From positions 1,759,089-1,823,088 of the forward strand of contig NZ_FWEX01000006.1 of NCBI RefSeq assembly GCF_900170025.1: DNA of 64,000 bases, written 5' to 3'. Of this stretch, positions 1 to 64,000 are shown piece by piece. Both the position numbers and the translations under genes were made by a program. The stretch is from Nitrospira sp. ND1. GTDB lineage: Bacteria; Nitrospirota; Nitrospiria; Nitrospirales; Nitrospiraceae. The notes under the pieces were generated by a model. The model saw only the letters and a list, made by a program, of their open reading frames with translations, was not told the DNA's origin and did no database searches. Each line of letters opens with the position of its first letter. Position 1 is the first letter of the stretch.

Positions 1-2
1 TC

Positions 3-329
3 GCCACTGCATCGACTGCCTTTCTCTGGTGGCAGGGACGCAGCATCGCGGCCGTCTGGGCCTGGACCACCCTGGGGCTCGGGATCGAAAGCATGACCTG
101 GCCGATTGTGACCATGATTCGAATGAGGATGGGGGGAAGTCAGCCGACCGAGGAGCAGATGGAAACGATTCTGAACGCCGTGCTGTTCGGACTGTTCACA
201 TCGGTGTTCTGGATCACCTTCGCGTTTGGACTATTCAAGCGTATACGCGAACAGAACGCCCCGCCGGCACCACCGCCCGGAAACGGGCCGGTCCCGGCAC
301 GGAGCAAGAAGAAACGGGCCAGGCGCTGA
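3..329 (+). CDS. C-terminal part of a small membrane protein (partial, enters from the left edge)
   Basis: The frame is open from base 3 to a stop at 327-329, so the gene starts outside the window. The visible 108 residues hold two hydrophobic stretches, one near the start (WQGRSIAAVWAWTTLGLGIES) and one in the middle (AVLFGLFTSVFWITFAFGLF). A basic, proline-rich tail ending in KKKRARR follows, which suggests a cytoplasmic C terminus. Internal ATG codons at 93 and elsewhere would cut through the first hydrophobic stretch, so I treat it as one partial gene. It converges on priA with only 6 bases between the two stops. I do not recognise the family. Confidence 0.6.
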   Translation, partial: ATASTAFLWWQGRSIAAVWAWTTLGLGIESMTWPIVTMIRMRMGGSQPTEEQMETILNAVLFGLFTSVFWITFAFGLFKRIREQNAPPAPPPGNGPVPARSKKKRARR

Positions 330-335
330 CTCTCG

Positions 336-2711
336 TCACGCCATGGCAACCGGATCGACATCGATATCGAACCGGAGTCCACCTCGTCGTGATTCCCGAT
401 CGAGCACTTCACGGGTCCGCACGACTATTTCTTTGCCTACCTCAAGAGACAGAGACTTGACCAGAATCTGCCAACAATAGCGACCTCGCGCCATGGCATG
501 TGGTGCCGGAGACGGTCCCAGGATAACGATGCTGCTCGTCTCTCCACCGAAACCAGTGGAACGCTGCGGCAGAGGCGAACCGTCGCCGGCATTGGTCCCC
601 CGATTTCCGGCGCTCACCACCTCAGCCCGTAGCAACGCCGCCCAGCGACCGGCGGCTTGGGCGACCACCGGTTCCAGCGTCCCGGACACATCCAACCTCA
701 CAAGCGACGTCAAGGGCGGGTACTGAAGCATCTGCCGAAAAGCCTGCTCCTGTTGAAGAAACACGGAATCGTCACCAGCGGCCACCGCCATAATCGCATG
801 ATGATCCGTTAACCGGGTCTGGATCATCACCGCGCCTCCGGCATGAGCGGGCAGAGCTAACTCCACGGCATCCATCAGGCCATGGTACATCCGTTCCGCC
901 GAGCGAAAGTCCGGCACGTGAAGACCGGCATCCGCATCCGGAACCCCGACAAACGCCGCGCGTGCCTGAAGGCCAAACCGGAATAACATCTGCGTGCCGA
1001 TCACGATGTCCAATTCACCGGCGGCAAGCAGCCGACTGAACGCCCGTGCATCAGCAGGTCGGCGAATCGTCTCACCATCCACACGACCCACCCGCGCCAG
1101 AGGGAACTTCCGCCGTACGGCCTCTTCGATACGCTCCGTACCTGAGCCAACCGGCTCCAACTTGAGCGATTGGCACCGAGTGCAATGATCCGGCACGGGT
1201 TTCGTTCGCCCGCAGTAGTGGCACCGCACATGATTGCTGCGCCGGAAAAACGTCAATGCAACGCTACATGCATCGCACTGCGGCATCGCGCCACAGTCCC
1301 CGCAATGCAAGACACTCGCAAATCCTTTGCGGTTCAGATAGAGAATCGCCAGCGCGTTCTGCCGCAGGGCTTCCTGAATGCCCTCATAGAGCGGCGGCGA
1401 TAGCAAGGTTCCCGCCGGGGTCTCCCTGGAGTATTCCCTCAAATCGATGACCTGCACCCTCGGAAAACCTGACGGATCTCGGTAGACACAGGCGGTCATC
1501 TCCCCGTGCTGAACCGCCGACCAACTCTCAAGCGACGGATGGCTCGAGGCCAGCACCAACAGGGCTCGATTGCAGAAGGCCCGCCGCCGTGCCACCTCCC
1601 GCGCATGGTACCGGGGCGATTGCTCCTCCTTAAGGGACGCATCGTCCTCACCTTCCACCCACACCAATCCCAATCGATCGATGGGCGCGAACACCGCCAT
1701 TCGGGTGCCGACCAGGATCGTGGCCGACGAATCCTGTGCCGATTGCCACACTGCTGCGCGTTCCCTTGCCGAAAGACCACTGTGTAGGAGCAACGGCCGT
1801 TCTCCCGCTGCCGCCAGGGCTTCGGCCAATCGACCGGCATTCTCGACGTCACCCGTGACGACCAACACACGCCGCCCACGACGGATAGCGGCCCGAGCTG
1901 CCTGCACAAGACACCAGAGTCTGGTGGCCCGAGCCCCTTGAATCAGGAACGAGCCGTATGCGTCCTGCAAAAGCGCCCGGCCAACGGTATCAGGCCACGC
2001 TGCCGCATCCAGTGGCGGCGGCAAGTCATCAACTGTCAATCTCGCGAAAACCGCCTGCTCCGCCCCCGGAGAAGGGGGTTTTTTTGCTCGAGCCGCCCTC
2101 GGGACAACCGCGTCATCGCAGCGCACCACGAGCCCTCTTCGAATCAGGATCTGCACCGCGCGCATGACACGGGACTTGTCACCCTGTGCCAGGGTACCCT
2201 CTGTAATGCCCTTGGGACGACGACGAAGGCGCGAGAGCACCTGAGTTTCCACTTCTCCCAAGCCCTCAGGTAACGACGAATTGTCCGTGCCCTGCGCGGT
2301 CGGCCGATACCGTGATGGCCGCCGATCGACCTGATCGACAAAAGGCGCCACAAGCTTGATGCATTGCCCCCACGGTGCGGCATACCGGTCGGCCACCCAC
2401 CGGCTGAGATCGATTTGACTGGAGGTGAGCAGGTGGTCTGGAGACGCTGGGGCAAGGCAGCGGACGGCTTTCAGCCCCTGCTCGGGAGCGCCGAGCGGAA
2501 GGCGGTCATACACCGCCGTGACGAGACCGTGAAGGTCCTGGGACCCAAACGGCACGATCACTGATTGCCCGATTGCGACCTGCCCCTTGAGTGAAGACGG
2601 GATCAGATAGGTAAAGGGCCGGTGAAGGCGGCGCGGCAGCACCACATCGGCATACCTAGGGGGAAGCGCAGGAGCCACCGGTGGAGTTGCAAACGAACGG
2701 TGATCGAACAT
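336..2711 (-). CDS. priA: Primosomal protein N' (PriA), with degenerate ATPase motifs
   Basis: PriA recognises stalled or repaired forks and reloads the replicative helicase. The N-terminal 3'-DNA-binding domain is present (VVLPRRLHRPFTYLIP). All eight zinc-binding cysteines are there in four pairs, from HCGDCG to CTRC (about residues 470-513). So are the PriA signatures LYLNRKGF, GSGTERIEE, DIVIGTQM and PDADAGLHVPDFRSAER. The Walker A position reads LIQGARATRLW instead of a GxTGSGKT-type loop (about residues 255-266). The DEEH box reads VEGEDDASL (about 352-360). ATP-driven unwinding is therefore doubtful, as in actinobacterial PriA homologues. I chose the ATG at 2711; an in-frame GTG at 2729 is possible. 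Neither has a clear Shine-Dalgarno sequence. Confidence 0.93.
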   Translation of the reverse strand: MFDHRSFATPPVAPALPPRYADVVLPRRLHRPFTYLIPSSLKGQVAIGQSVIVPFGSQDLHGLVTAVYDRLPLGAPEQGLKAVRCLAPASPDHLLTSSQIDLSRWVADRYAAPWGQCIKLVAPFVDQVDRRPSRYRPTAQGTDNSSLPEGLGEVETQVLSRLRRRPKGITEGTLAQGDKSRVMRAVQILIRRGLVVRCDDAVVPRAARAKKPPSPGAEQAVFARLTVDDLPPPLDAAAWPDTVGRALLQDAYGSFLIQGARATRLWCLVQAARAAIRRGRRVLVVTGDVENAGRLAEALAAAGERPLLLHSGLSARERAAVWQSAQDSSATILVGTRMAVFAPIDRLGLVWVEGEDDASLKEEQSPRYHAREVARRRAFCNRALLVLASSHPSLESWSAVQHGEMTACVYRDPSGFPRVQVIDLREYSRETPAGTLLSPPLYEGIQEALRQNALAILYLNRKGFASVLHCGDCGAMPQCDACSVALTFFRRSNHVRCHYCGRTKPVPDHCTRCQSLKLEPVGSGTERIEEAVRRKFPLARVGRVDGETIRRPADARAFSRLLAAGELDIVIGTQMLFRFGLQARAAFVGVPDADAGLHVPDFRSAERMYHGLMDAVELALPAHAGGAVMIQTRLTDHHAIMAVAAGDDSVFLQQEQAFRQMLQYPPLTSLVRLDVSGTLEPVVAQAAGRWAALLRAEVVSAGNRGTNAGDGSPLPQRSTGFGGETSSIVILGPSPAPHAMARGRYCWQILVKSLSLEVGKEIVVRTREVLDRESRRGGLRFDIDVDPVAMA

Positions 2712-2835
2712 GCGGCATTCTAACAACACCGGATGAGAGCAACAATCACGGTCCTTGCGAGAAGGGGGCTGACGGGACGCCGTAGTGGAAGCGGGGGGGG
2801 GCTATCTGCCAGGAGCGAGGATCAACACACCTGTG

Positions 2836-2866
2836 GCGACGGGCCTCCTCGGAAGAGACCCGTCGC
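2836..2866. terminator. Hairpin downstream of the OmpA-family gene
   Basis: GCGACGGG at 2836-2843 pairs perfectly with CCCGTCGC at 2859-2866 around a 15-base loop. It lies just after the stop of the minus-strand OmpA-family gene and before the 5' end of priA. There is no U-run on either side, so it may be a processing or Rho-assisted end rather than an intrinsic terminator. Confidence 0.4.
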
Positions 2867-2876
2867 CCGTCACTCA

Positions 2877-4433
2877 TTACGAACCGGGCGGGGGCGAGGC
2901 CGTCTCACCGCCGACAGGCGAAACCGGCACTGCGACATCCGAGGGAGCGGGAGCGATCGGTGCATCCACCGACGCCGATCCTGCCTGGGTGGCTGAAGCG
3001 GGTGGCACGACTGCGGTGGATGCCGGTGCCGCGTCCAGTTGGTTATACGTAAACTGCGCAGGGATCGGATCGCTCTCACTCAGCGGCGCCTTCGCGGACT
3101 GGGCCTGGGTGCCCTCCTCCGGCGAATCGAGCACAACCTCGATACGGCGGTTTTTTTTGCGGCCCTCCTCGCTCCCATTGCTGGCGACAGGACGGCTCGC
3201 TCCATACCCCACGGCAGACAACTTCGCCGAATCCATGCCGCCCTTCTCGATCAGATACCGCACGATCTCGGCGGCACGGGCCTTGGACAACTCCCAATTG
3301 GTTGGGAATACTCCTTTGAGCGACGGCCCTATCTCCATATTGTCGGAGTGACCTTCCACGCGCACCTGCTGAGAGACCGCAGCAGTCCTCAAATACTCCG
3401 CCAGTTGTTCCAGAATGGGTACGCCGGCAGGTTTCACTTTCACCTCACCGGATTCATATTCCAACTGATCTGCCAGATCATCAAGATTGATCCTGGTGCT
3501 TCCATGAGCGCGCTCGACCCTGGGTTTGCTCATCGAATGGGACTCGCTCGGCATCGCGACAGCGCTGTCCGTCCTGACGTTCATCACCGGTTGGACCGTC
3601 GCAGCCGGAACATCCGAGTCCCCGTTCTCATATTGCATGACCTCAACAGGCGAAGCGTGTTTGGAGCGAACGCGGTCGCCGATCAGCGCACGGGCTGTGG
3701 CCTTGGACAACACCGCGGTAGCTGTGTGGGGCTCGGTAGAAAGAATCTTCACTTCCCCGATTTTCCGCTCAGGAAGCCCACCGCCGGTACGGAAGACTTC
3801 CAGATATTCGCCGGAACGGAGGCCTTCGTCTTGTCCCTTGTCGAGATAGACCAGGTTTCCCTGCGACACGAGCGACATATGTTTATCGGCCTGCAGTTCA
3901 ACAATCATGGCTTCGATCTCGGCATGCTCCGAGGCGGTCTCAACGACTTCTTCTGCTGAAGGCGGTGTAAACCGCATGACCGGATCGCCAGGGGAGAGGG
4001 GACCATAGGACCGAACAACCTGGACGCCAACCAGTGCCGCGTCTATCTGAATGACTTTCACCACCCCCACTCTATTGATGATATAGCCCATGTACTGCTT
4101 GGTCATGGGGTGAAACACTTTGCGCGAGCGCCGGTACACGGTGTAAAGGTCACCGAGCGCCGCATCACCCGGATTCTTCAATTTGAGATAGAGGGTATCG
4201 GTCCCGGACCAGCCCAACATCATCCGGTTCCCGGAGAGTTGGTTGTCCCCGGTAATCACATTGATAACCCCGTCAATCGGCATCTCCTGTCGAATCGAGC
4301 CGGCGGCATACGTGAGGGCGGCTTCCCCCAGGCGAACACTTTGAGCGTTCTGAGCATGAACAGGGATGGCCGTCACAGCTGCGAGACTGCAAGACAGGAT
4401 GATCAGGCTGGCGCGCATGGGTAATGTCCTCAT
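2877..4433 (-). CDS. OmpA-family peptidoglycan-binding protein with signal peptide
   Basis: Exported 518-residue protein. The start is the ATG at 4433, preceded by AGGTG at 8 bases. It opens a typical signal peptide ending near PVHAQ. The N-terminal half (about residues 30-280) is unfamiliar and mentions surface features such as short repeated turn motifs. The C-terminal OmpA-like domain (about 330-440) shows the peptidoglycan-contact signature: VRVEGHSDN, NWELSKARAAEIVRYLIEKGG, LSAVGYGASRPVASN and RKKNRRIEVVL. An Ala/Pro/Ser-rich tail of about 75 residues follows. It probably anchors the outer envelope to peptidoglycan. It looks monocistronic, with its own promoter at 4466-4493. Confidence 0.85.
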   Translation of the reverse strand: MRTLPMRASLIILSCSLAAVTAIPVHAQNAQSVRLGEAALTYAAGSIRQEMPIDGVINVITGDNQLSGNRMMLGWSGTDTLYLKLKNPGDAALGDLYTVYRRSRKVFHPMTKQYMGYIINRVGVVKVIQIDAALVGVQVVRSYGPLSPGDPVMRFTPPSAEEVVETASEHAEIEAMIVELQADKHMSLVSQGNLVYLDKGQDEGLRSGEYLEVFRTGGGLPERKIGEVKILSTEPHTATAVLSKATARALIGDRVRSKHASPVEVMQYENGDSDVPAATVQPVMNVRTDSAVAMPSESHSMSKPRVERAHGSTRINLDDLADQLEYESGEVKVKPAGVPILEQLAEYLRTAAVSQQVRVEGHSDNMEIGPSLKGVFPTNWELSKARAAEIVRYLIEKGGMDSAKLSAVGYGASRPVASNGSEEGRKKNRRIEVVLDSPEEGTQAQSAKAPLSESDPIPAQFTYNQLDAAPASTAVVPPASATQAGSASVDAPIAPAPSDVAVPVSPVGGETASPPPGS

Positions 4434-4465
4434 ATTGATCACACCTAGGAGGGTTATCTGTAGCA

Positions 4466-4493
4466 ACCTTAGCAAAGAGCAGGGGCTTGTCAA
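4466..4493 (-). promoter_or_regulatory. Sigma-70-type promoter for the OmpA-family gene
   Basis: On the minus strand TTGACA (4493-4488) is followed after 16 bases by TAAGGT (4471-4466). Predicted transcription starts near 4459 and leaves a leader of about 25 bases. The -35 is perfect and the -10 weak. Confidence 0.45.
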
Positions 4494-5001
4494 GAAACGG
4501 GACGGCGCTGGACGGTTTGCTTCAGGTCTCCACGGGTGCTATCGTAAGCCTCGCACCGGAGTGACGATTCGGCAGGCATCGATAGCAGGGCGTCTGAATA
4601 GCGAGGTATGGCGTGGGAACAGAGAAGCGGCGCATCAACACTCAAATGCCCCGCAGATTGAAGGTTCGAACCGCCACGCCCATGGCTTCAGAATGGGATA
4701 TCAGCGTCGGATCCCCGCCGAGTGCGCTAAGAACCCCGGCCGACAAGATGAGGACGGGATCCTCGAATAGCCAAGCCACCCCCGACACATCGCCGACACT
4801 TCCCAAGAAGAACGCAAGTCTCCCCGGCTCATAGCCACAATCCGCTGTGGCACCTAACTGCTGGACAGTATTCAGTTTCTAGGACTTTCGGGACTAGAGG
4901 CCTAGGTCCTTTGTGCGCTTGCTATTAAAAATAGGCAGGGGCTAAGATTCCGACCTCCTAATTAGCCCTATAAGCCCTCAAACCCGTTAAGGTTCGAGCC
5001 A
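4494..5001. other. Intergenic region upstream of the nuo operon
   Basis: 508 bases without a convincing gene. Near the nuoA side there is an imperfect inverted repeat, GGACTAG (4891-4897) against CTAGGTCC (4902-4909), followed by an AT-rich patch (4922-4932). This is a reasonable place for the nuo promoter and a regulator site, but I could not place convincing -35/-10 boxes. A stop-free minus-strand frame (4642-4878) lacks a start codon; see findings. Confidence 0.5.
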
Positions 5002-5385
5002 ATGGCCGGTTCCGAGCTCCTCTTAGAGTACCTAAGTCGATATTTTCCGATCCTGATGTTTGTGTTCGTCGCACTGGCGTTCGGCGCGGGCACATTGCTC
5101 ATCAGCTACTTCGTCCAGCCGAAGTACCCGGAACCGGAAAAACTCTCCACTTATGAGTGCGGATCTGAACCGTTTTCCGATGCCCGGATGCCGTTCCCAG
5201 TTCGCTACTACATCTTTGCCATGCTGTTTGTCATTTTCGATGTGGAAGTCATCTTTCTGTATCCCTGGGCTATTGTTTTCAACAAGATCGGCCTGATTGG
5301 GCTTGTAGAGATGCTGATCTTCATCGGACTTTTCCTCGTCGCCTATGTCTACGCGTGGCGAAAAGGAGCTTTGGAATGGGATTGA
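5002..5385 (+). CDS. nuoA: Complex I subunit NuoA
   Basis: 127-residue membrane subunit of NADH:quinone oxidoreductase with three predicted membrane helices, the usual length for the family. It carries the family signature [44 protein letters not shown], in which the acidic residues of the middle helix contribute to the E-channel near the quinone site. It is the first gene of a plus-strand operon that runs to nuoN at 18.7 kb. Its last 10 bases overlap nuoB. Confidence 0.97.
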
Positions 5386-5903
5386 TTCAGCTGGGAGGCC
5401 ACGATAAAGACGGGACTCCCGATGTCATTACTCTCACGGTGGAAAAAGCCGTGAATTGGGCCCGGAAAGGGTCCTTGTGGCCGATGACCTTCGGACTGGC
5501 TTGCTGCGCCATTGAAATGATCGCCGCCGTCTCGTCCCGTTACGACATGGATCGATATGGTGCCGGGGTCTTTCGGGCCTCCCCCCGCCAGTCCGACCTC
5601 ATGATCGTGGCCGGAACCGTCTGCCGCCGCATGGCCCCGGTTATTCGCAAGATTTACGACCAGATGCCGGAACCGAAGTACGTGATTGCCATGGGATCGT
5701 GCGCAACATCCGGAAACATTTACGACAGCTACAGCGTGGTGCAGGGAGTGGATCGATTTGTGCCGGTCGATATTTATGTGCCGGGGTGCCCCCCGACTCC
5801 GGAGGCCTTATTCGATGGCATTCTGAAACTGCAAGAGCGCATCATGCAAAAGCGTGTGTTCCTCGCGCAGCCGAAAGAAGTGAAAGACGCCCTGAAGGTC
5901 TGA
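5376..5903 (+). CDS. nuoB: Complex I subunit NuoB (N2 iron-sulfur cluster)
   Basis: Peripheral-arm subunit that carries cluster N2, the last electron carrier before quinone. The cluster ligands are visible: the tandem cysteines in [16 protein letters not shown] and PGCPPTPE. An extra cysteine sits in [10 protein letters not shown] start at the ATG at 5376 because GGAG (5365-5368) lies 7 bases upstream; a frame extension to 5355 has no such support. This gives 175 residues. The start overlaps the end of nuoA, consistent with translational coupling. Confidence 0.96.
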
Positions 5904-5921
5904 CGCACGGAAACGAACCGA

Positions 5922-6419
5922 ATGAGTCAACTGGCCAAACGTATCGAGGATACCTTTCCGGGCGCCTGCACCCAGGTGGTGGAGTGGCGCGGGGATGTTT
6001 CCGTCACCGTCAAACGTGAGGCCTTGCACGACATCGGCAAGTTTTTACGCGATGACCCGGCCATGAGGTTCGACTACATCGTCCATGTGAGTTCGGTCGA
6101 TTGGCCGGATGACGAGGAACGTTTCGAAGTGGTCTATGAGGTGTATTCGATTCGAACCCGGCAGCGCATTCGCCTGAAAACTCGGGTTCCGGAGTCGGAT
6201 TGTATTGTGGACTCCTTGACCGACATCTGGAAGGGCGCTGATTTCATGGAGCGCGAAGTGTACGACATGATGGGAATCCGGTTTCGGAACCATCCCGACC
6301 TTCGTCGCATTCTGATGCCGGACGAGTATGAAGAAGGCTACCCCCTACGCAAAGACTTTCCGCTCCGCGGCAAAGGATGGCGCGATACGTTTGAATTTTT
6401 GGACGAGCCGACCCGGTAG
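5922..6419 (+). CDS. nuoC: Complex I subunit NuoC (30 kDa)
   Basis: 165-residue hydrophilic subunit of the quinone-binding module. Family signatures are visible near the end: DIWKGADFMEREVYDMMGIRFRNHPDLRRILMPDEYEEGYPLRKDFPLRG. It has no metal site. It is separate from nuoD, unlike the fused nuoCD of enterobacteria. Confidence 0.97.
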   Translation: MSQLAKRIEDTFPGACTQVVEWRGDVSVTVKREALHDIGKFLRDDPAMRFDYIVHVSSVDWPDDEERFEVVYEVYSIRTRQRIRLKTRVPESDCIVDSLTDIWKGADFMEREVYDMMGIRFRNHPDLRRILMPDEYEEGYPLRKDFPLRGKGWRDTFEFLDEPTR

Positions 6420-6447
6420 GGCGGCCATTTTGGACTACTAAACGCTC

Positions 6448-7695
6448 ATGGCACAGTTCGAAGATCAACGAACTACAATCTATAAAGTCGATCCGGAACA
6501 TCCGGAAGACGCGACGCTTCCAACCCTGCGAACGGAAGAGCTGCTCCTCAATATGGGGCCGCAGCACCCCAGCACGCACGGCGTGCTGAAAGTCATCCTC
6601 GAGCTGGAAGGCGAGCGGTTGGTCAAGTCCACCCCGGTGATGGGCTTTCTCCACCGCGGTGTAGAAAAGCTGGCTGAAGAAGGCACATATCATCAGTTTA
6701 TTCCGCACACCGACCGCCTCGATTACGTGTGTGCGATGTACAACAACTTCGCGTATTGCCGCGCCGTCGAAAAGCTAATGAACATCACCGTGCCGGACCG
6801 CGCCGAGTACCTGCGCACGATCGTCGCGGAAATCCAGCGCATTATCGGCCACCAGTTCTGGCTCGGCACGCAGGCCCTCGACATCGGGGCGATGACGGTC
6901 TTCTTCTATTGCTTCCGGGACCGTGAAATTCTGCTCGATTGGTTTGATGAACTGTGCGGCGCTCGCCTCACGACGAGCTGGTATCGTATCGGCGGCGTCG
7001 AGCGCGATTTCACACCGTCCCTGTTCGCCAAGCTGAAACAGTTCCTCGACTATTTCCCTCCGAAGATCGATGAGTACGTGATCTTCCTGGAGAAGAACCG
7101 CATCTGGCTGGCGCGCACCAAAGGCGTGGCCGTGATTTCGGCCGAAGATGCACTGAGCTTTGGCTTGAGCGGACCGACGTTACGAGGCTCAGGCGTTGAT
7201 TACGATCTTCGTAAATACGAGCCATACTCTGCCTATCCCAAGTGTGAATTCAGCGTCCCGGTCGGCAAGAACGGCGACACCTATGACCGGTACTGGATCC
7301 GCGTGCAAGAGATCTACGAAAGCGTCAAGATCATCCGCCAGTGCCTTGAGCAGATCCAGGACGGCCCGATCATGGCTGACGTGCCGAGCGTGACTCTGCC
7401 TCCGAAAGAACGCGTGTTCACGAACCTGGAGTCCATGATTCAGCAGTTCAAACTCTTCTCGCAAGGGTTTAACGCGCCTCCCGGAGAAATCTACTGCGGG
7501 ACCGAAGCGCATAAAGGCGAATTGGGTTTCTACATCGTCAGCACGGGCGGCGGGAAGCCGTACCGGCTGAAAATCCGCGCCCCGTCATTTATCCATATGG
7601 GCGCATTCGATCATATGTCGAAAGGCTACATGATCGCGGACGCCGTGACGATCTTCGGCACGTACGATATCGTCATGGGGGAATGCGATCGATGA
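6448..7695 (+). CDS. nuoD: Complex I subunit NuoD (49 kDa)
   Basis: 415-residue subunit that forms the quinone pocket with NuoB and descends from the NiFe-hydrogenase large subunit. Visible signatures are NMGPQHPSTHGVL near residue 31, GFLHRGVEKLAE, and the C-terminal SFIHMGAFDHMSKGYMIADAVTIFGTYDIVMGECDR. The length is normal. The next gene is nuoG after 80 bases, so nuoE and nuoF, which usually sit here, are absent. Confidence 0.97.
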   Translation: MAQFEDQRTTIYKVDPEHPEDATLPTLRTEELLLNMGPQHPSTHGVLKVILELEGERLVKSTPVMGFLHRGVEKLAEEGTYHQFIPHTDRLDYVCAMYNNFAYCRAVEKLMNITVPDRAEYLRTIVAEIQRIIGHQFWLGTQALDIGAMTVFFYCFRDREILLDWFDELCGARLTTSWYRIGGVERDFTPSLFAKLKQFLDYFPPKIDEYVIFLEKNRIWLARTKGVAVISAEDALSFGLSGPTLRGSGVDYDLRKYEPYSAYPKCEFSVPVGKNGDTYDRYWIRVQEIYESVKIIRQCLEQIQDGPIMADVPSVTLPPKERVFTNLESMIQQFKLFSQGFNAPPGEIYCGTEAHKGELGFYIVSTGGGKPYRLKIRAPSFIHMGAFDHMSKGYMIADAVTIFGTYDIVMGECDR

Positions 7696-7775
7696 AGACC
7701 GATACAGCACAAAGGAAAAAGTGAGCGGCGCTGATTCATTCTTTCGCCCCATCGCTTTTGACTTGAGGTAACTTC

Positions 7776-10484
7776 ATGGGTTTGAAACCAGCAACCAATC
7801 CAGACGTCGAAGCGGCCACGATCGAACTGTCGATCGACGGACGGACGGTATCGGCCAAAGATGGCGTCTCGCTGTACGATGTCATTGCCAGCACGGGCAA
7901 GATTATTCCTGCCATGTGTTATCACTATACCTTTGATCCCTTCGGATCCTGCGGTATGTGCCTGGTCATGCAGGAAGGCAAGAAGGCCCCGGTCCGTTCC
8001 TGCACTGCCAAGGCGGCAGCCGGTATGGTGATCCGCACTGACGGCGACGACCTCTTCGCGGCACGAAAGAAAGCCGTCGAAAAACATCTCTCGGTTCACC
8101 CGCTGGACTGCCCGGTCTGCGACGCAGACGGGCATTGCGAGCTCCAGGACATGGCCTTCCAGCATGGTGTGACCAATCTCGCCAATGCGAAGCAAAAGTT
8201 CATTCCTGAAGACACGCGGAGTCTCGTCCTCGACTTCAACATGAATCGCTGCATCGCTTGCGCGGAATGCATCAACGTCTGCAAAGACGTGCTGATGATC
8301 GACGCGTTGCAATTCATGAAGAAGGGCGGATTCAACCAGGTCGTGGCGAAAGGGGACCAACCCCTTGCCTGTGAATTCTGCGGAGACTGCCTGGCTGTCT
8401 GTCCGGTCGGCGCGATCACGAACAAATATTCCAAGTACCTGTACAAGCCCTGGCAGATGAAAAAAACCACCACCACCTGCAACTATTGTGGTGATGGCTG
8501 CCAGATGCATCTCGAAACCAAAGACACCGAAGTCGTCCGCGTGACTTCCCCGCTCTCCTGGAAAAATAAGTGGGGCGACCGGACTGAAACTGCCAAGGGA
8601 CACGGTGGACTCTGCGTTCGCGGCCGATTCGGATTCCAGTACATCGACAGTGAACAACGCCTTCGGCAGCCTCTCGTCCGCACGGGCGAGACGCTGACGG
8701 AAACGCCGTGGCTCGACACCATGCAAACTGTGATCGATCGATTGTCCGACATTCATCGGAAGCACGGACCGGAGTCGATCGCCGGGCTGATTACCGCGCG
8801 CTGCACGAACGAAGAATTGTATCTGTTCCAGAAACTCATGCGCGCCGGGCTAAGAACCAACCAGCTCGACAGCAGTGCCCGCTACGGCCACCTCAACTAT
8901 GTTCATGCCGTACGTCATGCCGTCGGCGTCGGCCGTCCGCTCAACGACTGGGAAGATTTGACCAAAGCCAAAGCCATCTTGGTCATCGGCTCGAATATCA
9001 CGGAAACTAACCCGCTGACGGCTGTCCGCATCAAGGAAGCCATCCGCGTGTATCACTCCCAGGTCATCGTCGTCGACTCTGCCAACACCAACATCGCGCA
9101 ACTAGCTTCGCATCCGCTTTTGGTCAAGCCAGGCAGCGAATCGTTCTTGATCGATGGGCTGGTGAAATCGGTGATCGAACAGGATCTGATCGATGAAGCC
9201 AGCACCACTCGGCACCCGCAGGCTTTTTCCGCATTGAAGCAAGCCCTGGCACAGGTCTCCCTCGAACAGGTCTCCGCACAGACCGGCATCGCAGTCGAGC
9301 AGATCCGGGAAATCGCCGCCATTTTTGCTGAAGCCCCGCGCGCCATTGCGTTGTGTGCCGAAGGCATCGTCCGGCAGCCGAACGGTTACCAGAACGTTCT
9401 CAAGCTGATTGATCTCGCCTGGGTGACGGGCAAGTTAGGTCAACCCGGATGCGGCGTGACCACGGTCACAGAAGAAATCAATGAGCAGGGTGCAGTGGAT
9501 ATGGGCGTCGCACCGGAATTCCTCCCCGGGCAGGCACGATTCGATGATCCAGGGGCAAGGGAACGCTTCGAGAAAGCTTGGGACGTGACCCTTCCTGCCA
9601 GCGGAAGCGGCGCTAATTTCCTGGAAATTCTCGCCCGTATTCGAAACGGCCAGATCAAGGCGTTGTATGTCATCGGAGAGAATCCCCTGGCCACTTTGCC
9701 CGCCTCCATGGATGTGAACGGGACGCTCGAGAAGCTCCAACTGCTCATCGTTCAAGACCCCTTCCTCACAGAGACAGGGCAAATGGCGCATGTCGTCCTC
9801 CCGGCTGCCACCTACGCGGAAAAGGACGGCACCTTCACCAATCTGGAGGGCAAAGTGCTCCGTGTGCGTCAGGCAGTTGATCAGGTCGGGGAAAGCCTGC
9901 CGGACTGGCATATCATGACGGCGCTGGCCAACGGTTTGGGATATGACTGGACCTATGAATCGCCGCAAGACGTGCAGAATGAAATCATGAAGCTGTTACC
10001 GGGCTACTACAATCTCGGCCAGCCTCGCCGCGTCTCGCCATCGGCCGATGCCTATTTGTCGAACGGCTATGAGGCTGAAGTCGCGAGCCGGTATCACCGC
10101 CAGACAGCACAATCAACGTCCAGCGACGACACGCAGCCCTTTACCTTACTGACCGGACAAGTGCTCTATCATTCCGGGAAAATGTCCACGCATGCATCGG
10201 GGCTCATCAATATCGAACCGAACAACGGGCGTATACGAATGAATCCAGCCGATGTGGAACGGCTCGGACTGAACGATCAATCCACCATTCGCCTCACCTC
10301 GCGGCAAGGTTCCGTGCAAGCCGGCGTAAAAGCCGATCCCGATATCCAACCCGGATCGTGCTTCTTCCCCGAGCATTTTAATGAGCCGGCCGTGAAGGAC
10401 CTGATGGCCGTAGAGGTGGACGCAGTCACGGGAGTTCCGTACTTCAAATCCACGCGTGTAAAGATTGAAAAGGTTGGTGCGTAA
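7776..10484 (+). CDS. nuoG: Complex I subunit NuoG (75 kDa, iron-sulfur and molybdopterin-fold)
   Basis: 902-residue electron-wiring subunit. In order: an N-terminal 2Fe-2S ferredoxin domain (CYHYTFDPFGSCGMC, then RSC); the His/Cys cluster HPLDCPVCDADGHC; two 4Fe-4S ferredoxin motifs (CIACAECINVC and CEFCGDCLAVCPVGA); and a molybdopterin-oxidoreductase-like region that begins with its own cluster (CNYCGDGC, GGLCVRG). The start has a good Shine-Dalgarno (GAGGTAA). With no NuoE/NuoF in the operon, electrons may enter directly through these ferredoxin-like domains, for example from or to ferredoxin. That is an inference. Confidence 0.95.
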   Translation: MGLKPATNPDVEAATIELSIDGRTVSAKDGVSLYDVIASTGKIIPAMCYHYTFDPFGSCGMCLVMQEGKKAPVRSCTAKAAAGMVIRTDGDDLFAARKKAVEKHLSVHPLDCPVCDADGHCELQDMAFQHGVTNLANAKQKFIPEDTRSLVLDFNMNRCIACAECINVCKDVLMIDALQFMKKGGFNQVVAKGDQPLACEFCGDCLAVCPVGAITNKYSKYLYKPWQMKKTTTTCNYCGDGCQMHLETKDTEVVRVTSPLSWKNKWGDRTETAKGHGGLCVRGRFGFQYIDSEQRLRQPLVRTGETLTETPWLDTMQTVIDRLSDIHRKHGPESIAGLITARCTNEELYLFQKLMRAGLRTNQLDSSARYGHLNYVHAVRHAVGVGRPLNDWEDLTKAKAILVIGSNITETNPLTAVRIKEAIRVYHSQVIVVDSANTNIAQLASHPLLVKPGSESFLIDGLVKSVIEQDLIDEASTTRHPQAFSALKQALAQVSLEQVSAQTGIAVEQIREIAAIFAEAPRAIALCAEGIVRQPNGYQNVLKLIDLAWVTGKLGQPGCGVTTVTEEINEQGAVDMGVAPEFLPGQARFDDPGARERFEKAWDVTLPASGSGANFLEILARIRNGQIKALYVIGENPLATLPASMDVNGTLEKLQLLIVQDPFLTETGQMAHVVLPAATYAEKDGTFTNLEGKVLRVRQAVDQVGESLPDWHIMTALANGLGYDWTYESPQDVQNEIMKLLPGYYNLGQPRRVSPSADAYLSNGYEAEVASRYHRQTAQSTSSDDTQPFTLLTGQVLYHSGKMSTHASGLINIEPNNGRIRMNPADVERLGLNDQSTIRLTSRQGSVQAGVKADPDIQPGSCFFPEHFNEPAVKDLMAVEVDAVTGVPYFKSTRVKIEKVGA

Positions 10485-10528
10485 GAGTAAGCTCGCTCGT
10501 CTTTTTGATGTCGACAGAGGTGGTGAGA

Positions 10529-11116
10529 ATGAGTGTCGGGGCCTTGACCAAGAAAATTCTTCAGGCGGCGTTGTTCTACGAAATTTGGGACGCCATGAAG
10601 GTGACCTTCAAGCATATGTTTCATCGCCCCATCACCTTCCAATACCCGCGCGAACAACGCACCATCCCCGACGGTCACCGCGGCGCATTAGGGCTGCTTC
10701 GTTATGGAGACGGCCGGGACCGCTGCGTGGGATGCGACCTTTGCGAAGCGGCATGTCCGTCCCGTTGTATCAAAGTCATCAGCCAGGAAGACCCAGAACG
10801 TCCCTTGCAGCGCTTTGCCAGCGAGTTCTACATCGACATCACCAAGTGCGTGTTTTGCGGTTATTGTGTCGAGGCATGCCCTGTCAACGCGCTCGCGATG
10901 ACCAAGATGTACGAATACTCGACCCACGACAAGCGCACCCTCCTCTTCGACAAGAAAAGGCTCTACGAGGTCGGCGAACGTCACCTCGAGGACGCCAAAA
11001 AATATCTGTACGCCCATAACCAAGAAAAGAATTCGGACGAGAGCCGGGAATATCGTTATTACTTTCCGCAGTCGGTTCTCAAACCCACACAGTCACAACC
11101 CAAACATTTGAGCTGA
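10529..11116 (+). CDS. nuoI: Complex I subunit NuoI (2x 4Fe-4S)
   Basis: Ferredoxin-type subunit linking NuoG to NuoB. Two 4Fe-4S motifs are visible: CVGCDLCEAACPSRC and CVFCGYCVEACPVNA. I prefer the ATG at 10529, where GAGGTGG lies 5 bases upstream, over the in-frame ATG at 10508 and TTG at 10505, which have no ribosome site. Only 44 bases separate it from nuoG, so nuoH, normally found between them, is missing. Confidence 0.95.
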   Translation: MSVGALTKKILQAALFYEIWDAMKVTFKHMFHRPITFQYPREQRTIPDGHRGALGLLRYGDGRDRCVGCDLCEAACPSRCIKVISQEDPERPLQRFASEFYIDITKCVFCGYCVEACPVNALAMTKMYEYSTHDKRTLLFDKKRLYEVGERHLEDAKKYLYAHNQEKNSDESREYRYYFPQSVLKPTQSQPKHLS

Positions 11117-11126
11117 TCGTACCGTT

Positions 11127-11651
11127 ATGGCCTTCCTGTTTTTCGCGTATTTCGCAGTGGTAAGTATTGTCGCCGGCATTCTGACCGTCGCGCTGAAGAA
11201 TCCGGTGCAATGCGGTCTGGCGCTCCTGGCCCTGCTCCTTCACGTCTCAGGCCTCTTCGTCATGCTGAACGCCGAATTTTTGTGGGCGGTCCAAGTGATC
11301 GTCTACGCCGGGGCCATTTTGGTCCTCTATTTGTTCGTCCTTATGTTGCTGAACCTCAAAACCGACGACCGCTATTTCCACGCCAAGGCTCCTTATCTTC
11401 TCGCACCAGCGGCCATCGGTTTGGCCTACCTCCTGTTCTTGTTGGTGAGATCCCCGTTCGGCGGCTCCAGGGGCGATGCCTCACCGGCGGCGATCTTGCT
11501 GAACGGAGATGCTCATGCCATCGGCATCAAGATGTTCAGCGAGTATTTGCTGCAATTTGAAATCATCGGGGTGTTCCTGACAGGAGCCATCGTCGGCGCG
11601 ATCGTCCTCGCAAAGACCCCCAAGTCGATCGAAACGAGGCGCGACGCATGA
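11127..11651 (+). CDS. nuoJ: Complex I subunit NuoJ
   Basis: 174-residue membrane subunit with five predicted helices. The conserved helix that contains the pi-bulge region reads WAVQVIVYAGAILVLYLFVLMLLNL. The stop overlaps the nuoK start by 4 bases (ATGA). Confidence 0.96.
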   Translation: MAFLFFAYFAVVSIVAGILTVALKNPVQCGLALLALLLHVSGLFVMLNAEFLWAVQVIVYAGAILVLYLFVLMLLNLKTDDRYFHAKAPYLLAPAAIGLAYLLFLLVRSPFGGSRGDASPAAILLNGDAHAIGIKMFSEYLLQFEIIGVFLTGAIVGAIVLAKTPKSIETRRDA

Positions 11652-11950
11652 TTCCCTTGTCCGCCTATGTGGCTGTAAGTGCCGTGTTGTTTGCGACGGG
11701 GTTGCTCGGCGTCCTGATCCGTCGCAATTTTATTATTGTGCTGATGTCGGTCGAAATCATGCTGAACGCGGCCACCATCAACCTGGTCGCCTTCTCCCAT
11801 TACTTGGAAGCCATGCAGGGACAAATCGTGGCCCTCTTCATTATCGCCATTGCAGCGGGGGAAGCGGCTATCGGGCTCGCCATCATCATCGTGGTGTTCC
11901 GCGGCAAGATTTCAACCAACGTCGACGAAATGAATTTGTTGAAGTGGTAA
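11648..11950 (+). CDS. nuoK: Complex I subunit NuoK
   Basis: 100-residue, three-helix membrane subunit. The channel glutamates are visible in MSVEIMLNAATINLVAF and AAGEAAIGLAIIIVVFR. Its length matches the family exactly. Confidence 0.97.
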   Translation: MIPLSAYVAVSAVLFATGLLGVLIRRNFIIVLMSVEIMLNAATINLVAFSHYLEAMQGQIVALFIIAIAAGEAAIGLAIIIVVFRGKISTNVDEMNLLKW

Positions 11951-11951
11951 C

Positions 11952-13955
11952 GTGTCCGACTCTATTGATCTGATCGTCAAACTGATTCCTCTGTTCCCGC
12001 TGATGGCCGTCATTGTGAACGGCCTCTTCGGGCATCGGTATTCTCACGACCTAGCTCACCGGTTCGCGTGGGGATCGGTCCTCATGTCTTTCCTCTGTGT
12101 GCTGGCCGTCTTCACGGAGACCCTGCGTACAGGCGCGGCTCGTGAAGTGGTCGCCTACAAATGGATTTTCGGCGGCGACCTCACAATCAATCTCGCCTAT
12201 TTGATCGATCCTTTGACCTGCATCATGCTGCTGGTCATCACCGGAGTGGGATTCCTGATCCACGTCTACTCCGTGGGATACATGCACGGAGAATCCGGCT
12301 TCACGCGATTCTTTGTGTACATGAACCTCTTTATGGTTTCGATGCTCCTGTTGGTGATGGGCAATAACTACGTTGTCCTCTTTATCGGCTGGGAAGGCGT
12401 CGGACTCTGCTCCTATCTGTTGATCGGGTACTACTACGACAAGGTGTCCGCCGCCAAAGCGGCCACCAAAGCCTTTGTGGTCAATCGAATCGGTGATGCC
12501 GGATTTCTCCTCGCAATCTTCCTGGTGTTCGTGAACTTCCGAACCCTCGACTACACCCAGGTGATGCAGAACGCCGCACAGCTCTCGCCTGAAATGGCCA
12601 CTGCGATCGCACTCTGCCTCTTAATCGGCGCGGTCGGCAAATCGGCGCAGCTCCCGCTCTACACCTGGCTACCAGACGCCATGGAAGGGCCGACCCCGGT
12701 CAGTGCGCTCATCCATGCGGCCACCATGGTCACGGCAGGCGTCTATATGATCGTTCGCAATCATGCCATTTTCGATCTGTCGCCCACCGCCATGACGACC
12801 GTTGCCTGGATCGGCGGACTCACCGCGCTCTTCGCTGCTACAATCGGCCTGGTACAGACCGACATCAAGCGCGTTCTGGCCTATTCCACCGTCAGCCAGC
12901 TCGGGTACATGTTCCTCGGTTGTGGTCTCGGAGCGTATACGGCCGCGGTCTTCCATCTGATGACCCATGCGTTCTTTAAAGCGCTCTTGTTCTTGTCGGC
13001 CGGGTCCGTCATCCACGCATTGTCCGGCGAGCAGGATATCCGCAAAATGGGCGCGTTAAAGTCGAAGATCCCCTGGACCCATACACTCTTCCTGATCGGC
13101 ACGATAGCGATTGCCGGAATTCCGCCCTTGGCGGGCTTCTGGAGCAAAGACGAAATCATGGGCCATGCCTTCGTGCATCATCACTATGTGCTCTACGGCA
13201 TGGCAGCGGTCGGCGCATTCCTGACCTCGTTCTATATGTTCCGCCTGACCTATCTCACGTTCTATGGCACCTCGCGGCTGGATCACCACACCGCCGAACA
13301 CGTGCACGAATCCCCCATGGTGATGATCGGGCCCCTCGTCGTGCTGGCCACCCTCTCAGTCATTGGCGGGTTCCCCGGTGTTCCGCCTGAAAACGGCTGG
13401 TTCCACCACTTCCTGCACTCAGTCGCAGGTGCGGCCGGGGAGGAGCACGCCACCGCGCCCGCGCTGATGCTCGGGCTGATGGGCACGGCCACCGTCATTG
13501 CGCTCCTGGGCTGGGGACTGGCGCATTACTTTTACAGCGGGCCTTCCTCCGCAGCAGATGCGCTCGCCGCACGGATGCCGGGCGTGTATACAACCCTGCT
13601 GAACAAGTACTTTGTCGACGAACTGTACGACCGGCTGTTCGTGGAACCGACCAAGCAGATCGGGAGACTTTGCGACTGGTTTGACCGGACCATCATCGAC
13701 GGCCTCGTCCGATCTATCGATCGGGGGACAGACGCCAGTTCGGCGGCCATCACCTGGACCGAAAAACATGTGGTCTATGCCGGCTTGAACATCATCGGCT
13801 ATGCGAACCACCGCTTGGCCCGCTCGTGGCGGCGGCTTCAGACCGGCATGGTCCATCAGTACGCGGCTATCATTGTGGCGGGACTTTTTATTCTCGTGCA
13901 CCTCATTCTTTTGATTTGGACCGGAAGCGGTTCCAACGGCTATTTATCACGCTGA
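11952..13955 (+). CDS. nuoL: Complex I subunit NuoL (antiporter-like, GTG start)
   Basis: 667-residue distal antiporter-like subunit, about 50 residues longer than E. coli NuoL. Signatures are GWEGVGLCSYLLIGYYYDK, LPLYTWLPDAMEGPTPVSALIHAATMVTAGVYMI (channel Lys/His region), KRVLAYSTVSQLGYM and HAFFKALLFLSAGSVIH. The C-terminal lateral helix and anchor follow (FVDELYDRLFVEPTKQIGRL to the end). The start is a GTG directly after the nuoK stop. A longer lateral helix would be needed to clamp one extra NuoM, which fits the tandem nuoM genes downstream. I could not measure the helix itself. Confidence 0.95.
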   Translation: MSDSIDLIVKLIPLFPLMAVIVNGLFGHRYSHDLAHRFAWGSVLMSFLCVLAVFTETLRTGAAREVVAYKWIFGGDLTINLAYLIDPLTCIMLLVITGVGFLIHVYSVGYMHGESGFTRFFVYMNLFMVSMLLLVMGNNYVVLFIGWEGVGLCSYLLIGYYYDKVSAAKAATKAFVVNRIGDAGFLLAIFLVFVNFRTLDYTQVMQNAAQLSPEMATAIALCLLIGAVGKSAQLPLYTWLPDAMEGPTPVSALIHAATMVTAGVYMIVRNHAIFDLSPTAMTTVAWIGGLTALFAATIGLVQTDIKRVLAYSTVSQLGYMFLGCGLGAYTAAVFHLMTHAFFKALLFLSAGSVIHALSGEQDIRKMGALKSKIPWTHTLFLIGTIAIAGIPPLAGFWSKDEIMGHAFVHHHYVLYGMAAVGAFLTSFYMFRLTYLTFYGTSRLDHHTAEHVHESPMVMIGPLVVLATLSVIGGFPGVPPENGWFHHFLHSVAGAAGEEHATAPALMLGLMGTATVIALLGWGLAHYFYSGPSSAADALAARMPGVYTTLLNKYFVDELYDRLFVEPTKQIGRLCDWFDRTIIDGLVRSIDRGTDASSAAITWTEKHVVYAGLNIIGYANHRLARSWRRLQTGMVHQYAAIIVAGLFILVHLILLIWTGSGSNGYLSR

Positions 13956-13979
13956 CGCAGCAGAATTTCTGGACACACG

Positions 13980-15539
13980 ATGCTTGAAGAGTTCAGTTTT
14001 GGCTTCCCGATCCTCTCGTATCTGATCTTCCTCCCGCTCGCCGGCGCGGCGGTGCTCTGGTTGATCGAAGACGAAGATCTCCTCAAGACGACGACATTGG
14101 GTATCACCCTGGTGGAACTGGCCCTGGCCTGCCTGGTGCTGGTGCGCTTCGTGCCGGATTCCGCTGCGATGCAATTCGCCGAGCATGCGCGCTGGATGCC
14201 GGCGCTCGGCATCGGCTACCATCTCGCCGTCGACGGCATCAGCGTGCTCTTTGTAGGGCTGACTGCGTTTCTCACCGTGCTGGTCGTCATCTATTCCTGG
14301 GATACCGTACGCAATCAGGTCCGCCTGTACTTCATGGCGCTCTTGGCCCTAGAGACCACCACCATGGGTATCTTTGCCTCGATCGACCTGATTCTGTTCT
14401 TCGTCTTCTGGGAACTCATGCTCATCCCGAGCTACTTCCTGATCAAATTGTGGGGCGGAGGAGCAGAGCGCCATTACGCAGCCCTCAAGTATGTGCTCTA
14501 CACACTCCTGGGCAGCGTCTTCATGCTGGTCGGCATCGCCTTGCTGGACATCAACTATCACCAGTGGGCCGTGACTCACCACCTCGACCACGTCTACTCA
14601 TTCGACCTGCTGGAGTTACTCTCGGTCCCGATCCCGCTCTCCCAGCAGATTTTGATCTTCTGGCTGATGTTCATGGGATTCGCCTTCAAAGCGCCGGTGT
14701 TCCCATTTCACACCTGGCTCCCTGATGCCCTCGTTGAAGGACCCATCGGTATGGCCGTCATGTTAGCCGGGATGAAATTGGGTACCTATGGCTTCCTTCG
14801 TTTTACCTTCCCGTTACTTCCCGATGCATCGAAAAGCGAAGGCGTCGTCTCGATCGTCATGGTCCTGGCCCTCGCGGCAATTCTGTACGGAGCGGTGGTG
14901 GCGCTCGTTCAATCGGACTTCAAGCGCCTCCTCGCATTCAGCAGCATCAGCCACCTTGGGTTTGTGGTGGTCGGGCTCTTTGCTCTGAATTTCCAGGGCT
15001 TGCAGGGGAGCCTCCTGACCATGATCAACCTCGGTTTCAGCACCGCCGGCCTCTTCTTCATGGCAGGCTTCTTATCCACCAGACAACAGAGTTCCCAATT
15101 GTCCTCCTTCGGAGGATTCGCGAAACAGGTACCGCTGCTGGCCTCGTTCCTCCTGTTGATCGGTATGGCCTCCATCGGACTGCCTGGGACCAATGGTTTT
15201 GTGGGTGAGTTTCTGATCCTCCTCGGCGCCTTCAAAGCCAAATGGTGGTATGGCGCCGTGGCGGTCACCGGCGTCATCTTCGGAGCGGCCTATTTCTTGT
15301 GGTATTACGAGCGAGCCATGCTCGGCCCGCTGAGCAAGAATATCTCCGCCACGATCAAGGACCTGCACATGCGGGAAATCACCATCGCACTCTCACTCTC
15401 GGTGATGATCTTGTGGATCGGCCTGTACCCGTCACCCTTCCTGAGAATGATGAATGGATCGATTCAAGCCCTCGTCGATCGTTTGGATCGTGCCAAAGTG
15501 GCCTCGGTAGACACTGTCATCCACGTGCCGGCTAAGTAG
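13980..15539 (+). CDS. nuoM: Complex I subunit NuoM, first copy
   Basis: 519-residue antiporter-like subunit. The helix 5 glutamate region is FFVFWELMLIPSYFLIKLWGG. The channel region reads FHTWLPDALVEGPIGMAVMLAGMKLGTYGFLRF, where the usual AGILLKTGAYG is shortened by a residue or two around the lysine. KRLLAFSSISHLGFVVVGLFA is also present. It is followed after 4 bases by a second, clearly different NuoM. Confidence 0.95.
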   Translation: MLEEFSFGFPILSYLIFLPLAGAAVLWLIEDEDLLKTTTLGITLVELALACLVLVRFVPDSAAMQFAEHARWMPALGIGYHLAVDGISVLFVGLTAFLTVLVVIYSWDTVRNQVRLYFMALLALETTTMGIFASIDLILFFVFWELMLIPSYFLIKLWGGGAERHYAALKYVLYTLLGSVFMLVGIALLDINYHQWAVTHHLDHVYSFDLLELLSVPIPLSQQILIFWLMFMGFAFKAPVFPFHTWLPDALVEGPIGMAVMLAGMKLGTYGFLRFTFPLLPDASKSEGVVSIVMVLALAAILYGAVVALVQSDFKRLLAFSSISHLGFVVVGLFALNFQGLQGSLLTMINLGFSTAGLFFMAGFLSTRQQSSQLSSFGGFAKQVPLLASFLLLIGMASIGLPGTNGFVGEFLILLGAFKAKWWYGAVAVTGVIFGAAYFLWYYERAMLGPLSKNISATIKDLHMREITIALSLSVMILWIGLYPSPFLRMMNGSIQALVDRLDRAKVASVDTVIHVPAK

Positions 15540-15543
15540 GACC

Positions 15544-17199
15544 ATGGCTGAATACACGCTGCTCATTATTTTGTTCGCGCCGTTTGTCGGGGCCCTGGCC
15601 CTGATCTTCGTCTCCAACCGCCAGCTCTCGCTGGTCCGCGGCATTGCAGCCGGCTCGGCCTTTGTCTCATTGATCGCTTCAGTCTATCTTTTCTATGCCT
15701 ACGATCCGTTGAAAGGCGGCTACCAATTTATCCAGCGGATTGAATGGTCACGACAGCTGGGGATCTCCCTTCATCTCGGGGTGGATGGAATCGGCACCCC
15801 GCTGGTCCTGGCCTCCGGCATCCTCCTCTTCGCCGGCATTTTCGTCTCCTGGCACATCAAAGACCGGGTCAAAGAGTTTTACATCTGGATTCTGATTCTT
15901 GCCGCGGCGACCATCGGCGTATTCATGTCCTTGGATTTGTTCTTCCTGTATTTCTTCTACGAAATGTCCGTGATCCCCATGTATCTCCTCTTGGGCATGT
16001 GGGGGAGCCACACGAAAAAGTATCTCGAGATGACGGACGCCGAAGGCCTCAAGCAGCGGGATTCCGTCGGCTTTATCTTCAATTTCGGCGCGAACAGCAA
16101 AGAATATGCGGCCATGAAGTTGGTCCTGTTTCTGTCTGCCTTCGCCGTCGCGGCATTGATGGGTATTCTCCTGATTTACAAGTTCTCAGGACTCAACACC
16201 TTCGATATTCTGGTGTTGCGCGAGCAGGCCCATTTCTCGGGGCCTCTGGCCACGCTGATCTGGCTGTTGATCTTTTTCGGCTTTGCGTCGATCGCTCCGA
16301 TCTGGCCGCTGCACTCCTGGTCTCCCGTCGGCCACGCGGCCGCCCCGGCGGCAACCAGCATGTTGCACGCAGGCGTGCTGATGAAATTGGGACATTTCTC
16401 GATTATCCGGGTCGCCTTCGAAATCCTGCCCGAGACCACCCGCGAACTCATGCCCATTGCCGCGGTGCTGTGCATCTTCAGCATCATCTACGGCGGGCTC
16501 GTCGCCTATTACGCAAAGGACACCAAATACGTCATCGGCTATTCCAGCTCCAGCCATATGGGCTACGTGTTCCTTGGCATGGCCGCCCTCGACTACATCA
16601 GCCTGAGCGGGGCCGTCATCTATATGTTCGCTCACGCTATGGCCACCGGGATGCTCTTCGCCATGGCCGGCTGGGTCTACGATCAAACCCACACCCGCGA
16701 CATTCCCTCGCTGGGAGGCCTCTCCAACCGGATGCCATTTATTTCCGCCGCCTTCGTCATCGGCTGCATGGCCTCGATCGGAATGCCCGGCACCGTGAAC
16801 TTTATCGCTGAAGTCATGATCATTGTCGGCAGTTGGAACAAATATCCCTTCCAGGTCGTCGTTGCCGTCCTCGGTATCGTGCTGACCATGGCCTATCTCT
16901 TCAAGATGATGCGCGGCCTGTTCTATGGATCCATGGCGGAGAAATACAGCCACTCACATGATGCCGTGACCGTCGTTGATCGTATGCCGCTGCTGATCAT
17001 GATCACCGTCAGCATCAGTTTTGGAATTTTCCCGGGGCACCTCTACTCCGTCGTCCGATCCGGGGTTGATCCCTTGATCGCTCGTATCACCAAGGTCGTC
17101 CCGGTTGCGGAGCACCCTATGAACCTTCCACATGCCACCTCGCCAACCATACCCACATCTGCTTCCCGTGAAGCACTTGCGAAGGTGACCCCGCGATGA
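15544..17199 (+). CDS. nuoM: Complex I subunit NuoM, second divergent copy
   Basis: 551-residue antiporter-like subunit. It has FYEMSVIPMYLLLGMWG (helix 5 glutamate) and a channel region with lysine, LHSWSPVGHAAAPAATSMLHAGVLMKLGHFSIIRV. An insertion of about 35 residues (SHTKKYLEMTDAEGLKQRD onward) is absent from the first copy. Identity between the copies looks low by eye, so this is not a recent duplication. Two NuoM proteins in one operon define the 2M complex I, proposed to pump extra protons and to help reduce low-potential acceptors in nitrite oxidisers. Confidence 0.94.
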   Translation: MAEYTLLIILFAPFVGALALIFVSNRQLSLVRGIAAGSAFVSLIASVYLFYAYDPLKGGYQFIQRIEWSRQLGISLHLGVDGIGTPLVLASGILLFAGIFVSWHIKDRVKEFYIWILILAAATIGVFMSLDLFFLYFFYEMSVIPMYLLLGMWGSHTKKYLEMTDAEGLKQRDSVGFIFNFGANSKEYAAMKLVLFLSAFAVAALMGILLIYKFSGLNTFDILVLREQAHFSGPLATLIWLLIFFGFASIAPIWPLHSWSPVGHAAAPAATSMLHAGVLMKLGHFSIIRVAFEILPETTRELMPIAAVLCIFSIIYGGLVAYYAKDTKYVIGYSSSSHMGYVFLGMAALDYISLSGAVIYMFAHAMATGMLFAMAGWVYDQTHTRDIPSLGGLSNRMPFISAAFVIGCMASIGMPGTVNFIAEVMIIVGSWNKYPFQVVVAVLGIVLTMAYLFKMMRGLFYGSMAEKYSHSHDAVTVVDRMPLLIMITVSISFGIFPGHLYSVVRSGVDPLIARITKVVPVAEHPMNLPHATSPTIPTSASREALAKVTPR

Positions 17200-18692
17200 C
17201 TTTTTCCCTTACCCTGTCAGTCAGCGATCTCCTGTTGCTGCTACCGGAGCTGTTCCTCACTGCCTGGCTGTGCGTCATCCTGATCGTCGATTTTTCGTTC
17301 AAACGGATCGTCCAGGAACAGCTCGCCTACCTGAGCATTCTTGGATTAGTGATCACGCTGGCCTGCCTGGCCTGGTTTGATGTGACCGGCATCACCGGCA
17401 CCCTGTTCGGCAAGATGTTCGTGCTGGACCGGATGGCGATCTTCTTCAAAGTGATGATCCTCCTCGCCACGATCCTGGTCATTCTCTTGTCGATCGATTA
17501 TGTGCACCGCTTTGCGTTCTTCCGTGGCGAATATTATTTCCTTGTCGTGATGTCGGCATTGGGCATGATGTTCATGACCTCCGCCAACGATTTGCTGTCG
17601 CTCTTCGTCACCCTGGAGTTCGCGACATTCGGCTTTTATGTCCTGGTGTCCTATCTCCGTGACGATGTGGCATCCAACGAGGCCGGTCTCAAGTTCTTCA
17701 TCCTGGGAGTCTTTGCAGCGGGCTTGCTCGCCTATGGCATCAGCCTGGTCTATGGCGAAACAGGCAAGCTCGTCTTCTCAGACATGACTGGCGCAGCCCC
17801 GACTACCGGACTCGTCATCGGCTTCCTGCTCATTTTTGCGGCCTTGGGATTCAAGATCGGCGCGGTCCCATTCCATTCATGGATCCCGGACACATACCAC
17901 GGCGCACCGACGCCGGTCACCGCCTTCCTGTCGATCGCACCCAAGGTAGCCGCCTTTGCGATTTTGCTGCGCCTCTTCTTAGTGGCGCTGGCGACCTTCA
18001 AACCGGCCTGGGCATTGCTCATCGTGGCAACCTCCATCCTCTCGATGACCTACGGCAACATCGTGGCGATCGCACAACGAAATGTGAAACGTTTGTTAGC
18101 CTATTCCGGTATCGCACAAGTCGGCAACGTGCTGATTGGTCTGGCGGCGGGGACCAAGATGGGGACCGATTCCATCTTGTTCTACCTCCTGACCTATCTC
18201 TTTGCGAACCTCGGAGCCTTCGCCGTTATCATGGCGATCAGCAATGCAGTGGGCAGCGATGAAATCGATGACTACAGAGGACTCAACCGGCGCTCGCCGT
18301 TTCTGGCCTTTGCTATGCTGATTTTCCTGTTGTCGCTGGCCGGAGTTCCCCCCCTCGCTGGTTTCATCGGCAAGTTGTATATTTTTGTCGCCGCGATCAA
18401 GGAGGGGCTCTATATCCTGATCACGGTCGGCCTCATCAACATCGTCGTGTCGATGTACTACTACCTGATCGTCGTCAAGAAGATGTACATCAACGAACCG
18501 CTCGATTCTTCTCCCATCAAGACGACGGGTCCGTTACGGGCGGTCATCTATGTCGGATTGGCCGGCACACTCGTGATCGGTATCTATCCACAGCCGTTCC
18601 TCGACTGGGCCGTAGCCGCCACGCTGATGTTTTCCAATCTTCTAGGCCCTGCCGCTTCCATTCCCGTACCAGTCGTGCCGTTCGGCGGGTAA
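17196..18692 (+). CDS. nuoN: Complex I subunit NuoN
   Basis: 498-residue antiporter-like subunit that closes the operon. Signatures are FVTLEFATFGFYVLVSYLRDD, PFHSWIPDTYHGAPTPVTAFLSIAPKVAAFAILLR and NVKRLLAYSGIAQVGNVL. It overlaps the second nuoM by 4 bases. No clear intrinsic terminator follows; the next gene starts 150 bases on. Confidence 0.96.
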   Translation: MTFSLTLSVSDLLLLLPELFLTAWLCVILIVDFSFKRIVQEQLAYLSILGLVITLACLAWFDVTGITGTLFGKMFVLDRMAIFFKVMILLATILVILLSIDYVHRFAFFRGEYYFLVVMSALGMMFMTSANDLLSLFVTLEFATFGFYVLVSYLRDDVASNEAGLKFFILGVFAAGLLAYGISLVYGETGKLVFSDMTGAAPTTGLVIGFLLIFAALGFKIGAVPFHSWIPDTYHGAPTPVTAFLSIAPKVAAFAILLRLFLVALATFKPAWALLIVATSILSMTYGNIVAIAQRNVKRLLAYSGIAQVGNVLIGLAAGTKMGTDSILFYLLTYLFANLGAFAVIMAISNAVGSDEIDDYRGLNRRSPFLAFAMLIFLLSLAGVPPLAGFIGKLYIFVAAIKEGLYILITVGLINIVVSMYYYLIVVKKMYINEPLDSSPIKTTGPLRAVIYVGLAGTLVIGIYPQPFLDWAVAATLMFSNLLGPAASIPVPVVPFGG

Positions 18693-18842
18693 GGGCCAGC
18701 TTCGATCCGCCTTACGAATTCAATCAAATCCCTTCGCGTATCAATAGCTTCTGCTACAATACAATCGCCTGATCGGTGAGCGGTTCGCCGAGGCTCTGCA
18801 GCCTTGCTCGGACGCTTCTCAATACCTCCGCCTGGTTCTCGC

Positions 18843-20342
18843 ATGAATATGGACGAACCGAAACCCCAACAGGCCGTCAACACAGACGTGGAGTCCGTCC
18901 TTCCTACCCTTCCCTGGAGCGCACGTATTCTTTCGCGTCTTTCTATTCTTGGGCCGTTGGTCCTGGCATTTCAGAACCGCTCCATTGAACAACGCGTACT
19001 CGCTGGCTTCGGCCTCGTGTTTGCCGGCATCCTGGTCATTTCTGCCATTTCGTATCGCAATATGACGGTGCTCATCCGAAACGGTCATCACGACCAACGG
19101 AGTCACGAGTTCATCCAATCCCTGGCCGCGACCGGGGAGGCCATCGACGATGCAGAAAACGGCCACCGACGATTCCTGGTCACCGGGGACGAAAGTTACC
19201 TCTCCGCCTACAACACCCTGCAAGAACGCGCACCGGAATACCTCGGCTACCTGCGGGAACTCACCGAGCCGGGCAGCATTCAGCGCGCACGCGTCACCCA
19301 ACTGGAACAGTTGATCACCCAACAACTGCGGGAAGAGCGAGCCGCCATCGACCTGCGAAAGGAGACGGGGTTCGAGTCTGTCCGGACATTGGCCCTGGCC
19401 GGTGTCGCCAAAACCGCGCTCGATTCCGTCCGTCGACTGCACGCGCAGATGGAGCAGGACGAAACCAAGGCTCTCGCGCAACGGGTCATCGAATCCACCA
19501 CGACCACGCGCTCGAGCATCATCCTCCTGATCATCGGCGCCCTTCTGCTGTTCGTACTGCTGGCTGCCGTGTACTATCTGATTCGGCATGACATTACGGC
19601 ACGGCGGCGGATTGCCGATGAACTCCAGCGCCGGGGCGAATTGCTGGAGGCCGCCAATAAAGAGCTGGAGGCGTTCAGCTATTCCGTCTCCCACGACTTA
19701 CGAGCCCCGTTACGGCATATCGACGGCTACGCCTCGCTGCTGGCCAAGGCCGCCTCCATCTCGCTTGACGACAAAGCGAAGCGATACTTACAGACGATCT
19801 CTGAATCCGCCACCAGGATGGGACAACTCATCGACGATCTGTTAGTGTTTTCCCGGATGGGGCGACAGGAAATGCTGCGCGGGACGGTCAACCTGAACCA
19901 GTTGATCGCCTCCGTGCTGCACGATCTGCGACATGACTTGCAAGATCGGACAATCTCGTGGACAATCGCTCAACTCCCTGAAGTCACGGGGGATGCAGCC
20001 ATGTTACGACAGGTCTTTATGAATCTCGTGGCCAACGCGATCAAGTTTACCGGTACGCAGCCGCAGGCTACGATCGAGATCGGAAGCCGTGACAACGGGC
20101 AGCAGGAAGCGGTGTTATTCGTACGCGACAATGGGGTAGGATTTGATATGCGCTACGCGAACAAGCTGTTCGGCGTCTTTCAGCGGCTCCACCGAGCGGA
20201 TGAGTTCGAGGGGACGGGTATCGGACTGGCCAATGTCAGACGCATTATTCACCGGCATGGCGGGAAGACCTGGGCAGAAGGTGCGCTCGGCGAAGGCGCG
20301 ACCTTTTACGTCAGCCTCCCGTTGGCGAGGACATCGGCATGA
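18843..20342 (+). CDS. CHASE3-domain sensor histidine kinase
   Basis: Membrane sensor kinase of about 499 residues. A first membrane helix (residues about 45-70) is followed by a periplasmic CHASE3 domain (TGEAIDDAENGHRRFLVTGDESYL to DETKALAQRV). Then come a second helix (IILLIIGALLLFVLLAAVYYLI), HisKA (EAFSYSVSHDLRAPLRHIDGYASLL, with the phospho-accepting His) and a HATPase domain (NLVANAIKFTG, DNGVGFDMRY, GTGIGLANVRRII). The start at ATG 18843 is preferred over the TTG at 18804; a Shine-Dalgarno is not obvious. It overlaps the receiver gene downstream by 4 bases, so kinase and receiver are probably partners. The ligand is unknown. Confidence 0.88.
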   Translation: MNMDEPKPQQAVNTDVESVLPTLPWSARILSRLSILGPLVLAFQNRSIEQRVLAGFGLVFAGILVISAISYRNMTVLIRNGHHDQRSHEFIQSLAATGEAIDDAENGHRRFLVTGDESYLSAYNTLQERAPEYLGYLRELTEPGSIQRARVTQLEQLITQQLREERAAIDLRKETGFESVRTLALAGVAKTALDSVRRLHAQMEQDETKALAQRVIESTTTTRSSIILLIIGALLLFVLLAAVYYLIRHDITARRRIADELQRRGELLEAANKELEAFSYSVSHDLRAPLRHIDGYASLLAKAASISLDDKAKRYLQTISESATRMGQLIDDLLVFSRMGRQEMLRGTVNLNQLIASVLHDLRHDLQDRTISWTIAQLPEVTGDAAMLRQVFMNLVANAIKFTGTQPQATIEIGSRDNGQQEAVLFVRDNGVGFDMRYANKLFGVFQRLHRADEFEGTGIGLANVRRIIHRHGGKTWAEGALGEGATFYVSLPLARTSA

Positions 20343-20800
20343 CCCTGACCAAACCCATATTACTGGCGGAAGACAATCCACGCGATGCCGAGCTCGCTCT
20401 GGCGGCGATGGAAGAACATCACCTTGCGGACAAGGTCATCCTCTGTCACGACGGCGCCGAAGTATTGGATTACCTCTACTGCCGTGGCCACTTCAAAGCC
20501 CGGCTCCAGGGCAATCCCGCGGTGGTACTCCTCGACTTGAAGATGCCCAAAGTCGACGGCCTCGAAGTGCTGCGTACCATTAAGAGCGACGCCGCCCTGA
20601 AACCCATCCCCGTGGTGATGCTGACATCGTCCAGGGAAGAGCGGGACCTGGTTGAAAGTTATGCTTTGGGCGCCAACGCCTATGTGGTCAAGCCTGTCGA
20701 GTTTCATCAGTTTCTCAAAGCCGTCAAAGAGCTCGGTGTGTTCTGGGGAATGATCAACGAACCGCCTCCTGAGGGGGCGAGCCGCGTAACCAGCCGATGA
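20339..20800 (+). CDS. Single-domain response regulator (Rcp1-like)
   Basis: 153-residue receiver with no output domain. The phosphorylation site is Asp66 (LLDLKMPKVDG), with the acidic pair ED at residues 11-12, a Thr in VMLTSS and Lys in VVKPVEF. The fold subtype matches phytochrome-partner receivers. It starts inside the stop of the CHASE3 kinase (ATGA) and is its most likely phospho-acceptor. Confidence 0.9.
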   Translation: MTLTKPILLAEDNPRDAELALAAMEEHHLADKVILCHDGAEVLDYLYCRGHFKARLQGNPAVVLLDLKMPKVDGLEVLRTIKSDAALKPIPVVMLTSSREERDLVESYALGANAYVVKPVEFHQFLKAVKELGVFWGMINEPPPEGASRVTSR

Positions 20801-20838
20801 CCTAACCCCCGTTCAGGACTCTGTTCCCGATACACACG

Positions 20839-22476
20839 ATGACTCAGCCGTTGCGCTTCATCCATCTTGAGAGCAACCCCGCCGACGCGGCGCTGATTGC
20901 CACGACCCTCCGGGACGCCGGCATTCTATGCCAGCTGAAACAGGCGCAGACACGTGAGGAATTTCTGGCCGCACTTCGCCAGGAGGGGTTCAGTCTCGTC
21001 CTTGCTGATACCGCCGTCCCCGGCTTCGACGGAGCCACCGCCCTCTCCCTCGCGCGCACCCTGCATCCCGACGTGCCGTTTCTGTTTGTCTCCGATACAC
21101 AGGGAGAAGAGTTTGCCATCGACATGATGCAGCACGGCGCCACCGATTACATTTCCAAGCAGCGCCTGGGGCGCCTCGTTCCCTCCATCAAACGAACCTT
21201 GCGGGAACTCGACGAGCGGCTGGAACGGAGACGGGCGGAGGACGCCCTGCGGGTGAGCGAAAAGCAGTTTCGTCAGGCCCAGAAGATGGAAGCCGTCGGA
21301 CGTCTCGCCGGAGGACTTGCCCATGATTTCAACAATCTGTTGACGGTCATCATGGGACACAGCCAGGTGCTCTTGGGAGAACTGCCCTCAGGCAATCCCA
21401 TCCGCGCCAAGATCGAAGAGATGCAAAAGGCCGGGGAGCGAGCCGCGAGCTTGATTCGCCAACTCATGGCCTTCAGCCGGAAACAGCCGTTGGAACCGAA
21501 AATCCTGCCCTTGAATTCGGTCGTCGGCAATGTAGAAAGCATGCTCCGGCGACTCATCGGTGAAGACATCCAACTCGTGATCCGCCCTGATCCTTTTAAC
21601 GGCCATGTGAAGGCAGACCCCGGACAACTGGAACAGGTCCTCATGAATCTGGTCGTGAATGCCCGGGATGCCATGCCCAACGGCGGCCTGCTGGCGATCG
21701 AAACCTCGCAAACGGAACTGGCACGGACCCCGATGCATCATCTCCACCCGCTGCCATTGGGACAGTATGTGAAACTCACTGTCACCGATACCGGATGCGG
21801 CATGAATGCCGACGTGCTCGCCCATCTATTCGAACCGTTTTTTACAACGAAGGAAGAACACAAGGGTACCGGACTGGGGCTGTCGACGGTCTTCGGCATC
21901 GTGACGACCTGCGGAGGCGGGATCGATGTGTGGAGTCAGGTCGGGCATGGCACCACCTTTGACCTGTATTTCCCGCGCGTCAACCCGCAAGCCACTACTG
22001 CGGATGCCACCGCGCCGCAAGGCCGCCTGCGCCAGGGATCGGAAACCATTCTTCTCGTCGAGGACGATAGCGGGGTGCGCAACCTGGTCCGTCACGAGCT
22101 GGTCAAAACCGGCTATCAGGTAATCGAGGCCAAGAATGGCGTCGAGGCCTGTCTCACGGCCACACAGCAGAGTTACCATGTGGACCTTCTGCTCACCGAT
22201 GTGGTCATGCCGGGGATGAACGGTCGCGAACTGGCACAACATCTGTCCGTCATCAAGCCGAACCTCAGGGTGCTGTTCATGTCGGGCTATTTGGACGATA
22301 TCTCCGTGAACAGCGGCATGGACCCGCATCGAACGACGTTCCTCCAAAAGCCTTTCACCCCCGACCTCCTCTTGCGCACGGTACGCGCGTTGCTCGATTC
22401 CTCCGCTCCCGCGACGGGGAGCGCACCACACCACTTTCCCCCCGACCAAGCACCGCGCACCGCACGAGCCTCCTGA
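20839..22476 (+). CDS. Hybrid sensor kinase with receivers at both ends
   Basis: 545-residue soluble protein. Domains: an N-terminal receiver (about 5-125, Asp in LVLADTAVPGFDG, Lys in ISKQRLG); a short coiled linker; HisKA (MEAVGRLAGGLAHDFNNLLTVI); HATPase (NLVVNARDAMPNGG, DTGCGMNADVL, GTGLGLSTVFGIV); and a C-terminal receiver (ILLVEDD, LLLTDVVMPGMNG, LQKPFTPDLLL). The HDFNNLL type kinase is common in cytosolic phosphorelay hubs. It follows the kinase-receiver pair by 38 bases and may integrate with it. Confidence 0.9.
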   Translation: MTQPLRFIHLESNPADAALIATTLRDAGILCQLKQAQTREEFLAALRQEGFSLVLADTAVPGFDGATALSLARTLHPDVPFLFVSDTQGEEFAIDMMQHGATDYISKQRLGRLVPSIKRTLRELDERLERRRAEDALRVSEKQFRQAQKMEAVGRLAGGLAHDFNNLLTVIMGHSQVLLGELPSGNPIRAKIEEMQKAGERAASLIRQLMAFSRKQPLEPKILPLNSVVGNVESMLRRLIGEDIQLVIRPDPFNGHVKADPGQLEQVLMNLVVNARDAMPNGGLLAIETSQTELARTPMHHLHPLPLGQYVKLTVTDTGCGMNADVLAHLFEPFFTTKEEHKGTGLGLSTVFGIVTTCGGGIDVWSQVGHGTTFDLYFPRVNPQATTADATAPQGRLRQGSETILLVEDDSGVRNLVRHELVKTGYQVIEAKNGVEACLTATQQSYHVDLLLTDVVMPGMNGRELAQHLSVIKPNLRVLFMSGYLDDISVNSGMDPHRTTFLQKPFTPDLLLRTVRALLDSSAPATGSAPHHFPPDQAPRTARAS

Positions 22477-22513
22477 CGCCGCGCCTGCGCACACCGCAGA
22501 CACCACCGGAAAT

Positions 22514-22542
22514 TTGACCCTTTTGCGCATCCTTTTTATACT
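22514..22542 (+). promoter_or_regulatory. Sigma-70-type promoter upstream of the phosphodiester glycosidase gene
   Basis: TTGACC (22514-22519), a 17-base spacer and TATACT (22537-22542). The predicted transcript starts near 22549. Confidence 0.6.
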
Positions 22543-22607
22543 GAGGTCGCGCGAGACCGGAAATGCACACTCACAGAGGTCGACGGGAGGAAGGAGAGAC
22601 GTTCGTC

Positions 22608-23534
22608 ATGCGTGGCCGCTGCCTGAAAGACCGACGATCCGTTCGCCGGCTGAAGCTCCTGTGCGGGTGCCTGCTCACGCTCTACCTCAGTAGCGGACTC
22701 CAAGCCGATGCTGCGCCTCCCGCCGGGGTGCCATGGGAGCGCTTGACCACAGGCATGCAGGTGGCGCTCTGGAGCCCCATCGAAGCCTGCCCCCACGTCC
22801 CGTCCCTGCTCATGCTGCACATCGACCCGGAACGGTTCCGGTTCTCCATCTATCAGTATCGCGATGAAGGTCTCCGTGCCCCGCTCTCGATCCACGACTG
22901 GCAGCAACGGACCGATGCGTACGTCTTATTTAATGCGGGCTTGTTTCGAGAGGACTACTCGTACTTGGGTGTCTTATTGAAAGAAGGGCGGTCACTCGGC
23001 ACGAAAAAACATCACTCATGGCAGGGACTATTCGCGGCGGAACCGACCGACGGCAGGCTCCGGAAGGCCCGTGTGCTGGACCTTGCCTTCGACGGATTTA
23101 CAGAAGAAGCCCCACCCTACCGGGAGGCCGCACAATCGCTGATGCTGTTCGACCGGACGGGAAAACTCCGGGTCCGGGACAGCGGGAAACGGGCGTTTCA
23201 AACCGTGGTTGCCGAAGAAGGGGAAGGCGCAATTCTTGTGATCAAAACGGTGGATGTCGTCTCGCTTCACCACCTCGCCGACTGTCTCCACCGACAGATC
23301 CCGTCGATCCAACAGGCCATGGCTATGGACGGAGGCGCCTCTTCGGATGTGATCGCCAGCCCGGATCTTCTCCATGCCGCCCAGGAAACCACATCGCAAG
23401 CCACCTGGCGATCACTCCTGACGGGCAATATTGGCGTGCACATTCCGCTGCCGACTGTCATCGGCATCAGCCCCCGGACGCACCCGCGCACCATGCCCGC
23501 TCCGGATGCCTCAACATCATCACACAGCCGATGA
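22608..23534 (+). CDS. Exported phosphodiester glycosidase family protein (NAGPA/DUF2233-like)
   Basis: About 308 residues with a signal peptide (KLLCGCLLTLYLSSGLQADA). The fold core is recognisable by VLFNAGLFREDYSYLGVLLKEG, a central RDSGKRAFQTVVAEE, and the near C-terminal AMAMDGGASSDVIASP. These match the family that includes mammalian alpha-N-acetylglucosaminidase for phosphodiester bonds. In bacteria the substrate is generally unknown; a cell-wall or capsule sugar phosphodiester is possible. The start at ATG 22608 follows a purine-rich AAGGAGAG at 11 bases; ATG 22562-22563 upstream is an alternative. Confidence 0.72.
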   Translation: MRGRCLKDRRSVRRLKLLCGCLLTLYLSSGLQADAAPPAGVPWERLTTGMQVALWSPIEACPHVPSLLMLHIDPERFRFSIYQYRDEGLRAPLSIHDWQQRTDAYVLFNAGLFREDYSYLGVLLKEGRSLGTKKHHSWQGLFAAEPTDGRLRKARVLDLAFDGFTEEAPPYREAAQSLMLFDRTGKLRVRDSGKRAFQTVVAEEGEGAILVIKTVDVVSLHHLADCLHRQIPSIQQAMAMDGGASSDVIASPDLLHAAQETTSQATWRSLLTGNIGVHIPLPTVIGISPRTHPRTMPAPDASTSSHSR

Positions 23535-23545
23535 CCAACGCCGAT

Positions 23546-23971
23546 CTACCGTCCAGGCGAGACGGGAAAGCCGGCCTCAGTCCAGGCATTCATGCTGCCC
23601 ACGACATTGTAGACGTGCGTATAGCCCAAATCGGCCAACGTCTCGGCGGCAATGTTGCTGCGATGGCCGGACTGGCAATACACGACGATATGGTCGGTCA
23701 AGGCCGCGCCGAGCTCCCGATGCCGCGTCTTCATCTCGCGAAAGTCGATATTTCGATCGGTCCCCGGAATCATGCCGGACGCATGCTCCTCGGGCGAACG
23801 CACATCGACCAACAGGAACCCCTTCGCCCCGGTCGATGGTGCCTTGAGCAGACCGGCTCGCAGTTGCTGAACCGTCAAGGTATAGGAATGATACGCGAAG
23901 GTGGGCTGCGGCCACTCCAGGAGGAGACCGCACAGCACGCCCACGCAGAGAAGACCACTCAGATATCTCAT
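23546..23971 (-). CDS. Periplasmic rhodanese-domain protein
   Basis: 141-residue protein with an N-terminal signal peptide (MRYLSGLLCVGVLCGLLLEW) and a single rhodanese domain. The active-site loop CQSGHRS holds the catalytic cysteine. LLVDVRSPEEHASGMIPG and GSMNAWTEAGFPV complete the fold. Such proteins carry sulfane sulfur or act as redox or sulfur-transfer partners in the periplasm. The start at 23971 has AAAGGAG at 8 bases; an in-frame ATG lies at 23992. It converges on the glycosidase gene. Confidence 0.88.
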   Translation of the reverse strand: MRYLSGLLCVGVLCGLLLEWPQPTFAYHSYTLTVQQLRAGLLKAPSTGAKGFLLVDVRSPEEHASGMIPGTDRNIDFREMKTRHRELGAALTDHIVVYCQSGHRSNIAAETLADLGYTHVYNVVGSMNAWTEAGFPVSPGR

Positions 23972-24030
23972 GGTCGCCGCTCCTTTGTTCATACCGGGAA
24001 GGTTGACGAACGTCCTATGATAGGAGCCTT

Positions 24031-24342
24031 ATGAAAAGCTGGTCAAGAGTGGTTGCCGTTTCCTTGCTCCTGGGTGCCTCCGGATGCGGGGAAGGGGCCA
24101 TCATGGTCAAAGAAGTCGACGACGGCGGCGTGGTCGTCTACCCCTATCGCGCCGAACAGGGCAACTTACTCTCGTCCTTCCGGAAAGAAGCCGTGCGGCT
24201 CATGGAGCAGAAATGCCCAGGGGGATGGGCGACGGTGCGCGAAGGGGAAACAAAGGGACGGCTGCGCCAAGCCAGTCCCATCGCGGGCTCGAACGATATC
24301 GTCGAGGAACGCCGTTGGGGCATTCAGTTCCAGTGCAAATGA
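24031..24342 (+). CDS. Small lipoprotein of unknown function
   Basis: 103 residues. The lipobox LGASGC after a hydrophobic leader predicts cleavage before Cys19 and lipid anchoring. The mature part has two more cysteines (EQKCPGGW and the terminal FQCK), which could pair. AGGAG lies 5 bases before the ATG. It is divergent from the rhodanese gene and ends one base before pyrE, which is convergent. No family recognised. Confidence 0.7.
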   Translation: MKSWSRVVAVSLLLGASGCGEGAIMVKEVDDGGVVVYPYRAEQGNLLSSFRKEAVRLMEQKCPGGWATVREGETKGRLRQASPIAGSNDIVEERRWGIQFQCK

Positions 24343-24343
24343 G

Positions 24344-24919
24344 CTAGGAAGAAATGTCGCGCCCCTGCATGAGATCATCGATCGTCAGGAGGCTCACGAC
24401 CTTCACTCCGGTGGCCTCCACGCGGGCACGGCCGTCCTGCTCTTTCCGATCGACGATGACCACTGCATCGGTCACCTTCAACCCCGCCTCTCGCGCGGCC
24501 GCGATGGCCTTCAGCACGGACCCCCCGCTGGTTAACACATCATCGACGATGAGGGCCCGATCTCCCGCCTGCACGACACCTTCAACCAATCTGCCCAACC
24601 CATGGTCCTTCGGCTGCTTCCGGACAAAAAATGTCCGCCACTCCCGACGAGGCGTCGCCAAATAAGCAAAGTCTGAAATCGTCGTCGCAATCGAGATCGC
24701 TCCGATCTCCAACCCTCCCAGACAATCGATGTCGAGCCCCTTGGTCACTTCCCACGCCCGTTGCGCCATCAAGTGACGCGCGTGAGGAAAGGCCATCAAG
24801 GTCCGGCAATCGACATAAAACGGGCTCGTCAGACCCGAGGCGAGTTTGAAGCCGCCCTTCGGATCCCACTTGAACGACTGAGTCTTGTGAAACGCGGCGA
24901 TCAGATCATCGTGCAGCAT
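24344..24919 (-). CDS. pyrE: Orotate phosphoribosyltransferase
   Basis: About 191 residues. It converts orotate and PRPP to orotidine 5'-phosphate in pyrimidine synthesis. The PRPP-binding motif is ALIVDDVLTSGGSVLKAI. The catalytic-loop region (FFVRKQPKDHGLGRLVEG) and FKLASGLTSPFYVDCR near the N terminus are typical. I prefer the ATG at 24919 (GGAAAG upstream, 9 bases) over the ATG at 24934; the open frame runs further up to 25012 without ribosome-site support. It stands alone, away from other pyr genes. Confidence 0.93.
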   Translation of the reverse strand: MLHDDLIAAFHKTQSFKWDPKGGFKLASGLTSPFYVDCRTLMAFPHARHLMAQRAWEVTKGLDIDCLGGLEIGAISIATTISDFAYLATPRREWRTFFVRKQPKDHGLGRLVEGVVQAGDRALIVDDVLTSGGSVLKAIAAAREAGLKVTDAVVIVDRKEQDGRARVEATGVKVVSLLTIDDLMQGRDISS

Positions 24920-25070
24920 AACCGTTCTTTCCATGCGGTAATGAAATCTTACGTATCCACATCTAATGAGTTCAACGTCACGAAAACATGAATATAGTTG
25001 GACCTCGCCCACCCTTCAGGGTACGATCAAATGGCCCTACTCAATAGAGCCGTCCCTGCGCGACAGACAC

Positions 25071-25262
25071 CTAGCAGGATCCTCTCATCGCAGACGGGCA
25101 CGTGGTAGTCGGCCGCTTCGGTGGGGCTGTGTGTTCGATCGCGGGAGGAGGCCCCGCTTCACCGGCAGCCGGCCGAGGGCTTGACTCAGCGGAGTGGTCC
25201 GAAGGGCTCGCGCAGCCTGACCACATCCCGATCACGCTCACAAGCAGCAACCACTTCAACAC
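25071..25262 (-). CDS. Possible small lipoprotein (GTG or TTG start)
   Basis: A 63-residue frame opening V/M-LKWLLLVSVIGMWSGC gives a short positively charged leader, a hydrophobic core and a lipobox-like WSGC. A Pro/Ala-rich tail follows. A GAGGCGG sequence lies just upstream of the GTG (25262) and of the next codon TTG (25259). The tryptophan at the -3 position is unusual for a lipobox. It is divergent from the TpsB gene. It could be spurious. Confidence 0.4.
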   Translation of the reverse strand: MLKWLLLVSVIGMWSGCASPSDHSAESSPRPAAGEAGPPPAIEHTAPPKRPTTTCPSAMRGSC

Positions 25263-25346
25263 ACTACCGCCTCGCGGTGAACCATATGACGGGCTTGATG
25301 TCGGGGCATTCTGACATAGCCCGACGGCAAAGTGAAGCAAGGGCAG

Positions 25347-26942
25347 ATGCGCCACACGATGTGTCGACTTCTTTCGCGACTCGGCCGGGATTTCCTGATC
25401 GTGACCTGCTTATGGACGATCCCCACGACGCACGCAGCCGAGCAACCGAATGCTCCCGCTGCTGTGCTCGTGAAGGGCTTTTCATTCAGCGGGAACACCG
25501 TGATCTCCCAAGCCGAGCTCGAAGCCCTCACGCAGCCCTATGTCGAACAGGCACTGACCCTCCCCGATCTCGAACGCATCGGCGCCGCCGTCGCCGACCT
25601 CTACAAACAGCGGGGGTATACCCTCGCAAGCGCGTACATTCCCCAGCAGCGCATTCGGTTCGGGATGGTCGAGATCAGCGTGCTCGAAGGCCGTCTCGGC
25701 GACATCTCGGTCTCCGGGAACCGGTTCTACTCGACGGAATTCATTCGCAGCGGATTCGCCGGCGTGATGGAAGCGCGGGTGATCCGGAACACCGACCTGG
25801 AGCGAGCCCTGTTGTTGCTGAACGACTATCCGGACCTCAAGGTCTCCGCGGCGCTCGAACCGGGGGAATTCACGGGCAGCACCAATGTACAGGCCAGCGT
25901 TGAGGACAAGCGGCCGATTCACGCCACGCTCGATTACAACAACTACGGCTTCAACAACATTTCGAGAAACCGGTTCGGAGCCGGCATTGAGGTCGGCAAC
26001 GCGCTGAGAGAAGGGGCCATTCTGACATTCAACGGAATCGTGGGGGACCATCCCGAACGGCTGCAATTTATCACCGGCGGGTACGCCCTGCCGGTGGGCG
26101 TGCACGGCACGAAGGTGGTGCTTTCAGGATCCACAGGCCGGTTCGACGTGGGCGCCGAGCTGGCCGCTCTCAAGATTCGCGGGAAAATACACACCTACGA
26201 CCTGTCGATCACACATCCGGTGGTGAAAACGCGCTGGCAATCCCTCGTACTCGATACCGGATTCGCCGCCAAAGATAATCGACTGTTCATCAACGGCGCG
26301 CTCACCGGTCATGACACCGTCAGAATGGCCAAGCTCGGAATGAACTACGATCGAGTGGACCTCTACGGCCGGACCTATCTGTCGGCCTACGGTTTTCATG
26401 GCTTGGGCGAAATCCTGGGCGGAATGGACGATCACGCGGCCATCAGCACCAGGCCGGGTGCCGACAATCGGTTCCTCAAAGGCACGCTCGCCGTGGGGCG
26501 TATTCAGAGCCTGGGTCACGACGCGCTGTTGATCCTCAAAGGAACCGGACAGATCACGAGCGGCCCCATGGTCGTCATCGAACAGATGTTACTGGGCGGG
26601 CCGGATTCGGTCCGGGGCTATCAACTCGGGGAACGATTCGTAGACGAGGGCTACGCGGTAACCGCTGAAACACGGATCCCGCTCCTGCCCTCCATGCTCC
26701 CCTCGACGCAGGCCGCGCTGTTCTTCGATCACGGCGCCGGTCACCTGCGAAACCCTCAACCGGGAGAGCGGAGATACAGCAGTCTGAGCGGAGCCGGTGT
26801 CGGCCTGCAGACTGAACTCCCGTACTATTCGATACACCTGCGAGCAGACCTGGGGTTTCCGGTTGGTCCAAAACCGAGCGGGGGAACCATTGCCGGGGAC
26901 CGTAGCCCGACGATGTATCTCCAGGCGGCGACCAGGTTCTGA
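25347..26942 (+). CDS. Two-partner secretion outer-membrane transporter (TpsB, FhaC/ShlB family)
   Basis: About 531 residues with a signal peptide (ending near THAAEQP). An N-terminal POTRA region starts at VLVKGFSFSGNTVISQAELEALTQPY. The second POTRA (LGDISVSGNRFYS) follows, then a 16-strand-type beta barrel. The family loop-6 motif is SVRGYQLGERFVDEGY, and the protein ends in an aromatic residue (ATRF), as outer-membrane proteins do. It exports the adhesin TpsA encoded directly downstream; the stop and the TpsA start share one base (TGATG). Start chosen at ATG 25347; GTG 25332 and ATG 25359 are alternatives. Confidence 0.93.
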   Translation: MRHTMCRLLSRLGRDFLIVTCLWTIPTTHAAEQPNAPAAVLVKGFSFSGNTVISQAELEALTQPYVEQALTLPDLERIGAAVADLYKQRGYTLASAYIPQQRIRFGMVEISVLEGRLGDISVSGNRFYSTEFIRSGFAGVMEARVIRNTDLERALLLLNDYPDLKVSAALEPGEFTGSTNVQASVEDKRPIHATLDYNNYGFNNISRNRFGAGIEVGNALREGAILTFNGIVGDHPERLQFITGGYALPVGVHGTKVVLSGSTGRFDVGAELAALKIRGKIHTYDLSITHPVVKTRWQSLVLDTGFAAKDNRLFINGALTGHDTVRMAKLGMNYDRVDLYGRTYLSAYGFHGLGEILGGMDDHAAISTRPGADNRFLKGTLAVGRIQSLGHDALLILKGTGQITSGPMVVIEQMLLGGPDSVRGYQLGERFVDEGYAVTAETRIPLLPSMLPSTQAALFFDHGAGHLRNPQPGERRYSSLSGAGVGLQTELPYYSIHLRADLGFPVGPKPSGGTIAGDRSPTMYLQAATRF

Positions 26943-29900
26943 TGTACGATTCACCCATTCATAAGACGGCACGGGCGCCGAAAACGGGCCCCGCTTCATT
27001 TGCCTTCAGCAAGCCATCGCTGCGGAGACATCGCATCCTCTGCGGGTTGCTCGCCGCAGTCCAACTACTGATTCCCTCCCTCACCCTCGCCCTCCCCACA
27101 GACGGCCGGGTCGCGGGAGGTGGCGCGACCCTTCAATCCACATCAAAATCGATCACCATCCAACAAACCACCGACAAGGCCATTCTGAATTGGAAAAGCT
27201 TCTCCATCGCGGCCGATGAAGCGGTGCATTTCAGACAACCATCGGCCGACTCCATTGCGCTCAACCGGGTGATCGGAGGAGATCCCTCCGTCATTTTTGG
27301 CCGACTGCAGGCCAACGGGCGCATCTTCCTCCTCAACCCCAATGGCATCCTCTTCGGCGCCGGCGCGCAGCTCAACGTCGGCGGCCTCCTCGCGTCAACC
27401 TTGCACACGCGCGATGAAGAATTCATGGCCGGGCGTTACCTCTTTGCCCAAGATCCGTTGAAGGGGCTGAAGACCGTCGTCAACCAGGGCACGCTACAGG
27501 TCTCCGAACACGGCTTTGTCATCCTTGCAGCACCTGCCGTCTCCAACGAAGGCATCATCGTCGCCAATCTGGGCACGACCGTATTGGGATCCGGACAGCA
27601 ACTGACGGTCGATCTTATGGGCGACGGTCTCATCAACTATGCGCTCACCGGCAAAGTCCTCGAACAGGTCACGGGTATCGACGGAACCGCCTCAGGCTCG
27701 GCGGTAAAGAACAGCGGGACCATTCATGCGGACGGCGGACAGGTCATTCTGCAAGCCAGCGCGGCCGGCGATATTTTCTCCTCCGTCGTCAACCAGAGTG
27801 GAGTGATACGCGCCCGCAGCCTCACACACGAGGATGGAATCGTGCGACTCGACGGAGGGGACAGCGGTCAGGTCACACTGGCGGGAACCATCGACGCCTC
27901 CGGGCCTGCCTCCGGCCAAACAGGCGGACGGGTGTCCCTGCTCGGCGAATCGGTCACGTTAACACCGACAGCGCGCATCGATGTCTCCGGTGACGGGGGT
28001 GGAGGCACCGCGCTGATCGGCGGGCAGTTCCAGGGACGGGGCACAGAACCGACCGCGACCACAACTCTCGTCGCCGACCGTGCATCCATCTCGGCAGACG
28101 CCCTCACACAAGGCACCGGCGGAACAGTCATTGTCTGGGCAGACGGCCACACTCAGTACGCCGGAACCATTTCGGCACAAGGCGGAGCCTCAGGGGGCCA
28201 CGGCGGCTTCGTGGAAGTCTCAGGCAAGCAGGCTCTTGATTTCACCGGCCGCGTGGACACAACCGCACCGGCGGGGCACACGGGAACGCTCCTGTTGGAC
28301 CCGAGCAACATCACCATCTCGTCAGCGGCCAACGCCAATATCAGCGCCGCTCCGACATTCACGGGCACGACCGCCACATCGACGCTGAACGTGACCACGC
28401 TGCAAACCGCCCTCGCAACCAACAACGTAATCGTCGACACGACGAGCCCCTTCGCGAGCGCCGGCAATATCACAGTCTCAAATGCCGTGACCTGGTCCAG
28501 CGCCAACTCCCTCGATCTGCGCGCCCACAACACGATCACCGTCAATGCCGGACTCTCCTCCACCGGATTGGGCATCCTCCGCCTGATCGGAGACCAGGAT
28601 GGAATCGGAGGCGGCAACGTCGCCCTCAACGCCGCGATCTCAGCCCGACTCGGCGGTATTGAGATTTCCGGCGACGGCATCACCAGCGGCACAGCCGGAA
28701 CGCTCACCACGACCGGACTGGCGAGCGGAGACGCGGGCCACATCACGATCAACGCGACCGGAGCCGTCAATCTACGGGGGGCCGTCACAGCCAACGGCGG
28801 AACCGCAGGCGTCGACACCAGCGGGCGAACCGGCGGCACGGTGGCGATCACAGGCGCCGGAGTCACCACCGGCACCCTCACGGCCAGCGGCAGCAACGGC
28901 AACGGGGCCGATCAGCCCGGCGGCGCAGGCGGCACCCTCAACATCACCTCGACCAACGGAGTCACGACCGGCGCCCTGACCGCCAGCGGCGGCAACGCCG
29001 GCCCCGGCACCGCCGCCGGAGGACAGGCCGGAAGCCTCACCGTCACCAACAGCACCGCAGGCAACCTCACCGTCGGCGCCCTCACCGCACGCACCGGCAA
29101 CGCCAGCGGCGCCAGTGCCAGCGGCCCCGGCGGCACCGTCACCATCACCCAGCACAATGCGGCCGCCGGCGCCTTCTTGCAAACCGGCGCCATCAGCACC
29201 GTCGGCGGCTCCAACGGCGACGGGGGTACCGTCACCCTGTCCTCACAAAGCGGCGTCCAGTTTGCGACCGCCGCGACCATCCAAACCACCGGCGGCACGG
29301 CTCTGGTCGGCACAGCCGGACGCGCCGGCGGGGATCTCACGATCACCGGACGCACCGTCACCACGACCGGCGCCCTCACGACTTCCGGCAGTAATGGCAA
29401 CGGCGCCGATCAACCCGGCGGCCAGGCCGGCGCCCTCTCGATCACCTCGGCCGGCACGGTGACCACCTCGGCCGGGGCGCTGACCGCCAGCGGCGGCAAC
29501 GCCGGGACCGGCAACGCGGCCGGGGGGCAGGCCGGCGCCCTCACGGTCACCAATACCTCGTCCACCACCGGCAACGTCACCACCGGGGCCTTGACCAGCC
29601 GGACCGGCAACGCCAGCGGCGCCGGGCTCGCCGGCACGGCCGGGACGGTGTCCGTCACGCAAACCAACGCGACGGCCGGGGCGACGCTCCAAACCGGCGC
29701 GATCAACACCAGCGGCGGCACTCAGGGCGCCGGCGGCGCCGTCGTGTTGGACTCGATGGGCCACGTCACGGTGACGAGTACGATCACGACGACCGGCGGG
29801 GCGGCCGTGACCAGCGGGACTCATGCCGGGGCCGCCGGCGGCGATGTCACCATCACCGGCGTCAACCGCACGATCACTGGCCTGATCACGGCCAGCGGGG

Positions 29901-32900
29901 GCGCGGCGGTCGGGACCGATCAGGCCGGGGGCCAGGCGGGCGTCGTCGCCGTCACCGGCACCGGGACCGTCACCACCACGGCCGGGGTGACAGCATCCAC
30001 CGGCGCGGCCACGGGCACCGGGACGGGCGGCGGCGCCGGCTCGATCACCCTGACGGGCACCGCCGTCACTTCGGGGCCGCTCACGACGACCGGCGGCAGC
30101 AACGGCGCGGGCGGCACCGTCGCCATCACGTCCACCACGGGCGCCACCACCCTGACCACCGTCACCACCTCCGGGGGTACCGCGCTGGCCGGGACGGCCG
30201 GACGCCTCGCCGGCGCCCTCACCCTGGCGAGTGCCGACACGCTCACCGCAACCACCCTCACGGCCAGCGGCAGCAACGGCAACGGGGCCGATCAGCCCGG
30301 CGGCGCAGGCGGCACCCTCAGCGTCACCTCGACAGGAGGCCATGTCAGAGTCGGAACCATCTCGGCCAGCGGCGGCCATGCGCTCGCCGGAAACGCCGAC
30401 GGCGGCAACGGTGGATCGGTCTCGCTCGATGCAGGCGGTGCAACACCCACGATCACTCATCAGACAGTGACGACAACAGGAGGCAACCGGATCGGCAGCG
30501 GGACCGCGGGGACGGGTGGGGACATCTCCGTGGCCGACGCATCGCTGCTCTCAGCCGCCACGACCATCGCTGCCGGCGGAGGCAGCGCAGGTGCCGGCAC
30601 CGGAGGCCACGTGACATTCGGGCATACCGTCGATTCATCCGGATCCAACCGCACACTCGCCGTCAATACAAACGGCATCACAACCTTCACCGGAGCAGTC
30701 GGGGAGACATTCGCGCTGACCTCTCTCGCCACAGATGCGCCGGGAAGCGTCAGAGTCGGCGGCCACGTCACCACGACCGGCGCTCAGACCTACAACGACC
30801 CGCTCACGCTGCTCGCCCATTCGACGATGACCGGCACCACCCCGACCTTCGGCTCGACCCTCACAGGCGGAGGGTTTGATCTCACGCTGAACTTCAGTGG
30901 GACGACCGTCATCAACGGGGCCGCCTTTACCGGCATCAATCAGTTCGTGAGCGGCAATGAAGGGACGACCAGCCTCACCGGCGCGTTCAGTACCACCGGT
31001 GCGCAAACATTCGGCGACGCGGTCACACTGGCCGGAAACACCACATTGACAAGCTCCGGCAACCAGGCCATCACGTTCAACAGCACCGTCAACGGAGCGC
31101 GGGCTCTGGCCGTCAACACGACCGGCACGACCACCTTCGGCGGTTCGGTCGGAACGACCACAGCGCTCACGAGCCTGACCACCGACCCCGGCGGCACCAC
31201 CGCCCTCAACGGCGGAGCGGTCACCACATCCGGCAACCAGACCTACAATGATGCCGTGACCATGAACCAGCTCACAACAGCCACCTCCACCGGCGGGGCC
31301 ATCACGTTTGCGGAACACGCGACCAATACCCTGGCTGGAGCCGGCCTGACGGTCGACGCACCGACTCTTTCGCTCACAAGCGGAAAGACGGTTGCCACGA
31401 CCGGGAACGGCCCCATCAGATTCCTGACGAACAGCTTTAATCCCAACGGAGCGAATATCGACGCGGGAACAGGCACGTTCACGCTGTCGCCGACTACCCT
31501 GACGAACACCATCGAGTTCGGCGATGTGAATACGGCGCGGGTGACCACGGTGTATTACGGATCCCTGTTCGGAAGTCTGACGGCCGGCAGCTTTACCATA
31601 GGCCGCGCTACCCACCGCGGCAACATCTTCGTCACCGGCGTGGCGACAGCCCCGAGCTCGCTCCAGATCGTCAACGGTGGAACGGGATCGGTCACCTTTG
31701 AAAACGCCCCCTATGTGAGCGGGAATCAGCCCCTCGGAGTCACCGGCGGAACCGGCGGCATCACCATTGGGCAGGACCTGACGCTTGGTACCGGAACCTT
31801 GCGGTTGACGACAACGGGGGCGATTTCGCAAACGGCAGGAACCCTCATCGCGGAGACCGCCGGGCTCTCCGCCGCGAGCGGGATCACGTTGGCACAGCCC
31901 CTCAATGACGTGGTCACACTGGCGGCTCGGACGGCGGCAGGCGACCTGACCTTCACGAACAACAACGGATTCACGATCGGCGGAGCGACAGCCACCGCAG
32001 ACGGGTTCCATCCTGCCGTCGCAGGTGTGAGCGCGGGCGGCGCCATCACTCTCCAGAGCGGGGGCGCAGTCACGCAAACCCAGCGGATTCTCGGCTCAAG
32101 CTTGAGACTTCAAGGCAGCGGTCCTTTCACGCTGACGGACAACGCAAACGAGGTGACGACATTCTCGGCCACTACGTCCGACCACGTACAATACACCGAT
32201 GCGAGCGACGTCATTCTCGGCACATCCAGTATCCCGGGCAACTTCGATCTCACCACGAGCGGCGCCATCACCCAGAGCGGGGCTCTCACCGTCACCGGCA
32301 GAACGACACTCGCGGCGGGATCGGGCGACATCACACTCACACAGGCCGGGAATAATTTCTCGCGCCTCGACGTCACAAGCGCGAACCACGTCGCCCTGAC
32401 GGACAGCGATGCGCTGGTGCTCGGCGCCTCAACCGTCAACGGCACCCTGGACATCACCACCAACGGCACACTCACCCAAAGCGGAGCATCGACCGTGCGC
32501 GGCGCCGCCACCCTCGCCACCGGTTCCTATGACATCACCTTGATCGATGCCGGAAACGACTTCAACAGCGTCAGCATCACCGGCGGCAACCACGCCTCGC
32601 TCAGGGACACGAATGCGCTCAGGCTCGCCACATCAACCATCACCGGGAACATGCATGCCGATGCCGGCAATCTGACGATCGGGGGCGCGCTGACGTCTAG
32701 TGGCGGCAACCTGACCCTGACCGGCGCGAACTCGGTGACCCAGCTGGCCCACCTTTCGGTGACCGGCGCCCACACGATCACGGTCACTGCGCCCAGCGGC
32801 CCACTCACCATGGCGCCCACCGCCACGTCCACCAGCGATACCGGCGCCATCGCCTATGCCGCAGGAGCGGATATCACCTTGGGATCCTTGCACACCGGTA

Positions 32901-33436
32901 CTAGAGTGAATGTGATGTCGAGCGGCGGATCAGTGTTGAGCGCAGCCGGTTCGGGTATGAACATCATCGCAGGCGCGAACTCGTCTCTGCGGGCGTTCAA
33001 CGGAGTGGTCGGCACGCAAGCCGCGCCGATCACCGTGCATGTGAGCGCCGGCACCCTCGGCATTCATGCGACGGCAGCCCGTTTCGGCATCTCGGCCTTT
33101 CTGAACGGCACCGTGTTACCCGGCCAGGCGCTCACCATGCTGAATGTCCCCCCCGGCCTTGTCTGTTTCAATGCATGCCGGTTCAGTACGATTCCCTCAT
33201 TCAACGTGGCGTCCGCCATCCCCTGGTATATGCGCCACGCATCCAACCCCCTGTGGTACAGCATTCTCTCAACCTATCTCCCGGAAGATGTGGTCGAGGG
33301 ATCGCGCATAGATGTCTTCATGGACGAAGACCACGTGGCCCGCGAAATCCCTCCTTGCACCCCGACCGGCGCCTGCGCACCCGAAGCCACAATCCTCACG
33401 CCACCCTCCGGCACCGAAGACGCAACCGCGTACTGA
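26942..33436 (+). CDS. Two-partner secretion exoprotein, filamentous haemagglutinin-like adhesin (TpsA)
   Basis: 2164 residues, surface or secreted. An extended signal peptide (to about residue 50, LTLALP) precedes the TPS domain (about 52-300), with the motifs NWKSFSI, ALNRVIGGDPS, GRIFLLNPNGILFGAGAQLNVGG and a beta-helix rich in Gly, Thr, Ser and Asn. Residues about 600-1150 are a very low-complexity run built on the theme TLTASGSNGNGADQPGGAGG. The mature part contains only four cysteines, all at the end (Cys2075, 2079, 2139, 2145). The passenger is exported by the TpsB encoded upstream. After the stop a 7-bp inverted repeat (GGTCCGG 33457-33463 / CCGGACC 33484-33490) may end the transcript. 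Confidence 0.93.
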   Translation: MYDSPIHKTARAPKTGPASFAFSKPSLRRHRILCGLLAAVQLLIPSLTLALPTDGRVAGGGATLQSTSKSITIQQTTDKAILNWKSFSIAADEAVHFRQPSADSIALNRVIGGDPSVIFGRLQANGRIFLLNPNGILFGAGAQLNVGGLLASTLHTRDEEFMAGRYLFAQDPLKGLKTVVNQGTLQVSEHGFVILAAPAVSNEGIIVANLGTTVLGSGQQLTVDLMGDGLINYALTGKVLEQVTGIDGTASGSAVKNSGTIHADGGQVILQASAAGDIFSSVVNQSGVIRARSLTHEDGIVRLDGGDSGQVTLAGTIDASGPASGQTGGRVSLLGESVTLTPTARIDVSGDGGGGTALIGGQFQGRGTEPTATTTLVADRASISADALTQGTGGTVIVWADGHTQYAGTISAQGGASGGHGGFVEVSGKQALDFTGRVDTTAPAGHTGTLLLDPSNITISSAANANISAAPTFTGTTATSTLNVTTLQTALATNNVIVDTTSPFASAGNITVSNAVTWSSANSLDLRAHNTITVNAGLSSTGLGILRLIGDQDGIGGGNVALNAAISARLGGIEISGDGITSGTAGTLTTTGLASGDAGHITINATGAVNLRGAVTANGGTAGVDTSGRTGGTVAITGAGVTTGTLTASGSNGNGADQPGGAGGTLNITSTNGVTTGALTASGGNAGPGTAAGGQAGSLTVTNSTAGNLTVGALTARTGNASGASASGPGGTVTITQHNAAAGAFLQTGAISTVGGSNGDGGTVTLSSQSGVQFATAATIQTTGGTALVGTAGRAGGDLTITGRTVTTTGALTTSGSNGNGADQPGGQAGALSITSAGTVTTSAGALTASGGNAGTGNAAGGQAGALTVTNTSSTTGNVTTGALTSRTGNASGAGLAGTAGTVSVTQTNATAGATLQTGAINTSGGTQGAGGAVVLDSMGHVTVTSTITTTGGAAVTSGTHAGAAGGDVTITGVNRTITGLITASGGAAVGTDQAGGQAGVVAVTGTGTVTTTAGVTASTGAATGTGTGGGAGSITLTGTAVTSGPLTTTGGSNGAGGTVAITSTTGATTLTTVTTSGGTALAGTAGRLAGALTLASADTLTATTLTASGSNGNGADQPGGAGGTLSVTSTGGHVRVGTISASGGHALAGNADGGNGGSVSLDAGGATPTITHQTVTTTGGNRIGSGTAGTGGDISVADASLLSAATTIAAGGGSAGAGTGGHVTFGHTVDSSGSNRTLAVNTNGITTFTGAVGETFALTSLATDAPGSVRVGGHVTTTGAQTYNDPLTLLAHSTMTGTTPTFGSTLTGGGFDLTLNFSGTTVINGAAFTGINQFVSGNEGTTSLTGAFSTTGAQTFGDAVTLAGNTTLTSSGNQAITFNSTVNGARALAVNTTGTTTFGGSVGTTTALTSLTTDPGGTTALNGGAVTTSGNQTYNDAVTMNQLTTATSTGGAITFAEHATNTLAGAGLTVDAPTLSLTSGKTVATTGNGPIRFLTNSFNPNGANIDAGTGTFTLSPTTLTNTIEFGDVNTARVTTVYYGSLFGSLTAGSFTIGRATHRGNIFVTGVATAPSSLQIVNGGTGSVTFENAPYVSGNQPLGVTGGTGGITIGQDLTLGTGTLRLTTTGAISQTAGTLIAETAGLSAASGITLAQPLNDVVTLAARTAAGDLTFTNNNGFTIGGATATADGFHPAVAGVSAGGAITLQSGGAVTQTQRILGSSLRLQGSGPFTLTDNANEVTTFSATTSDHVQYTDASDVILGTSSIPGNFDLTTSGAITQSGALTVTGRTTLAAGSGDITLTQAGNNFSRLDVTSANHVALTDSDALVLGASTVNGTLDITTNGTLTQSGASTVRGAATLATGSYDITLIDAGNDFNSVSITGGNHASLRDTNALRLATSTITGNMHADAGNLTIGGALTSSGGNLTLTGANSVTQLAHLSVTGAHTITVTAPSGPLTMAPTATSTSDTGAIAYAAGADITLGSLHTGTRVNVMSSGGSVLSAAGSGMNIIAGANSSLRAFNGVVGTQAAPITVHVSAGTLGIHATAARFGISAFLNGTVLPGQALTMLNVPPGLVCFNACRFSTIPSFNVASAIPWYMRHASNPLWYSILSTYLPEDVVEGSRIDVFMDEDHVAREIPPCTPTGACAPEATILTPPSGTEDATAY
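28873..28940 (+). repeat. 68-bp perfect direct repeat inside tpsA, copy 1
   Basis: Identical to 30253-30320, 1380 bp (460 codons) downstream and in the same reading frame. It encodes the TLTASGSNGNGADQPGGAGGTL unit. Surrounding sequence is similar but not identical. Confidence 0.9.
30253..30320 (+). repeat. 68-bp perfect direct repeat inside tpsA, copy 2
   Basis: Second identical copy of 28873-28940. In-frame recombination between the copies would remove 460 codons without a frameshift. Confidence 0.9.
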
Positions 33437-33473
33437 TCGGTGATTCACCGCCTGACGGTCCGGCATCCCCCCA

Positions 33474-34007
33474 TCAAGCATCACCGGACCCACTTGCGCT
33501 CCTCCGCCCCGAAGCCCAACGCAACAACAGCGGCAGCACGACCGCCCACAGGATAGACAGCAACAACAACGAGAGGGTCTCATTGCGGCCAAGCCGGAGC
33601 GCTCCGAGTTGTTGTCCTGCGTAGTAACTCAACGGACCGAAGATCCCCCCGACAAGCGCCGCCGACCGATTGCGCCCCGCCAACCAACGAAGAGACCCGT
33701 TCAACGTCGTCGCCAAGAGGCACCAGAGTGCGATCAACCAGGGCGGACACAGCCAGGGCGCGAAGGGGTTCTCGACAAACAAGAGGAAACCGGCGAAGCT
33801 GAGGGCGCTGTCCAGCAGCGTTCCGAACAATCCAACCACGATAACGATTCGAGTAGTTACGCGGGGATCGGCCGAGGACCAGACATTCACGCAGACCAGG
33901 CACGCCACCAGGAGCGGGCCGATCCATTGATAGGCCCAACCCGCGCCAAGGACAGCGATCCACCACCCGAGCTGAAAGACCACCGCATTGGCGATGGCGT
34001 TGCTCAT
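33474..34007 (-). CDS. DUF2878 integral membrane protein
   Basis: 177 residues with about five hydrophobic helices (VVFQLGWWIAVLGAGWAYQWIGPLLVACLVCV, IVIVVGLFGTLLDSALSFAGFLLF, PPWLIALWCLLATTLNGSL, and a C-terminal LLLLSILWAVVLPLLL). The motif LWCLLATTLNGSLRWL and GIFGPLSYYAGQQLGA are typical of DUF2878. The family is found beside CFA-type methyltransferases and photolyases, but its biochemical role is unknown. It overlaps the CFA gene by 4 bases (ATGA) and is the last gene of the light island. The frame stays open far upstream inside the CFA gene, but the real start is 34007. Confidence 0.82.
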   Translation of the reverse strand: MSNAIANAVVFQLGWWIAVLGAGWAYQWIGPLLVACLVCVNVWSSADPRVTTRIVIVVGLFGTLLDSALSFAGFLLFVENPFAPWLCPPWLIALWCLLATTLNGSLRWLAGRNRSAALVGGIFGPLSYYAGQQLGALRLGRNETLSLLLLSILWAVVLPLLLRWASGRRSASGSGDA

Positions 34008-35311
34008 CCTGCCAGGGAATCCTGCCGCCACCCGGATTTCGCGAACAGGAGGTGGGCCGTCGAAATCGACCGTTCGAGGAATCCGCCTTCGCAGTAGGAC
34101 AAATAAAAATCCCACAGCCGCAGGAACTCGGAACGAAATCCGAGCCGCCCCACATGCTCGACATTCTTCCGCAGGTTGTCGCGCCATCCTCGCAAGGTCG
34201 GCGGGTAATGCGCGCCGATATCCTGTAGATGCAACAGGCTGAAGTCCGAGGCCTGCGCCATGGCCCGACACAAGGTATTCACCGAGGGAATGCAACTACC
34301 GGGGAAGATGAAGCGTTGGATAAAATCGACCGACCGTTTCGCCCGCTCATAGTACCGCTCATCGATGGTGATCGCCTGGAGCAGCATCAGCCCGTCTGGT
34401 TTCAGCAGACGACTGCAGACATCGAAGAACGTGGGATAGTATTCATGGCCCACGGCCTCGATCATCTCCACCGAGACCAGCTTGTCGAACCGCAAGCCGA
34501 GCGCGGGCAAATCCCGATAATCGGTGAGCAGCACCCGCACACGATCGGACAGGCCGTCCTCACGCACACGGCGCACCGCCAATTCGTACTGCGCACGGGA
34601 AATCGTGGTCGTCGTCACTCGACAACCGTAGGTCTTCGCGGCGTGACAGGCCAGGCCGCCCCAGCCGGATCCGATTTCCACCAGATGGTCGTCTTCCCTC
34701 AGATGGAGCTTGCGGCAGATCAAATCGAGCTTGGCGCGTGAAGCCTCTTCCAGCGTGTTGTCGGGACGTTGGAAATAGGCGCAGGAGTACATCATGGTCC
34801 GGTCCAGCATCTGCGTAAAGAATTCGTTGCTCAGGTCGTAATGGGCCGCAATGTTTTGCCGGCTTCCCGTTTTGGTATTCCGTCGCAGCCGGTGCGCAAC
34901 CTTGAGCAACGGTGCGGACAAGCGCGCCACGCCCCGCTCCATGCCGTCCACGAGCGATCGATTCAACGCGAAAATCCGGACCAGCGCCGTGAGGTCGTCG
35001 CAATGCCAATCGCCACGGGCATAACTTTCTCCCGCACCCACCGTCCCGCTCCACGCGATGTCGAGATAACAGTCGGGCTCGAGAATAGTAATCGTCGCCT
35101 TGAGCGTTGAAACGGCGGCAGGCTCACCGAAGACCGTGCGGCGCGACCCCTCCACCACCGTGATCCTTCCCTGGATGAGCCGGCGCAGACGGGCACGGAC
35201 GATGCGTCTGGCAATCCGGACCAGCAGGCCGGGAGAAGGGTCAGACTCTGCGGCATGCGGCGGCTGCCGGTCCACGGCGGTTGAACAGTCGGTCGGCACG
35301 AGATCATTCAT
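34004..35311 (-). CDS. Cyclopropane-fatty-acid-synthase family SAM methyltransferase
   Basis: 435 residues. It is expected to transfer a methylene or methyl group from S-adenosylmethionine to an unsaturated acyl chain of a membrane phospholipid. Signatures: [31 protein letters not shown] motif [33 protein letters not shown], and [14 protein letters not shown]. The start at ATG 35311 is well supported by AAGGAGG at 8 bases. It overlaps DUF1365 upstream and DUF2878 downstream by 4 bases each, so all three are translationally coupled. Together with the FAD oxidase it could make methylated, cyclopropyl or furan-type lipids; which one cannot be told from sequence. Confidence 0.92.
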
Positions 35312-36093
35312 CCGGATATCCTCCTTGCATCGACGGAACGCCTGGACCTGTCGGGATGGGGAATGACGGGACAACGTTTCAACCACAGGCGCAACGCCTG
35401 CCAATGGATCGCCGCAATGACCTGCGTCGTCATCAGCGGGTACCGAAGCAACACACGGGCCAGGGACCTACCGGTCAACTCCTTCCGGCGCAGGACCATC
35501 GTGGCATCGAAGAATCGTTCTCCACCGCGGAAATTCTCCATGTGCACGGAAAGCGCTGCGCCGGGCGTGCCGAACCGCCAATCGTAGTCCACATCCATGC
35601 CCATGAACGGAGAGACGTGAAATTGCTTACCGAAGCGATACCGGTGTCGACGACCGATCCCCTCATCCAGGGAAGCACCGAGCACATAACAATGCTGTTC
35701 GCCCCACGGTGTGTTCGTCACTTCAGCCACAACGGTCTCAACCAGCCGATCGGCGGGGTCGAAACAATAGTAAAAGCTCACCGGGTTGAAGCCGTACCCG
35801 AAGTACCGCAGGTGCGTAAGCAGCCGGATCGGACCGGCCGGCCGGCGACCGGTCTTCGATTCGACGAGATCACGCACATTCTGATCCAGAGGCTTCTCCG
35901 GATCGCCCAGGTGGTCGCTCTGCCTAAACCAGGCCAGGTTCGGGGTCGCGGGAGACCAAAACCAGCGTTCATGGAAGAGGTCCGGTAATTCGGCCAGATC
36001 CAGATACATCATGAAGATCGAGTAGTGGAACGAATGGCGGGCCGGCGCATCGCGTCGATGCCTGACCGTTCCTTCATACACGCAGCTCTTCAT
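35308..36093 (-). CDS. DUF1365 family protein
   Basis: 261 residues, full length. The family signature is visible: [72 protein letters not shown] and [22 protein letters not shown]1365 genes almost always accompany a flavin amine-oxidase-like gene and a CFA-type gene, as here; the reaction is not established. It is coupled to both neighbours by 4-base overlaps. Confidence 0.92.
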
Positions 36094-37349
36094 GCATGCC
36101 CCGCCGTGAGCGCCTGACAGGCCGTCATGGCGCTCTTCACGCCGTCTTCATGGAAACCGAAGCCCCAATAGGCCCCGCAATACCACGTCCGGCGACGTCC
36201 GTTGATCTCCCCATGCCGTTGCTGCGCGGCGATCGCTTCGGGGGAAAAGACCGGATGGTGATACGTGATGCGCTGGAGAATCGTCGCCGGATCGATCGCC
36301 GCGCTGTGATTCAACGTCACGCAGAAATCGTACGGCGCGCTCAGCCCCTGGAGTCGATTCATGTGATAGGTCACCAAGGCATGGTCCGGCGGGTTCGGCA
36401 CCAGATGATAGTTCCAGGCCGCCCAGGCCAGGCGGCGTCTCGGAAGAAGCGATCGGTCTATGTGCAACACGGCTTCATTCGGTTGATAACGGATCGCCCC
36501 GAGAATTTCCTTCTCCAGGGGAGACGGGTCCGCTAACAGCGCCAACGCCTGGTCGCTATGGCAGGCGAGAAGGACTCCGTCGAATGACTCGGTCCGGTGG
36601 ATCCCGCGAGGGTCGCATCCCCGCACCTCGACACGGTCCGCGTAACGAGTGACCGATTCCACCGGAGACTGAAGCCGGATGCGGTCACGGAAGGGCCGCA
36701 CCAGGCGCTCGACATATTGCCGGGAGCCGCCGGTCACCACCCTCCAGGTCGGACGCGCATCGACCGACAACATGCCGTGGTTCTTGAAAAACTGAACGAG
36801 GTACCGCACCGGAAACTCCCGCATCGTGGCGCGGCCGGCCGACCAGATGGCCCCTGCCATGGGAACGATGTAGTGACGAATAAACGCCGGCGAGTAGCGA
36901 TTCTGCTCCAGATACGCGCCCAGCGAAGGGCCCGGGCCCGGTTGATCCAGCAATTCCAGGGACTCCCGATTGAAGCGGAGAATATCCCGGATCATGCGAT
37001 AGAACGAGGGCCGCAGCAGATTGCGCCGCTGGGCGAAGAGGCTGTTCAACGAGGTGCCGTTATACTCCAGCCCGGTTTCTTCGCAACGCACACTGAAGCT
37101 CATGTCGCTCGGCTGTGAGGCCACACCCAGGCGATCCAGCAGGGCCATAAAATTCGGGTAGGTCCAGTCATTGAATACGATAAAACCGGTATCGATCGCA
37201 TAGGTCGTCCCCTGCAGATTGACATCGACCGTGTTGGTATGACCCCCGATGTACGCACCGGCCTCGAAGATTGTGAGGTCATGATCCCGGTGGAGCACAT
37301 GCGCCGCCGTCATCCCCGCAATGCCCGTTCCGACAATGGCGAGCTTCAT
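36090..37349 (-). CDS. FAD-dependent amine-oxidase-like oxidoreductase
   Basis: About 419 residues. The dinucleotide motif [18 protein letters not shown] at the N terminus binds FAD, followed by [21 protein letters not shown]-like and C-terminal features ([23 protein letters not shown]) place it in the NAD(P)/FAD amine-oxidase superfamily. The length matches proteins that pair with DUF1365 and CFA-like methyltransferases. A desaturase or oxidase role on methylated acyl chains is plausible. The open frame extends to 37568, but the real start is ATG 37349, overlapping the SDR gene by 4 bases. Confidence 0.9.
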
Positions 37350-38116
37350 GACTGCTTCACCATCCTGGCGCAGAGGCCGATGTACCAGCGGCTCGGGAGC
37401 AGGGTCAGGAACTTGAAGAGCAGGCTGAATCGCCGCGGGAAATGAATCTCCGGCTTCCGGGCCTCGATCCCGTCGACGATGCGTCTGGCCGCGTCCTCGG
37501 CTTCGATCCTGAACGGCATCGGGAAATCGTTCCGGTCGGTCAACGGTGTCCGTACGAACCCCGGACACACGACCGACACGCTGATACCTTCGGGCGCGAG
37601 ATCGACTTGCAGCGATTCGAAGAGGTTCTTGATCGCCGCCTTCGACGCCCCGTAGGCTTCGGAGCGAGGCAACCCGCGATAGGCCACCGTACTGCTCATC
37701 CCCACGAGCTGCGGCGCCGGTGACTGCCGCAGCAGCGGGAGCGCCGCTTCAATCCCATAAACCATGCTCAGGAAGTTGGTGCGGATCGTCCGCTCGAACA
37801 GCGCACTGTCGAATGCCGCCACATCCACGTACTCGCAGGTGCCGGCGTTGAGAAAGGCAATGTCCAGGCCCCCTGCGCGGCGATGCATGTCGTTCACCGC
37901 GAGCTGATTGGCGGCCCGGTCGGTCACATCGAAAGGAAGCGCCGTGACGCGATCGTCTCCGCATTCACGGACGAGCTCGTTGAGCGCCGATTCGTTCCGC
38001 GCCGAGGCAAAAACGGTGGCCCCACGACGAACGAGTTCCAGCGTGACCGCCCGGCCGATACCGGTCGAGGCGCCGGTCACCCACACCCGTCGAGCATTGA
38101 GACTGGTTCGGCTCAT
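37346..38116 (-). CDS. Short-chain dehydrogenase/reductase
   Basis: 256 residues with a complete Rossmann SDR core: TGASTGIGRAV (cofactor binding), LNAG, MSSTVAYRG, and the catalytic YGASK. A C-terminal membrane-leaning helix (LLFKFLTLLPSRWYIGLCARMV) fits lipid-related SDRs. Substrate unknown. It sits in the same coupled block as the FAD oxidase. Confidence 0.92.
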   Translation of the reverse strand: MSRTSLNARRVWVTGASTGIGRAVTLELVRRGATVFASARNESALNELVRECGDDRVTALPFDVTDRAANQLAVNDMHRRAGGLDIAFLNAGTCEYVDVAAFDSALFERTIRTNFLSMVYGIEAALPLLRQSPAPQLVGMSSTVAYRGLPRSEAYGASKAAIKNLFESLQVDLAPEGISVSVVCPGFVRTPLTDRNDFPMPFRIEAEDAARRIVDGIEARKPEIHFPRRFSLLFKFLTLLPSRWYIGLCARMVKQS

Positions 38117-38119
38117 GGG

Positions 38120-38536
38120 TCACACTCGGCCTTTGATCGTCCGGATGAGCATGCCGATCAGCGGGAGCTGCTCGTACACCATCGCACCGGCATCGAAGTA
38201 GTCGCGGTGGTAGAACACCTTGTCCCGAAAACGAATGAGCGTTGAACCGGGAACCGTCACCACTGCTCCGGCATTGAGCCTCGGGTGATTCAGCTGCATG
38301 GTCCAGGTCAATACGGCACAATTGCCTTGCCGGACATCGTCCTCGAACCGGAATGAACAGGCCTCCACCTGCGCGTAGAGCGCAGCCAAATATTGGCGCA
38401 GGGCGGGGAGTCCGTCGATCCGGTGAAAGGGGTCTTGAAACTCGATGTCGTCGCTGTACAACTCGTTCAGCAATCCCAACGAGCGAACCGACAGTCCGCT
38501 GTAGATCTGTTTGAATCGTTCGACAACCGGTTGCAC
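38120..38536 (-). CDS. SnoaL/NTF2-like small protein (GTG start)
   Basis: 138 residues with the NTF2 cone signature (RFKQIYSGLSVRSLGLLNELYSDDIEFQDPFHRIDGLPALRQYLAALY, then VPGSTLIRFRDKVFYHRDYFDAG). It may bind a hydrophobic ligand or act as an isomerase or hydrolase. The GTG start has AGGAG 9 bases upstream. It ends 3 bases before the SDR gene. This partner is common in photolyase/CFA clusters. Confidence 0.85.
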   Translation of the reverse strand: MQPVVERFKQIYSGLSVRSLGLLNELYSDDIEFQDPFHRIDGLPALRQYLAALYAQVEACSFRFEDDVRQGNCAVLTWTMQLNHPRLNAGAVVTVPGSTLIRFRDKVFYHRDYFDAGAMVYEQLPLIGMLIRTIKGRV

Positions 38537-38615
38537 GACAGCGGACTCCTCTCCTGCTCTTCTACGAAGGAACCTGAGGGACGGATTCTTTCAGCGCCCC
38601 CCATCATCACCGGCG

Positions 38616-39215
38616 CTAGCCCCCCTCCCGCCGGTGCATGAGCCCCTCTTTCAACGCTTCATTGATCGGATCAGGGCCGAGCCAGATGGCGAAATACGCG
38701 GCGGCGAAGTCGGCCCCCTCCACAATGCCCTTCCGCTCGCCGTTCAAGGCGAGTTCGGTTCCGACTCCGGGGAGATAGGTCAGCCCGTACCGGTCCCCCG
38801 GCTTCACGTCCTGATAGAGCCGATGGAGCTGCTCGATGCGAGGCTTCAGGCGCGTGATCGTGGCCGGCGACATATTGTCGGCCAGCACCTTCATCGCCGC
38901 CCGCCCGAAGTCACCGGCCTGGATGGCTCTGAAGTAGGACAACTCCAGACGCTTCGGCACATCATCCAACACGCGCTCAGGTTTCGTCCCCGGGGCGAGA
39001 TACAGTGCCCCGACATACACCGTGATCGTACGCAGAAACTTCGCTACCCCCACCCCCTGAAGCGGCATCGGCAGGGGACCGGCCTGGAACGTATCGGCAA
39101 ACGTCACGCCTTCGATTTCAAACGCCCCGCCGATAACGGGCGAGGACACGAGTCCCGAAACCGCCAGCCCGATGACGACGAGCCACTCTGACATGTTCCC
39201 TGATCCGTGCATCAT
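38616..39215 (-). CDS. Exported chalcone-isomerase-like protein
   Basis: 199 residues with a signal peptide (GLAVSGLVSSPVIGGA). The chalcone-isomerase-like fold is indicated by EIEGVTFADTFQAG, LQGVGVAKFLRTITVYVGALYLAPG, KRLELSYFRAIQAGDFGRAA and YLPGVGTELALNGERKGIVEG. Bacterial members are thought to bind fatty acids rather than isomerise flavonoids. Two adjacent ATGs (39215 and 39212) follow GGGAG, and a third at 39194 is possible. It fits a lipid-handling role in the island. Confidence 0.82.
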   Translation of the reverse strand: MMHGSGNMSEWLVVIGLAVSGLVSSPVIGGAFEIEGVTFADTFQAGPLPMPLQGVGVAKFLRTITVYVGALYLAPGTKPERVLDDVPKRLELSYFRAIQAGDFGRAAMKVLADNMSPATITRLKPRIEQLHRLYQDVKPGDRYGLTYLPGVGTELALNGERKGIVEGADFAAAYFAIWLGPDPINEALKEGLMHRREGG

Positions 39216-39278
39216 CCGACTCCCAGGTGACCCCTGACCGGCATCCCGGCCGCACCTCTCCGTACCCAGGAACTCCGG

Positions 39279-39788
39279 TCAGGAGAATCGCCGCACCTGC
39301 TCGGCCAGCGTCCCCGCAACCAGGCTCAAATCAAACGGCCAGGCATAGCGCAACTCGACCCCGGGATACTGCGGTCGAAGATGATCGAGGATTTCAGGAA
39401 TCTCGACTTCCGAATGCGAACCGCCCGGCGTGAACATCGTGGTCGCCACGGTTATGCGGGTCGCTCCCTGCTTGACGAGTTGATCGACCGACTCTTCCAG
39501 CGTGGGTGCGCAAAACTCGTTATAGGCCACTGCAAACAACACATCGCCCAGGTTCGCGCGCAATTGCGCCGCCACCGCTTCAAGCCCGACCTGATACGGA
39601 TCCGTTTCGGCGTTCCTGGGCCACTGGCGGATTTTGGCATCCAATTCCAGTTCTTCGGCCGAGGCCGGTTGTTTCGCCGCGCGCCGCTGCCCCTCCAGCC
39701 GTTTCAATTTCGTCACCAGGTCCTGCGGGCATCCTCTGGGGATACCGCCATGTCCGACGAGAATCACACCCTGTCGCACTGTTGTCAT
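39279..39788 (-). CDS. CbiX/SirB-like protein (sirohydrochlorin chelatase family)
   Basis: 169 residues with one chelatase-like domain. GVILVGHGGIPRGCP opens it, followed by AYNEFCAPTLEESVDQLVKQGATRITVATTMFTPGGSHSEVEIPEIL, which holds the second-half histidine typical of CbiX. In the family this domain inserts Co or Fe into a tetrapyrrole on the way to cobalamin or siroheme. The first-half histidine also appears (GHGG). Start ATG 39788 has GAGGAG at 8 bases. Its place inside a B12-photoreceptor-controlled island is notable. Confidence 0.8.
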   Translation of the reverse strand: MTTVRQGVILVGHGGIPRGCPQDLVTKLKRLEGQRRAAKQPASAEELELDAKIRQWPRNAETDPYQVGLEAVAAQLRANLGDVLFAVAYNEFCAPTLEESVDQLVKQGATRITVATTMFTPGGSHSEVEIPEILDHLRPQYPGVELRYAWPFDLSLVAGTLAEQVRRFS

Positions 39789-39827
39789 GTCATCGCTCCT
39801 CTGATTGAAATTCACACCTGTTTGCAC

Positions 39828-40196
39828 TCACATCGACACCGGGGAATCCAGATACTCCTGGAGATTGGTCTTGCCGTAGCGGCTCGCCGAGTACACCTTC
39901 CGGATGAGTCCGGCCACCAGCGCCATCGCCTTTTTGACGGCCGGCGTCTTCTCGGGATCGGTGGCCGGGAGAAGGCGGACGGTGATGGTCGTTTCGTGCC
40001 GTTTCAGCTGGATGAAAAAACTGCGCGCCGTACCCTGCTCGATCACGACCGCATCCAGCAGCGCTTCCCGGCCGCTCTTCGCCAGGTAGCACTCCTGAAC
40101 CTTGACAATCTCCCCCTCCGTCCGTTGCAACATCGGGGCGAAGGCCTGGTACACAGCCTGGAGTTCACCGGTCGATTCGATCACTACGTGCGGCAT
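39828..40196 (-). CDS. Conserved small protein of unknown function
   Basis: 122 residues, soluble, start supported by AAAGGAG at 6 bases. The N terminus MPHVVIESTGELQAVYQAFAPM resembles the opening of tautomerase-like proteins, but no further motif is convincing. The C-terminal half is basic and helical. It sits between the repetitive element at 40.2 kb and the CbiX-like gene, 39 bases from the latter. I do not recognise it. Confidence 0.7.
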   Translation of the reverse strand: MPHVVIESTGELQAVYQAFAPMLQRTEGEIVKVQECYLAKSGREALLDAVVIEQGTARSFFIQLKRHETTITVRLLPATDPEKTPAVKKAMALVAGLIRKVYSASRYGKTNLQEYLDSPVSM

Positions 40197-40210
40197 CGTC
40201 GCTCCTTTCT

Positions 40211-40380
40211 AACAGGATGCGGAAAAAGTCCGCCAGCGGCGTTCTCGCGGCGCCCAGGGGCTCACCGTACGGCCCGAGTACGTTTCGCCTCTTCGCTTGC
40301 TGCGGCCTTGCTGGACGGCCTTTTTGCGCATCCTGCAGGTTCATGTATTGCGTATCCATCGAGTGTTTCCGCAGCCTGCT
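40211..40380. repeat. Palindromic-ended dispersed element, copy A (MITE-like)
   Basis: Matches the reverse complement of 52574-52782 over most of its length. One end reads AACAGGATGCGGAAAAAG (40211-40228), the other TTTCCGCAGCCTGCT (40366-40380), so the termini are inverted repeats. A third copy of the end (CTTTTTGCGCATCCTGC, 40320-40336) lies inside. It carries no gene. Its right end contributes the TAG stop of the DUF523/DUF1722 gene. Confidence 0.85.
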
Positions 40381-41329
40381 ACACATGATTGCGGAGCATC
40401 AACTCCTTCGGATGCGGATTCAGATACACCTGGTCGCGAATGTATTCGACATCGAAGAGCTGGACGTAGTGTTTGATCAATGTCAGCGGAACAATCAGCG
40501 GCGTGAGTCCCTGGTGGTAATCCGCGATCACACCCAACAGCTCGGCCTTTTCCTGCGCATCCAGTCGTTCTTTGAAATGGCCCAGGATGTGCTGGAGCAC
40601 ATTCACATGTTTTCGCACCGTCGCCTTCGCCGCGAGGGCCTGCATAAACAGTTCGCCGTACCGGATGGCCAGGTCCTTCGGACGATACTCGTTCACCTGC
40701 GCAACCAATCGCCCGAGCTGACGATAGTGCGGGACGCTATGAGCCAGGAGCAGATATTTCTGGATCGTATGAAACCGCACCAACGCCTGCCTCGTGACGC
40801 CGCGCTGTATCAGATCCTGCCAACGACGGTAGCAGAACACCCGCTCGATGAAGTTTTCTCGCAGGAGCGGATCGCAGAGCCGCCCCTCCTCCTCCACCGG
40901 AATGAGCGGAAACCGATCGAGAAAGGCGCGTGCAAACAACCCCACACCCTTTCTGCCTGGCATGCCATGCTCGTTGTAGGTACGAACCCGCTCCACCCCG
41001 CAACTCGGCGAGTCTTTCTTGAACACAAACCCGGACAGGTCCAGCTCCTCAAGATCACCCAGACGCTTCCCGGCCATCGTCTCCAACGCCAGCGTGTGGT
41101 CCCGCCCGCTCTTAATGGCGACCAGCCGCGGCTGTTCGGGATTGCCGATGAGTCGCATCGCTTCACGCGGGGTACCGAGCCCGGCTTCGACTTCCGGGCA
41201 GACCGGCACCCACTCCACGTAGCGGCCCAGAACATCGGTCAGAAACACGTCCCGTTTGTGGCCTCCATCGAAACGGACCTCTTCGCCAAGCAGGCACCGG
41301 CTAATGCCCAGGCGAAGCGGAGTGGTCAT
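40379..41329 (-). CDS. DUF523 and DUF1722 two-domain protein
   Basis: About 316 residues. The N-terminal DUF523 domain has conserved cysteines (GISRCLLGEEVRFDGGHKRD, VPVCPEVEAGLGTPREAMRL, KKDSPSCGVERVR) that could bind a metal or iron-sulfur cluster. The C-terminal DUF1722 (YbgA-like) begins at RRWQDLIQRG and ends LNPHPKELMLRNHV. This fusion commonly neighbours photolyase genes. The start is one of two adjacent ATGs (41332 or 41329) after AGGTG and overlaps the photolyase stop. The stop codon TAG is formed by the end of the repeat element. Confidence 0.88.
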   Translation of the reverse strand: MTTPLRLGISRCLLGEEVRFDGGHKRDVFLTDVLGRYVEWVPVCPEVEAGLGTPREAMRLIGNPEQPRLVAIKSGRDHTLALETMAGKRLGDLEELDLSGFVFKKDSPSCGVERVRTYNEHGMPGRKGVGLFARAFLDRFPLIPVEEEGRLCDPLLRENFIERVFCYRRWQDLIQRGVTRQALVRFHTIQKYLLLAHSVPHYRQLGRLVAQVNEYRPKDLAIRYGELFMQALAAKATVRKHVNVLQHILGHFKERLDAQEKAELLGVIADYHQGLTPLIVPLTLIKHYVQLFDVEYIRDQVYLNPHPKELMLRNHV

Positions 41330-42774
41330 CATGCCTTCACCTGCCCCTTTCCGAGATCCAAATATTCCTGGCGCGCTTGCCGATGGTCCACGATCGGCTC
41401 CGGATAATCCGATCCGATGCGGCATCCGGCCTGCACCTGTTCCAACGGCGGCATGAGATGCGGCTCATGAATCCATTTCGTGGGCACGTGCTTGAGTTCC
41501 GGGACATAGCGGCGAAGATATTCCCCCTCGGCATCGAACTTTTCGCTCTGGATTCTCGGATTAAAAATCCTGTAGCCCTGCATGGCATCCGTCCCCGTCG
41601 AGGCGCACCATTGCCAGTTGCCGTTGTTGGCGGCCAGGTCTCCGTCGACGAGCCGTTCCATGAAATAGCGCTCTCCGCTCTGCCAATCGATCCGGAGATC
41701 CTTCACCAGAAACGAGGCGACCACCATTCGCACGCGATTGTGCATCCATCCCGTCTGGTTCAATTGGCGCATGCCGGCATCCACAATCGGGTAGCCCGTG
41801 AGGCCCTGAGACCAGGCGGCAAACAACCGGTCGCGCTCAGGCCCCGCTGGTCTGGGCTCGGGAAGTCCCGGTTTCGCTTTGAACGGCCCATGCGCCACGT
41901 GGGGAAACGCCGTGAGGACTTGCTGAAAAAATTCCCGCCAGACCAGTTCATCGATCCAGGTGAAGACGTCCGCGCGCGACACCGCGCCGCCTTGTGCAAG
42001 CGCGTTCAGCGCCGCATGCACCAACGTGCGTGCGGAGATCGTCCCGAAACGCAGATGGGGAGACAACTTGGAGGTACCGTCGCTCGCCGGAAGATTTCTG
42101 CCGGTCACATACTGATGAACCGGCCCCCCCAGGAACCACTGCAGCCTGGCATGCGCAGCCTGTTCACCCGGCTGGATCCACATCGGCACCGACTCATATC
42201 CGAGATCCGTCACTGAAGGCCATTCCCGCGAGTCAGAAGCGGATGCCTTGCCGGCCGGCGGAAACGAGGGAATGCCCAGCAGAGGAGGGGCAGCGGCCCG
42301 CCATTTTGCCCACCAGCGGTCGCGATACGCGCTGTAGCGCTGAAACGGATCTCCGCTCAGCCCGCGCACTTCCTCCGCTTCGAACACGACATGGTCCTTG
42401 AACGTCCTGACCGTGCGACCCTGTTGTGCCAGCCGCTGCTGAACGGTGCGATCCCGCTCCAGCGCCGCCGGTTCATAGTCCCGGTTCCAATACACTGCAT
42501 CGACCTTGAAGTCGGACGCCGCCTGCATGACCGATTCAATCGGATCGCCCATCCGCCAGGCGAGGGACACGCCGTGCAGGGCCAGGGACCGGCGCAACTC
42601 CTCCAGACACCCCAGCATGAACCCGACGCAGGCGGAACCGAAGACGTGCGAACGCAGCAGCGGTTCATCGAACACGAACAGCGGCACAATCTCCTGACAT
42701 TCCTGACACGCCGCCGACAGGGCGGGGTTGTCACGGAGCCGGAGATCTCGACGCAACCAGACCAGACCCTTCAT
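41329..42774 (-). CDS. phrB: Deoxyribodipyrimidine photolyase
   Basis: 481 residues. It repairs UV-induced cyclobutane pyrimidine dimers with blue light. The N-terminal antenna-binding domain starts KGLVWLRRDLRLRDNPAL. The C-terminal FAD domain shows SKLSPHLRFGTIS, WREFFQQVL and GYPIVDAGMRQLNQTGWMHNRVRMVVASFLVKDLRIDWQSGERYFMERLVDGDLAANNGNWQW. The start at ATG 42774 has GAGG at 8 bases. It overlaps the preceding membrane-protein gene by 4 bases. It is the clearest photoprotective gene in the island. Confidence 0.96.
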   Translation of the reverse strand: MKGLVWLRRDLRLRDNPALSAACQECQEIVPLFVFDEPLLRSHVFGSACVGFMLGCLEELRRSLALHGVSLAWRMGDPIESVMQAASDFKVDAVYWNRDYEPAALERDRTVQQRLAQQGRTVRTFKDHVVFEAEEVRGLSGDPFQRYSAYRDRWWAKWRAAAPPLLGIPSFPPAGKASASDSREWPSVTDLGYESVPMWIQPGEQAAHARLQWFLGGPVHQYVTGRNLPASDGTSKLSPHLRFGTISARTLVHAALNALAQGGAVSRADVFTWIDELVWREFFQQVLTAFPHVAHGPFKAKPGLPEPRPAGPERDRLFAAWSQGLTGYPIVDAGMRQLNQTGWMHNRVRMVVASFLVKDLRIDWQSGERYFMERLVDGDLAANNGNWQWCASTGTDAMQGYRIFNPRIQSEKFDAEGEYLRRYVPELKHVPTKWIHEPHLMPPLEQVQAGCRIGSDYPEPIVDHRQARQEYLDLGKGQVKA

Positions 42775-43202
42775 AGGGGAACCTCGGGAGAGGAGGACGC
42801 CAGCCGCTGCGCCGGAGGAACAGGATCGGCGAACAGGATTCGCCGCCAGGCCACATAACAGAGAAACAAGGCTGTGGTGGCCATGAAGCCCGTGCGTAAC
42901 TGATGGAACCCGAATTGAAACTGGTTCATCAATTCGCTGGTAAGACCGAAGCCCCCATACGCCATGGCCAAGCCCCAGGCCCACGGACGCAGAAACAGAA
43001 ACCCGTAACCGATCAGAAAATGCACGGCCGGCGAATGGAGCTTGACCACATAGGCCAGCGGACCGGTGATCGTGACGCCGAACAGTTTCAACGCATAGGC
43101 GGGAAAAAATTCGATGATCAGCACATCGATCAATCCCACCAGCAGAAAGAGCGCCCCGAACAGTTTGATATCGATGCCTCGTGAAGTCGTGTGCGCGGTC
43201 AT
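42771..43202 (-). CDS. Four-helix membrane protein of unknown function
   Basis: 143 residues with four predicted membrane helices (LFGALFLLVGLIDVLIIEFF, ITGPLAYVVKLHSPAVHFLIGYGFLFL, WAWGLAMAYGGFGLTSELM, LRTGFMATTALFLCYVAWRRILF). A purine-rich AAGGAG lies 9-10 bases before ATG 43202. It is coupled to the photolyase by an ATGA overlap, so co-expression is certain in practice; the function is not known. Confidence 0.72.
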   Translation of the reverse strand: MTAHTTSRGIDIKLFGALFLLVGLIDVLIIEFFPAYALKLFGVTITGPLAYVVKLHSPAVHFLIGYGFLFLRPWAWGLAMAYGGFGLTSELMNQFQFGFHQLRTGFMATTALFLCYVAWRRILFADPVPPAQRLASSSPEVPL

Positions 43203-43250
43203 ATTCTCATGCTCCTTCCCCGCGGACGGACTCGCTGGACCCGTGCTCAT

Positions 43251-43775
43251 TCATCGAACCCAGGAATCCGGAAACGCCCGCCACCATTCGGTGGGATGTG
43301 TGTGCCGCCACTGCGCCTGCTCCTGCCAGAGACGATCGGCCGTGACCCTGTTCAACCGTACCGCCATCGCGGCGCTGACATCGGATTGCTGGCGCACGCT
43401 GGTTTGAATCATTTCCTTCGCCATGCGAGCCAGGCCGCCCGGTGGATCGACGAGATCCTCCGTGTGGCGATAGGCGAGGTTCAGATACAACTGTTCCACG
43501 GCCGTCCAACTCTCATCCTTGGACAGCTGTTCGAGGTAGGCGTCGATCGCCTGATAGACATAGGTGAGCTGAAGGTAGGCCTCTGCCGACGGCCGCTCCT
43601 GAATGGCCTGCTCACAGGCCTCCAGCGCCCGGCGATAGTCGCCCGCCATCAGGAATAACCCCGTTCTCTCGACGATCGAGGTCCGCGAGACAGGCGCCAT
43701 CTGTCCCTGCGCCTCGACTGTGAGCTGTCCGGCCACGATGATCGACAAGCCAAGCGCCGCAAGCATCCGTTTCAC
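43251..43775 (-). CDS. Exported helical protein, TPR-like
   Basis: About 174 residues. A signal peptide (KRMLAALGLSIIVAGQLTVEAQG) is followed by an all-helical body (FLMAGDYRRALEACEQAIQERPSAEAYLQLTYVYQAIDAYLEQL) that resembles one or two TPR units. I take a GTG at 43775, just behind AGG, as the start; the ATG at 43766 is nearly as good. It follows the PDZ protein by 7 bases and may work with it in the periplasm. Confidence 0.65.
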   Translation of the reverse strand: MKRMLAALGLSIIVAGQLTVEAQGQMAPVSRTSIVERTGLFLMAGDYRRALEACEQAIQERPSAEAYLQLTYVYQAIDAYLEQLSKDESWTAVEQLYLNLAYRHTEDLVDPPGGLARMAKEMIQTSVRQQSDVSAAMAVRLNRVTADRLWQEQAQWRHTHPTEWWRAFPDSWVR

Positions 43776-43782
43776 ATGCCAC

Positions 43783-44265
43783 CTATCGGCCCGAGCCGCC
43801 GTGTGATCCCATTTGTCCTTTGTACAGAGTCTGGCCCGAGACACGAGTCACGGAGACCTCGCGCGGACCGCCCTCGCTTTTTACCCCCAACTTCACCACC
43901 GACCCGGGCTCGCCCCGAACCATGAGGGCCACTTGTTCGTAGGTCTTTCCGGTCACGGCCACACCGTCTACGGTGGTCAGCTCATCCCCTGGCTTGAGCC
44001 CGGCCTTCTCCGCCGGTCCATCGGGCAATACGTGCGCGACATAGAGCACGGCCGTGTCGCCCACACGCTCCGCCCCGACGTGCAGCGACACACCGATCAC
44101 GCCGTCCGGAATCGTGGCTTCCAAACCGAATGTGGGTGCCGGCGCCCCTGCCTTCTCCTGCCCCTCGCTTGCCCAGGCGGTGACGGTTACGACAGACGAG
44201 TAATTCAGGCAGATGCTCAAGAACCCTACGACCAAGTATGCGGAAGTATTGATGTGCTTTTTCAT
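43783..44265 (-). CDS. Exported PDZ-domain protein without protease domain
   Basis: 160 residues: a signal peptide (ending near TAWASEG), a short linker, and one PDZ domain (IGVSLHVGAERVGDTAVLYVAHVLPDGPAEKAGLKPGDELTTVDGVAVTGKTYEQVALMVRGEPGSVVKLGV). The carboxylate-binding loop is present (IGVSL). No protease domain is attached, so it is probably an adaptor or peptide binder. The start at 44265 follows AAGGGAG at 8 bases. Confidence 0.83.
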   Translation of the reverse strand: MKKHINTSAYLVVGFLSICLNYSSVVTVTAWASEGQEKAGAPAPTFGLEATIPDGVIGVSLHVGAERVGDTAVLYVAHVLPDGPAEKAGLKPGDELTTVDGVAVTGKTYEQVALMVRGEPGSVVKLGVKSEGGPREVSVTRVSGQTLYKGQMGSHGGSGR

Positions 44266-44287
44266 CGTCCATCTCCCTTCGTGACAA

Positions 44288-44770
44288 TCAGAATTGACGC
44301 GCAACGCCCACCAAACATAAGCCCGCCAGCAACACCAGTGAGTTCAGATAGAGGGACCGTTGATGCAATCGATCCCAGGCCCGCTTCAACGTCGCATCGA
44401 CGACCCCGTGCTGTTCCTGTTCCTTCAGCCGATCGCGCATCGCATTACTCTGCGGAGTGAGAGGCGACCGGCAATAGGATTCTGCCGCGAGAACCACCAG
44501 CCAGATACCGCCTGCGATCAGCACCGGCAGATTCCAGCCACGTGTGCTCCCGAGCACGGTGACCGACAACAGCCCGGCCGCAGCGGCTCCCATGCCAAGC
44601 ACATAGTAGGCAGGAAAGAGCCGGCGCACGACCTTGCCGAAAGCATCCTGGTCCAGGTTCTGGGCCAGAATCGGCGCCACCACAAACGACAGCAGCACGA
44701 CCTTGCCGACCAAGACCGCAACAGCCAAGGCCTGCAGGTACTGCATCACCGGGTCGAGGAAGGCAGACAT
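44288..44770 (-). CDS. DUF4149-like membrane protein
   Basis: 160 residues with four hydrophobic helices (LQALAVAVLVGKVVLLSFVVAPIL, AYYVLGMGAAAAGLLSVTVLG, LPVLIAGGIWLVVLAAESYC, LYLNSLVLLAGLCLVGVA). The arrangement with FVVAPILAQNLD and FGKVVRRLFPAYYV resembles DUF4149/TMEM205-type proteins. AAGGAGG lies 8 bases before the start. It overlaps the epimerase gene by 25 bases. Confidence 0.78.
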   Translation of the reverse strand: MSAFLDPVMQYLQALAVAVLVGKVVLLSFVVAPILAQNLDQDAFGKVVRRLFPAYYVLGMGAAAAGLLSVTVLGSTRGWNLPVLIAGGIWLVVLAAESYCRSPLTPQSNAMRDRLKEQEQHGVVDATLKRAWDRLHQRSLYLNSLVLLAGLCLVGVARQF

Positions 44771-45684
44771 GCCTGATCCTCCTTGTTCACGATCGCCCGC
44801 AAGGCCGGCTCCAACGTCGGATAACGGAAGGTATATCCCCCGGCCCTCGCCTTCGCCGGATCGACACGTTGCCCGGTGGTCATCAACGTCCCCACCTCAC
44901 CCAACGCCAGATGCAACGCGAAGCCGGGAACCGGAAGCCACGAGGGACGATGGAGCACCTTGCCGACCGTGGCACAGAACGTCTTCATCGTGACCGCCTC
45001 AGGCGCTACTGCGTTCACAGGGCCGGAGACGGTCGGCGTGGCGATGGCCCATTGAATCAGGATCAAGAGATCCGCCCGGTGAATCCATGACACCCATTGC
45101 GTGCCCGGCAACACCGGCCCTCCGGCGAAGAGCTGAAACGGCAACAATATCCTCGGCAACGCGCCACCGCCCTGTTCGAGCACCATCCCGGTTCTCAACA
45201 GTACGACACGCGTCCCGAGCCGATCGGCGCGCAAGGCCTCCGCTTCCCAGGCGGCAGACAGCTCGGCCAGAAAACCGTGCCCGATCGGCGATGCCTCATC
45301 CAGAAGCCGATCGTCGCTCGGGCCGTAGTAACCGATCCCCGATGCGTTGATCAACAGAGGAAGGGGCGCAGACCGGCCGGCCACTGCGTCTACCAGCCGT
45401 CTGGTCGACAGGACCCGGCTCTCCACCAGGAGCCGCTTGCGGGCATCCGTCCATCGCCCATCGGCGATCGGCGCACCGGCAAGATTGATGACGACATCTG
45501 CCGTCGCCGCTTCAGAGTGCCAGGGTCCGGCAGAACAGGCGTCCCATTCCACGAACCGGACCGACGACTGAGACGCATGACCGGACCGGCGGCTCAAGAC
45601 CACCACCTCATGACCCTGTCGGGCCAGCTCTTCGACCAACGCATGGCCGATGAATCCCGTTCCTCCGGCGACGATGATCTTCAT
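44746..45684 (-). CDS. TIGR01777-family NAD(P)-dependent epimerase-like protein
   Basis: 312 residues. The extended-SDR motif MKIIVAGGTGFIGHALVEEL starts at residue 1. ASGIGYYG is the active-site region characteristic of the YfcH/SulA-like subfamily. WSWIHRAD-type (VSWIHRADLLILIQWA) and a C-terminal DUF1731-like tail follow. The start has GGAGG upstream. The substrate is unknown; the group commonly neighbours photolyase and CFA clusters. Confidence 0.88.
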   Translation of the reverse strand: MKIIVAGGTGFIGHALVEELARQGHEVVVLSRRSGHASQSSVRFVEWDACSAGPWHSEAATADVVINLAGAPIADGRWTDARKRLLVESRVLSTRRLVDAVAGRSAPLPLLINASGIGYYGPSDDRLLDEASPIGHGFLAELSAAWEAEALRADRLGTRVVLLRTGMVLEQGGGALPRILLPFQLFAGGPVLPGTQWVSWIHRADLLILIQWAIATPTVSGPVNAVAPEAVTMKTFCATVGKVLHRPSWLPVPGFALHLALGEVGTLMTTGQRVDPAKARAGGYTFRYPTLEPALRAIVNKEDQACLPSSTR

Positions 45685-45716
45685 CTGTCTGTCCTCCCGT
45701 CGGTCACAGTCCACGG

Positions 45717-46076
45717 CTACGATGCCCCGTCCTGGTCGGCCTCATCGGCCGACTCCTCGTCACTCTCATCCGGTGCTCGATCGTCCGAAGACTGTTTCAC
45801 AGGCCTGCTGTCGGAAACGGCCGTCACGCGCTGGCTGAACTTTCTCTGCTTCGTGCCATACAGCAGGTTCGGCGGCGGGCTCCGGCGATTCTTCAGGATG
45901 ACCGGGTCGAGCACCTCGCCGCACATCGTGCAATGCCATGCCGTAATATCGATCTGGCCGGTATCATCAAGCAAATCGATGTAGTGCTGTGTCAACAACA
46001 ATCCTCCGCAACGCGGACAGATGTGATGCTCGGGCTGCGGAGTGGAGAGCGATTCTGGTGTCCCATGTGTTTCCAT
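45717..46076 (-). CDS. Zinc-ribbon protein with acidic tail
   Basis: About 119 residues. Two CxxC knuckles 29 residues apart (CPRCGGLLLTQ and CTMCGEVLDPVI) make a zinc ribbon. The acidic C terminus (ESDEESADEADQDGAS) suggests an interaction tail. The ATG at 46076 has only a G-rich stretch upstream, so the start is moderately certain. A second gene at 49870-50166 encodes a related ribbon (CLRCGG, CVQCGDVVDPVI), so the pair are paralogues. Function unknown. Confidence 0.68.
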   Translation of the reverse strand: METHGTPESLSTPQPEHHICPRCGGLLLTQHYIDLLDDTGQIDITAWHCTMCGEVLDPVILKNRRSPPPNLLYGTKQRKFSQRVTAVSDSRPVKQSSDDRAPDESDEESADEADQDGAS

Positions 46077-46167
46077 TGGAACCCCCGACTGGGAAAAAAA
46101 TGGACGACCACGAACTGAACCGGGCCCACTGCATGCGACTGCTCCCGTTCCGGCGCCCACCCATGCC

Positions 46168-46290
46168 CTATCGCAACCGAGCCCTTGCCGGCCACACCGC
46201 CGCATAGGCAGCGCGCCGCTTCCCGGCGAACAAGGCCGTTCCGATGCTCACCACTATGGCCGCGATACCATATACGAACATCTGCGTCAT
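46168..46290 (-). CDS. Small single-helix membrane protein, 40 residues
   Basis: The frame starts with ATG at 46290, exactly 6 bases after AGGAGG, and stops at TAG 46168-46170. It reads MTQMFVYGIAAIVVSIGTAL..., one membrane helix followed by a basic tail (GKRRAAYAAVWPARARLR). The ribosome site and the hydrophobic profile support a real small gene. The remaining 189 bases up to the next SUMF gene hold nothing obvious. No family recognised. Confidence 0.55.
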   Translation of the reverse strand: MTQMFVYGIAAIVVSIGTALFAGKRRAAYAAVWPARARLR

Positions 46291-46479
46291 GACTGCCTCC
46301 TGATCGTGGCGCCTGGGGGACGCCGTACCCTCTACTTGTCATCCGATGGTTCGCTGAGGGGACGGATTCCTCCGAAGGAAGAACCCGCCCTCCTCAACGG
46401 GAGGCCGCGTGCGGAGTCGCGGTACCTCCTAACGTTCACTGCTTCGGACCGGCCCCGATCCCTGGCGCCCGTTCATCGC

Positions 46480-47310
46480 TCACTTCGCTGTCTCTCCACC
46501 CCGGACACACCGGAATCCGGTGCCATGCGTCTGCAGCGCGAATCCTCCTCGTCCCCGCGCCGTGGCGGTAATATCCGACTGGGGACTGTGCCACGACCCT
46601 CCACGAATCACCCGGACGATCCCCTTGTCGGGGCCCTGCGGGTTCTTGTCGGGAGCATTCGCGTAGTAGTCAGGGGCATACCAATCCTGCACCCATTCCC
46701 GCGCGTTCCCGGACATATCCTTGATCCCGTACGGCGAGTCGCCTCCGGACAACGAACCGACGACGTGCAACGTCTTGTCGTCGACCCACTCCCGATCGAA
46801 GTTCGCCCGGGTCGGACTCGGGGGCTCGTTGCCCCACGGGAACATCCGGCCATCGGTACCGCGCGCGGCCTTCTCCCACTCCGCTTCGGTGGGCAGCCGT
46901 TTCTTGGCCCACGCGCAATACGCTTTGGCGTCGTACCACGTCACCTGCACAACCGGCAGCTGCTCGACCCCTTTGGCCGAGACCAAGACCCCGGTGCCAT
47001 AGGGATTCGGCGGGCTGCGATGGCCGGTTGTGGCGACAAACGCCATGTACCGCTCATTGGTCACTTCCACCTGATCGATGGCGAACGTATCGACATAAAC
47101 CGACCGTTGCGGCCACTCGTCGGCCCGCCCCTTGGGATTCTCACTGCCCATCAGAAACGTTCCGCCCGGCACGGTGACCATCGGAACCGGATCCAGCTCC
47201 TTGAGAGTCGGCGCCGCAAGGACAGGTGTCAGGGCGACCGCACAGGTTGCCGCCACGAACAGGCTCATGCATCTCCACCTGGTTCTTCTCCTGGTCAAAC
47301 CTTGAGTCAT
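46480..47310 (-). CDS. Exported SUMF/FGE-fold protein lacking FGE cysteines
   Basis: 276 residues with a signal peptide (CMSLFVAATCAVALTPVLAA). The sulfatase-modifying-factor fold is plain: MVTVPGGTFLMGSENPKGRADEWPQRSVYVDTFAIDQVEVTNERY, RLPTEAEWEKAARG, PWGNEPP, MSGNAREWVQDWY, VIRGGSWHSPQSDITATARGRGG, GTGFRCV. The stretch after RGGSW, where formylglycine-generating enzymes have their two active-site cysteines, has none. AGGAG lies 8 bases before the ATG. The start overlaps the stop of the preceding gene. Confidence 0.9.
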   Translation of the reverse strand: MTQGLTRRRTRWRCMSLFVAATCAVALTPVLAAPTLKELDPVPMVTVPGGTFLMGSENPKGRADEWPQRSVYVDTFAIDQVEVTNERYMAFVATTGHRSPPNPYGTGVLVSAKGVEQLPVVQVTWYDAKAYCAWAKKRLPTEAEWEKAARGTDGRMFPWGNEPPSPTRANFDREWVDDKTLHVVGSLSGGDSPYGIKDMSGNAREWVQDWYAPDYYANAPDKNPQGPDKGIVRVIRGGSWHSPQSDITATARGRGGFALQTHGTGFRCVRGGETAK

Positions 47311-47675
47311 TTCTTCTGCTCCTTGCTCCCCGCGATTGCCTGGGCCGTATGAATCTTGATCTCACCGACAAGCCGTTCCACCTTGCCCGTGTCTCCCCGG
47401 TCGGCCGCCTCCTGCGCCTGTGTCACAAGGGTTCTGGCTTCATGCAAATGAAGTTCAATCTGCGCCTGCAGATCAGGCGATGCCACGGTGCCTCCCAGGG
47501 CCGCGCGGTGATACACCTCCCACGCGTGATCCACGCTGTGTTCCGCCTCATGCACCATCTGAAGTTTCTCCGGATGGGGGTGCCGGCTGGCATCGATCGG
47601 ACCGGCTTGGAGATCAGCCGTCATCAAGAGCGCGCTGAATCCGCCGACCAGTGTGATCATCGTGCTGTACGTCAT
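47307..47675 (-). CDS. Exported His-rich helical protein
   Basis: 122 residues. A signal sequence (ITLVGGFSALLMTADLQAG) precedes a helical body with many histidines (SRHPHPEKLQMVHEAEHSVDHAWEVYHRA, then LHLHEARTLVTQAQ). GGAGG lies 7-8 bases before ATG 47675. The spacing of His and Glu could bind a metal, which would suit a secreted partner of the SUMF proteins, but no family is recognised. Confidence 0.62.
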   Translation of the reverse strand: MTYSTMITLVGGFSALLMTADLQAGPIDASRHPHPEKLQMVHEAEHSVDHAWEVYHRAALGGTVASPDLQAQIELHLHEARTLVTQAQEAADRGDTGKVERLVGEIKIHTAQAIAGSKEQKK

Positions 47676-47725
47676 GGCTCTGCCTCCGTCGGGTGTATGG
47701 CGGGCCGGCCCCCCGCCTTGTGCAC

Positions 47726-48784
47726 TCATCGCTGTTTCATCGATTGTTCGATGAGAGGCCGCAGCTCCAACAGTTCAACGTTCGCCGGATCCATGGCCAA
47801 ACCCCGGCTGACTGCCTGCTGGGCCTCGCTGAAGCGTTCCCGCCCCATTTCCACTAGCGCAGTGATGTAGCTGTCCCTGATGCGCTGCTCCCAGTCAGCC
47901 GGAGCCGATTTGGCGCACCTGAAACCGAGGCCGACGCCATAGCTGTTATTGAGCGGATGATTCCAGAACCGGTGCGTCGAGCGAATCGTGCCTTCCGGCG
48001 CGATCCACGAGCCACCGCGGATGACGCGCTTTTCGCCGACGGTCAAGCGGTCTACGTAGGTTCCGGTTCCACCGACCCACAAGGGTTTTTCCGGACCGGT
48101 GGGATTCACCATGGTTCCGAGTCTCCCGTAGTATTTCGGGTCATACCAGTCGCCGACCCATTCGAAGACATTGCCCGCCATGTTGTACACGCCGTAGTAG
48201 CTGGCGCCCTCCGGATGAGAATCCACCGACAAGGTCGCATCATGATGCCTGTCATAATTTGCCTTGTTGGAATCGAAGTCGTTGCCCCAGGGATAGAGGT
48301 TGCCGTGCGGGCCGCGGGCCGCCTTTTCCCATTCGGCTTCGGTGGGCAACCGCTTCTCGCGATATTCGCAGTAGGTTTTGGCATCGATCCAATTGACGCC
48401 CACCACCGGCTGCTGAGGCTTATTCAAGCGCGGATCGTCCCAGTAGGCCGGCGCCGGATGACCGGTCGCCTTGATGAAGGCGCCATAGTCCTTGTTCGAC
48501 ACCTCGTATTTGTCGATGAGATAGGAATCCAGGAACACCGTATGCGCCGGCCCTTCGTCGTTGAACGCTTCGGCAGACAAAGGCGTCTTCATCCGTTTGT
48601 CGTACAGCGTGAGCCGGCGGCCGGAATCTGCCGGCTGGGCCTTGTCTAATCCCATGATCGACGGTCCCTGTCCCACATACACCATGTCTGCGGGAATCTT
48701 GGACTCCTCAGCCTGTGCCGTCGCCGTCATGATGGCGACAGTCATGATGAGCCCTGCCCCGACTGCGTTCCCCATTGTCTTCAT
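47726..48784 (-). CDS. Exported SUMF-fold protein with TPR-like tail
   Basis: 352 residues. A signal peptide (ending TATAQA) precedes a SUMF domain (about 30-300): FLDSYLIDKYEVSNKDYG, KRLPTEAEWEKAARGPHGNLYPWGNDF, YNMAGNVFEWVGDWYDPKYYG, VIRGGSWIAPEGTIRSTHRFW, GLGFRCA. The cysteines of true formylglycine-generating enzymes are missing. The last about 45 residues (ALVEMGRERFSEAQQAVSRGLAMDPANVELL) form a TPR-like hairpin shared with the next gene, so the two are paralogues. CAGGAGG precedes the ATG. Confidence 0.9.
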   Translation of the reverse strand: MKTMGNAVGAGLIMTVAIMTATAQAEESKIPADMVYVGQGPSIMGLDKAQPADSGRRLTLYDKRMKTPLSAEAFNDEGPAHTVFLDSYLIDKYEVSNKDYGAFIKATGHPAPAYWDDPRLNKPQQPVVGVNWIDAKTYCEYREKRLPTEAEWEKAARGPHGNLYPWGNDFDSNKANYDRHHDATLSVDSHPEGASYYGVYNMAGNVFEWVGDWYDPKYYGRLGTMVNPTGPEKPLWVGGTGTYVDRLTVGEKRVIRGGSWIAPEGTIRSTHRFWNHPLNNSYGVGLGFRCAKSAPADWEQRIRDSYITALVEMGRERFSEAQQAVSRGLAMDPANVELLELRPLIEQSMKQR

Positions 48785-48849
48785 GCGACACCTCCTGCCC
48801 CTGAGGGCCGGGCCGGGGGACGGTCACCCGCCCCCTCCACGGTTATGTG

Positions 48850-49812
48850 CTACTTCTTCATGCTCTTTTTGATGAGATCGCGAGTGGCCAGATACTCTTT
48901 GTTGTCGGGATCCGCCGCCAACGCCTTCTCGATGGAGGCGAGGGCGTCGGCGTTCTTCTCCGCTCCCATGCCGACGAGCGCCTGAATGAAGGCATCACGC
49001 CCGGCTTGAGCGGCTTCGTCGGAGACCATGCTGGCCGACTTCGCGCAACGGAAACCCAGTCCGACGCCGTAGGAGTTGTTTTCGGGCTGATTCCAGAACC
49101 GGTGGCTGGTGTGCAGCGAGGTTTCCGGAGCCAGCCAGGACCCGCCGCGCAAGACCTTCACCGGGCCTTGATTGGCGAAGTTGTAGCCCTTCTCGGCGCC
49201 ACGGGGATTGAGCGCGTTGCTGGTGCGGTAATATTTCGGGTCGTACCAGTCATCCACCCACTCGAAGACGTTGCCGGCCATGTTGTACACGCCATAGCCG
49301 CTCACGCCTTCAGGGTAGGAGTCCACCGGCGTAGTGCGTCCCACATTCTGTCCATAGTTGGCCTTCTTCGGATCGAGGTGATGCCCCCATGGATAGTGGT
49401 TGTCTCCCTCCGGGCCCTTGGCGGCCTTTTCCCATTCCGCCTCGGTGGGCAACCGCTTGCCATCCCACTTACAAAAGGCGTTGGCGTCCGTCCAACTCAC
49501 TCCGACTACCGGTTGCTCGGGCTTGCTGAGCCGCGGGTCGTCCCAATAGGCCGGTGCCGGATGACCGGTGGCCCGCATGAACTCCTTGTACCGCGTGTTC
49601 GACGCTTCGAACTTGTCGATCAGATAGGCATCGAGCACTACCTGATGCCTCGCCTCGTCGGAATGTTCGTGACTGCCCATGGTGAACTCGCCGCTCGGGA
49701 TGAGGACCATGTCCTTATGGTCGCCGGCGGCCTTCGCCGACACCCCCATCGACATGGATCCAGCCACAAGCACCGCTCCTATTCCAATTTGAAGACCTAT
49801 GTGCCTCCGCAT
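48850..49812 (-). CDS. Exported SUMF-fold protein with TPR-like tail, second paralogue
   Basis: 320 residues with a signal peptide (GAVLVAGSMSMGVSAKAA). SUMF signatures: MVLIPSGEFTMGSHEHSDEARHQVVLDAYLIDKFEASNTRYKEF, KRLPTEAEWEKAAKG, YNMAGNVFEWVDDWYDPKYY, VLRGGSWLAPETSLHTSHRFW, GLGFRCA. No active-site cysteine pair follows RGGSW. The tail (ALVGMGAEKNADALASIEKALAADPDNKEYL) matches the downstream paralogue. AAGGAGG lies 7 bases before ATG 49812. Confidence 0.91.
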   Translation of the reverse strand: MRRHIGLQIGIGAVLVAGSMSMGVSAKAAGDHKDMVLIPSGEFTMGSHEHSDEARHQVVLDAYLIDKFEASNTRYKEFMRATGHPAPAYWDDPRLSKPEQPVVGVSWTDANAFCKWDGKRLPTEAEWEKAAKGPEGDNHYPWGHHLDPKKANYGQNVGRTTPVDSYPEGVSGYGVYNMAGNVFEWVDDWYDPKYYRTSNALNPRGAEKGYNFANQGPVKVLRGGSWLAPETSLHTSHRFWNQPENNSYGVGLGFRCAKSASMVSDEAAQAGRDAFIQALVGMGAEKNADALASIEKALAADPDNKEYLATRDLIKKSMKK

Positions 49813-49869
49813 GAGAAACCTCCTTGGTTGAGAACCCTGACACAACCCCCAGTGGGGTCACGATTGTTG

Positions 49870-50166
49870 CTAAACAGAGACCTGGCCCTGCAGGGCCGGC
49901 TTCGATGTTTTCATTTCCCGTACTACGCCGGCGGCCTGCTGCAGGTGCCGGTTCCATCGGATGACCGGATCAACGACATCACCGCATTGCACACAACGCG
50001 AAGTGGAGGAATCGAGCCCGCTTGCCCCGCTGAGCAGGTCCGTGCAGAAATCACGAACCATCAGTCCGCCGCACCGCAGGCAGTTCGACTCCTGGTAAAG
50101 AGTCAGAATCTGTCTTCGGATTTCACTTACTGGCACAGTTCCTTCCATTGTCTTTGTGGTCGCCAT
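49870..50166 (-). CDS. Zinc-ribbon protein, first gene of the light island
   Basis: 98 residues. Two CxxC knuckles (CLRCGGLMVRDFC... and CVQCGDVVDPVIRWNR) align with the ribbon protein encoded at 45717-46076. The ATG at 50166 has GAGGAG at 6 bases. It is the first gene after the divergent promoter region and its leader contains an operator copy. A role as a small regulator or metal carrier is possible. Confidence 0.72.
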   Translation of the reverse strand: MATTKTMEGTVPVSEIRRQILTLYQESNCLRCGGLMVRDFCTDLLSGASGLDSSTSRCVQCGDVVDPVIRWNRHLQQAAGVVREMKTSKPALQGQVSV

Positions 50167-50186
50167 GATCACTCCTCGCATGTTCA

Positions 50187-50280
50187 TGTCCAATGTTTGC
50201 AACCTCTATGTCCAATGTTTAACCTTTTTTGTCCAATGTGTCAATAGTTATTTCAATAAATATTTGACAAACATTGGACA
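50187..50280. promoter_or_regulatory. Four-copy operator array for the CarH-type regulator
   Basis: The 12-bp word TGTCCAATGTTT occurs at 50187-50198 and 50209-50220. TGTCCAATGTGT lies at 50230-50241. The reverse complement AAACATTGGACA is at 50269-50280. The first three are spaced 22 and 21 bp, about two helical turns. One copy overlaps the -10 and one the -35/spacer of the minus-strand promoter, and one lies in the spacer of the plus-strand promoter. The arrangement suggests repression of both directions. Confidence 0.78.
50216..50244 (-). promoter_or_regulatory. Promoter of the minus-strand light island
   Basis: On the minus strand TTGACA (50244-50239), 17 bases, then TAAACA (50221-50216). 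The -35 is perfect, the -10 weak, as expected for a regulated promoter. Predicted start near 50209; the leader to ATG 50166 is about 43 bases. Operator copies lie across it. Confidence 0.6.
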
Positions 50281-50292
50281 CAACCATATACT
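50264..50292 (+). promoter_or_regulatory. Promoter of the CarH-type regulator gene
   Basis: TTGACA (50264-50269), a 17-base spacer and TATACT (50287-50292). An inverted operator copy fills the spacer. The predicted start near 50299-50300 leaves only about 4 bases before ATG 50304, a nearly leaderless message. Confidence 0.75.
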
Positions 50293-50303
50293 TGGGCTCA
50301 ACA

Positions 50304-51221
50304 ATGAATACGCACAGAATTCATAGGGTTGCGAAGCTCACCGGTCTGAGTCGCGATGTGATTCGGGTGTGGGAGCGCCGATTTGGCCTGTTGAAACCGA
50401 CACGAGGCGCGAATCGCTATCGCAATTATTCGGATGAAGATGTGGCCTTGCTGCGCTATCTGAAGCAGCAATTGGATGCGGGGGCTTCAATCGGTGATCT
50501 CGCCAAGCTGGGGCGTGAGGAGCTGATCACCCGCCTGCGCACGGAAGCGCCGCGCCCCGCCGTGGTGGACAATACGTTCGACCGACTCTTGCGGGAACTG
50601 CTCTCGGCCTTGGAACCATTCGACCGCGTCACATTCGAGAAACGCTTGAACGGCGCGGTCGCAGTCGTCCCGTTTGAAGAGGCACTCCACGGAATTCTGC
50701 TCCCGCTGCAGGAACGCGTCGGAGACCTGTGGCACAGCGGGCGCATCAGTATCGCCCTGGAACATTACGTGACCAGCCAAATTGAACAAAAACTGTATGC
50801 GGCCATGAATCAATTGCCGGTGGCGGAATTCGGCGCGAAAGTCGTCGTGGCCTGCCCGCCCGGTGAGGAGCACGACATTGCGGCATTGGCAGTCGCCTAC
50901 CGTTGCCGCGTGCGTGGATGCCGGGTCTACTACTTAGGAGCCAACGTGCCGATCTCCTCCCTCGGCAGGCTCTGCAGGGAGGTCGCCCCGGATCTGGCCA
51001 TCCTGTCGTTGACCCTGGTGCTGCAGGAAGGCAACGCAGCGGAATTGATTCACTCGCTCGCAGAGGAATTGAAACCCGTTACCACGGTCATGGCCGGCGG
51101 CCATGGCGCGCGCGTGATGCGCGATCAGTTTGCGCAATACCGCATCGATGTCCTGGATACCTTCAGCGAGTTGGACGAAGTGCTGGATCGATTCACCAGG
51201 CGATTTACGATCCCGGGATGA
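50304..51221 (+). CDS. carH: CarH/LitR-type AdoCbl-dependent light-sensing MerR regulator
   Basis: 305 residues. An N-terminal MerR helix-turn-helix (HRVAKLTGLSRDVIRVWERRFGLLKPTRGANRYRNYSDEDVALLRYL) precedes a four-helix-bundle plus a Rossmann-type cobalamin domain. The Wx9EH motif of AdoCbl photoreceptors is exact: Trp143, Glu153, His154 (LWHSGRISIALEH). His144 next to the Trp and His190 (GEEHDIA) match the light-state and dark-state ligands of T. thermophilus CarH in spacing. In that family the dark AdoCbl tetramer represses, and light breaks the Co-C bond and releases DNA. It is divergent from the 23-gene island. The start is ATG 50304; a TTG at 50274 lies inside the promoter. Confidence 0.9.
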   Translation: MNTHRIHRVAKLTGLSRDVIRVWERRFGLLKPTRGANRYRNYSDEDVALLRYLKQQLDAGASIGDLAKLGREELITRLRTEAPRPAVVDNTFDRLLRELLSALEPFDRVTFEKRLNGAVAVVPFEEALHGILLPLQERVGDLWHSGRISIALEHYVTSQIEQKLYAAMNQLPVAEFGAKVVVACPPGEEHDIAALAVAYRCRVRGCRVYYLGANVPISSLGRLCREVAPDLAILSLTLVLQEGNAAELIHSLAEELKPVTTVMAGGHGARVMRDQFAQYRIDVLDTFSELDEVLDRFTRRFTIPG

Positions 51222-51239
51222 CAGGGAGGCACCGTTCGG

Positions 51240-51656
51240 ATGGCTGTCTATCCACTCACCGTGTTCTATGACGGAGCCTGCCCCATTTGCGCCCGCGAAA
51301 TGGCGCTGATGAAGCGTCTGGACAGGACACAACGCCTCACCCTACTCGACTTTTCTCTTGCCGGCTTCGATGCCGCACCGGCCGGCTTGGCTGTCGCGGA
51401 TCTGAGCGCGGTGATTCACGCCCAGTGGGCGGACGGCGCCGTCATCACCGGTGTCGAGGTCTTCCGTGCGATTTGGGAGGCGGTCGGCCTGGGATTCCTG
51501 TCCCGCCTCAGCCGACTCCCGATGGTTGCTCCACTTATGACGAAGGCCTATGGATGGTTTGCCAGAAACCGGCTCTGGCTCACCGGCCGCAACAACGCCT
51601 GTCCGGGAAATGCTTGCGCCGCCGCTTCACCCAAGCCACTGCGAGCCTCACAATAG
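51240..51656 (+). CDS. DCC-family thiol-disulfide oxidoreductase-like protein (DUF393)
   Basis: 138 residues. The characteristic YDGACPICAREMALMKRLD motif (CxxC) is followed by DFSLAGFDAAPAGLAV and a helix-rich C-terminal half with WFARNRLWLTGRNNACP. The family usually neighbours lipid or redox genes. It lies 18 bases after the CarH-type gene in the same direction and so shares its promoter. Confidence 0.85.
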   Translation: MAVYPLTVFYDGACPICAREMALMKRLDRTQRLTLLDFSLAGFDAAPAGLAVADLSAVIHAQWADGAVITGVEVFRAIWEAVGLGFLSRLSRLPMVAPLMTKAYGWFARNRLWLTGRNNACPGNACAAASPKPLRASQ

Positions 51657-52012
51657 TCCCCGTCCTCTCTTTCCCAACGCGCCAGTCATGACAAAGCATG
51701 GCGAAGCCACGAGGCCCGGATCAGGCCTTCATTCCGAGCCCAGGCATGTTCCCACTCGGTCGAACATGGCATCGTGCGAAGGAAAAGTCTGACAGAGGCG
51801 CCCTACGCAACCATCCGAACCTCAACCAACGGCACTAACCATCACGAACCACCAGGCCTGGGCAATTTCCTAGTATCCACCCGGGAAGTCCCTTGCTGAC
51901 AATTTTCAAGGAGATGCTACTGTTATTCAGAACGTCCTCATGGTGCGAGACCGCGTCAGCAGAGTCATCGGGAACAGGACCGCCGCTTCACGTCACATTC
52001 ATCCCCTTCAGC
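51657..52012 (+). other. Intergenic region before the FliL-like gene
   Basis: 356 bases with no convincing gene. A frame open from 51893 is continuous with the FliL-like gene but adds an unlikely hydrophilic leader, so I placed the start at 52013. No clear promoter or terminator; CTGACA at 51897 with a weak TACTGT is a poor candidate. Confidence 0.4.
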
Positions 52013-52474
52013 ATGACATTACGCGTCAGCCTCATCGTGTTGTTCAGCATTGGCGGTATCCTACTCCTGGTGGGCTATTGGGCGGACCAGTACCACCCGG
52101 ACCTCCTGCCGCATACGTTCTCATTGCAAACCGCTCCCCCCGATCCCTCACAGGGACAACCAGGTGTGACCATCAACCTGCCGCCCGTCGTCGCGCCCGT
52201 GGATGACGGCCAACGTTACTATTATGTGCAGGTCAATCTGGCCTTGGAGCTCGATCGCTCGGGGACCGCCGGATTGATCCAGGCCCGCCACGACGCGATC
52301 GATCGGCAGGTGATGGAAATTCTTCACACCTATGCCGTCAGCGATCTGCGTGCGACCGGGCAGCTGCCGGCCTTGCGAGCAGACATTCGACGCGCCATCA
52401 ACACGTTGCTTCCCAAAGGACAGGTCCAGAACGTCTATATCACCAACTGGTTGATGACCCCGGTCGGGTACTGA
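52013..52474 (+). CDS. Stand-alone FliL-like membrane protein
   Basis: 153 residues. One N-terminal membrane helix (LIVLFSIGGILLLVGYWA) is followed by a Pro-rich linker and a FliL-like domain (YYYVQVNLALELDRSGTAGLIQARHDAIDRQVMEILHTYAVSDLRATGQLPALRADIRRAINTLLPKGQVQNVYITNWLM). FliL sits at the base of the flagellar stator. No flagellar genes are near, so it may be an orphan or serve another motor-like complex. No Shine-Dalgarno is visible; starts at 51893 or 51914 are possible. Confidence 0.7.
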   Translation: MTLRVSLIVLFSIGGILLLVGYWADQYHPDLLPHTFSLQTAPPDPSQGQPGVTINLPPVVAPVDDGQRYYYVQVNLALELDRSGTAGLIQARHDAIDRQVMEILHTYAVSDLRATGQLPALRADIRRAINTLLPKGQVQNVYITNWLMTPVGY

Positions 52475-52573
52475 ACCGCTTCTGCAAGAAATGCGACTGT
52501 CGACGGATCAGCCTTCCATGCCTGATGCTTCCGAAACACAACTGCAGCCAATCCGGATGAAACCCCGTTCGCT

Positions 52574-52782
52574 CTAGCAGGCTGCGGAAAAACTCGATTG
52601 TTGCGTCATACGCCGAGATCAGTTCATGTGGCGTGTTGGTATCAGAATCGGTCGCAGGATGCGCAAAAAGGCCGTCCAGCAAGGCCGCAGCGAGCGAAGA
52701 GGCGAATCGTACCCTCTGCCGTACGGTGAGCGTCTGAGCGATGCGAGAACGCCGCTGGCGGCCTTTTTCCGCATCCTGCTAG
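52574..52782. repeat. Palindromic-ended dispersed element, copy B (MITE-like)
   Basis: 209 bp, opposite orientation to copy A (40211-40380). The ends are 19-bp inverted repeats with one mismatch: CTAGCAGGCTGCGGAAAAA and the complement of TTTTTCCGCATCCTGCTAG. An internal end-like copy (GCAGGATGCGCAAAAAGG) and a core rich in GCC/GGC hairpins follow the layout of copy A. A frame through it (KAVQQGRSERRGES) is not a gene. The right end supplies the TAG stop of the P450 gene. Confidence 0.87.
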
Positions 52783-54161
52783 GCGGAAGGGACCGGCTGG
52801 TGTCGTGGCTGGATGGTCATGCGGATGCCGTGTTTCGGACGCAAGGTCACCATGATTTCAGGTTCGACGTGTTCTTGCGCAAGCTGCAAATCGTAGGAGC
52901 GGCCGATCAGTGCCAGGAGCAGCGGCCCTTCCACCGTCGCGAAATGCGTCCCCACGCAGGCCCGTGGTCCTGCGCCGAACGGCAGATAGGCGCATCGGGG
53001 AGCCGGCCGTTCACCCTCGAGCCATCGCTCCGGCATGAATCGCTCTGGATCGCGCCAGAAGGCCGGATGCCGATGCAGGTGATAAATGCCCACCAGGACC
53101 AGCGCCCCGGCAGGCAGGGTGAGCCCGCCGATGCTTGTGCGGCTGGCGGCCTTTCGCTGGACCGCAGGAACGGGAGGATATAAACGAACCGCTTCATCGA
53201 AAACCGCGCGAGTGTACGGGAGTTGCTGAAGATCGTCGGCCTGAGGCGTTCGCCCCTGCAGCACCCGGTCCACCTCTTCGTGGAAACACGCCTTTACCTC
53301 CGGATGGGTGGCAAGCAAGTACCAGGTCCAGGCGAGGGCATTGGCGGTGGTCTCGTGTCCGGCCGCAAAGATGGTCAGCGCTTCATCCCGCAGTTCCTGA
53401 TCGCTCAACCCGGCGCCTGTTTCCTCATCGCGGGCCCTGAGGAGCAGATCGAGGAGATCGTCGCGCTGCGCCCCGGTGCGGCGGCGCTCGGCGATCAATC
53501 CATAGATCAGCTTGTCCATGAACTGCAGAGCGAGACGAAATTCACGGTTGCGCGGGGTCGGCACCCACAGGGGCACACGCAGCGGACTGTGAAACGAATC
53601 GAACGCATACTTCAGACTGACCCGTAGCGCATGACTGATGTGGTCGATATGGTCCGCCACGTTCGTGTGAAACATTGTTTGAGAGATCACTTCGAGGGCC
53701 AGCCGCATCATTTCGTCGGCGATATCGACCGGCCCCCCCGCGTGGACCGTCCAACCCGCGATCCGCTGCTCGCCCACCTGCGCCATACGCTCGGCCATCG
53801 CCGCCATGCGGGCGCGATGAAAAACCGGCTGGATGATGCGCCGGTGCCGCTTCCAGACCTCGCCCGAACTGGTCACCAATCCGTTACCCAAGACCAACGC
53901 AAGGCCGGTGGGACGCCGCGGCTCGTACACTTTCACGAAACAATCGGCCTGATGGACGAGAATCTCTTCGGCGAGATCGGGATGGCTGAGGAGGTAGAGC
54001 GTCTTAGGACCGAGCCGAAAGCGTAGCGCATCGCCGTGCCGGCGCCACCACTGCGACATGGCCTGCAGCGGTCGCCGCCTGAACGCACGCAGGTGGCCCA
54101 ACAGGGGCTCGCCGCCGGGAACATCGACCAGCGTATGAGATGGCTCCACATCGACAGGCAT
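52779..54161 (-). CDS. Cytochrome P450
   Basis: About 460 residues. The heme-binding loop is FGAGPRACVG with the axial cysteine. The I-helix is AGHETTANALAW (acid/alcohol pair Glu-Thr), the ExxR motif is EAVRLYP, and the PERF-like region is FMPERWLEGERPAP. No signal peptide and no fused reductase, so external ferredoxin or flavodoxin partners are expected. The start at ATG 54161 is chosen over an in-frame GTG at 54212; neither has a good ribosome site. The stop TAG lies in the repeat element. Confidence 0.93.
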   Translation of the reverse strand: MPVDVEPSHTLVDVPGGEPLLGHLRAFRRRPLQAMSQWWRRHGDALRFRLGPKTLYLLSHPDLAEEILVHQADCFVKVYEPRRPTGLALVLGNGLVTSSGEVWKRHRRIIQPVFHRARMAAMAERMAQVGEQRIAGWTVHAGGPVDIADEMMRLALEVISQTMFHTNVADHIDHISHALRVSLKYAFDSFHSPLRVPLWVPTPRNREFRLALQFMDKLIYGLIAERRRTGAQRDDLLDLLLRARDEETGAGLSDQELRDEALTIFAAGHETTANALAWTWYLLATHPEVKACFHEEVDRVLQGRTPQADDLQQLPYTRAVFDEAVRLYPPVPAVQRKAASRTSIGGLTLPAGALVLVGIYHLHRHPAFWRDPERFMPERWLEGERPAPRCAYLPFGAGPRACVGTHFATVEGPLLLALIGRSYDLQLAQEHVEPEIMVTLRPKHGIRMTIQPRHQPVPSA

Positions 54162-54334
54162 TGAGTGAGGTGAGACGGTTGATTGTTGGACGCGCCGGGC
54201 ATTGGATCTCACAAGGACTGTTCCGCATCGTACAAACTTCGCGTGAAGAGTGGTAGGGCCGAACCACCAGGGCTACATGGCGTACAGCTGGCTGGCACTT
54301 GCGTTGGTAACGTTCCTACCGTGTGAATCTGGCG

Positions 54335-55471
54335 CTATTTTTTGAACAGGCGCACATAGTCCTGAAAGATGAACAGGCGATTACGCCTCTGTCCGGTCAG
54401 CTCACGAAGAATGCCGAGTTTGACGAAGTCATCGATGAGCGCAGCGGCGGTATTGGTTTGTGTCTTGATGAGATCGGTGACCATTTTGATGTTGATCACC
54501 GGCGCCCGGTAAAGAGACTTCATAAGCATCTGCGCGTTAGCCTGGCGACGCACATGGAAAGTGGGCATATATTTGCGCTCTATCCGCTCCTTGAGTGTAA
54601 GGATGTCCCTGAACACTTGGATGGACAAGGCAGTCGTCTCGCGCATGCCGAGCAGAAAGAATCGTAACCACGGTTCCATCTTCTGAGTCGTACGCACGGC
54701 CATCAGTTGATCGTAATACTCGCCCTTGTGACGCTCGAAGAAGTCGGATAGATACAGCGCAGGCTTGTGTAAGAGGCCGGAGCCGACGAGATAGAGCACA
54801 ATGAGCAGACGACCCAACCGTCCGTTTCCGTCTAAAAACGGATGGATGGTTTCAAACTGATAATGGATGAGCGCGATTCTGACCAGATGCGGAACATGAA
54901 TCTGGTCGTTGTGCATGAACTTTTCCAGGTCACTCATGAGATCCGGCACATGGAGGTGATGCGGCGGGATAAAGGTGGCGTGGTTAAGACTGACACCGAT
55001 CCAGTTTTGGCTGGTGCGAAATTCTCCAGGCTGCTTGTGCGTGCCACGCACCCCGCGCAGCAGCACAGCATGAGTCTCTCGCAAGAGCCGATTGGACAAG
55101 GGCATCTGGTCCATCTGTTTGATCGAAAAATTGATGGCCTGGATGTAATTATGCACCTCCTGCCAGTCATCGCGTTTTTCCGGATCGACGTCGAGCTTGC
55201 CGATCAGCGCCTCTTCCATATTGGTCTGAGTGCCCTCAATACGGCTTGAGGTCGTGGCTTCCTTGGTAATGTGCATTCGGATGAAAAAATCCACGTCCGG
55301 GATGAGCTGAGAAAACCCGTTCAACTCTCCGAGCAGACGATTCGTCTCTTCCAGGAGTGTGAGAATCTGGGGATCAGACACGACCCATTCCCGGTTGATC
55401 GGCGTGGGCAGGAAGCTGCGGTACTCGTACTGTTGTTCGTACCCCCCCGACTTGAACTCCTTGATGTTCAT
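54335..55471 (-). CDS. Fic-domain protein (AMPylator type, inhibitory helix at the N terminus)
   Basis: 378 residues. The Fic motif HPFLDGNGRLGR starts at His210; it transfers AMP (or another nucleotide) to a target hydroxyl. The class II inhibitory motif sits near the N terminus (TSSRIEGT, with Glu79). The C-terminal region (FHVRRQANAQMLMKSLYRAPVINIKMVTDLIKTQTNTAAALIDDFVKLGILRELTGQRRNRLFIF) reads as a winged helix, a common layout for stand-alone autoregulated Fic proteins. No partner antitoxin gene is adjacent. The start at ATG 55471 has AGGAG close by. Confidence 0.92.
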   Translation of the reverse strand: MNIKEFKSGGYEQQYEYRSFLPTPINREWVVSDPQILTLLEETNRLLGELNGFSQLIPDVDFFIRMHITKEATTSSRIEGTQTNMEEALIGKLDVDPEKRDDWQEVHNYIQAINFSIKQMDQMPLSNRLLRETHAVLLRGVRGTHKQPGEFRTSQNWIGVSLNHATFIPPHHLHVPDLMSDLEKFMHNDQIHVPHLVRIALIHYQFETIHPFLDGNGRLGRLLIVLYLVGSGLLHKPALYLSDFFERHKGEYYDQLMAVRTTQKMEPWLRFFLLGMRETTALSIQVFRDILTLKERIERKYMPTFHVRRQANAQMLMKSLYRAPVINIKMVTDLIKTQTNTAAALIDDFVKLGILRELTGQRRNRLFIFQDYVRLFKK

Positions 55472-55494
55472 GAAACTCCTCGACTCCTGCCGGG

Positions 55495-55570
55495 CCAATT
55501 TGATCTAAGCGGACTGCTATGTCAAATGCGCCGCGCCAAATTGATATAACGCAGAACGTATGTCAAATGG
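55495..55570. promoter_or_regulatory. Two direct repeats with internal dyad upstream of the Fic gene
   Basis: Plus-strand units 55495-55530 and 55536-55570 each run CCAA(A)TTGAT...ATGTCAAATG, about 41 bp apart. Within each unit ATTTGA and TCAAAT form an inverted repeat about 30 bp long. Two TTGACA hexamers on the minus strand lie inside them. They could be operators read by the winged helix of the Fic protein. Confidence 0.5.
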
Positions 55571-55706
55571 CCGGGCTGGATAGATAGAAGGGCTCGCAAT
55601 CGAGCAAGCTACTCGGAAGGCCAGGAAAAGAGAGAGAAAGACTGCTAGAGGGTTTTTCCTGTCGCCGAGAGCCATCGGAAGGGCTTCGGGTCGAGCAAGC
55701 TGTGTA

Positions 55707-55793
55707 TGGTGCCGAAGCCGGGAGTTGAACCCGGATACCCTTACGGGCGCTGGTACCTGAAACCAGTGCGTCTGCCAGTTCCGCCACTTCGGC
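55707..55793 (-). tRNA. tRNA-Leu (CAG)
   Basis: Acceptor stem GCCGAAG pairs with CTTCGGC, discriminator A, CCA is encoded. The anticodon stem CTGGT/ACCAG surrounds the loop TTCAGGT, giving anticodon CAG. A long variable arm (class II) and the T-arm CCGGG-TTCAACT-CCCGG are present, as in leucine tRNA. No gene overlaps it. Confidence 0.97.
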
Positions 55794-55882
55794 CTAAGGA
55801 ATGGAGTGGGATTATCGCTGATCGGTTTCGACCCGTCAAGGTGAGGAACATGAAAATATCCGTCGGCTGAGGTGAATCGAGT

Positions 55883-57358
55883 TCAGCCGGCGGTCAGGAC
55901 CCCGTCGGTGAGATTCCAGGCGCCACCGGCCGTCACCTCGCGCAGGTCGCCGCTGAGCACAATCCGTTCGCGGACCAACCCCGCCGCCGCCAGCAGAAAG
56001 GCCGCGCGGATGCGTGGCGCCTCATCCGCAATCAAGACGTCGAACCGCACCTTGCGAAACAACGGATCGACCGCCACCCGCGCCGCCGTGGTGACGATGA
56101 CCCGCCGGTTCTGCACGAAGGCCTGCCGGTTGGTATCCTCCTGCGCCGCCAGCAGTTCGCGAATCTTCTTCGTGCCCCCCAAGCGGATGACTTCTTCCTT
56201 GAGTTCGGCAAATTCCGGCTTGAGCTCCTTCGGGACCGTCGCCTCGGGAATCAATTCGGCAATCCGTTCCTTGGCGATGTCGACTTCATGGCGAAGCCCG
56301 GCACAGTGCCGTTCATAGATCGCTTTGTACTCACGCAGCGATTCGACGTTTTTTCCTACCGCCTGCATGGACAACCGCTTCCAGATGGGGAGTTGTTCAT
56401 AGTCGGTCAGGGTCTGGTCGATTTCCTTGATCTTGGCCAGGAAATCGGTCAACTGGGTCACCAATCGCCATTCCAACAACCGCACCTCGTCCAGATCCTT
56501 CTGCTTTTGGGCCTTGTAGGCCAGAATCGGCGTGAGTTCACGGAACCGATCGTACTTTTTGCGCAAGACCGCCTTGTCGGAGCGAGACTTGGCATAGAAC
56601 TGATGCATCTGCGCCTCGAATCCCAAATCCGGAAGAGGAATGCCTCCGCTCTCCTTGCTGGTCGCCACTTCGTACCGACTCAGCCAACTTTTGAACGTCA
56701 GTCCGGCTGCTTTCATCGCCCGGGCCGTGAGAAGGGTGATCGCATCGGCGCTCTCGTGGTCCGGAGCAACGAGAAGAATGCGTTTGTTGCCCCGAAGCAG
56801 CTCAATAATGAGCGTGGCCAGCTTCTGCCGACGCGCCGTCAGATCGTCTTGCCACAAGGGCGTCAGCACGGAGGTGGGCACCAGGGCCTCCAGCGCGGCG
56901 CGGTCCCCCGTTTGTCCCGCTTCGAGGACGGGGAGAAGCCGTTCGGCCGGGCCGAGTGTGTAGGAGGCGCCGGTTTTGCTCATTTCTGCCAAGCGGCGGC
57001 TGGTGGTCAGGGCCAATCCACTGGCATCCGGCACCAGCGTGGCGCTGGGTACCACATCGCCGATGGCATCGAACAATTGCAGCACGAGGCGCTCCCCGTC
57101 CTGAAACAGCACAATGCCCTCCGTGGGTTCAGCCTCTTCGCCCAGGAGCAGAGTCGCAGACAGATCGGCTCCCACCACCACGTCGGCGGAGAGATAGAAC
57201 TCATACAGGTGCAAATTCCCGACGGTCTGGAGCAGCCGGCCTCGCGTGAGCGGAATCGATTGGTCGAGCCCCTGCTCCGTGCCGCGCGCGGCATCACCGT
57301 CCAGCGTCGCCGCCAGCTGATCGAGGAGATCGGGCAAGGTGTCTGGTATTGCGGTCAT
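55883..57358 (-). CDS. SF1-helicase-like protein with degenerate Walker A, ends at motif III
   Basis: About 491 residues, start at ATG 57358 (the frame stays open to 57727). The middle holds GNKRILLVAPDHESADAI in place of a GPPGTGKT loop. A long coiled-coil-like charged region (about 290-420) follows. The end has VIVTTAARVAVDP, then FDVLIADEAPRIRAAFLLAAAG and RIVLSGD, equal to helicase motifs II (Walker B, DEA) and III. Motifs IV-VI are absent. It is divergent from rplI. It may be a truncated, non-catalytic relative of the IGHMBP2/Upf1 type; the function is unknown. Confidence 0.72.
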   Translation of the reverse strand: MTAIPDTLPDLLDQLAATLDGDAARGTEQGLDQSIPLTRGRLLQTVGNLHLYEFYLSADVVVGADLSATLLLGEEAEPTEGIVLFQDGERLVLQLFDAIGDVVPSATLVPDASGLALTTSRRLAEMSKTGASYTLGPAERLLPVLEAGQTGDRAALEALVPTSVLTPLWQDDLTARRQKLATLIIELLRGNKRILLVAPDHESADAITLLTARAMKAAGLTFKSWLSRYEVATSKESGGIPLPDLGFEAQMHQFYAKSRSDKAVLRKKYDRFRELTPILAYKAQKQKDLDEVRLLEWRLVTQLTDFLAKIKEIDQTLTDYEQLPIWKRLSMQAVGKNVESLREYKAIYERHCAGLRHEVDIAKERIAELIPEATVPKELKPEFAELKEEVIRLGGTKKIRELLAAQEDTNRQAFVQNRRVIVTTAARVAVDPLFRKVRFDVLIADEAPRIRAAFLLAAAGLVRERIVLSGDLREVTAGGAWNLTDGVLTAG

Positions 57359-57600
57359 GTTCCGTTCTTCCCCTGCGTGTCGTCGTGGCGCAGCCTGCGA
57401 CGCCGGTCGCACAACCGTCAGCGCATTGTTCATAGAATCGGGAACGTATCTTAAAGAGTTCCGAAAGATCCTGTCCACCAGCGACGCACGCACAAACAAT
57501 CCACCGCTGAAACGCGACAATGAACGGAAAGAGCCGCACTGAACGCCTGCGCCGCCATTTCGAGCCGAATGAAGAAAACCGTCGCATGCCTCCAGATCAA

Positions 57601-57629
57601 TTGACTTTTGCACAGCCCGCCAGTATGCT
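57601..57629 (+). promoter_or_regulatory. Sigma-70-type promoter of the rplI-glyA-nrdR block
   Basis: TTGACT (57601-57606), a 17-base spacer, TATGCT (57624-57629). Predicted start near 57636 with about 24 bases of leader. The rest of the gap 57359-57600 shows nothing further. Confidence 0.6.
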
Positions 57630-57659
57630 TTTTCCCTTTCCAACAGAAGGAGTTGCAGT

Positions 57660-58154
57660 ATGAAGGTGATTCTCCAAGAAACACTCGAAGGCGTGGGCGA
57701 CCTCGGCGACCTTTTGGACGTCTCCAACGGGTTTGCCCGGAACTATCTCTTGCCCCGCAAGAAGGCCGTTGAAGCCAATAGCCGGAACATCAAAGAATTC
57801 GAACATGCCAAGCGGGCCGCGGCCGAGAAGGCCAAGAAGGAAAAGCAGGACATCGAGGCGCACGGCAAGAAGATCTCCGCGGTCTCGCTGACCGTTGCCG
57901 CCCAGGTCGGAAAAGACGACAAGATGTTTGGATCCGTGACGGCCAAGGATATTGCGGAAGGGTTGGCTGAGCAAGGATTCACCGTGGATCGCCGCAAGAT
58001 CCAGCTGGCCCAGCCCATCAAGGAACTCGGCACCTTCGCCATTGCCATCAAGCTGCCGCGCGAAGTCACCGCCACCATTGCGGTCCATGTGGTGAAGAAG
58101 CAAGACGAGCAAGAAGCGCAAGCAGAGCCGGAAGAAGCCGCACCAACCGCATAA
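57660..58154 (+). CDS. rplI: Ribosomal protein bL9
   Basis: 164 residues, slightly longer than E. coli L9 because of an acidic Ala/Glu tail. The N domain starts MKVILQETLEGVGDLGDLLDVSNGFARNYLLPRKKAV. The C domain has GSVTAKDIAEGL and the linker helix is charged. A GAAGGAG ribosome site lies 7 bases upstream. Confidence 0.97.
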   Translation: MKVILQETLEGVGDLGDLLDVSNGFARNYLLPRKKAVEANSRNIKEFEHAKRAAAEKAKKEKQDIEAHGKKISAVSLTVAAQVGKDDKMFGSVTAKDIAEGLAEQGFTVDRRKIQLAQPIKELGTFAIAIKLPREVTATIAVHVVKKQDEQEAQAEPEEAAPTA

Positions 58155-58208
58155 CCCGTTGCGGGATCATGCGTGGCCACCGGAGAGAAGGCTGCGCTCG
58201 GAGGAAGC

Positions 58209-59486
58209 ATGCAGGAGCTGATCGGTTCGTTGGACGCATTGAAATCAACCGACCCTGAAACCTACGAGGCTATCGTCGCCGAGGAGCAGCGGCAACGGGA
58301 CAAGTTGCTGTTGATCGCCTCGGAAAATTTCGCCAGCCCCGCCGTCTTGGCCGCCCAGGGCAGCGTGATGACGAATAAGTATGCCGAAGGGTATCCCGGC
58401 AAGCGCTATTACGGCGGTTGCCAGCATGTCGATACGGTTGAAAGCCTCGCCATCGAACGCGCGAAACAGATCTTCGGCGCCGAGCACGTCAACGTGCAGC
58501 CGCATTCGGGATCGCAAGCCAATATGGCCGCGTACCTGTCCGTGCTCAAGCCGGGCGACACGATTCTGGGATTAGACCTCGCCCAGGGCGGACACCTCAC
58601 CCACGGCAGCAAGGTGAATTTCTCCGGCATCATTTTCCGTGCATTTTCGTATGGCGTCGATCGCCAGACCGAAACCATCGATTATGGGGCGGTTCAGAAG
58701 ATCGCCGAGGAATGCCGTCCTCGCATGTTGGTGGTGGGAGCCAGCGCCTACGCCCGCACCCTCGACTTCCCCAAGTTTCAGGAAATCGCCAAGTCGGTGG
58801 GCGCGTACCTGCTGGTCGATATCGCGCACATTGCCGGGTTGATCGCAGCCGGGTTGCATCCCAATCCCGTCCCCTACGCGGATTTCGTCACGACCACGAC
58901 GCATAAAACGCTGCGTGGCCCACGCGGTGGCGTCACCATGTGCAAAGCCGAATACGCCAAGGCCGTCGATAAGATTATCTTCCCCGGCCTGCAGGGCGGC
59001 CCCCTCATGCATGTGATTGCCGCCAAAGCCGTCGCATTCAAAGAAGCGCTGTCGCCCGCGTTCAAGCGGTACCAGCAGCAGGTGCTCGCCAACGCGCGCA
59101 CGCTGGCGCAGGGACTCGTCGACCGTGGCTATAAAATTGTGTCGGGGGGAACCGATACCCACCTGATGCTGGTCAACCTTACCAACAAAGGCATCACGGG
59201 GAAAGAAGCCGACGCCGCCCTCGACGCCGCCGGCATCATCGTCAACAAGAACGCCGTCCCCTACGACGAAAAACCGCCGGCCACGGCCAGCGGCATCCGG
59301 ATCGGCAGCCCCATCGTCTCGACGCGCGGCATGCGCGAGGCAGAGATGCGAGAGATCGTGGCGCTGATCGATCGTGTGTTGCAGCATCCCCAGGATCAGC
59401 AGGTGCAGGCCGAGGTGCGGGCGCAAGCAAAAACGTTGTGCAATCGTTTTCCCATCTTTCATGCCTACGATTCGTCTCCCGCTTAG
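58209..59486 (+). CDS. glyA: Serine hydroxymethyltransferase
   Basis: 425 residues, PLP enzyme that interconverts serine and glycine with tetrahydrofolate. [46 protein letters not shown] and the lysine segment [18 protein letters not shown] (the Schiff-base Lys is in HKTL) are all present. The ATG at 58209 follows GGAGGAA closely; the in-frame GTG at 58173 is an alternative. Confidence 0.97.
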
Positions 59487-59501
59487 GCAGGACGTTCGCC
59501 A

Positions 59502-59966
59502 GTGAAGTGTCCTTTCTGCGACGATGTCGAGGACAAAGTCGTCGATTCGCGGATGGCCAAAGAAGGCGAGGTCATCCGGCGGCGACGCGAATGCCTGTCG
59601 TGCAAACGCCGGTACACCACCTACGAACGGGTCGAAGAAACCATGCCCGCCGTCGTAAAAAAGGACGGACGACGGGAGCCGTTTGATCGGAGCAAGATCG
59701 TGTCCGGGCTCAAAAAAGCCTGCGAAAAACGCCCGATCAGCACCGCGACCATCGAAACCGTCACCGATCGCATCGAAAAGCGCATCCAGGATTTAGGTGA
59801 AACCGAGATCGTGAGCACCGCCGTCGGTGAGGAAGTCATGCGAGAACTGTCTCAACTCGATCAGGTCGCCTATGTTCGATTCGCCTCCGTGTATCGGGAG
59901 TTTAAAGACATCGACCAGTTCATGGACGAGATCAAAGCCCTGGCCCAGCAGCGCCGGGAGCGTTAA
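59502..59966 (+). CDS. nrdR: Ribonucleotide reductase transcriptional repressor NrdR
   Basis: 154 residues, GTG start. The zinc ribbon [46 protein letters not shown] is followed by the ATP-cone domain ([24 protein letters not shown]). NrdR senses ATP/dATP and represses ribonucleotide reductase genes. It is 15 bases after glyA. No reductase genes are in the window. Confidence 0.96.
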
Positions 59967-60074
59967 GCCCTCCCCTTCTCTTCGCTGTTTCGGATCGGTC
60001 CGCTCGGTGTAGGTCTCGGTAGGATGGGCACCAACAGAGGAGAGACCTGCGCACTCCCGATAGGCTCTGAACCC

Positions 60075-61196
60075 ATGGCAACGACCAAAGTCACCCGCAA
60101 CCGACGAACAGCCAAGCGACCAAGCCGACGCCGATCGCCGGGGGCTACACACGTGGTCATCATCGGCGCGGGCCGCGGCGGCACCGCCCTGATGGAGATT
60201 TTCGCCAACGATCCCTTGGTCCGCATCGTCGGCGTGGCCGACATCAGCGATCAGGCACCCGGCCTCGGCCTCGCCAAACGGCTGCACATCCGCGTGACAC
60301 GCAACTATCGCCAACTGCTGAAAATGGGGCCGGTCGATCTGGTCATCGATGTGTCGGGCAACCCGGAGGTCGGCGAATACCTGCAGGACATTCGCCGCAT
60401 GGGCGTCTCGGTCATCGGGGGGGCCAGCGCCAAATTCATGTGGCAGTTGATCGAGGCGCGCATTCGCGCCACGGCCGACATCGAAAAAGCCTTGAATAAG
60501 TACCAGTCGCTGTACCGCTTGTACGTCAAAGAAACCGGCGCCGCGGTGACGGAGGAACGGACGCGCATTGCCTGCGAAATTCACGACGGGTTGGTGCAGA
60601 GCCTCGCCGGCGTGAACTTCAAGCTGGAGCTCTCTCAAGAGCTGATTCGGAAGAATCCCAAAGCCAGTCTCGCCACGATCCGTGAATCCAAAGCCCAATT
60701 GAAACTGGCCATTCAGGAGGCCAGACAGGTCATCTTCAACCTGCGTCCGCTCCACTACGACAAAATGGAGCTCATCCCGGCACTGACGAACTATCTCAAG
60801 TCCTACGAAACCCAATACCATATCAAGACGGCCTTTTCCGTGACCGGAGACGAAACGATCTTGTTCCCACGCACCAAGATCTTCCTGTTCCGGATCGTGC
60901 AAGAAGCCCTGAGCAACGTGCAAAAGCACGCCAAGGCCGGCCGGGTGTCGGTGCAGCTCGATATTCGGTTTGATCTGTTGCAAGTGACCATTTCCGACAA
61001 CGGGATCGGATTCGACATGGATGCGGTCCTTCGCGATCCCGAAAAGTGGGATCACTTCGGCATTCGCGGCATCCTGGAACGCGCACGACTGGTGGGCGGG
61101 GAAGCCACGATCGACTCGAAGAAAGGGCGCGGCACGCGCATCGTGCTGCGAATCCCACTAGCCGACAAGGAGACGATTCGTCATGGAAAAAATTAA
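60075..61196 (+). CDS. Histidine kinase (HisKA_3) with N-terminal NAD(P)-type Rossmann domain
   Basis: 373 residues, soluble. A basic leader is followed by a Rossmann motif VVIIGAGRGGTALMEIF (GxGxxG at 31-36), then VRIVGVADISD with an acidic residue after beta 2 and DLVIDVSGNPEVGEYL, like homoserine-dehydrogenase/CoA-binding domains (about 25-130). A linker helix (132-158) leads to HisKA_3, EERTRIACEIHDGLVQSLAG, with His170, then a HATPase domain (RIVQEALSNVQKHAKAG, DNGIGFDMD, GIRGILERA, GRGTRIVLRIP). It overlaps the response regulator by 14 bases. A redox or dinucleotide sensor is a natural guess. An ATG at 60024 is an alternative. Confidence 0.9.
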   Translation: MATTKVTRNRRTAKRPSRRRSPGATHVVIIGAGRGGTALMEIFANDPLVRIVGVADISDQAPGLGLAKRLHIRVTRNYRQLLKMGPVDLVIDVSGNPEVGEYLQDIRRMGVSVIGGASAKFMWQLIEARIRATADIEKALNKYQSLYRLYVKETGAAVTEERTRIACEIHDGLVQSLAGVNFKLELSQELIRKNPKASLATIRESKAQLKLAIQEARQVIFNLRPLHYDKMELIPALTNYLKSYETQYHIKTAFSVTGDETILFPRTKIFLFRIVQEALSNVQKHAKAGRVSVQLDIRFDLLQVTISDNGIGFDMDAVLRDPEKWDHFGIRGILERARLVGGEATIDSKKGRGTRIVLRIPLADKETIRHGKN

Positions 61197-61854
61197 GGTA
61201 CTGATCGCTGATGATCACCGCGTGGTGCGCGAAGGCCTGGCGGCCATCCTCAAGACCAAAGACGACATCAACGTGGTGGGCGAAGCGCAAGACGGCGTGG
61301 AAGCCGTGGAGAAAACCAAAACTCTCATGCCGGACGTCATTCTCATGGATGTCAGCATGCCCCGCATGGGCGGCATCGAAGCCACCCGTCAAATCAAGCG
61401 GGAATTCCCTCACATGGGCATCGTGGCGCTGACGATGTATGAAGAGCAGCAATACATCTTCGATCTCGTGCGCGCCGGCGCCACCGGGTATCTATTGAAA
61501 GACTCTGAGTCCTCACAAATCGTGGCGGCCATCCGGGCGATCTACCGGGGCGAGTCGCTTATTCATCCGTCGGTCGCCAGTAAGATCCTGGCCGAGTTCT
61601 CCCTCATGTCCCAGAAGAAGGGCAAGAAGCCGGCTTGGGTTGAACACGATTTGACTGAACGCGAAATCACGGTCCTGCGCCTCGTCGCAGACGGGAAGAC
61701 CAACAAAGAAATCGCCAACAACTTGGATCTCAGCGAGAAGACGGTGAAAAACCACGTCCGCAATATCTTTCACAAACTGCAGGTGTATGACCGGACCCAG
61801 GCCGCGATTCTGGCCATCCGCAAAGGGCTGATCGAATTGGAACCGAGACCCTAA
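61183..61854 (+). CDS. NarL/LuxR-family response regulator
   Basis: 223 residues. The receiver carries Asp56 (ILMDVSMPRMGG), with acidic ADD at 9-11, and Lys in YLLKDSE. The HTH output is LTEREITVLRLVADGKTNKEIANNLDLSEKTVKNHVRNIFHKLQV. It is the obvious partner of the Rossmann kinase; overlapping ends show translational coupling. AAGGAG lies 10 bases before the ATG. Confidence 0.95.
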   Translation: MEKIKVLIADDHRVVREGLAAILKTKDDINVVGEAQDGVEAVEKTKTLMPDVILMDVSMPRMGGIEATRQIKREFPHMGIVALTMYEEQQYIFDLVRAGATGYLLKDSESSQIVAAIRAIYRGESLIHPSVASKILAEFSLMSQKKGKKPAWVEHDLTEREITVLRLVADGKTNKEIANNLDLSEKTVKNHVRNIFHKLQVYDRTQAAILAIRKGLIELEPRP

Positions 61855-62009
61855 CGGAGGCCGCGCCACCAATGCAAAGCCCAGGCACGGATCTCGATAT
61901 TGATGCCGGAATACGTGGTTCCCGCTAAACCCAGCCTGATATAATCAGTTAACTCATTGAAAACCAAACACTTCCGTGCTTCGCCTCTTCCATCAAAAGA
62001 TACAATTGT

Positions 62010-62020
62010 GTGAATTTCAC
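62010..62020. promoter_or_regulatory. Palindrome, candidate activator site upstream of lpxC
   Basis: GTGAA-T-TTCAC, a perfect 11-bp dyad about 80 bp before the sigma-54 -24 element, the distance at which sigma-54 activators often bind. Confidence 0.35.
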
Positions 62021-62060
62021 CACAGTGAGCACTTTCAACCATTCAATATAATTCAATATA

Positions 62061-62073
62061 TATCAATAACTTA
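62061..62073. promoter_or_regulatory. IHF-type site upstream of lpxC
   Basis: TATCAATAACTTA matches the consensus WATCAANNNNTTR at every position. It lies just 5' of the sigma-54 promoter in AT-rich DNA with two tandem ATTCAATATA decamers (62041-62060). Confidence 0.55.
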
Positions 62074-62088
62074 CGATTAATTTAATGC

Positions 62089-62104
62089 TTGGCACAAGCA
62101 TTGC
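62089..62104 (+). promoter_or_regulatory. Sigma-54 (-24/-12) promoter of lpxC
   Basis: TTGGCAC at 62089-62095 and TTGC at 62101-62104; the GG and GC dinucleotides are exactly 10 bases apart, as required. Predicted start near 62115, about 22 bases before the GTG start of lpxC. Confidence 0.7.
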
Positions 62105-62137
62105 TCATCTTGGAGTACACATTACGGAGGAGGCACC

Positions 62138-63064
62138 GTGCGGTTTCAGCAAACGATCGGATCACCAGTTTCATGTTCGGGTGTCGGGCTCCACTCAGGC
62201 CAACCGGTCACGCTGACACTCCGCCCAGCTCCCCCTAATACCGGAATCGTGTTTGTCTATCGCAACGGATCGGAGGAAACCCTCCTCCCGGCTGCGGTCT
62301 CAAATAAAGTACCGACCGAGCTCTGCACGGCCATCAGCGTCAACGGCCGTCAAGTGAAGACCATCGAACACCTCCTGTCGGCTTTGGTCGGCATGGAAGT
62401 CGACAACGTGTACGCAGAAGTCGATGCAGGGGAAGTCCCCGTGCTGGATGGCAGCGCGAGCCCCTTCGTGCGATTGATTCGTGCGGCCGGCGTGATCCCC
62501 CAGACCCGTCGCCAATCGTATGTGAAAATCACGCAACCCATTGAGGTTGTTGATGGAGCACGCCGAGTCAGAATCGAGCCGTCTTCCACCCCGAAGATCA
62601 CGTACTCCATTCACTACGATCATCCATTGATCCAAACCCAGTCCTACACCTATGCCTGCTCCGCCTCGGCTTTTGAGCAGGATATTGCAACGGCTCGCAC
62701 GTTTGGATTTTTGCACGAAGTCGAAGCCCTGTGGGCCAGAGGCCTCGGAAAAGGCGGGACACTGGACAACACCGTGATTCTGTCCAAAGACGGTGTCGTG
62801 AATGAATCGGGCCTGCGCTTCCAGAACGAGTTCGTCCGCCACAAGGTCCTGGACTTGATCGGCGATATCGCGCTTCTCGGCTTCCCGTTCATCGGCCATA
62901 TCGTTGCGGAACGATCAGGTCATGCCATGCACACCAGACTCGTTGAGCAAATCCTGGCTCAGCGCGACAAATGGGCCCTCATCACCGGGGAACATGCAGT
63001 CGCGGCATCCGAATCTCGCTCTCCGCTCGGGCTCCTTCGCCCCGCACCATCCCTCGCGATCTAA
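62138..63064 (+). CDS. lpxC: UDP-3-O-acyl-N-acetylglucosamine deacetylase
   Basis: 308 residues, GTG start behind GGAGGAGG at 5 bases. The zinc enzyme makes the first committed step of lipid A synthesis. The N terminus QQTIGSPVSCSGVGLHSGQPVTLTLRPAPPNTGIVF is typical. Zinc ligands lie in TIEHLLSALVGM, and FVRHKVLDLIGDIALLGFPFIGHI contains the second ligand region; GHAMHTRLVEQI is near the C terminus. It is preceded by a sigma-54 promoter, which is uncommon for an essential gene. Confidence 0.95.
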   Translation: MRFQQTIGSPVSCSGVGLHSGQPVTLTLRPAPPNTGIVFVYRNGSEETLLPAAVSNKVPTELCTAISVNGRQVKTIEHLLSALVGMEVDNVYAEVDAGEVPVLDGSASPFVRLIRAAGVIPQTRRQSYVKITQPIEVVDGARRVRIEPSSTPKITYSIHYDHPLIQTQSYTYACSASAFEQDIATARTFGFLHEVEALWARGLGKGGTLDNTVILSKDGVVNESGLRFQNEFVRHKVLDLIGDIALLGFPFIGHIVAERSGHAMHTRLVEQILAQRDKWALITGEHAVAASESRSPLGLLRPAPSLAI

Positions 63065-63141
63065 CCGCTGCTTCCAAGCACCCGCATACGCAGATACACT
63101 CCTATGCCTATGCCCCATAAGGCCATGGCTGCTTTTAGGCA

Positions 63142-63180
63142 TAAAAAAACGCCGGAGGTAAGTGGCCTTACCCCCGGCGT
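63142..63180 (-). terminator. Intrinsic terminator of the Lys/Ala-rich peptide gene
   Basis: On the minus strand an ACGCCGG...CCGGCGT stem (14-base arms 63180-63167 and 63162-63149, with one mismatch, 4-base loop) is followed by seven T residues (63149-63143). This is a textbook Rho-independent terminator and directly follows the tiny gene. Confidence 0.9.
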
Positions 63181-63197
63181 GTAAATCCTGGTGGGAC

Positions 63198-63254
63198 TTA
63201 CTTCTTCTTCGCTGCCTTCTTCGCTGGTTTCTTCGCTGCCTTCTTCGTTGCCAA
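63198..63254 (-). CDS. 18-residue Lys/Ala-rich basic peptide
   Basis: The frame reads MATKKAAKKPAKKAAKKK and stops with TAA. It starts at a TTG (63254) with GGGAGGTGA 5-8 bases upstream; a GTG at 63263 is an alternative that adds three residues. The peptide looks like the C-terminal tail of histone H1-like proteins and may bind nucleic acid. A strong terminator 17 bases after the stop supports a genuine short transcript. Confidence 0.6.
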   Translation of the reverse strand: MATKKAAKKPAKKAAKKK

Positions 63255-63307
63255 GACTCTCACCTCCCTTCACACATTTAGAGTTGATATGAACTTCTTC
63301 CGCCCGC

Positions 63308-63817
63308 TTACACTACTGCCGTTAACTCCTGGGTCATCACCGCAAACGTGTTCGGTCCGACTTTCTGGAATCGCTTATCCCGCTTTAATGATGTCGCCAC
63401 AGACGTCAATGGTGTCTTACCCTTGATCTGCAAACCGCCCTCCAGGAGGCGCTGCAAGAGCTCCTTGGCATGCATCGGCCGGCTGGCTTCGCGGAGAATC
63501 TGATAGGCAGCCTCCGGGACGCTCTTTCCGACATACTTGCTTTTGCCGAGCAGGATTTCACGCGATTGGTCCGTGACATCGGTCACAGGGAGAGGTCGAA
63601 TACCTTTTTCATCGGTAATAATCTGACTGGAGAGGCTCGCCAGCTTGGCCTTGTCGGCTTCAACGCGATACAGCGTTTCCGCCAGCTCCAGGTATTTCTT
63701 GATCATCGCGATTTCGTCGTCGAGCCGACGCCGCTTTTTCTCAAGCTCCTGGTAGCGATTCCGATAGGCGCTGATCCGCTGCTCCAAGCCCACCAGAATG
63801 TCGGTCAATTCTTCCAC
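63308..63817 (-). CDS. Coiled-coil protein with C-terminal HARE-HTH winged helix
   Basis: 169 residues, GTG start with GAGGA 7 bases upstream (the frame continues to 63943). An N-terminal coiled coil (VEELTDILVGLEQRISAYRNRYQELEKKRRRLDDEIAMIKKYLELAETLYR) probably dimerises. The C-terminal region (VGKSVPEAAYQILREASRPMHAKELLQRLLEGGLQIKGKTPLTSVATSLKRDKRFQKVGPNTFAV) matches the HARE-HTH (HB1, ASXL) fold, known from restriction and chromatin proteins that recognise modified or damaged DNA. No restriction genes are visible here. Confidence 0.78.
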   Translation of the reverse strand: MEELTDILVGLEQRISAYRNRYQELEKKRRRLDDEIAMIKKYLELAETLYRVEADKAKLASLSSQIITDEKGIRPLPVTDVTDQSREILLGKSKYVGKSVPEAAYQILREASRPMHAKELLQRLLEGGLQIKGKTPLTSVATSLKRDKRFQKVGPNTFAVMTQELTAVV

Positions 63818-63840
63818 AAGCAAGTCCTCAATAAAGCATA

Positions 63841-63874
63841 CTTGCTTTATAGCAAGTGAATCATTTTCTGTCAA
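63841..63874 (-). promoter_or_regulatory. Promoter with overlapping palindromic operator for the HARE-HTH gene
   Basis: On the minus strand TTGACA (63874-63869), 17 bases, TATAAA (63851-63846). The perfect palindrome CTTGCT-ATAA-AGCAAG covers the -10 at 63841-63856. Transcription would begin near 63839, about 21 bases before the GTG. Confidence 0.7.
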
Positions 63875-63983
63875 GTGATTCAAAACAACTATTTGATCGC
63901 ATTCCACGCGTGTGCAAGCCGAATGCATACAATGCCTAACCAAGCCTTGTCATACAAGAACAAGCGTTTTGCGTATCGTTATT

Positions 63984-63996
63984 TATCAATATCTTA
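63984..63996. promoter_or_regulatory. Second IHF-type site, at the right edge
   Basis: TATCAATATCTTA fits WATCAANNNNTTR and, with the following CGAT, repeats the sequence upstream of lpxC with one change. The window ends 4 bases later, so its target cannot be seen. Confidence 0.4.
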
Positions 63997-64000
63997 CGAT

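What the first reader, a model, noticed from the sequence alone, without database searches (positions are those of the whole stretch)
50187..50292. Operator array read in both directions, with copies inside promoter spacers
TGTCCAATGTTT occurs three times directly at 21-22 bp steps and once inverted. Both divergent promoters contain TTGACA followed by a CATTGGACA copy in the spacer, so a bound repressor would block RNA polymerase on both sides. The 22-bp periodicity equals two 11-bp half-site steps, as in tetrameric CarH binding.
Basis: partly seen in the sequence, partly recalled or inferred. Interest (0 to 1): 0.7.

Follow-up and report, generated by a model that had tools for sequence, protein, structure and literature searches.

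The report
Bidirectional CarH-type light-repressor operator in Nitrospira
In a nitrite-oxidising Nitrospira bacterium, four near-identical DNA sites sit across two back-to-back promoters and are very probably where a vitamin-B12-type light-sensing repressor (CarH-like) shuts off both its own gene and a DNA-repair/photoprotection gene cluster in the dark.

Summary
TGTCCAATG occurs exactly four times in the 64-kb window, all between 50187 and 50280: three direct copies (22- and 21-bp steps) and one inverted. Both divergent promoters (TTGACA-17-TATACT rightward; TTGACA-17-TAAACA leftward) carry one copy in the spacer. The layout is conserved in 38 distinct Nitrospira arrays, one of them (L028) rearranged: the first step is always 22 bp, the second 21 or 22. 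In 41 genomes the composite TTGACA-N0-3-CATTRRACA matches only these arrays plus one stray. It is present in 21/21 genus genomes with the regulator and 0/4 without it. The adjacent gene is a MerR + B12-binding protein with CarH photoreceptor signatures (Wx9EH, lower-axial His). The leftward cluster includes a DNA photolyase. Best explanation: a CarH/LitR-type operator pair repressing both promoters in the dark; a new member of a known kind. The 11-bp unit is clear at the rightward operator and in a sister family. In the leftward operator the middle 11-bp slot is only a degenerate repeat, so strong sites stand 22 bp apart. Tetramer binding, B12 use and light response are inferred, not shown.

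The parts
50187..50197 (+). Site 1, TGTCCAATGTT (direct repeat; on the minus strand TGGACA fits the CarH TnnACA core); lies just downstream of the predicted leftward start
50198..50208 (+). Degenerate middle repeat slot (TGCAACCTCTA) at +11; TG conserved in 97% of arrays, full TGTnnA core in a few (L029, L030)
50209..50219 (+). Site 2, TGTCCAATGTT; overlaps the leftward -10
50230..50240 (+). Site 3, TGTCCAATGTG; inside the leftward promoter spacer and touching its -35
50239..50244 (-). Leftward promoter -35 TTGACA
50216..50221 (-). Leftward promoter -10 TAAACA (TATACA in many relatives), 17-bp spacer
50264..50269 (+). Rightward promoter -35 TTGACA; also a TnnACA repeat core exactly 11 bp from site 4
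50270..50280 (-). Site 4, TGTCCAATGTT inverted; inside the rightward promoter spacer
50287..50292 (+). Rightward promoter -10 TATACT, 17-bp spacer
50304..51221 (+). CarH/LitR-like regulator: MerR domain, four-helix B12 domain with WHx8EH, Rossmann B12 domain with ExHxxA
49870..50166 (-). First leftward gene: 98-aa protein with paired CxxC-type cysteines (probable zinc ribbon, no Pfam hit)
46480..49812 (-). Three formylglycine-generating-enzyme (FGE/SUMF1)-like genes and one small hypothetical gene, tightly packed
41329..42780 (-). DNA photolyase, downstream in the same colinear cluster
34004..41425 (-). Rest of colinear cluster: 2-thiouracil desulfurase/DUF1722, CbiX-like, chalcone isomerase-like, short-chain dehydrogenase, FAD amine oxidoreductase, DUF1365, cyclopropane-fatty-acid synthase-like

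Best explanation
The 106-bp region is a pair of CarH/LitR-type operators between two divergent sigma-70-type promoters. The regulator encoded to the right (MerR DNA-binding domain plus B12-binding domain) binds direct repeats with the core TGTnnA (TnnACA on the other strand). Operator L (sites 1, 2, 3) runs from the spacer of the leftward promoter across its -10 into the transcribed leader. Operator R (site 4 plus the -35 hexamer 11 bp away) covers the -35 and spacer of the rightward promoter. In the dark the adenosylcobalamin-bound protein would occupy both and exclude RNA polymerase, holding down its own gene and the leftward cluster, which includes a DNA photolyase. Light would break the Co-C bond and release the DNA. 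Shown here by sequence: the repeats, both promoters, their conservation, genome uniqueness, co-occurrence with the regulator, and the regulator's CarH-like domains and key residues. Inferred: that this protein binds these sites, repression, use of AdoCbl, and light response.
For: Exact repeat array far above chance. Conserved in 38 distinct arrays with the promoter hexamers: site1-site2 = 22 bp in 38/38, site2-site3 = 21 (32) or 22 (6); near-invariant columns at the sites. TTGACA-N0-3-CATTRRACA matches only these arrays plus one stray in 41 genomes, reversed-pattern control 0; found in 21/21 Nitrospira-genus genomes with the regulator and 0/4 without. Regulator is MerR + B12-binding, best PDB match CarH (E 1e-28; Foldseek), keeps W-x9-EH and the lower-axial His in orthologues. 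Site core fits the published CarH repeat nnnnTnnACAn, and known CarH operators overlap or embed the -35 TTGACA (PMC9304148). Spacers are 17-18 bp, which suits repression rather than MerR-type activation over 19-20 bp (general knowledge). A regulator paralogue carries its own array of the same layout. A sister-family locus has explicit 11-bp tandem TGTCTATAGTT repeats. Two cobalamin adenosyltransferase families are encoded in the genome.
Against: No binding or expression data. ExHxxG is ExHxxA in all Nitrospira orthologues of this gene. NCBIfam CarH model scores 131.9 bits against a cut-off of 400, so the protein is not called an equivalog. The middle 11-bp slot of operator L is degenerate. A TnnACA core in a 9-mer arises by chance in about 3% of 9-mers, so fit to the CarH core alone is weak evidence.
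Confidence: 0.82

Rival explanations
1. Same operator and same repressor, but the protein is not a B12 photoreceptor: it works without AdoCbl or with another partner or signal, as CarA of Myxococcus and class II LitR of Pseudomonas do.
For: ExHxxA instead of ExHxxG in all Nitrospira orthologues; B12-independent relatives exist (PMC8156234, PMC9758184). The Glu189/Asn214 pair replaces the CarH dimer salt bridge (from the alignment; CarH residue roles from memory).
Against: W-x9-EH, which CarA and class II lack or do not need, is intact; the His after the Trp, the lower-axial His, S-x-T and GG are kept. Adenosyltransferases are present.
Confidence: 0.2
2. The sites are bound by a conventional MerR-type dimer on dyad operators that activates transcription by untwisting the spacer.
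For: MerR DNA-binding domain; sites lie in promoter spacers.
Against: Spacers are 17-18 bp rather than the 19-20 bp typical of MerR activation (general knowledge); repeats are direct, not dyads; three of four sites sit at or downstream of the leftward -10, where activators rarely bind.
Confidence: 0.05
3. A different, unlinked regulator binds the array.
For: No direct binding data.
Against: Array and regulator are present or absent together in 25 genus genomes; the regulator paralogue has its own copy of the array; one deletion in G015 removes both.
Confidence: 0.06

Closest known systems
CarH operators of Thermus thermophilus, Bacillus megaterium and myxobacteria
   Same: Direct repeats with TnnACA core; overlap with the promoter and inclusion of the -35 TTGACA; mix of full (DR) and degenerate (dr) repeats, e.g. 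DR1-dr2-DR3-DR4-dr5 at the M. xanthus crt promoter; in some myxobacteria expected to control divergent promoters (PMC9304148).
   Different: Strong repeats at 22/21-bp rather than contiguous 11-bp steps on the leftward side; sites placed inside the -35/-10 spacers; the target is a photolyase/FGE-like gene cluster, not a carotenoid operon.
Class II LitR (PplR1/PmlR2) of Pseudomonas
   Same: MerR-family light-response repressor acting on a gene set with photolyase and a fatty-acid-modifying methyltransferase-type enzyme; paired sites at the -35 and downstream of the start (PMC9758184).
   Different: Their consensus is TGTACA-N12-TGTACA; they lack a complete B12 domain and can use a LOV partner.
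CarA of Myxococcus xanthus
   Same: Related MerR/B12 domain protein, operator covering the -35.
   Different: CarA lacks the Trp of Wx9EH and works without B12; here the motif is intact.

Membership tests
CarH/LitR class I B12 photoreceptor repressor (the protein) | MerR-type N-terminal DNA-binding domain with RxWERRY-like recognition helix | tested here: met
   PF13411/PF00376; RVWERRF
CarH/LitR class I B12 photoreceptor repressor (the protein) | Intact Wx9EH motif in the four-helix bundle | tested here: met
   WHSGRISIALEH; W and EH kept in every full-length homologue
CarH/LitR class I B12 photoreceptor repressor (the protein) | D/ExHx2G/P-x41-SxT/V-x22-27-GG cobalamin motif | tested here: inconclusive
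   E188, H190, S235, SxT and G265-G266 present with matching spacing, but the G/P position is Ala in all Nitrospira orthologues (motif)
CarH/LitR class I B12 photoreceptor repressor (the protein) | NCBIfam CarH equivalog score (400 bits) | tested here: not met
   131.9 bits, best match by far but below cut-off
CarH/LitR class I B12 photoreceptor repressor (the protein) | AdoCbl-dependent oligomer in the dark, disassembled by light | not testable with these tools
   needs protein; dimer salt-bridge positions differ (Glu/Asn)
CarH operator (the DNA) | TnnACA-core repeats | tested here: met
   TGGACA at all four sites; TTGACA at both -35s
CarH operator (the DNA) | 11-bp tandem spacing | tested here: inconclusive
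   Exact 11 bp at the rightward operator and in L085; leftward strong sites 22/21 bp apart with a degenerate middle slot
CarH operator (the DNA) | Overlap with -35 and/or -10 | tested here: met
CarH operator (the DNA) | Bound by the cognate protein | not testable with these tools
   needs gel shift or footprint

The most novel reading that the evidence does not exclude
Nitrospira uses an operator variant in which the strong repeats occupy every second 11-bp slot (22-bp steps), so that one head-to-tail CarH dimer grips two outer repeats (as reported for DR1 and DR3 in the Thermus structure) while the middle repeat has been relaxed; in addition, a B12/light switch controls a photolyase-FGE-type cluster in nitrite oxidisers.
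Probability: 0.35. Interest if true: 0.5.

Novelty: new member of a known kind. Interest (0 to 1): 0.42.

Why it matters
Nitrifiers are inhibited by light, yet a dedicated light switch for Nitrospira was not found described in the open papers searched. A conserved B12-type repressor with a single, unique target region gives a compact, directly testable model of how these nitrite oxidisers could turn on DNA photorepair, and it adds a naturally varied set of about 38 operators (including a split and a shifted array) for studying how CarH proteins read repeats.

Tried and rejected
Other genomic targets: five further exact TGTCCAATGT sites in the genome are single copies; four lie inside long reading frames (L001, L007, L008, L009) and none shows a promoter composite. 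A 22-bp-spaced pair with up to 3 mismatches finds this locus plus one 3-mismatch hit, with one hit in the reversed control. The composite with up to 3 mismatches is uninformative (116 hits, control 101). A conserved third 11-bp repeat upstream of the rightward -35 was considered and dropped (offset 22 from site 4 scores 1.79 of 4). A fixed phase between the two operators was rejected: the site 3 to site 4 distance varies over 4 bp. No plasmid record matches the region. The open paper on the B. megaterium CarH operator was not held.

Full report
Observation. TGTCCAATG is found exactly four times in the window, at 50187, 50209, 50230 (+) and 50272-50280 (-). The exact expectation in 64 kb is 0.58, and no other 9-mer (apart from its own one-base shift) occurs four times within 100 bp; none of 2000 shuffles of the region reproduced it. 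Steps are 22 and 21 bp. The region is 38.5% G+C in a 59.8% G+C window.

Promoters. The rightward promoter is TTGACA-17-TATACT; the leftward is TTGACA-17-TAAACA. Each spacer holds one CATTGGACA. Site 2 overlaps the leftward -10, and site 1 lies in the transcribed leader (positions).

Neighbourhood. To the right lies a 305-aa MerR + B12-binding protein. To the left, all on the minus strand, lie a probable zinc-ribbon protein, three FGE/SUMF1-like proteins, then an epimerase, a PDZ protein, a DNA photolyase, a 2-thiouracil desulfurase/DUF1722 protein, a short-chain dehydrogenase, an FAD amine oxidoreductase, DUF1365 and a cyclopropane-synthase-like methyltransferase. Gaps of about 400-550 bp interrupt this row near 46.1-46.5 kb and 39.8-40.4 kb, so co-transcription down to the photolyase is inferred.

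Organism. The window lies in a Nitrospira genome; its regulator is 93-96% identical to those of the closest Nitrospira records, including Ca. Nitrospira defluvii.

Conservation. In 38 distinct upstream regions, site 1 to site 2 is 22 bp in 38/38; site 2 to site 3 is 21 bp in 32 and 22 in 6; the site 3 to site 4 distance varies, so the two operators are separate modules. Both -35 hexamers are near-invariant, and spacers are 16-18 bp by best match. Column conservation is 0.87-1.00 for most site positions and falls in between. In the middle slot, TG at +11 is 97% conserved but the rest varies. In L030 site 1 has decayed and the middle slot has become a full repeat (TGTTCAATGTA), which argues that the 11-bp slot is usable. 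In L028 an insertion or duplication of about 700 bp splits the array: a degenerate copy stays with the leftward gene and the rightward operator stays with the regulator.

Specificity. In 41 genomes, TTGACA-N0-3-CATTRRACA matches only arrays of this kind plus one stray hit in G029; the reversed control gives none. All 21 genus genomes with the regulator have it, and the 4 without an intact regulator do not. Two of those four (G010, G017) are fragmented assemblies, so their absence is weaker. G007, a single-contig 99% complete genome, lacks the regulator, array and photolyase. G015 has one junction joining the regulator's last codons to the small hypothetical gene of the leftward cluster, removing the array and first genes, while the photolyase remains. 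Direct site pairs are also essentially confined to this locus.

Regulator. Best solved relatives are Thermus CarH entries, and a predicted model (mean pLDDT 84, pTM 0.67) finds the same CarH entries first (the whole-chain fit is poor, TM about 0.5, because domains are oriented differently, while the B12-domain entries fit at target TM about 0.8). All orthologues keep W-x9-EH and the axial His; ExHxxG is ExHxxA. A second regulator copy in several genomes keeps ExHxxG and has its own array of the same layout. Cobalamin adenosyltransferase families PF02572 and PF01923 are both present. N. marina is B12-dependent and salvages it (PMC8115632).

11-bp register. Published CarH repeats are 11 bp with nnnnTnnACAn, three to five per operator with full and degenerate members, and in Thermus one head-to-tail dimer contacts DR1 and DR3 (PMC9304148; PMC8156234). 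Here site 4 and the rightward -35 are exactly 11 bp apart (score 3.92 of 4 at offset 11). In L085, from another family and 48% identical, five TGTnnA repeats occur with steps 11, 12, 19, 11 (0 of 20000 shuffles gave two pairs at 11). Sites 1 and 2 would then be DR1 and DR3 with a degenerate DR2.

Conclusion. A CarH/LitR-type bidirectional operator, very likely autoregulatory and controlling a photolyase-containing cluster. What it works like: a CarH repressor system (strong). Whether the protein is a bona fide AdoCbl photoreceptor CarH: likely but untested, with one motif position changed and an NCBIfam score below cut-off. Caveat: the Thermus CarH letters used as reference were taken from the alignment printed, with a few end residues from memory.

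Noticed in passing
L029:8046, L034:9016, L035:5047, L036:9617: A second CarH-like gene (51-53% identical) about 3-5 kb downstream in several Nitrospira, with canonical ExHxxG and its own array of the same layout; in L034-L036 it is divergent to a gene whose start encodes a membrane protein with a CVSCH haem-type motif (NapC/NirT-like by eye).
   Followed up: partly
50287-50306: The rightward -10 ends only 11 bases before the regulator's ATG with no clear Shine-Dalgarno sequence; the spacing is kept in relatives, so the regulator mRNA may be nearly leaderless.
   Followed up: partly
L087 (G015): One deletion junction fuses the last codons of the regulator to the small hypothetical gene of the leftward cluster, removing the operator array and first genes while the photolyase remains elsewhere on the contig.
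   Followed up: partly
L028:1400-2173: Array apparently duplicated and split by about 700 bp, each half decayed on the side it no longer needs.
   Followed up: partly
25332-33436: Two adjacent genes resembling a two-partner secretion pair (536-aa outer-membrane-transporter-like and 2164-aa haemagglutinin-like repeat protein); judged by eye only.
   Followed up: no
52779-54212: Cytochrome P450-like gene near the regulator, conserved in L014; judged by eye.
   Followed up: no
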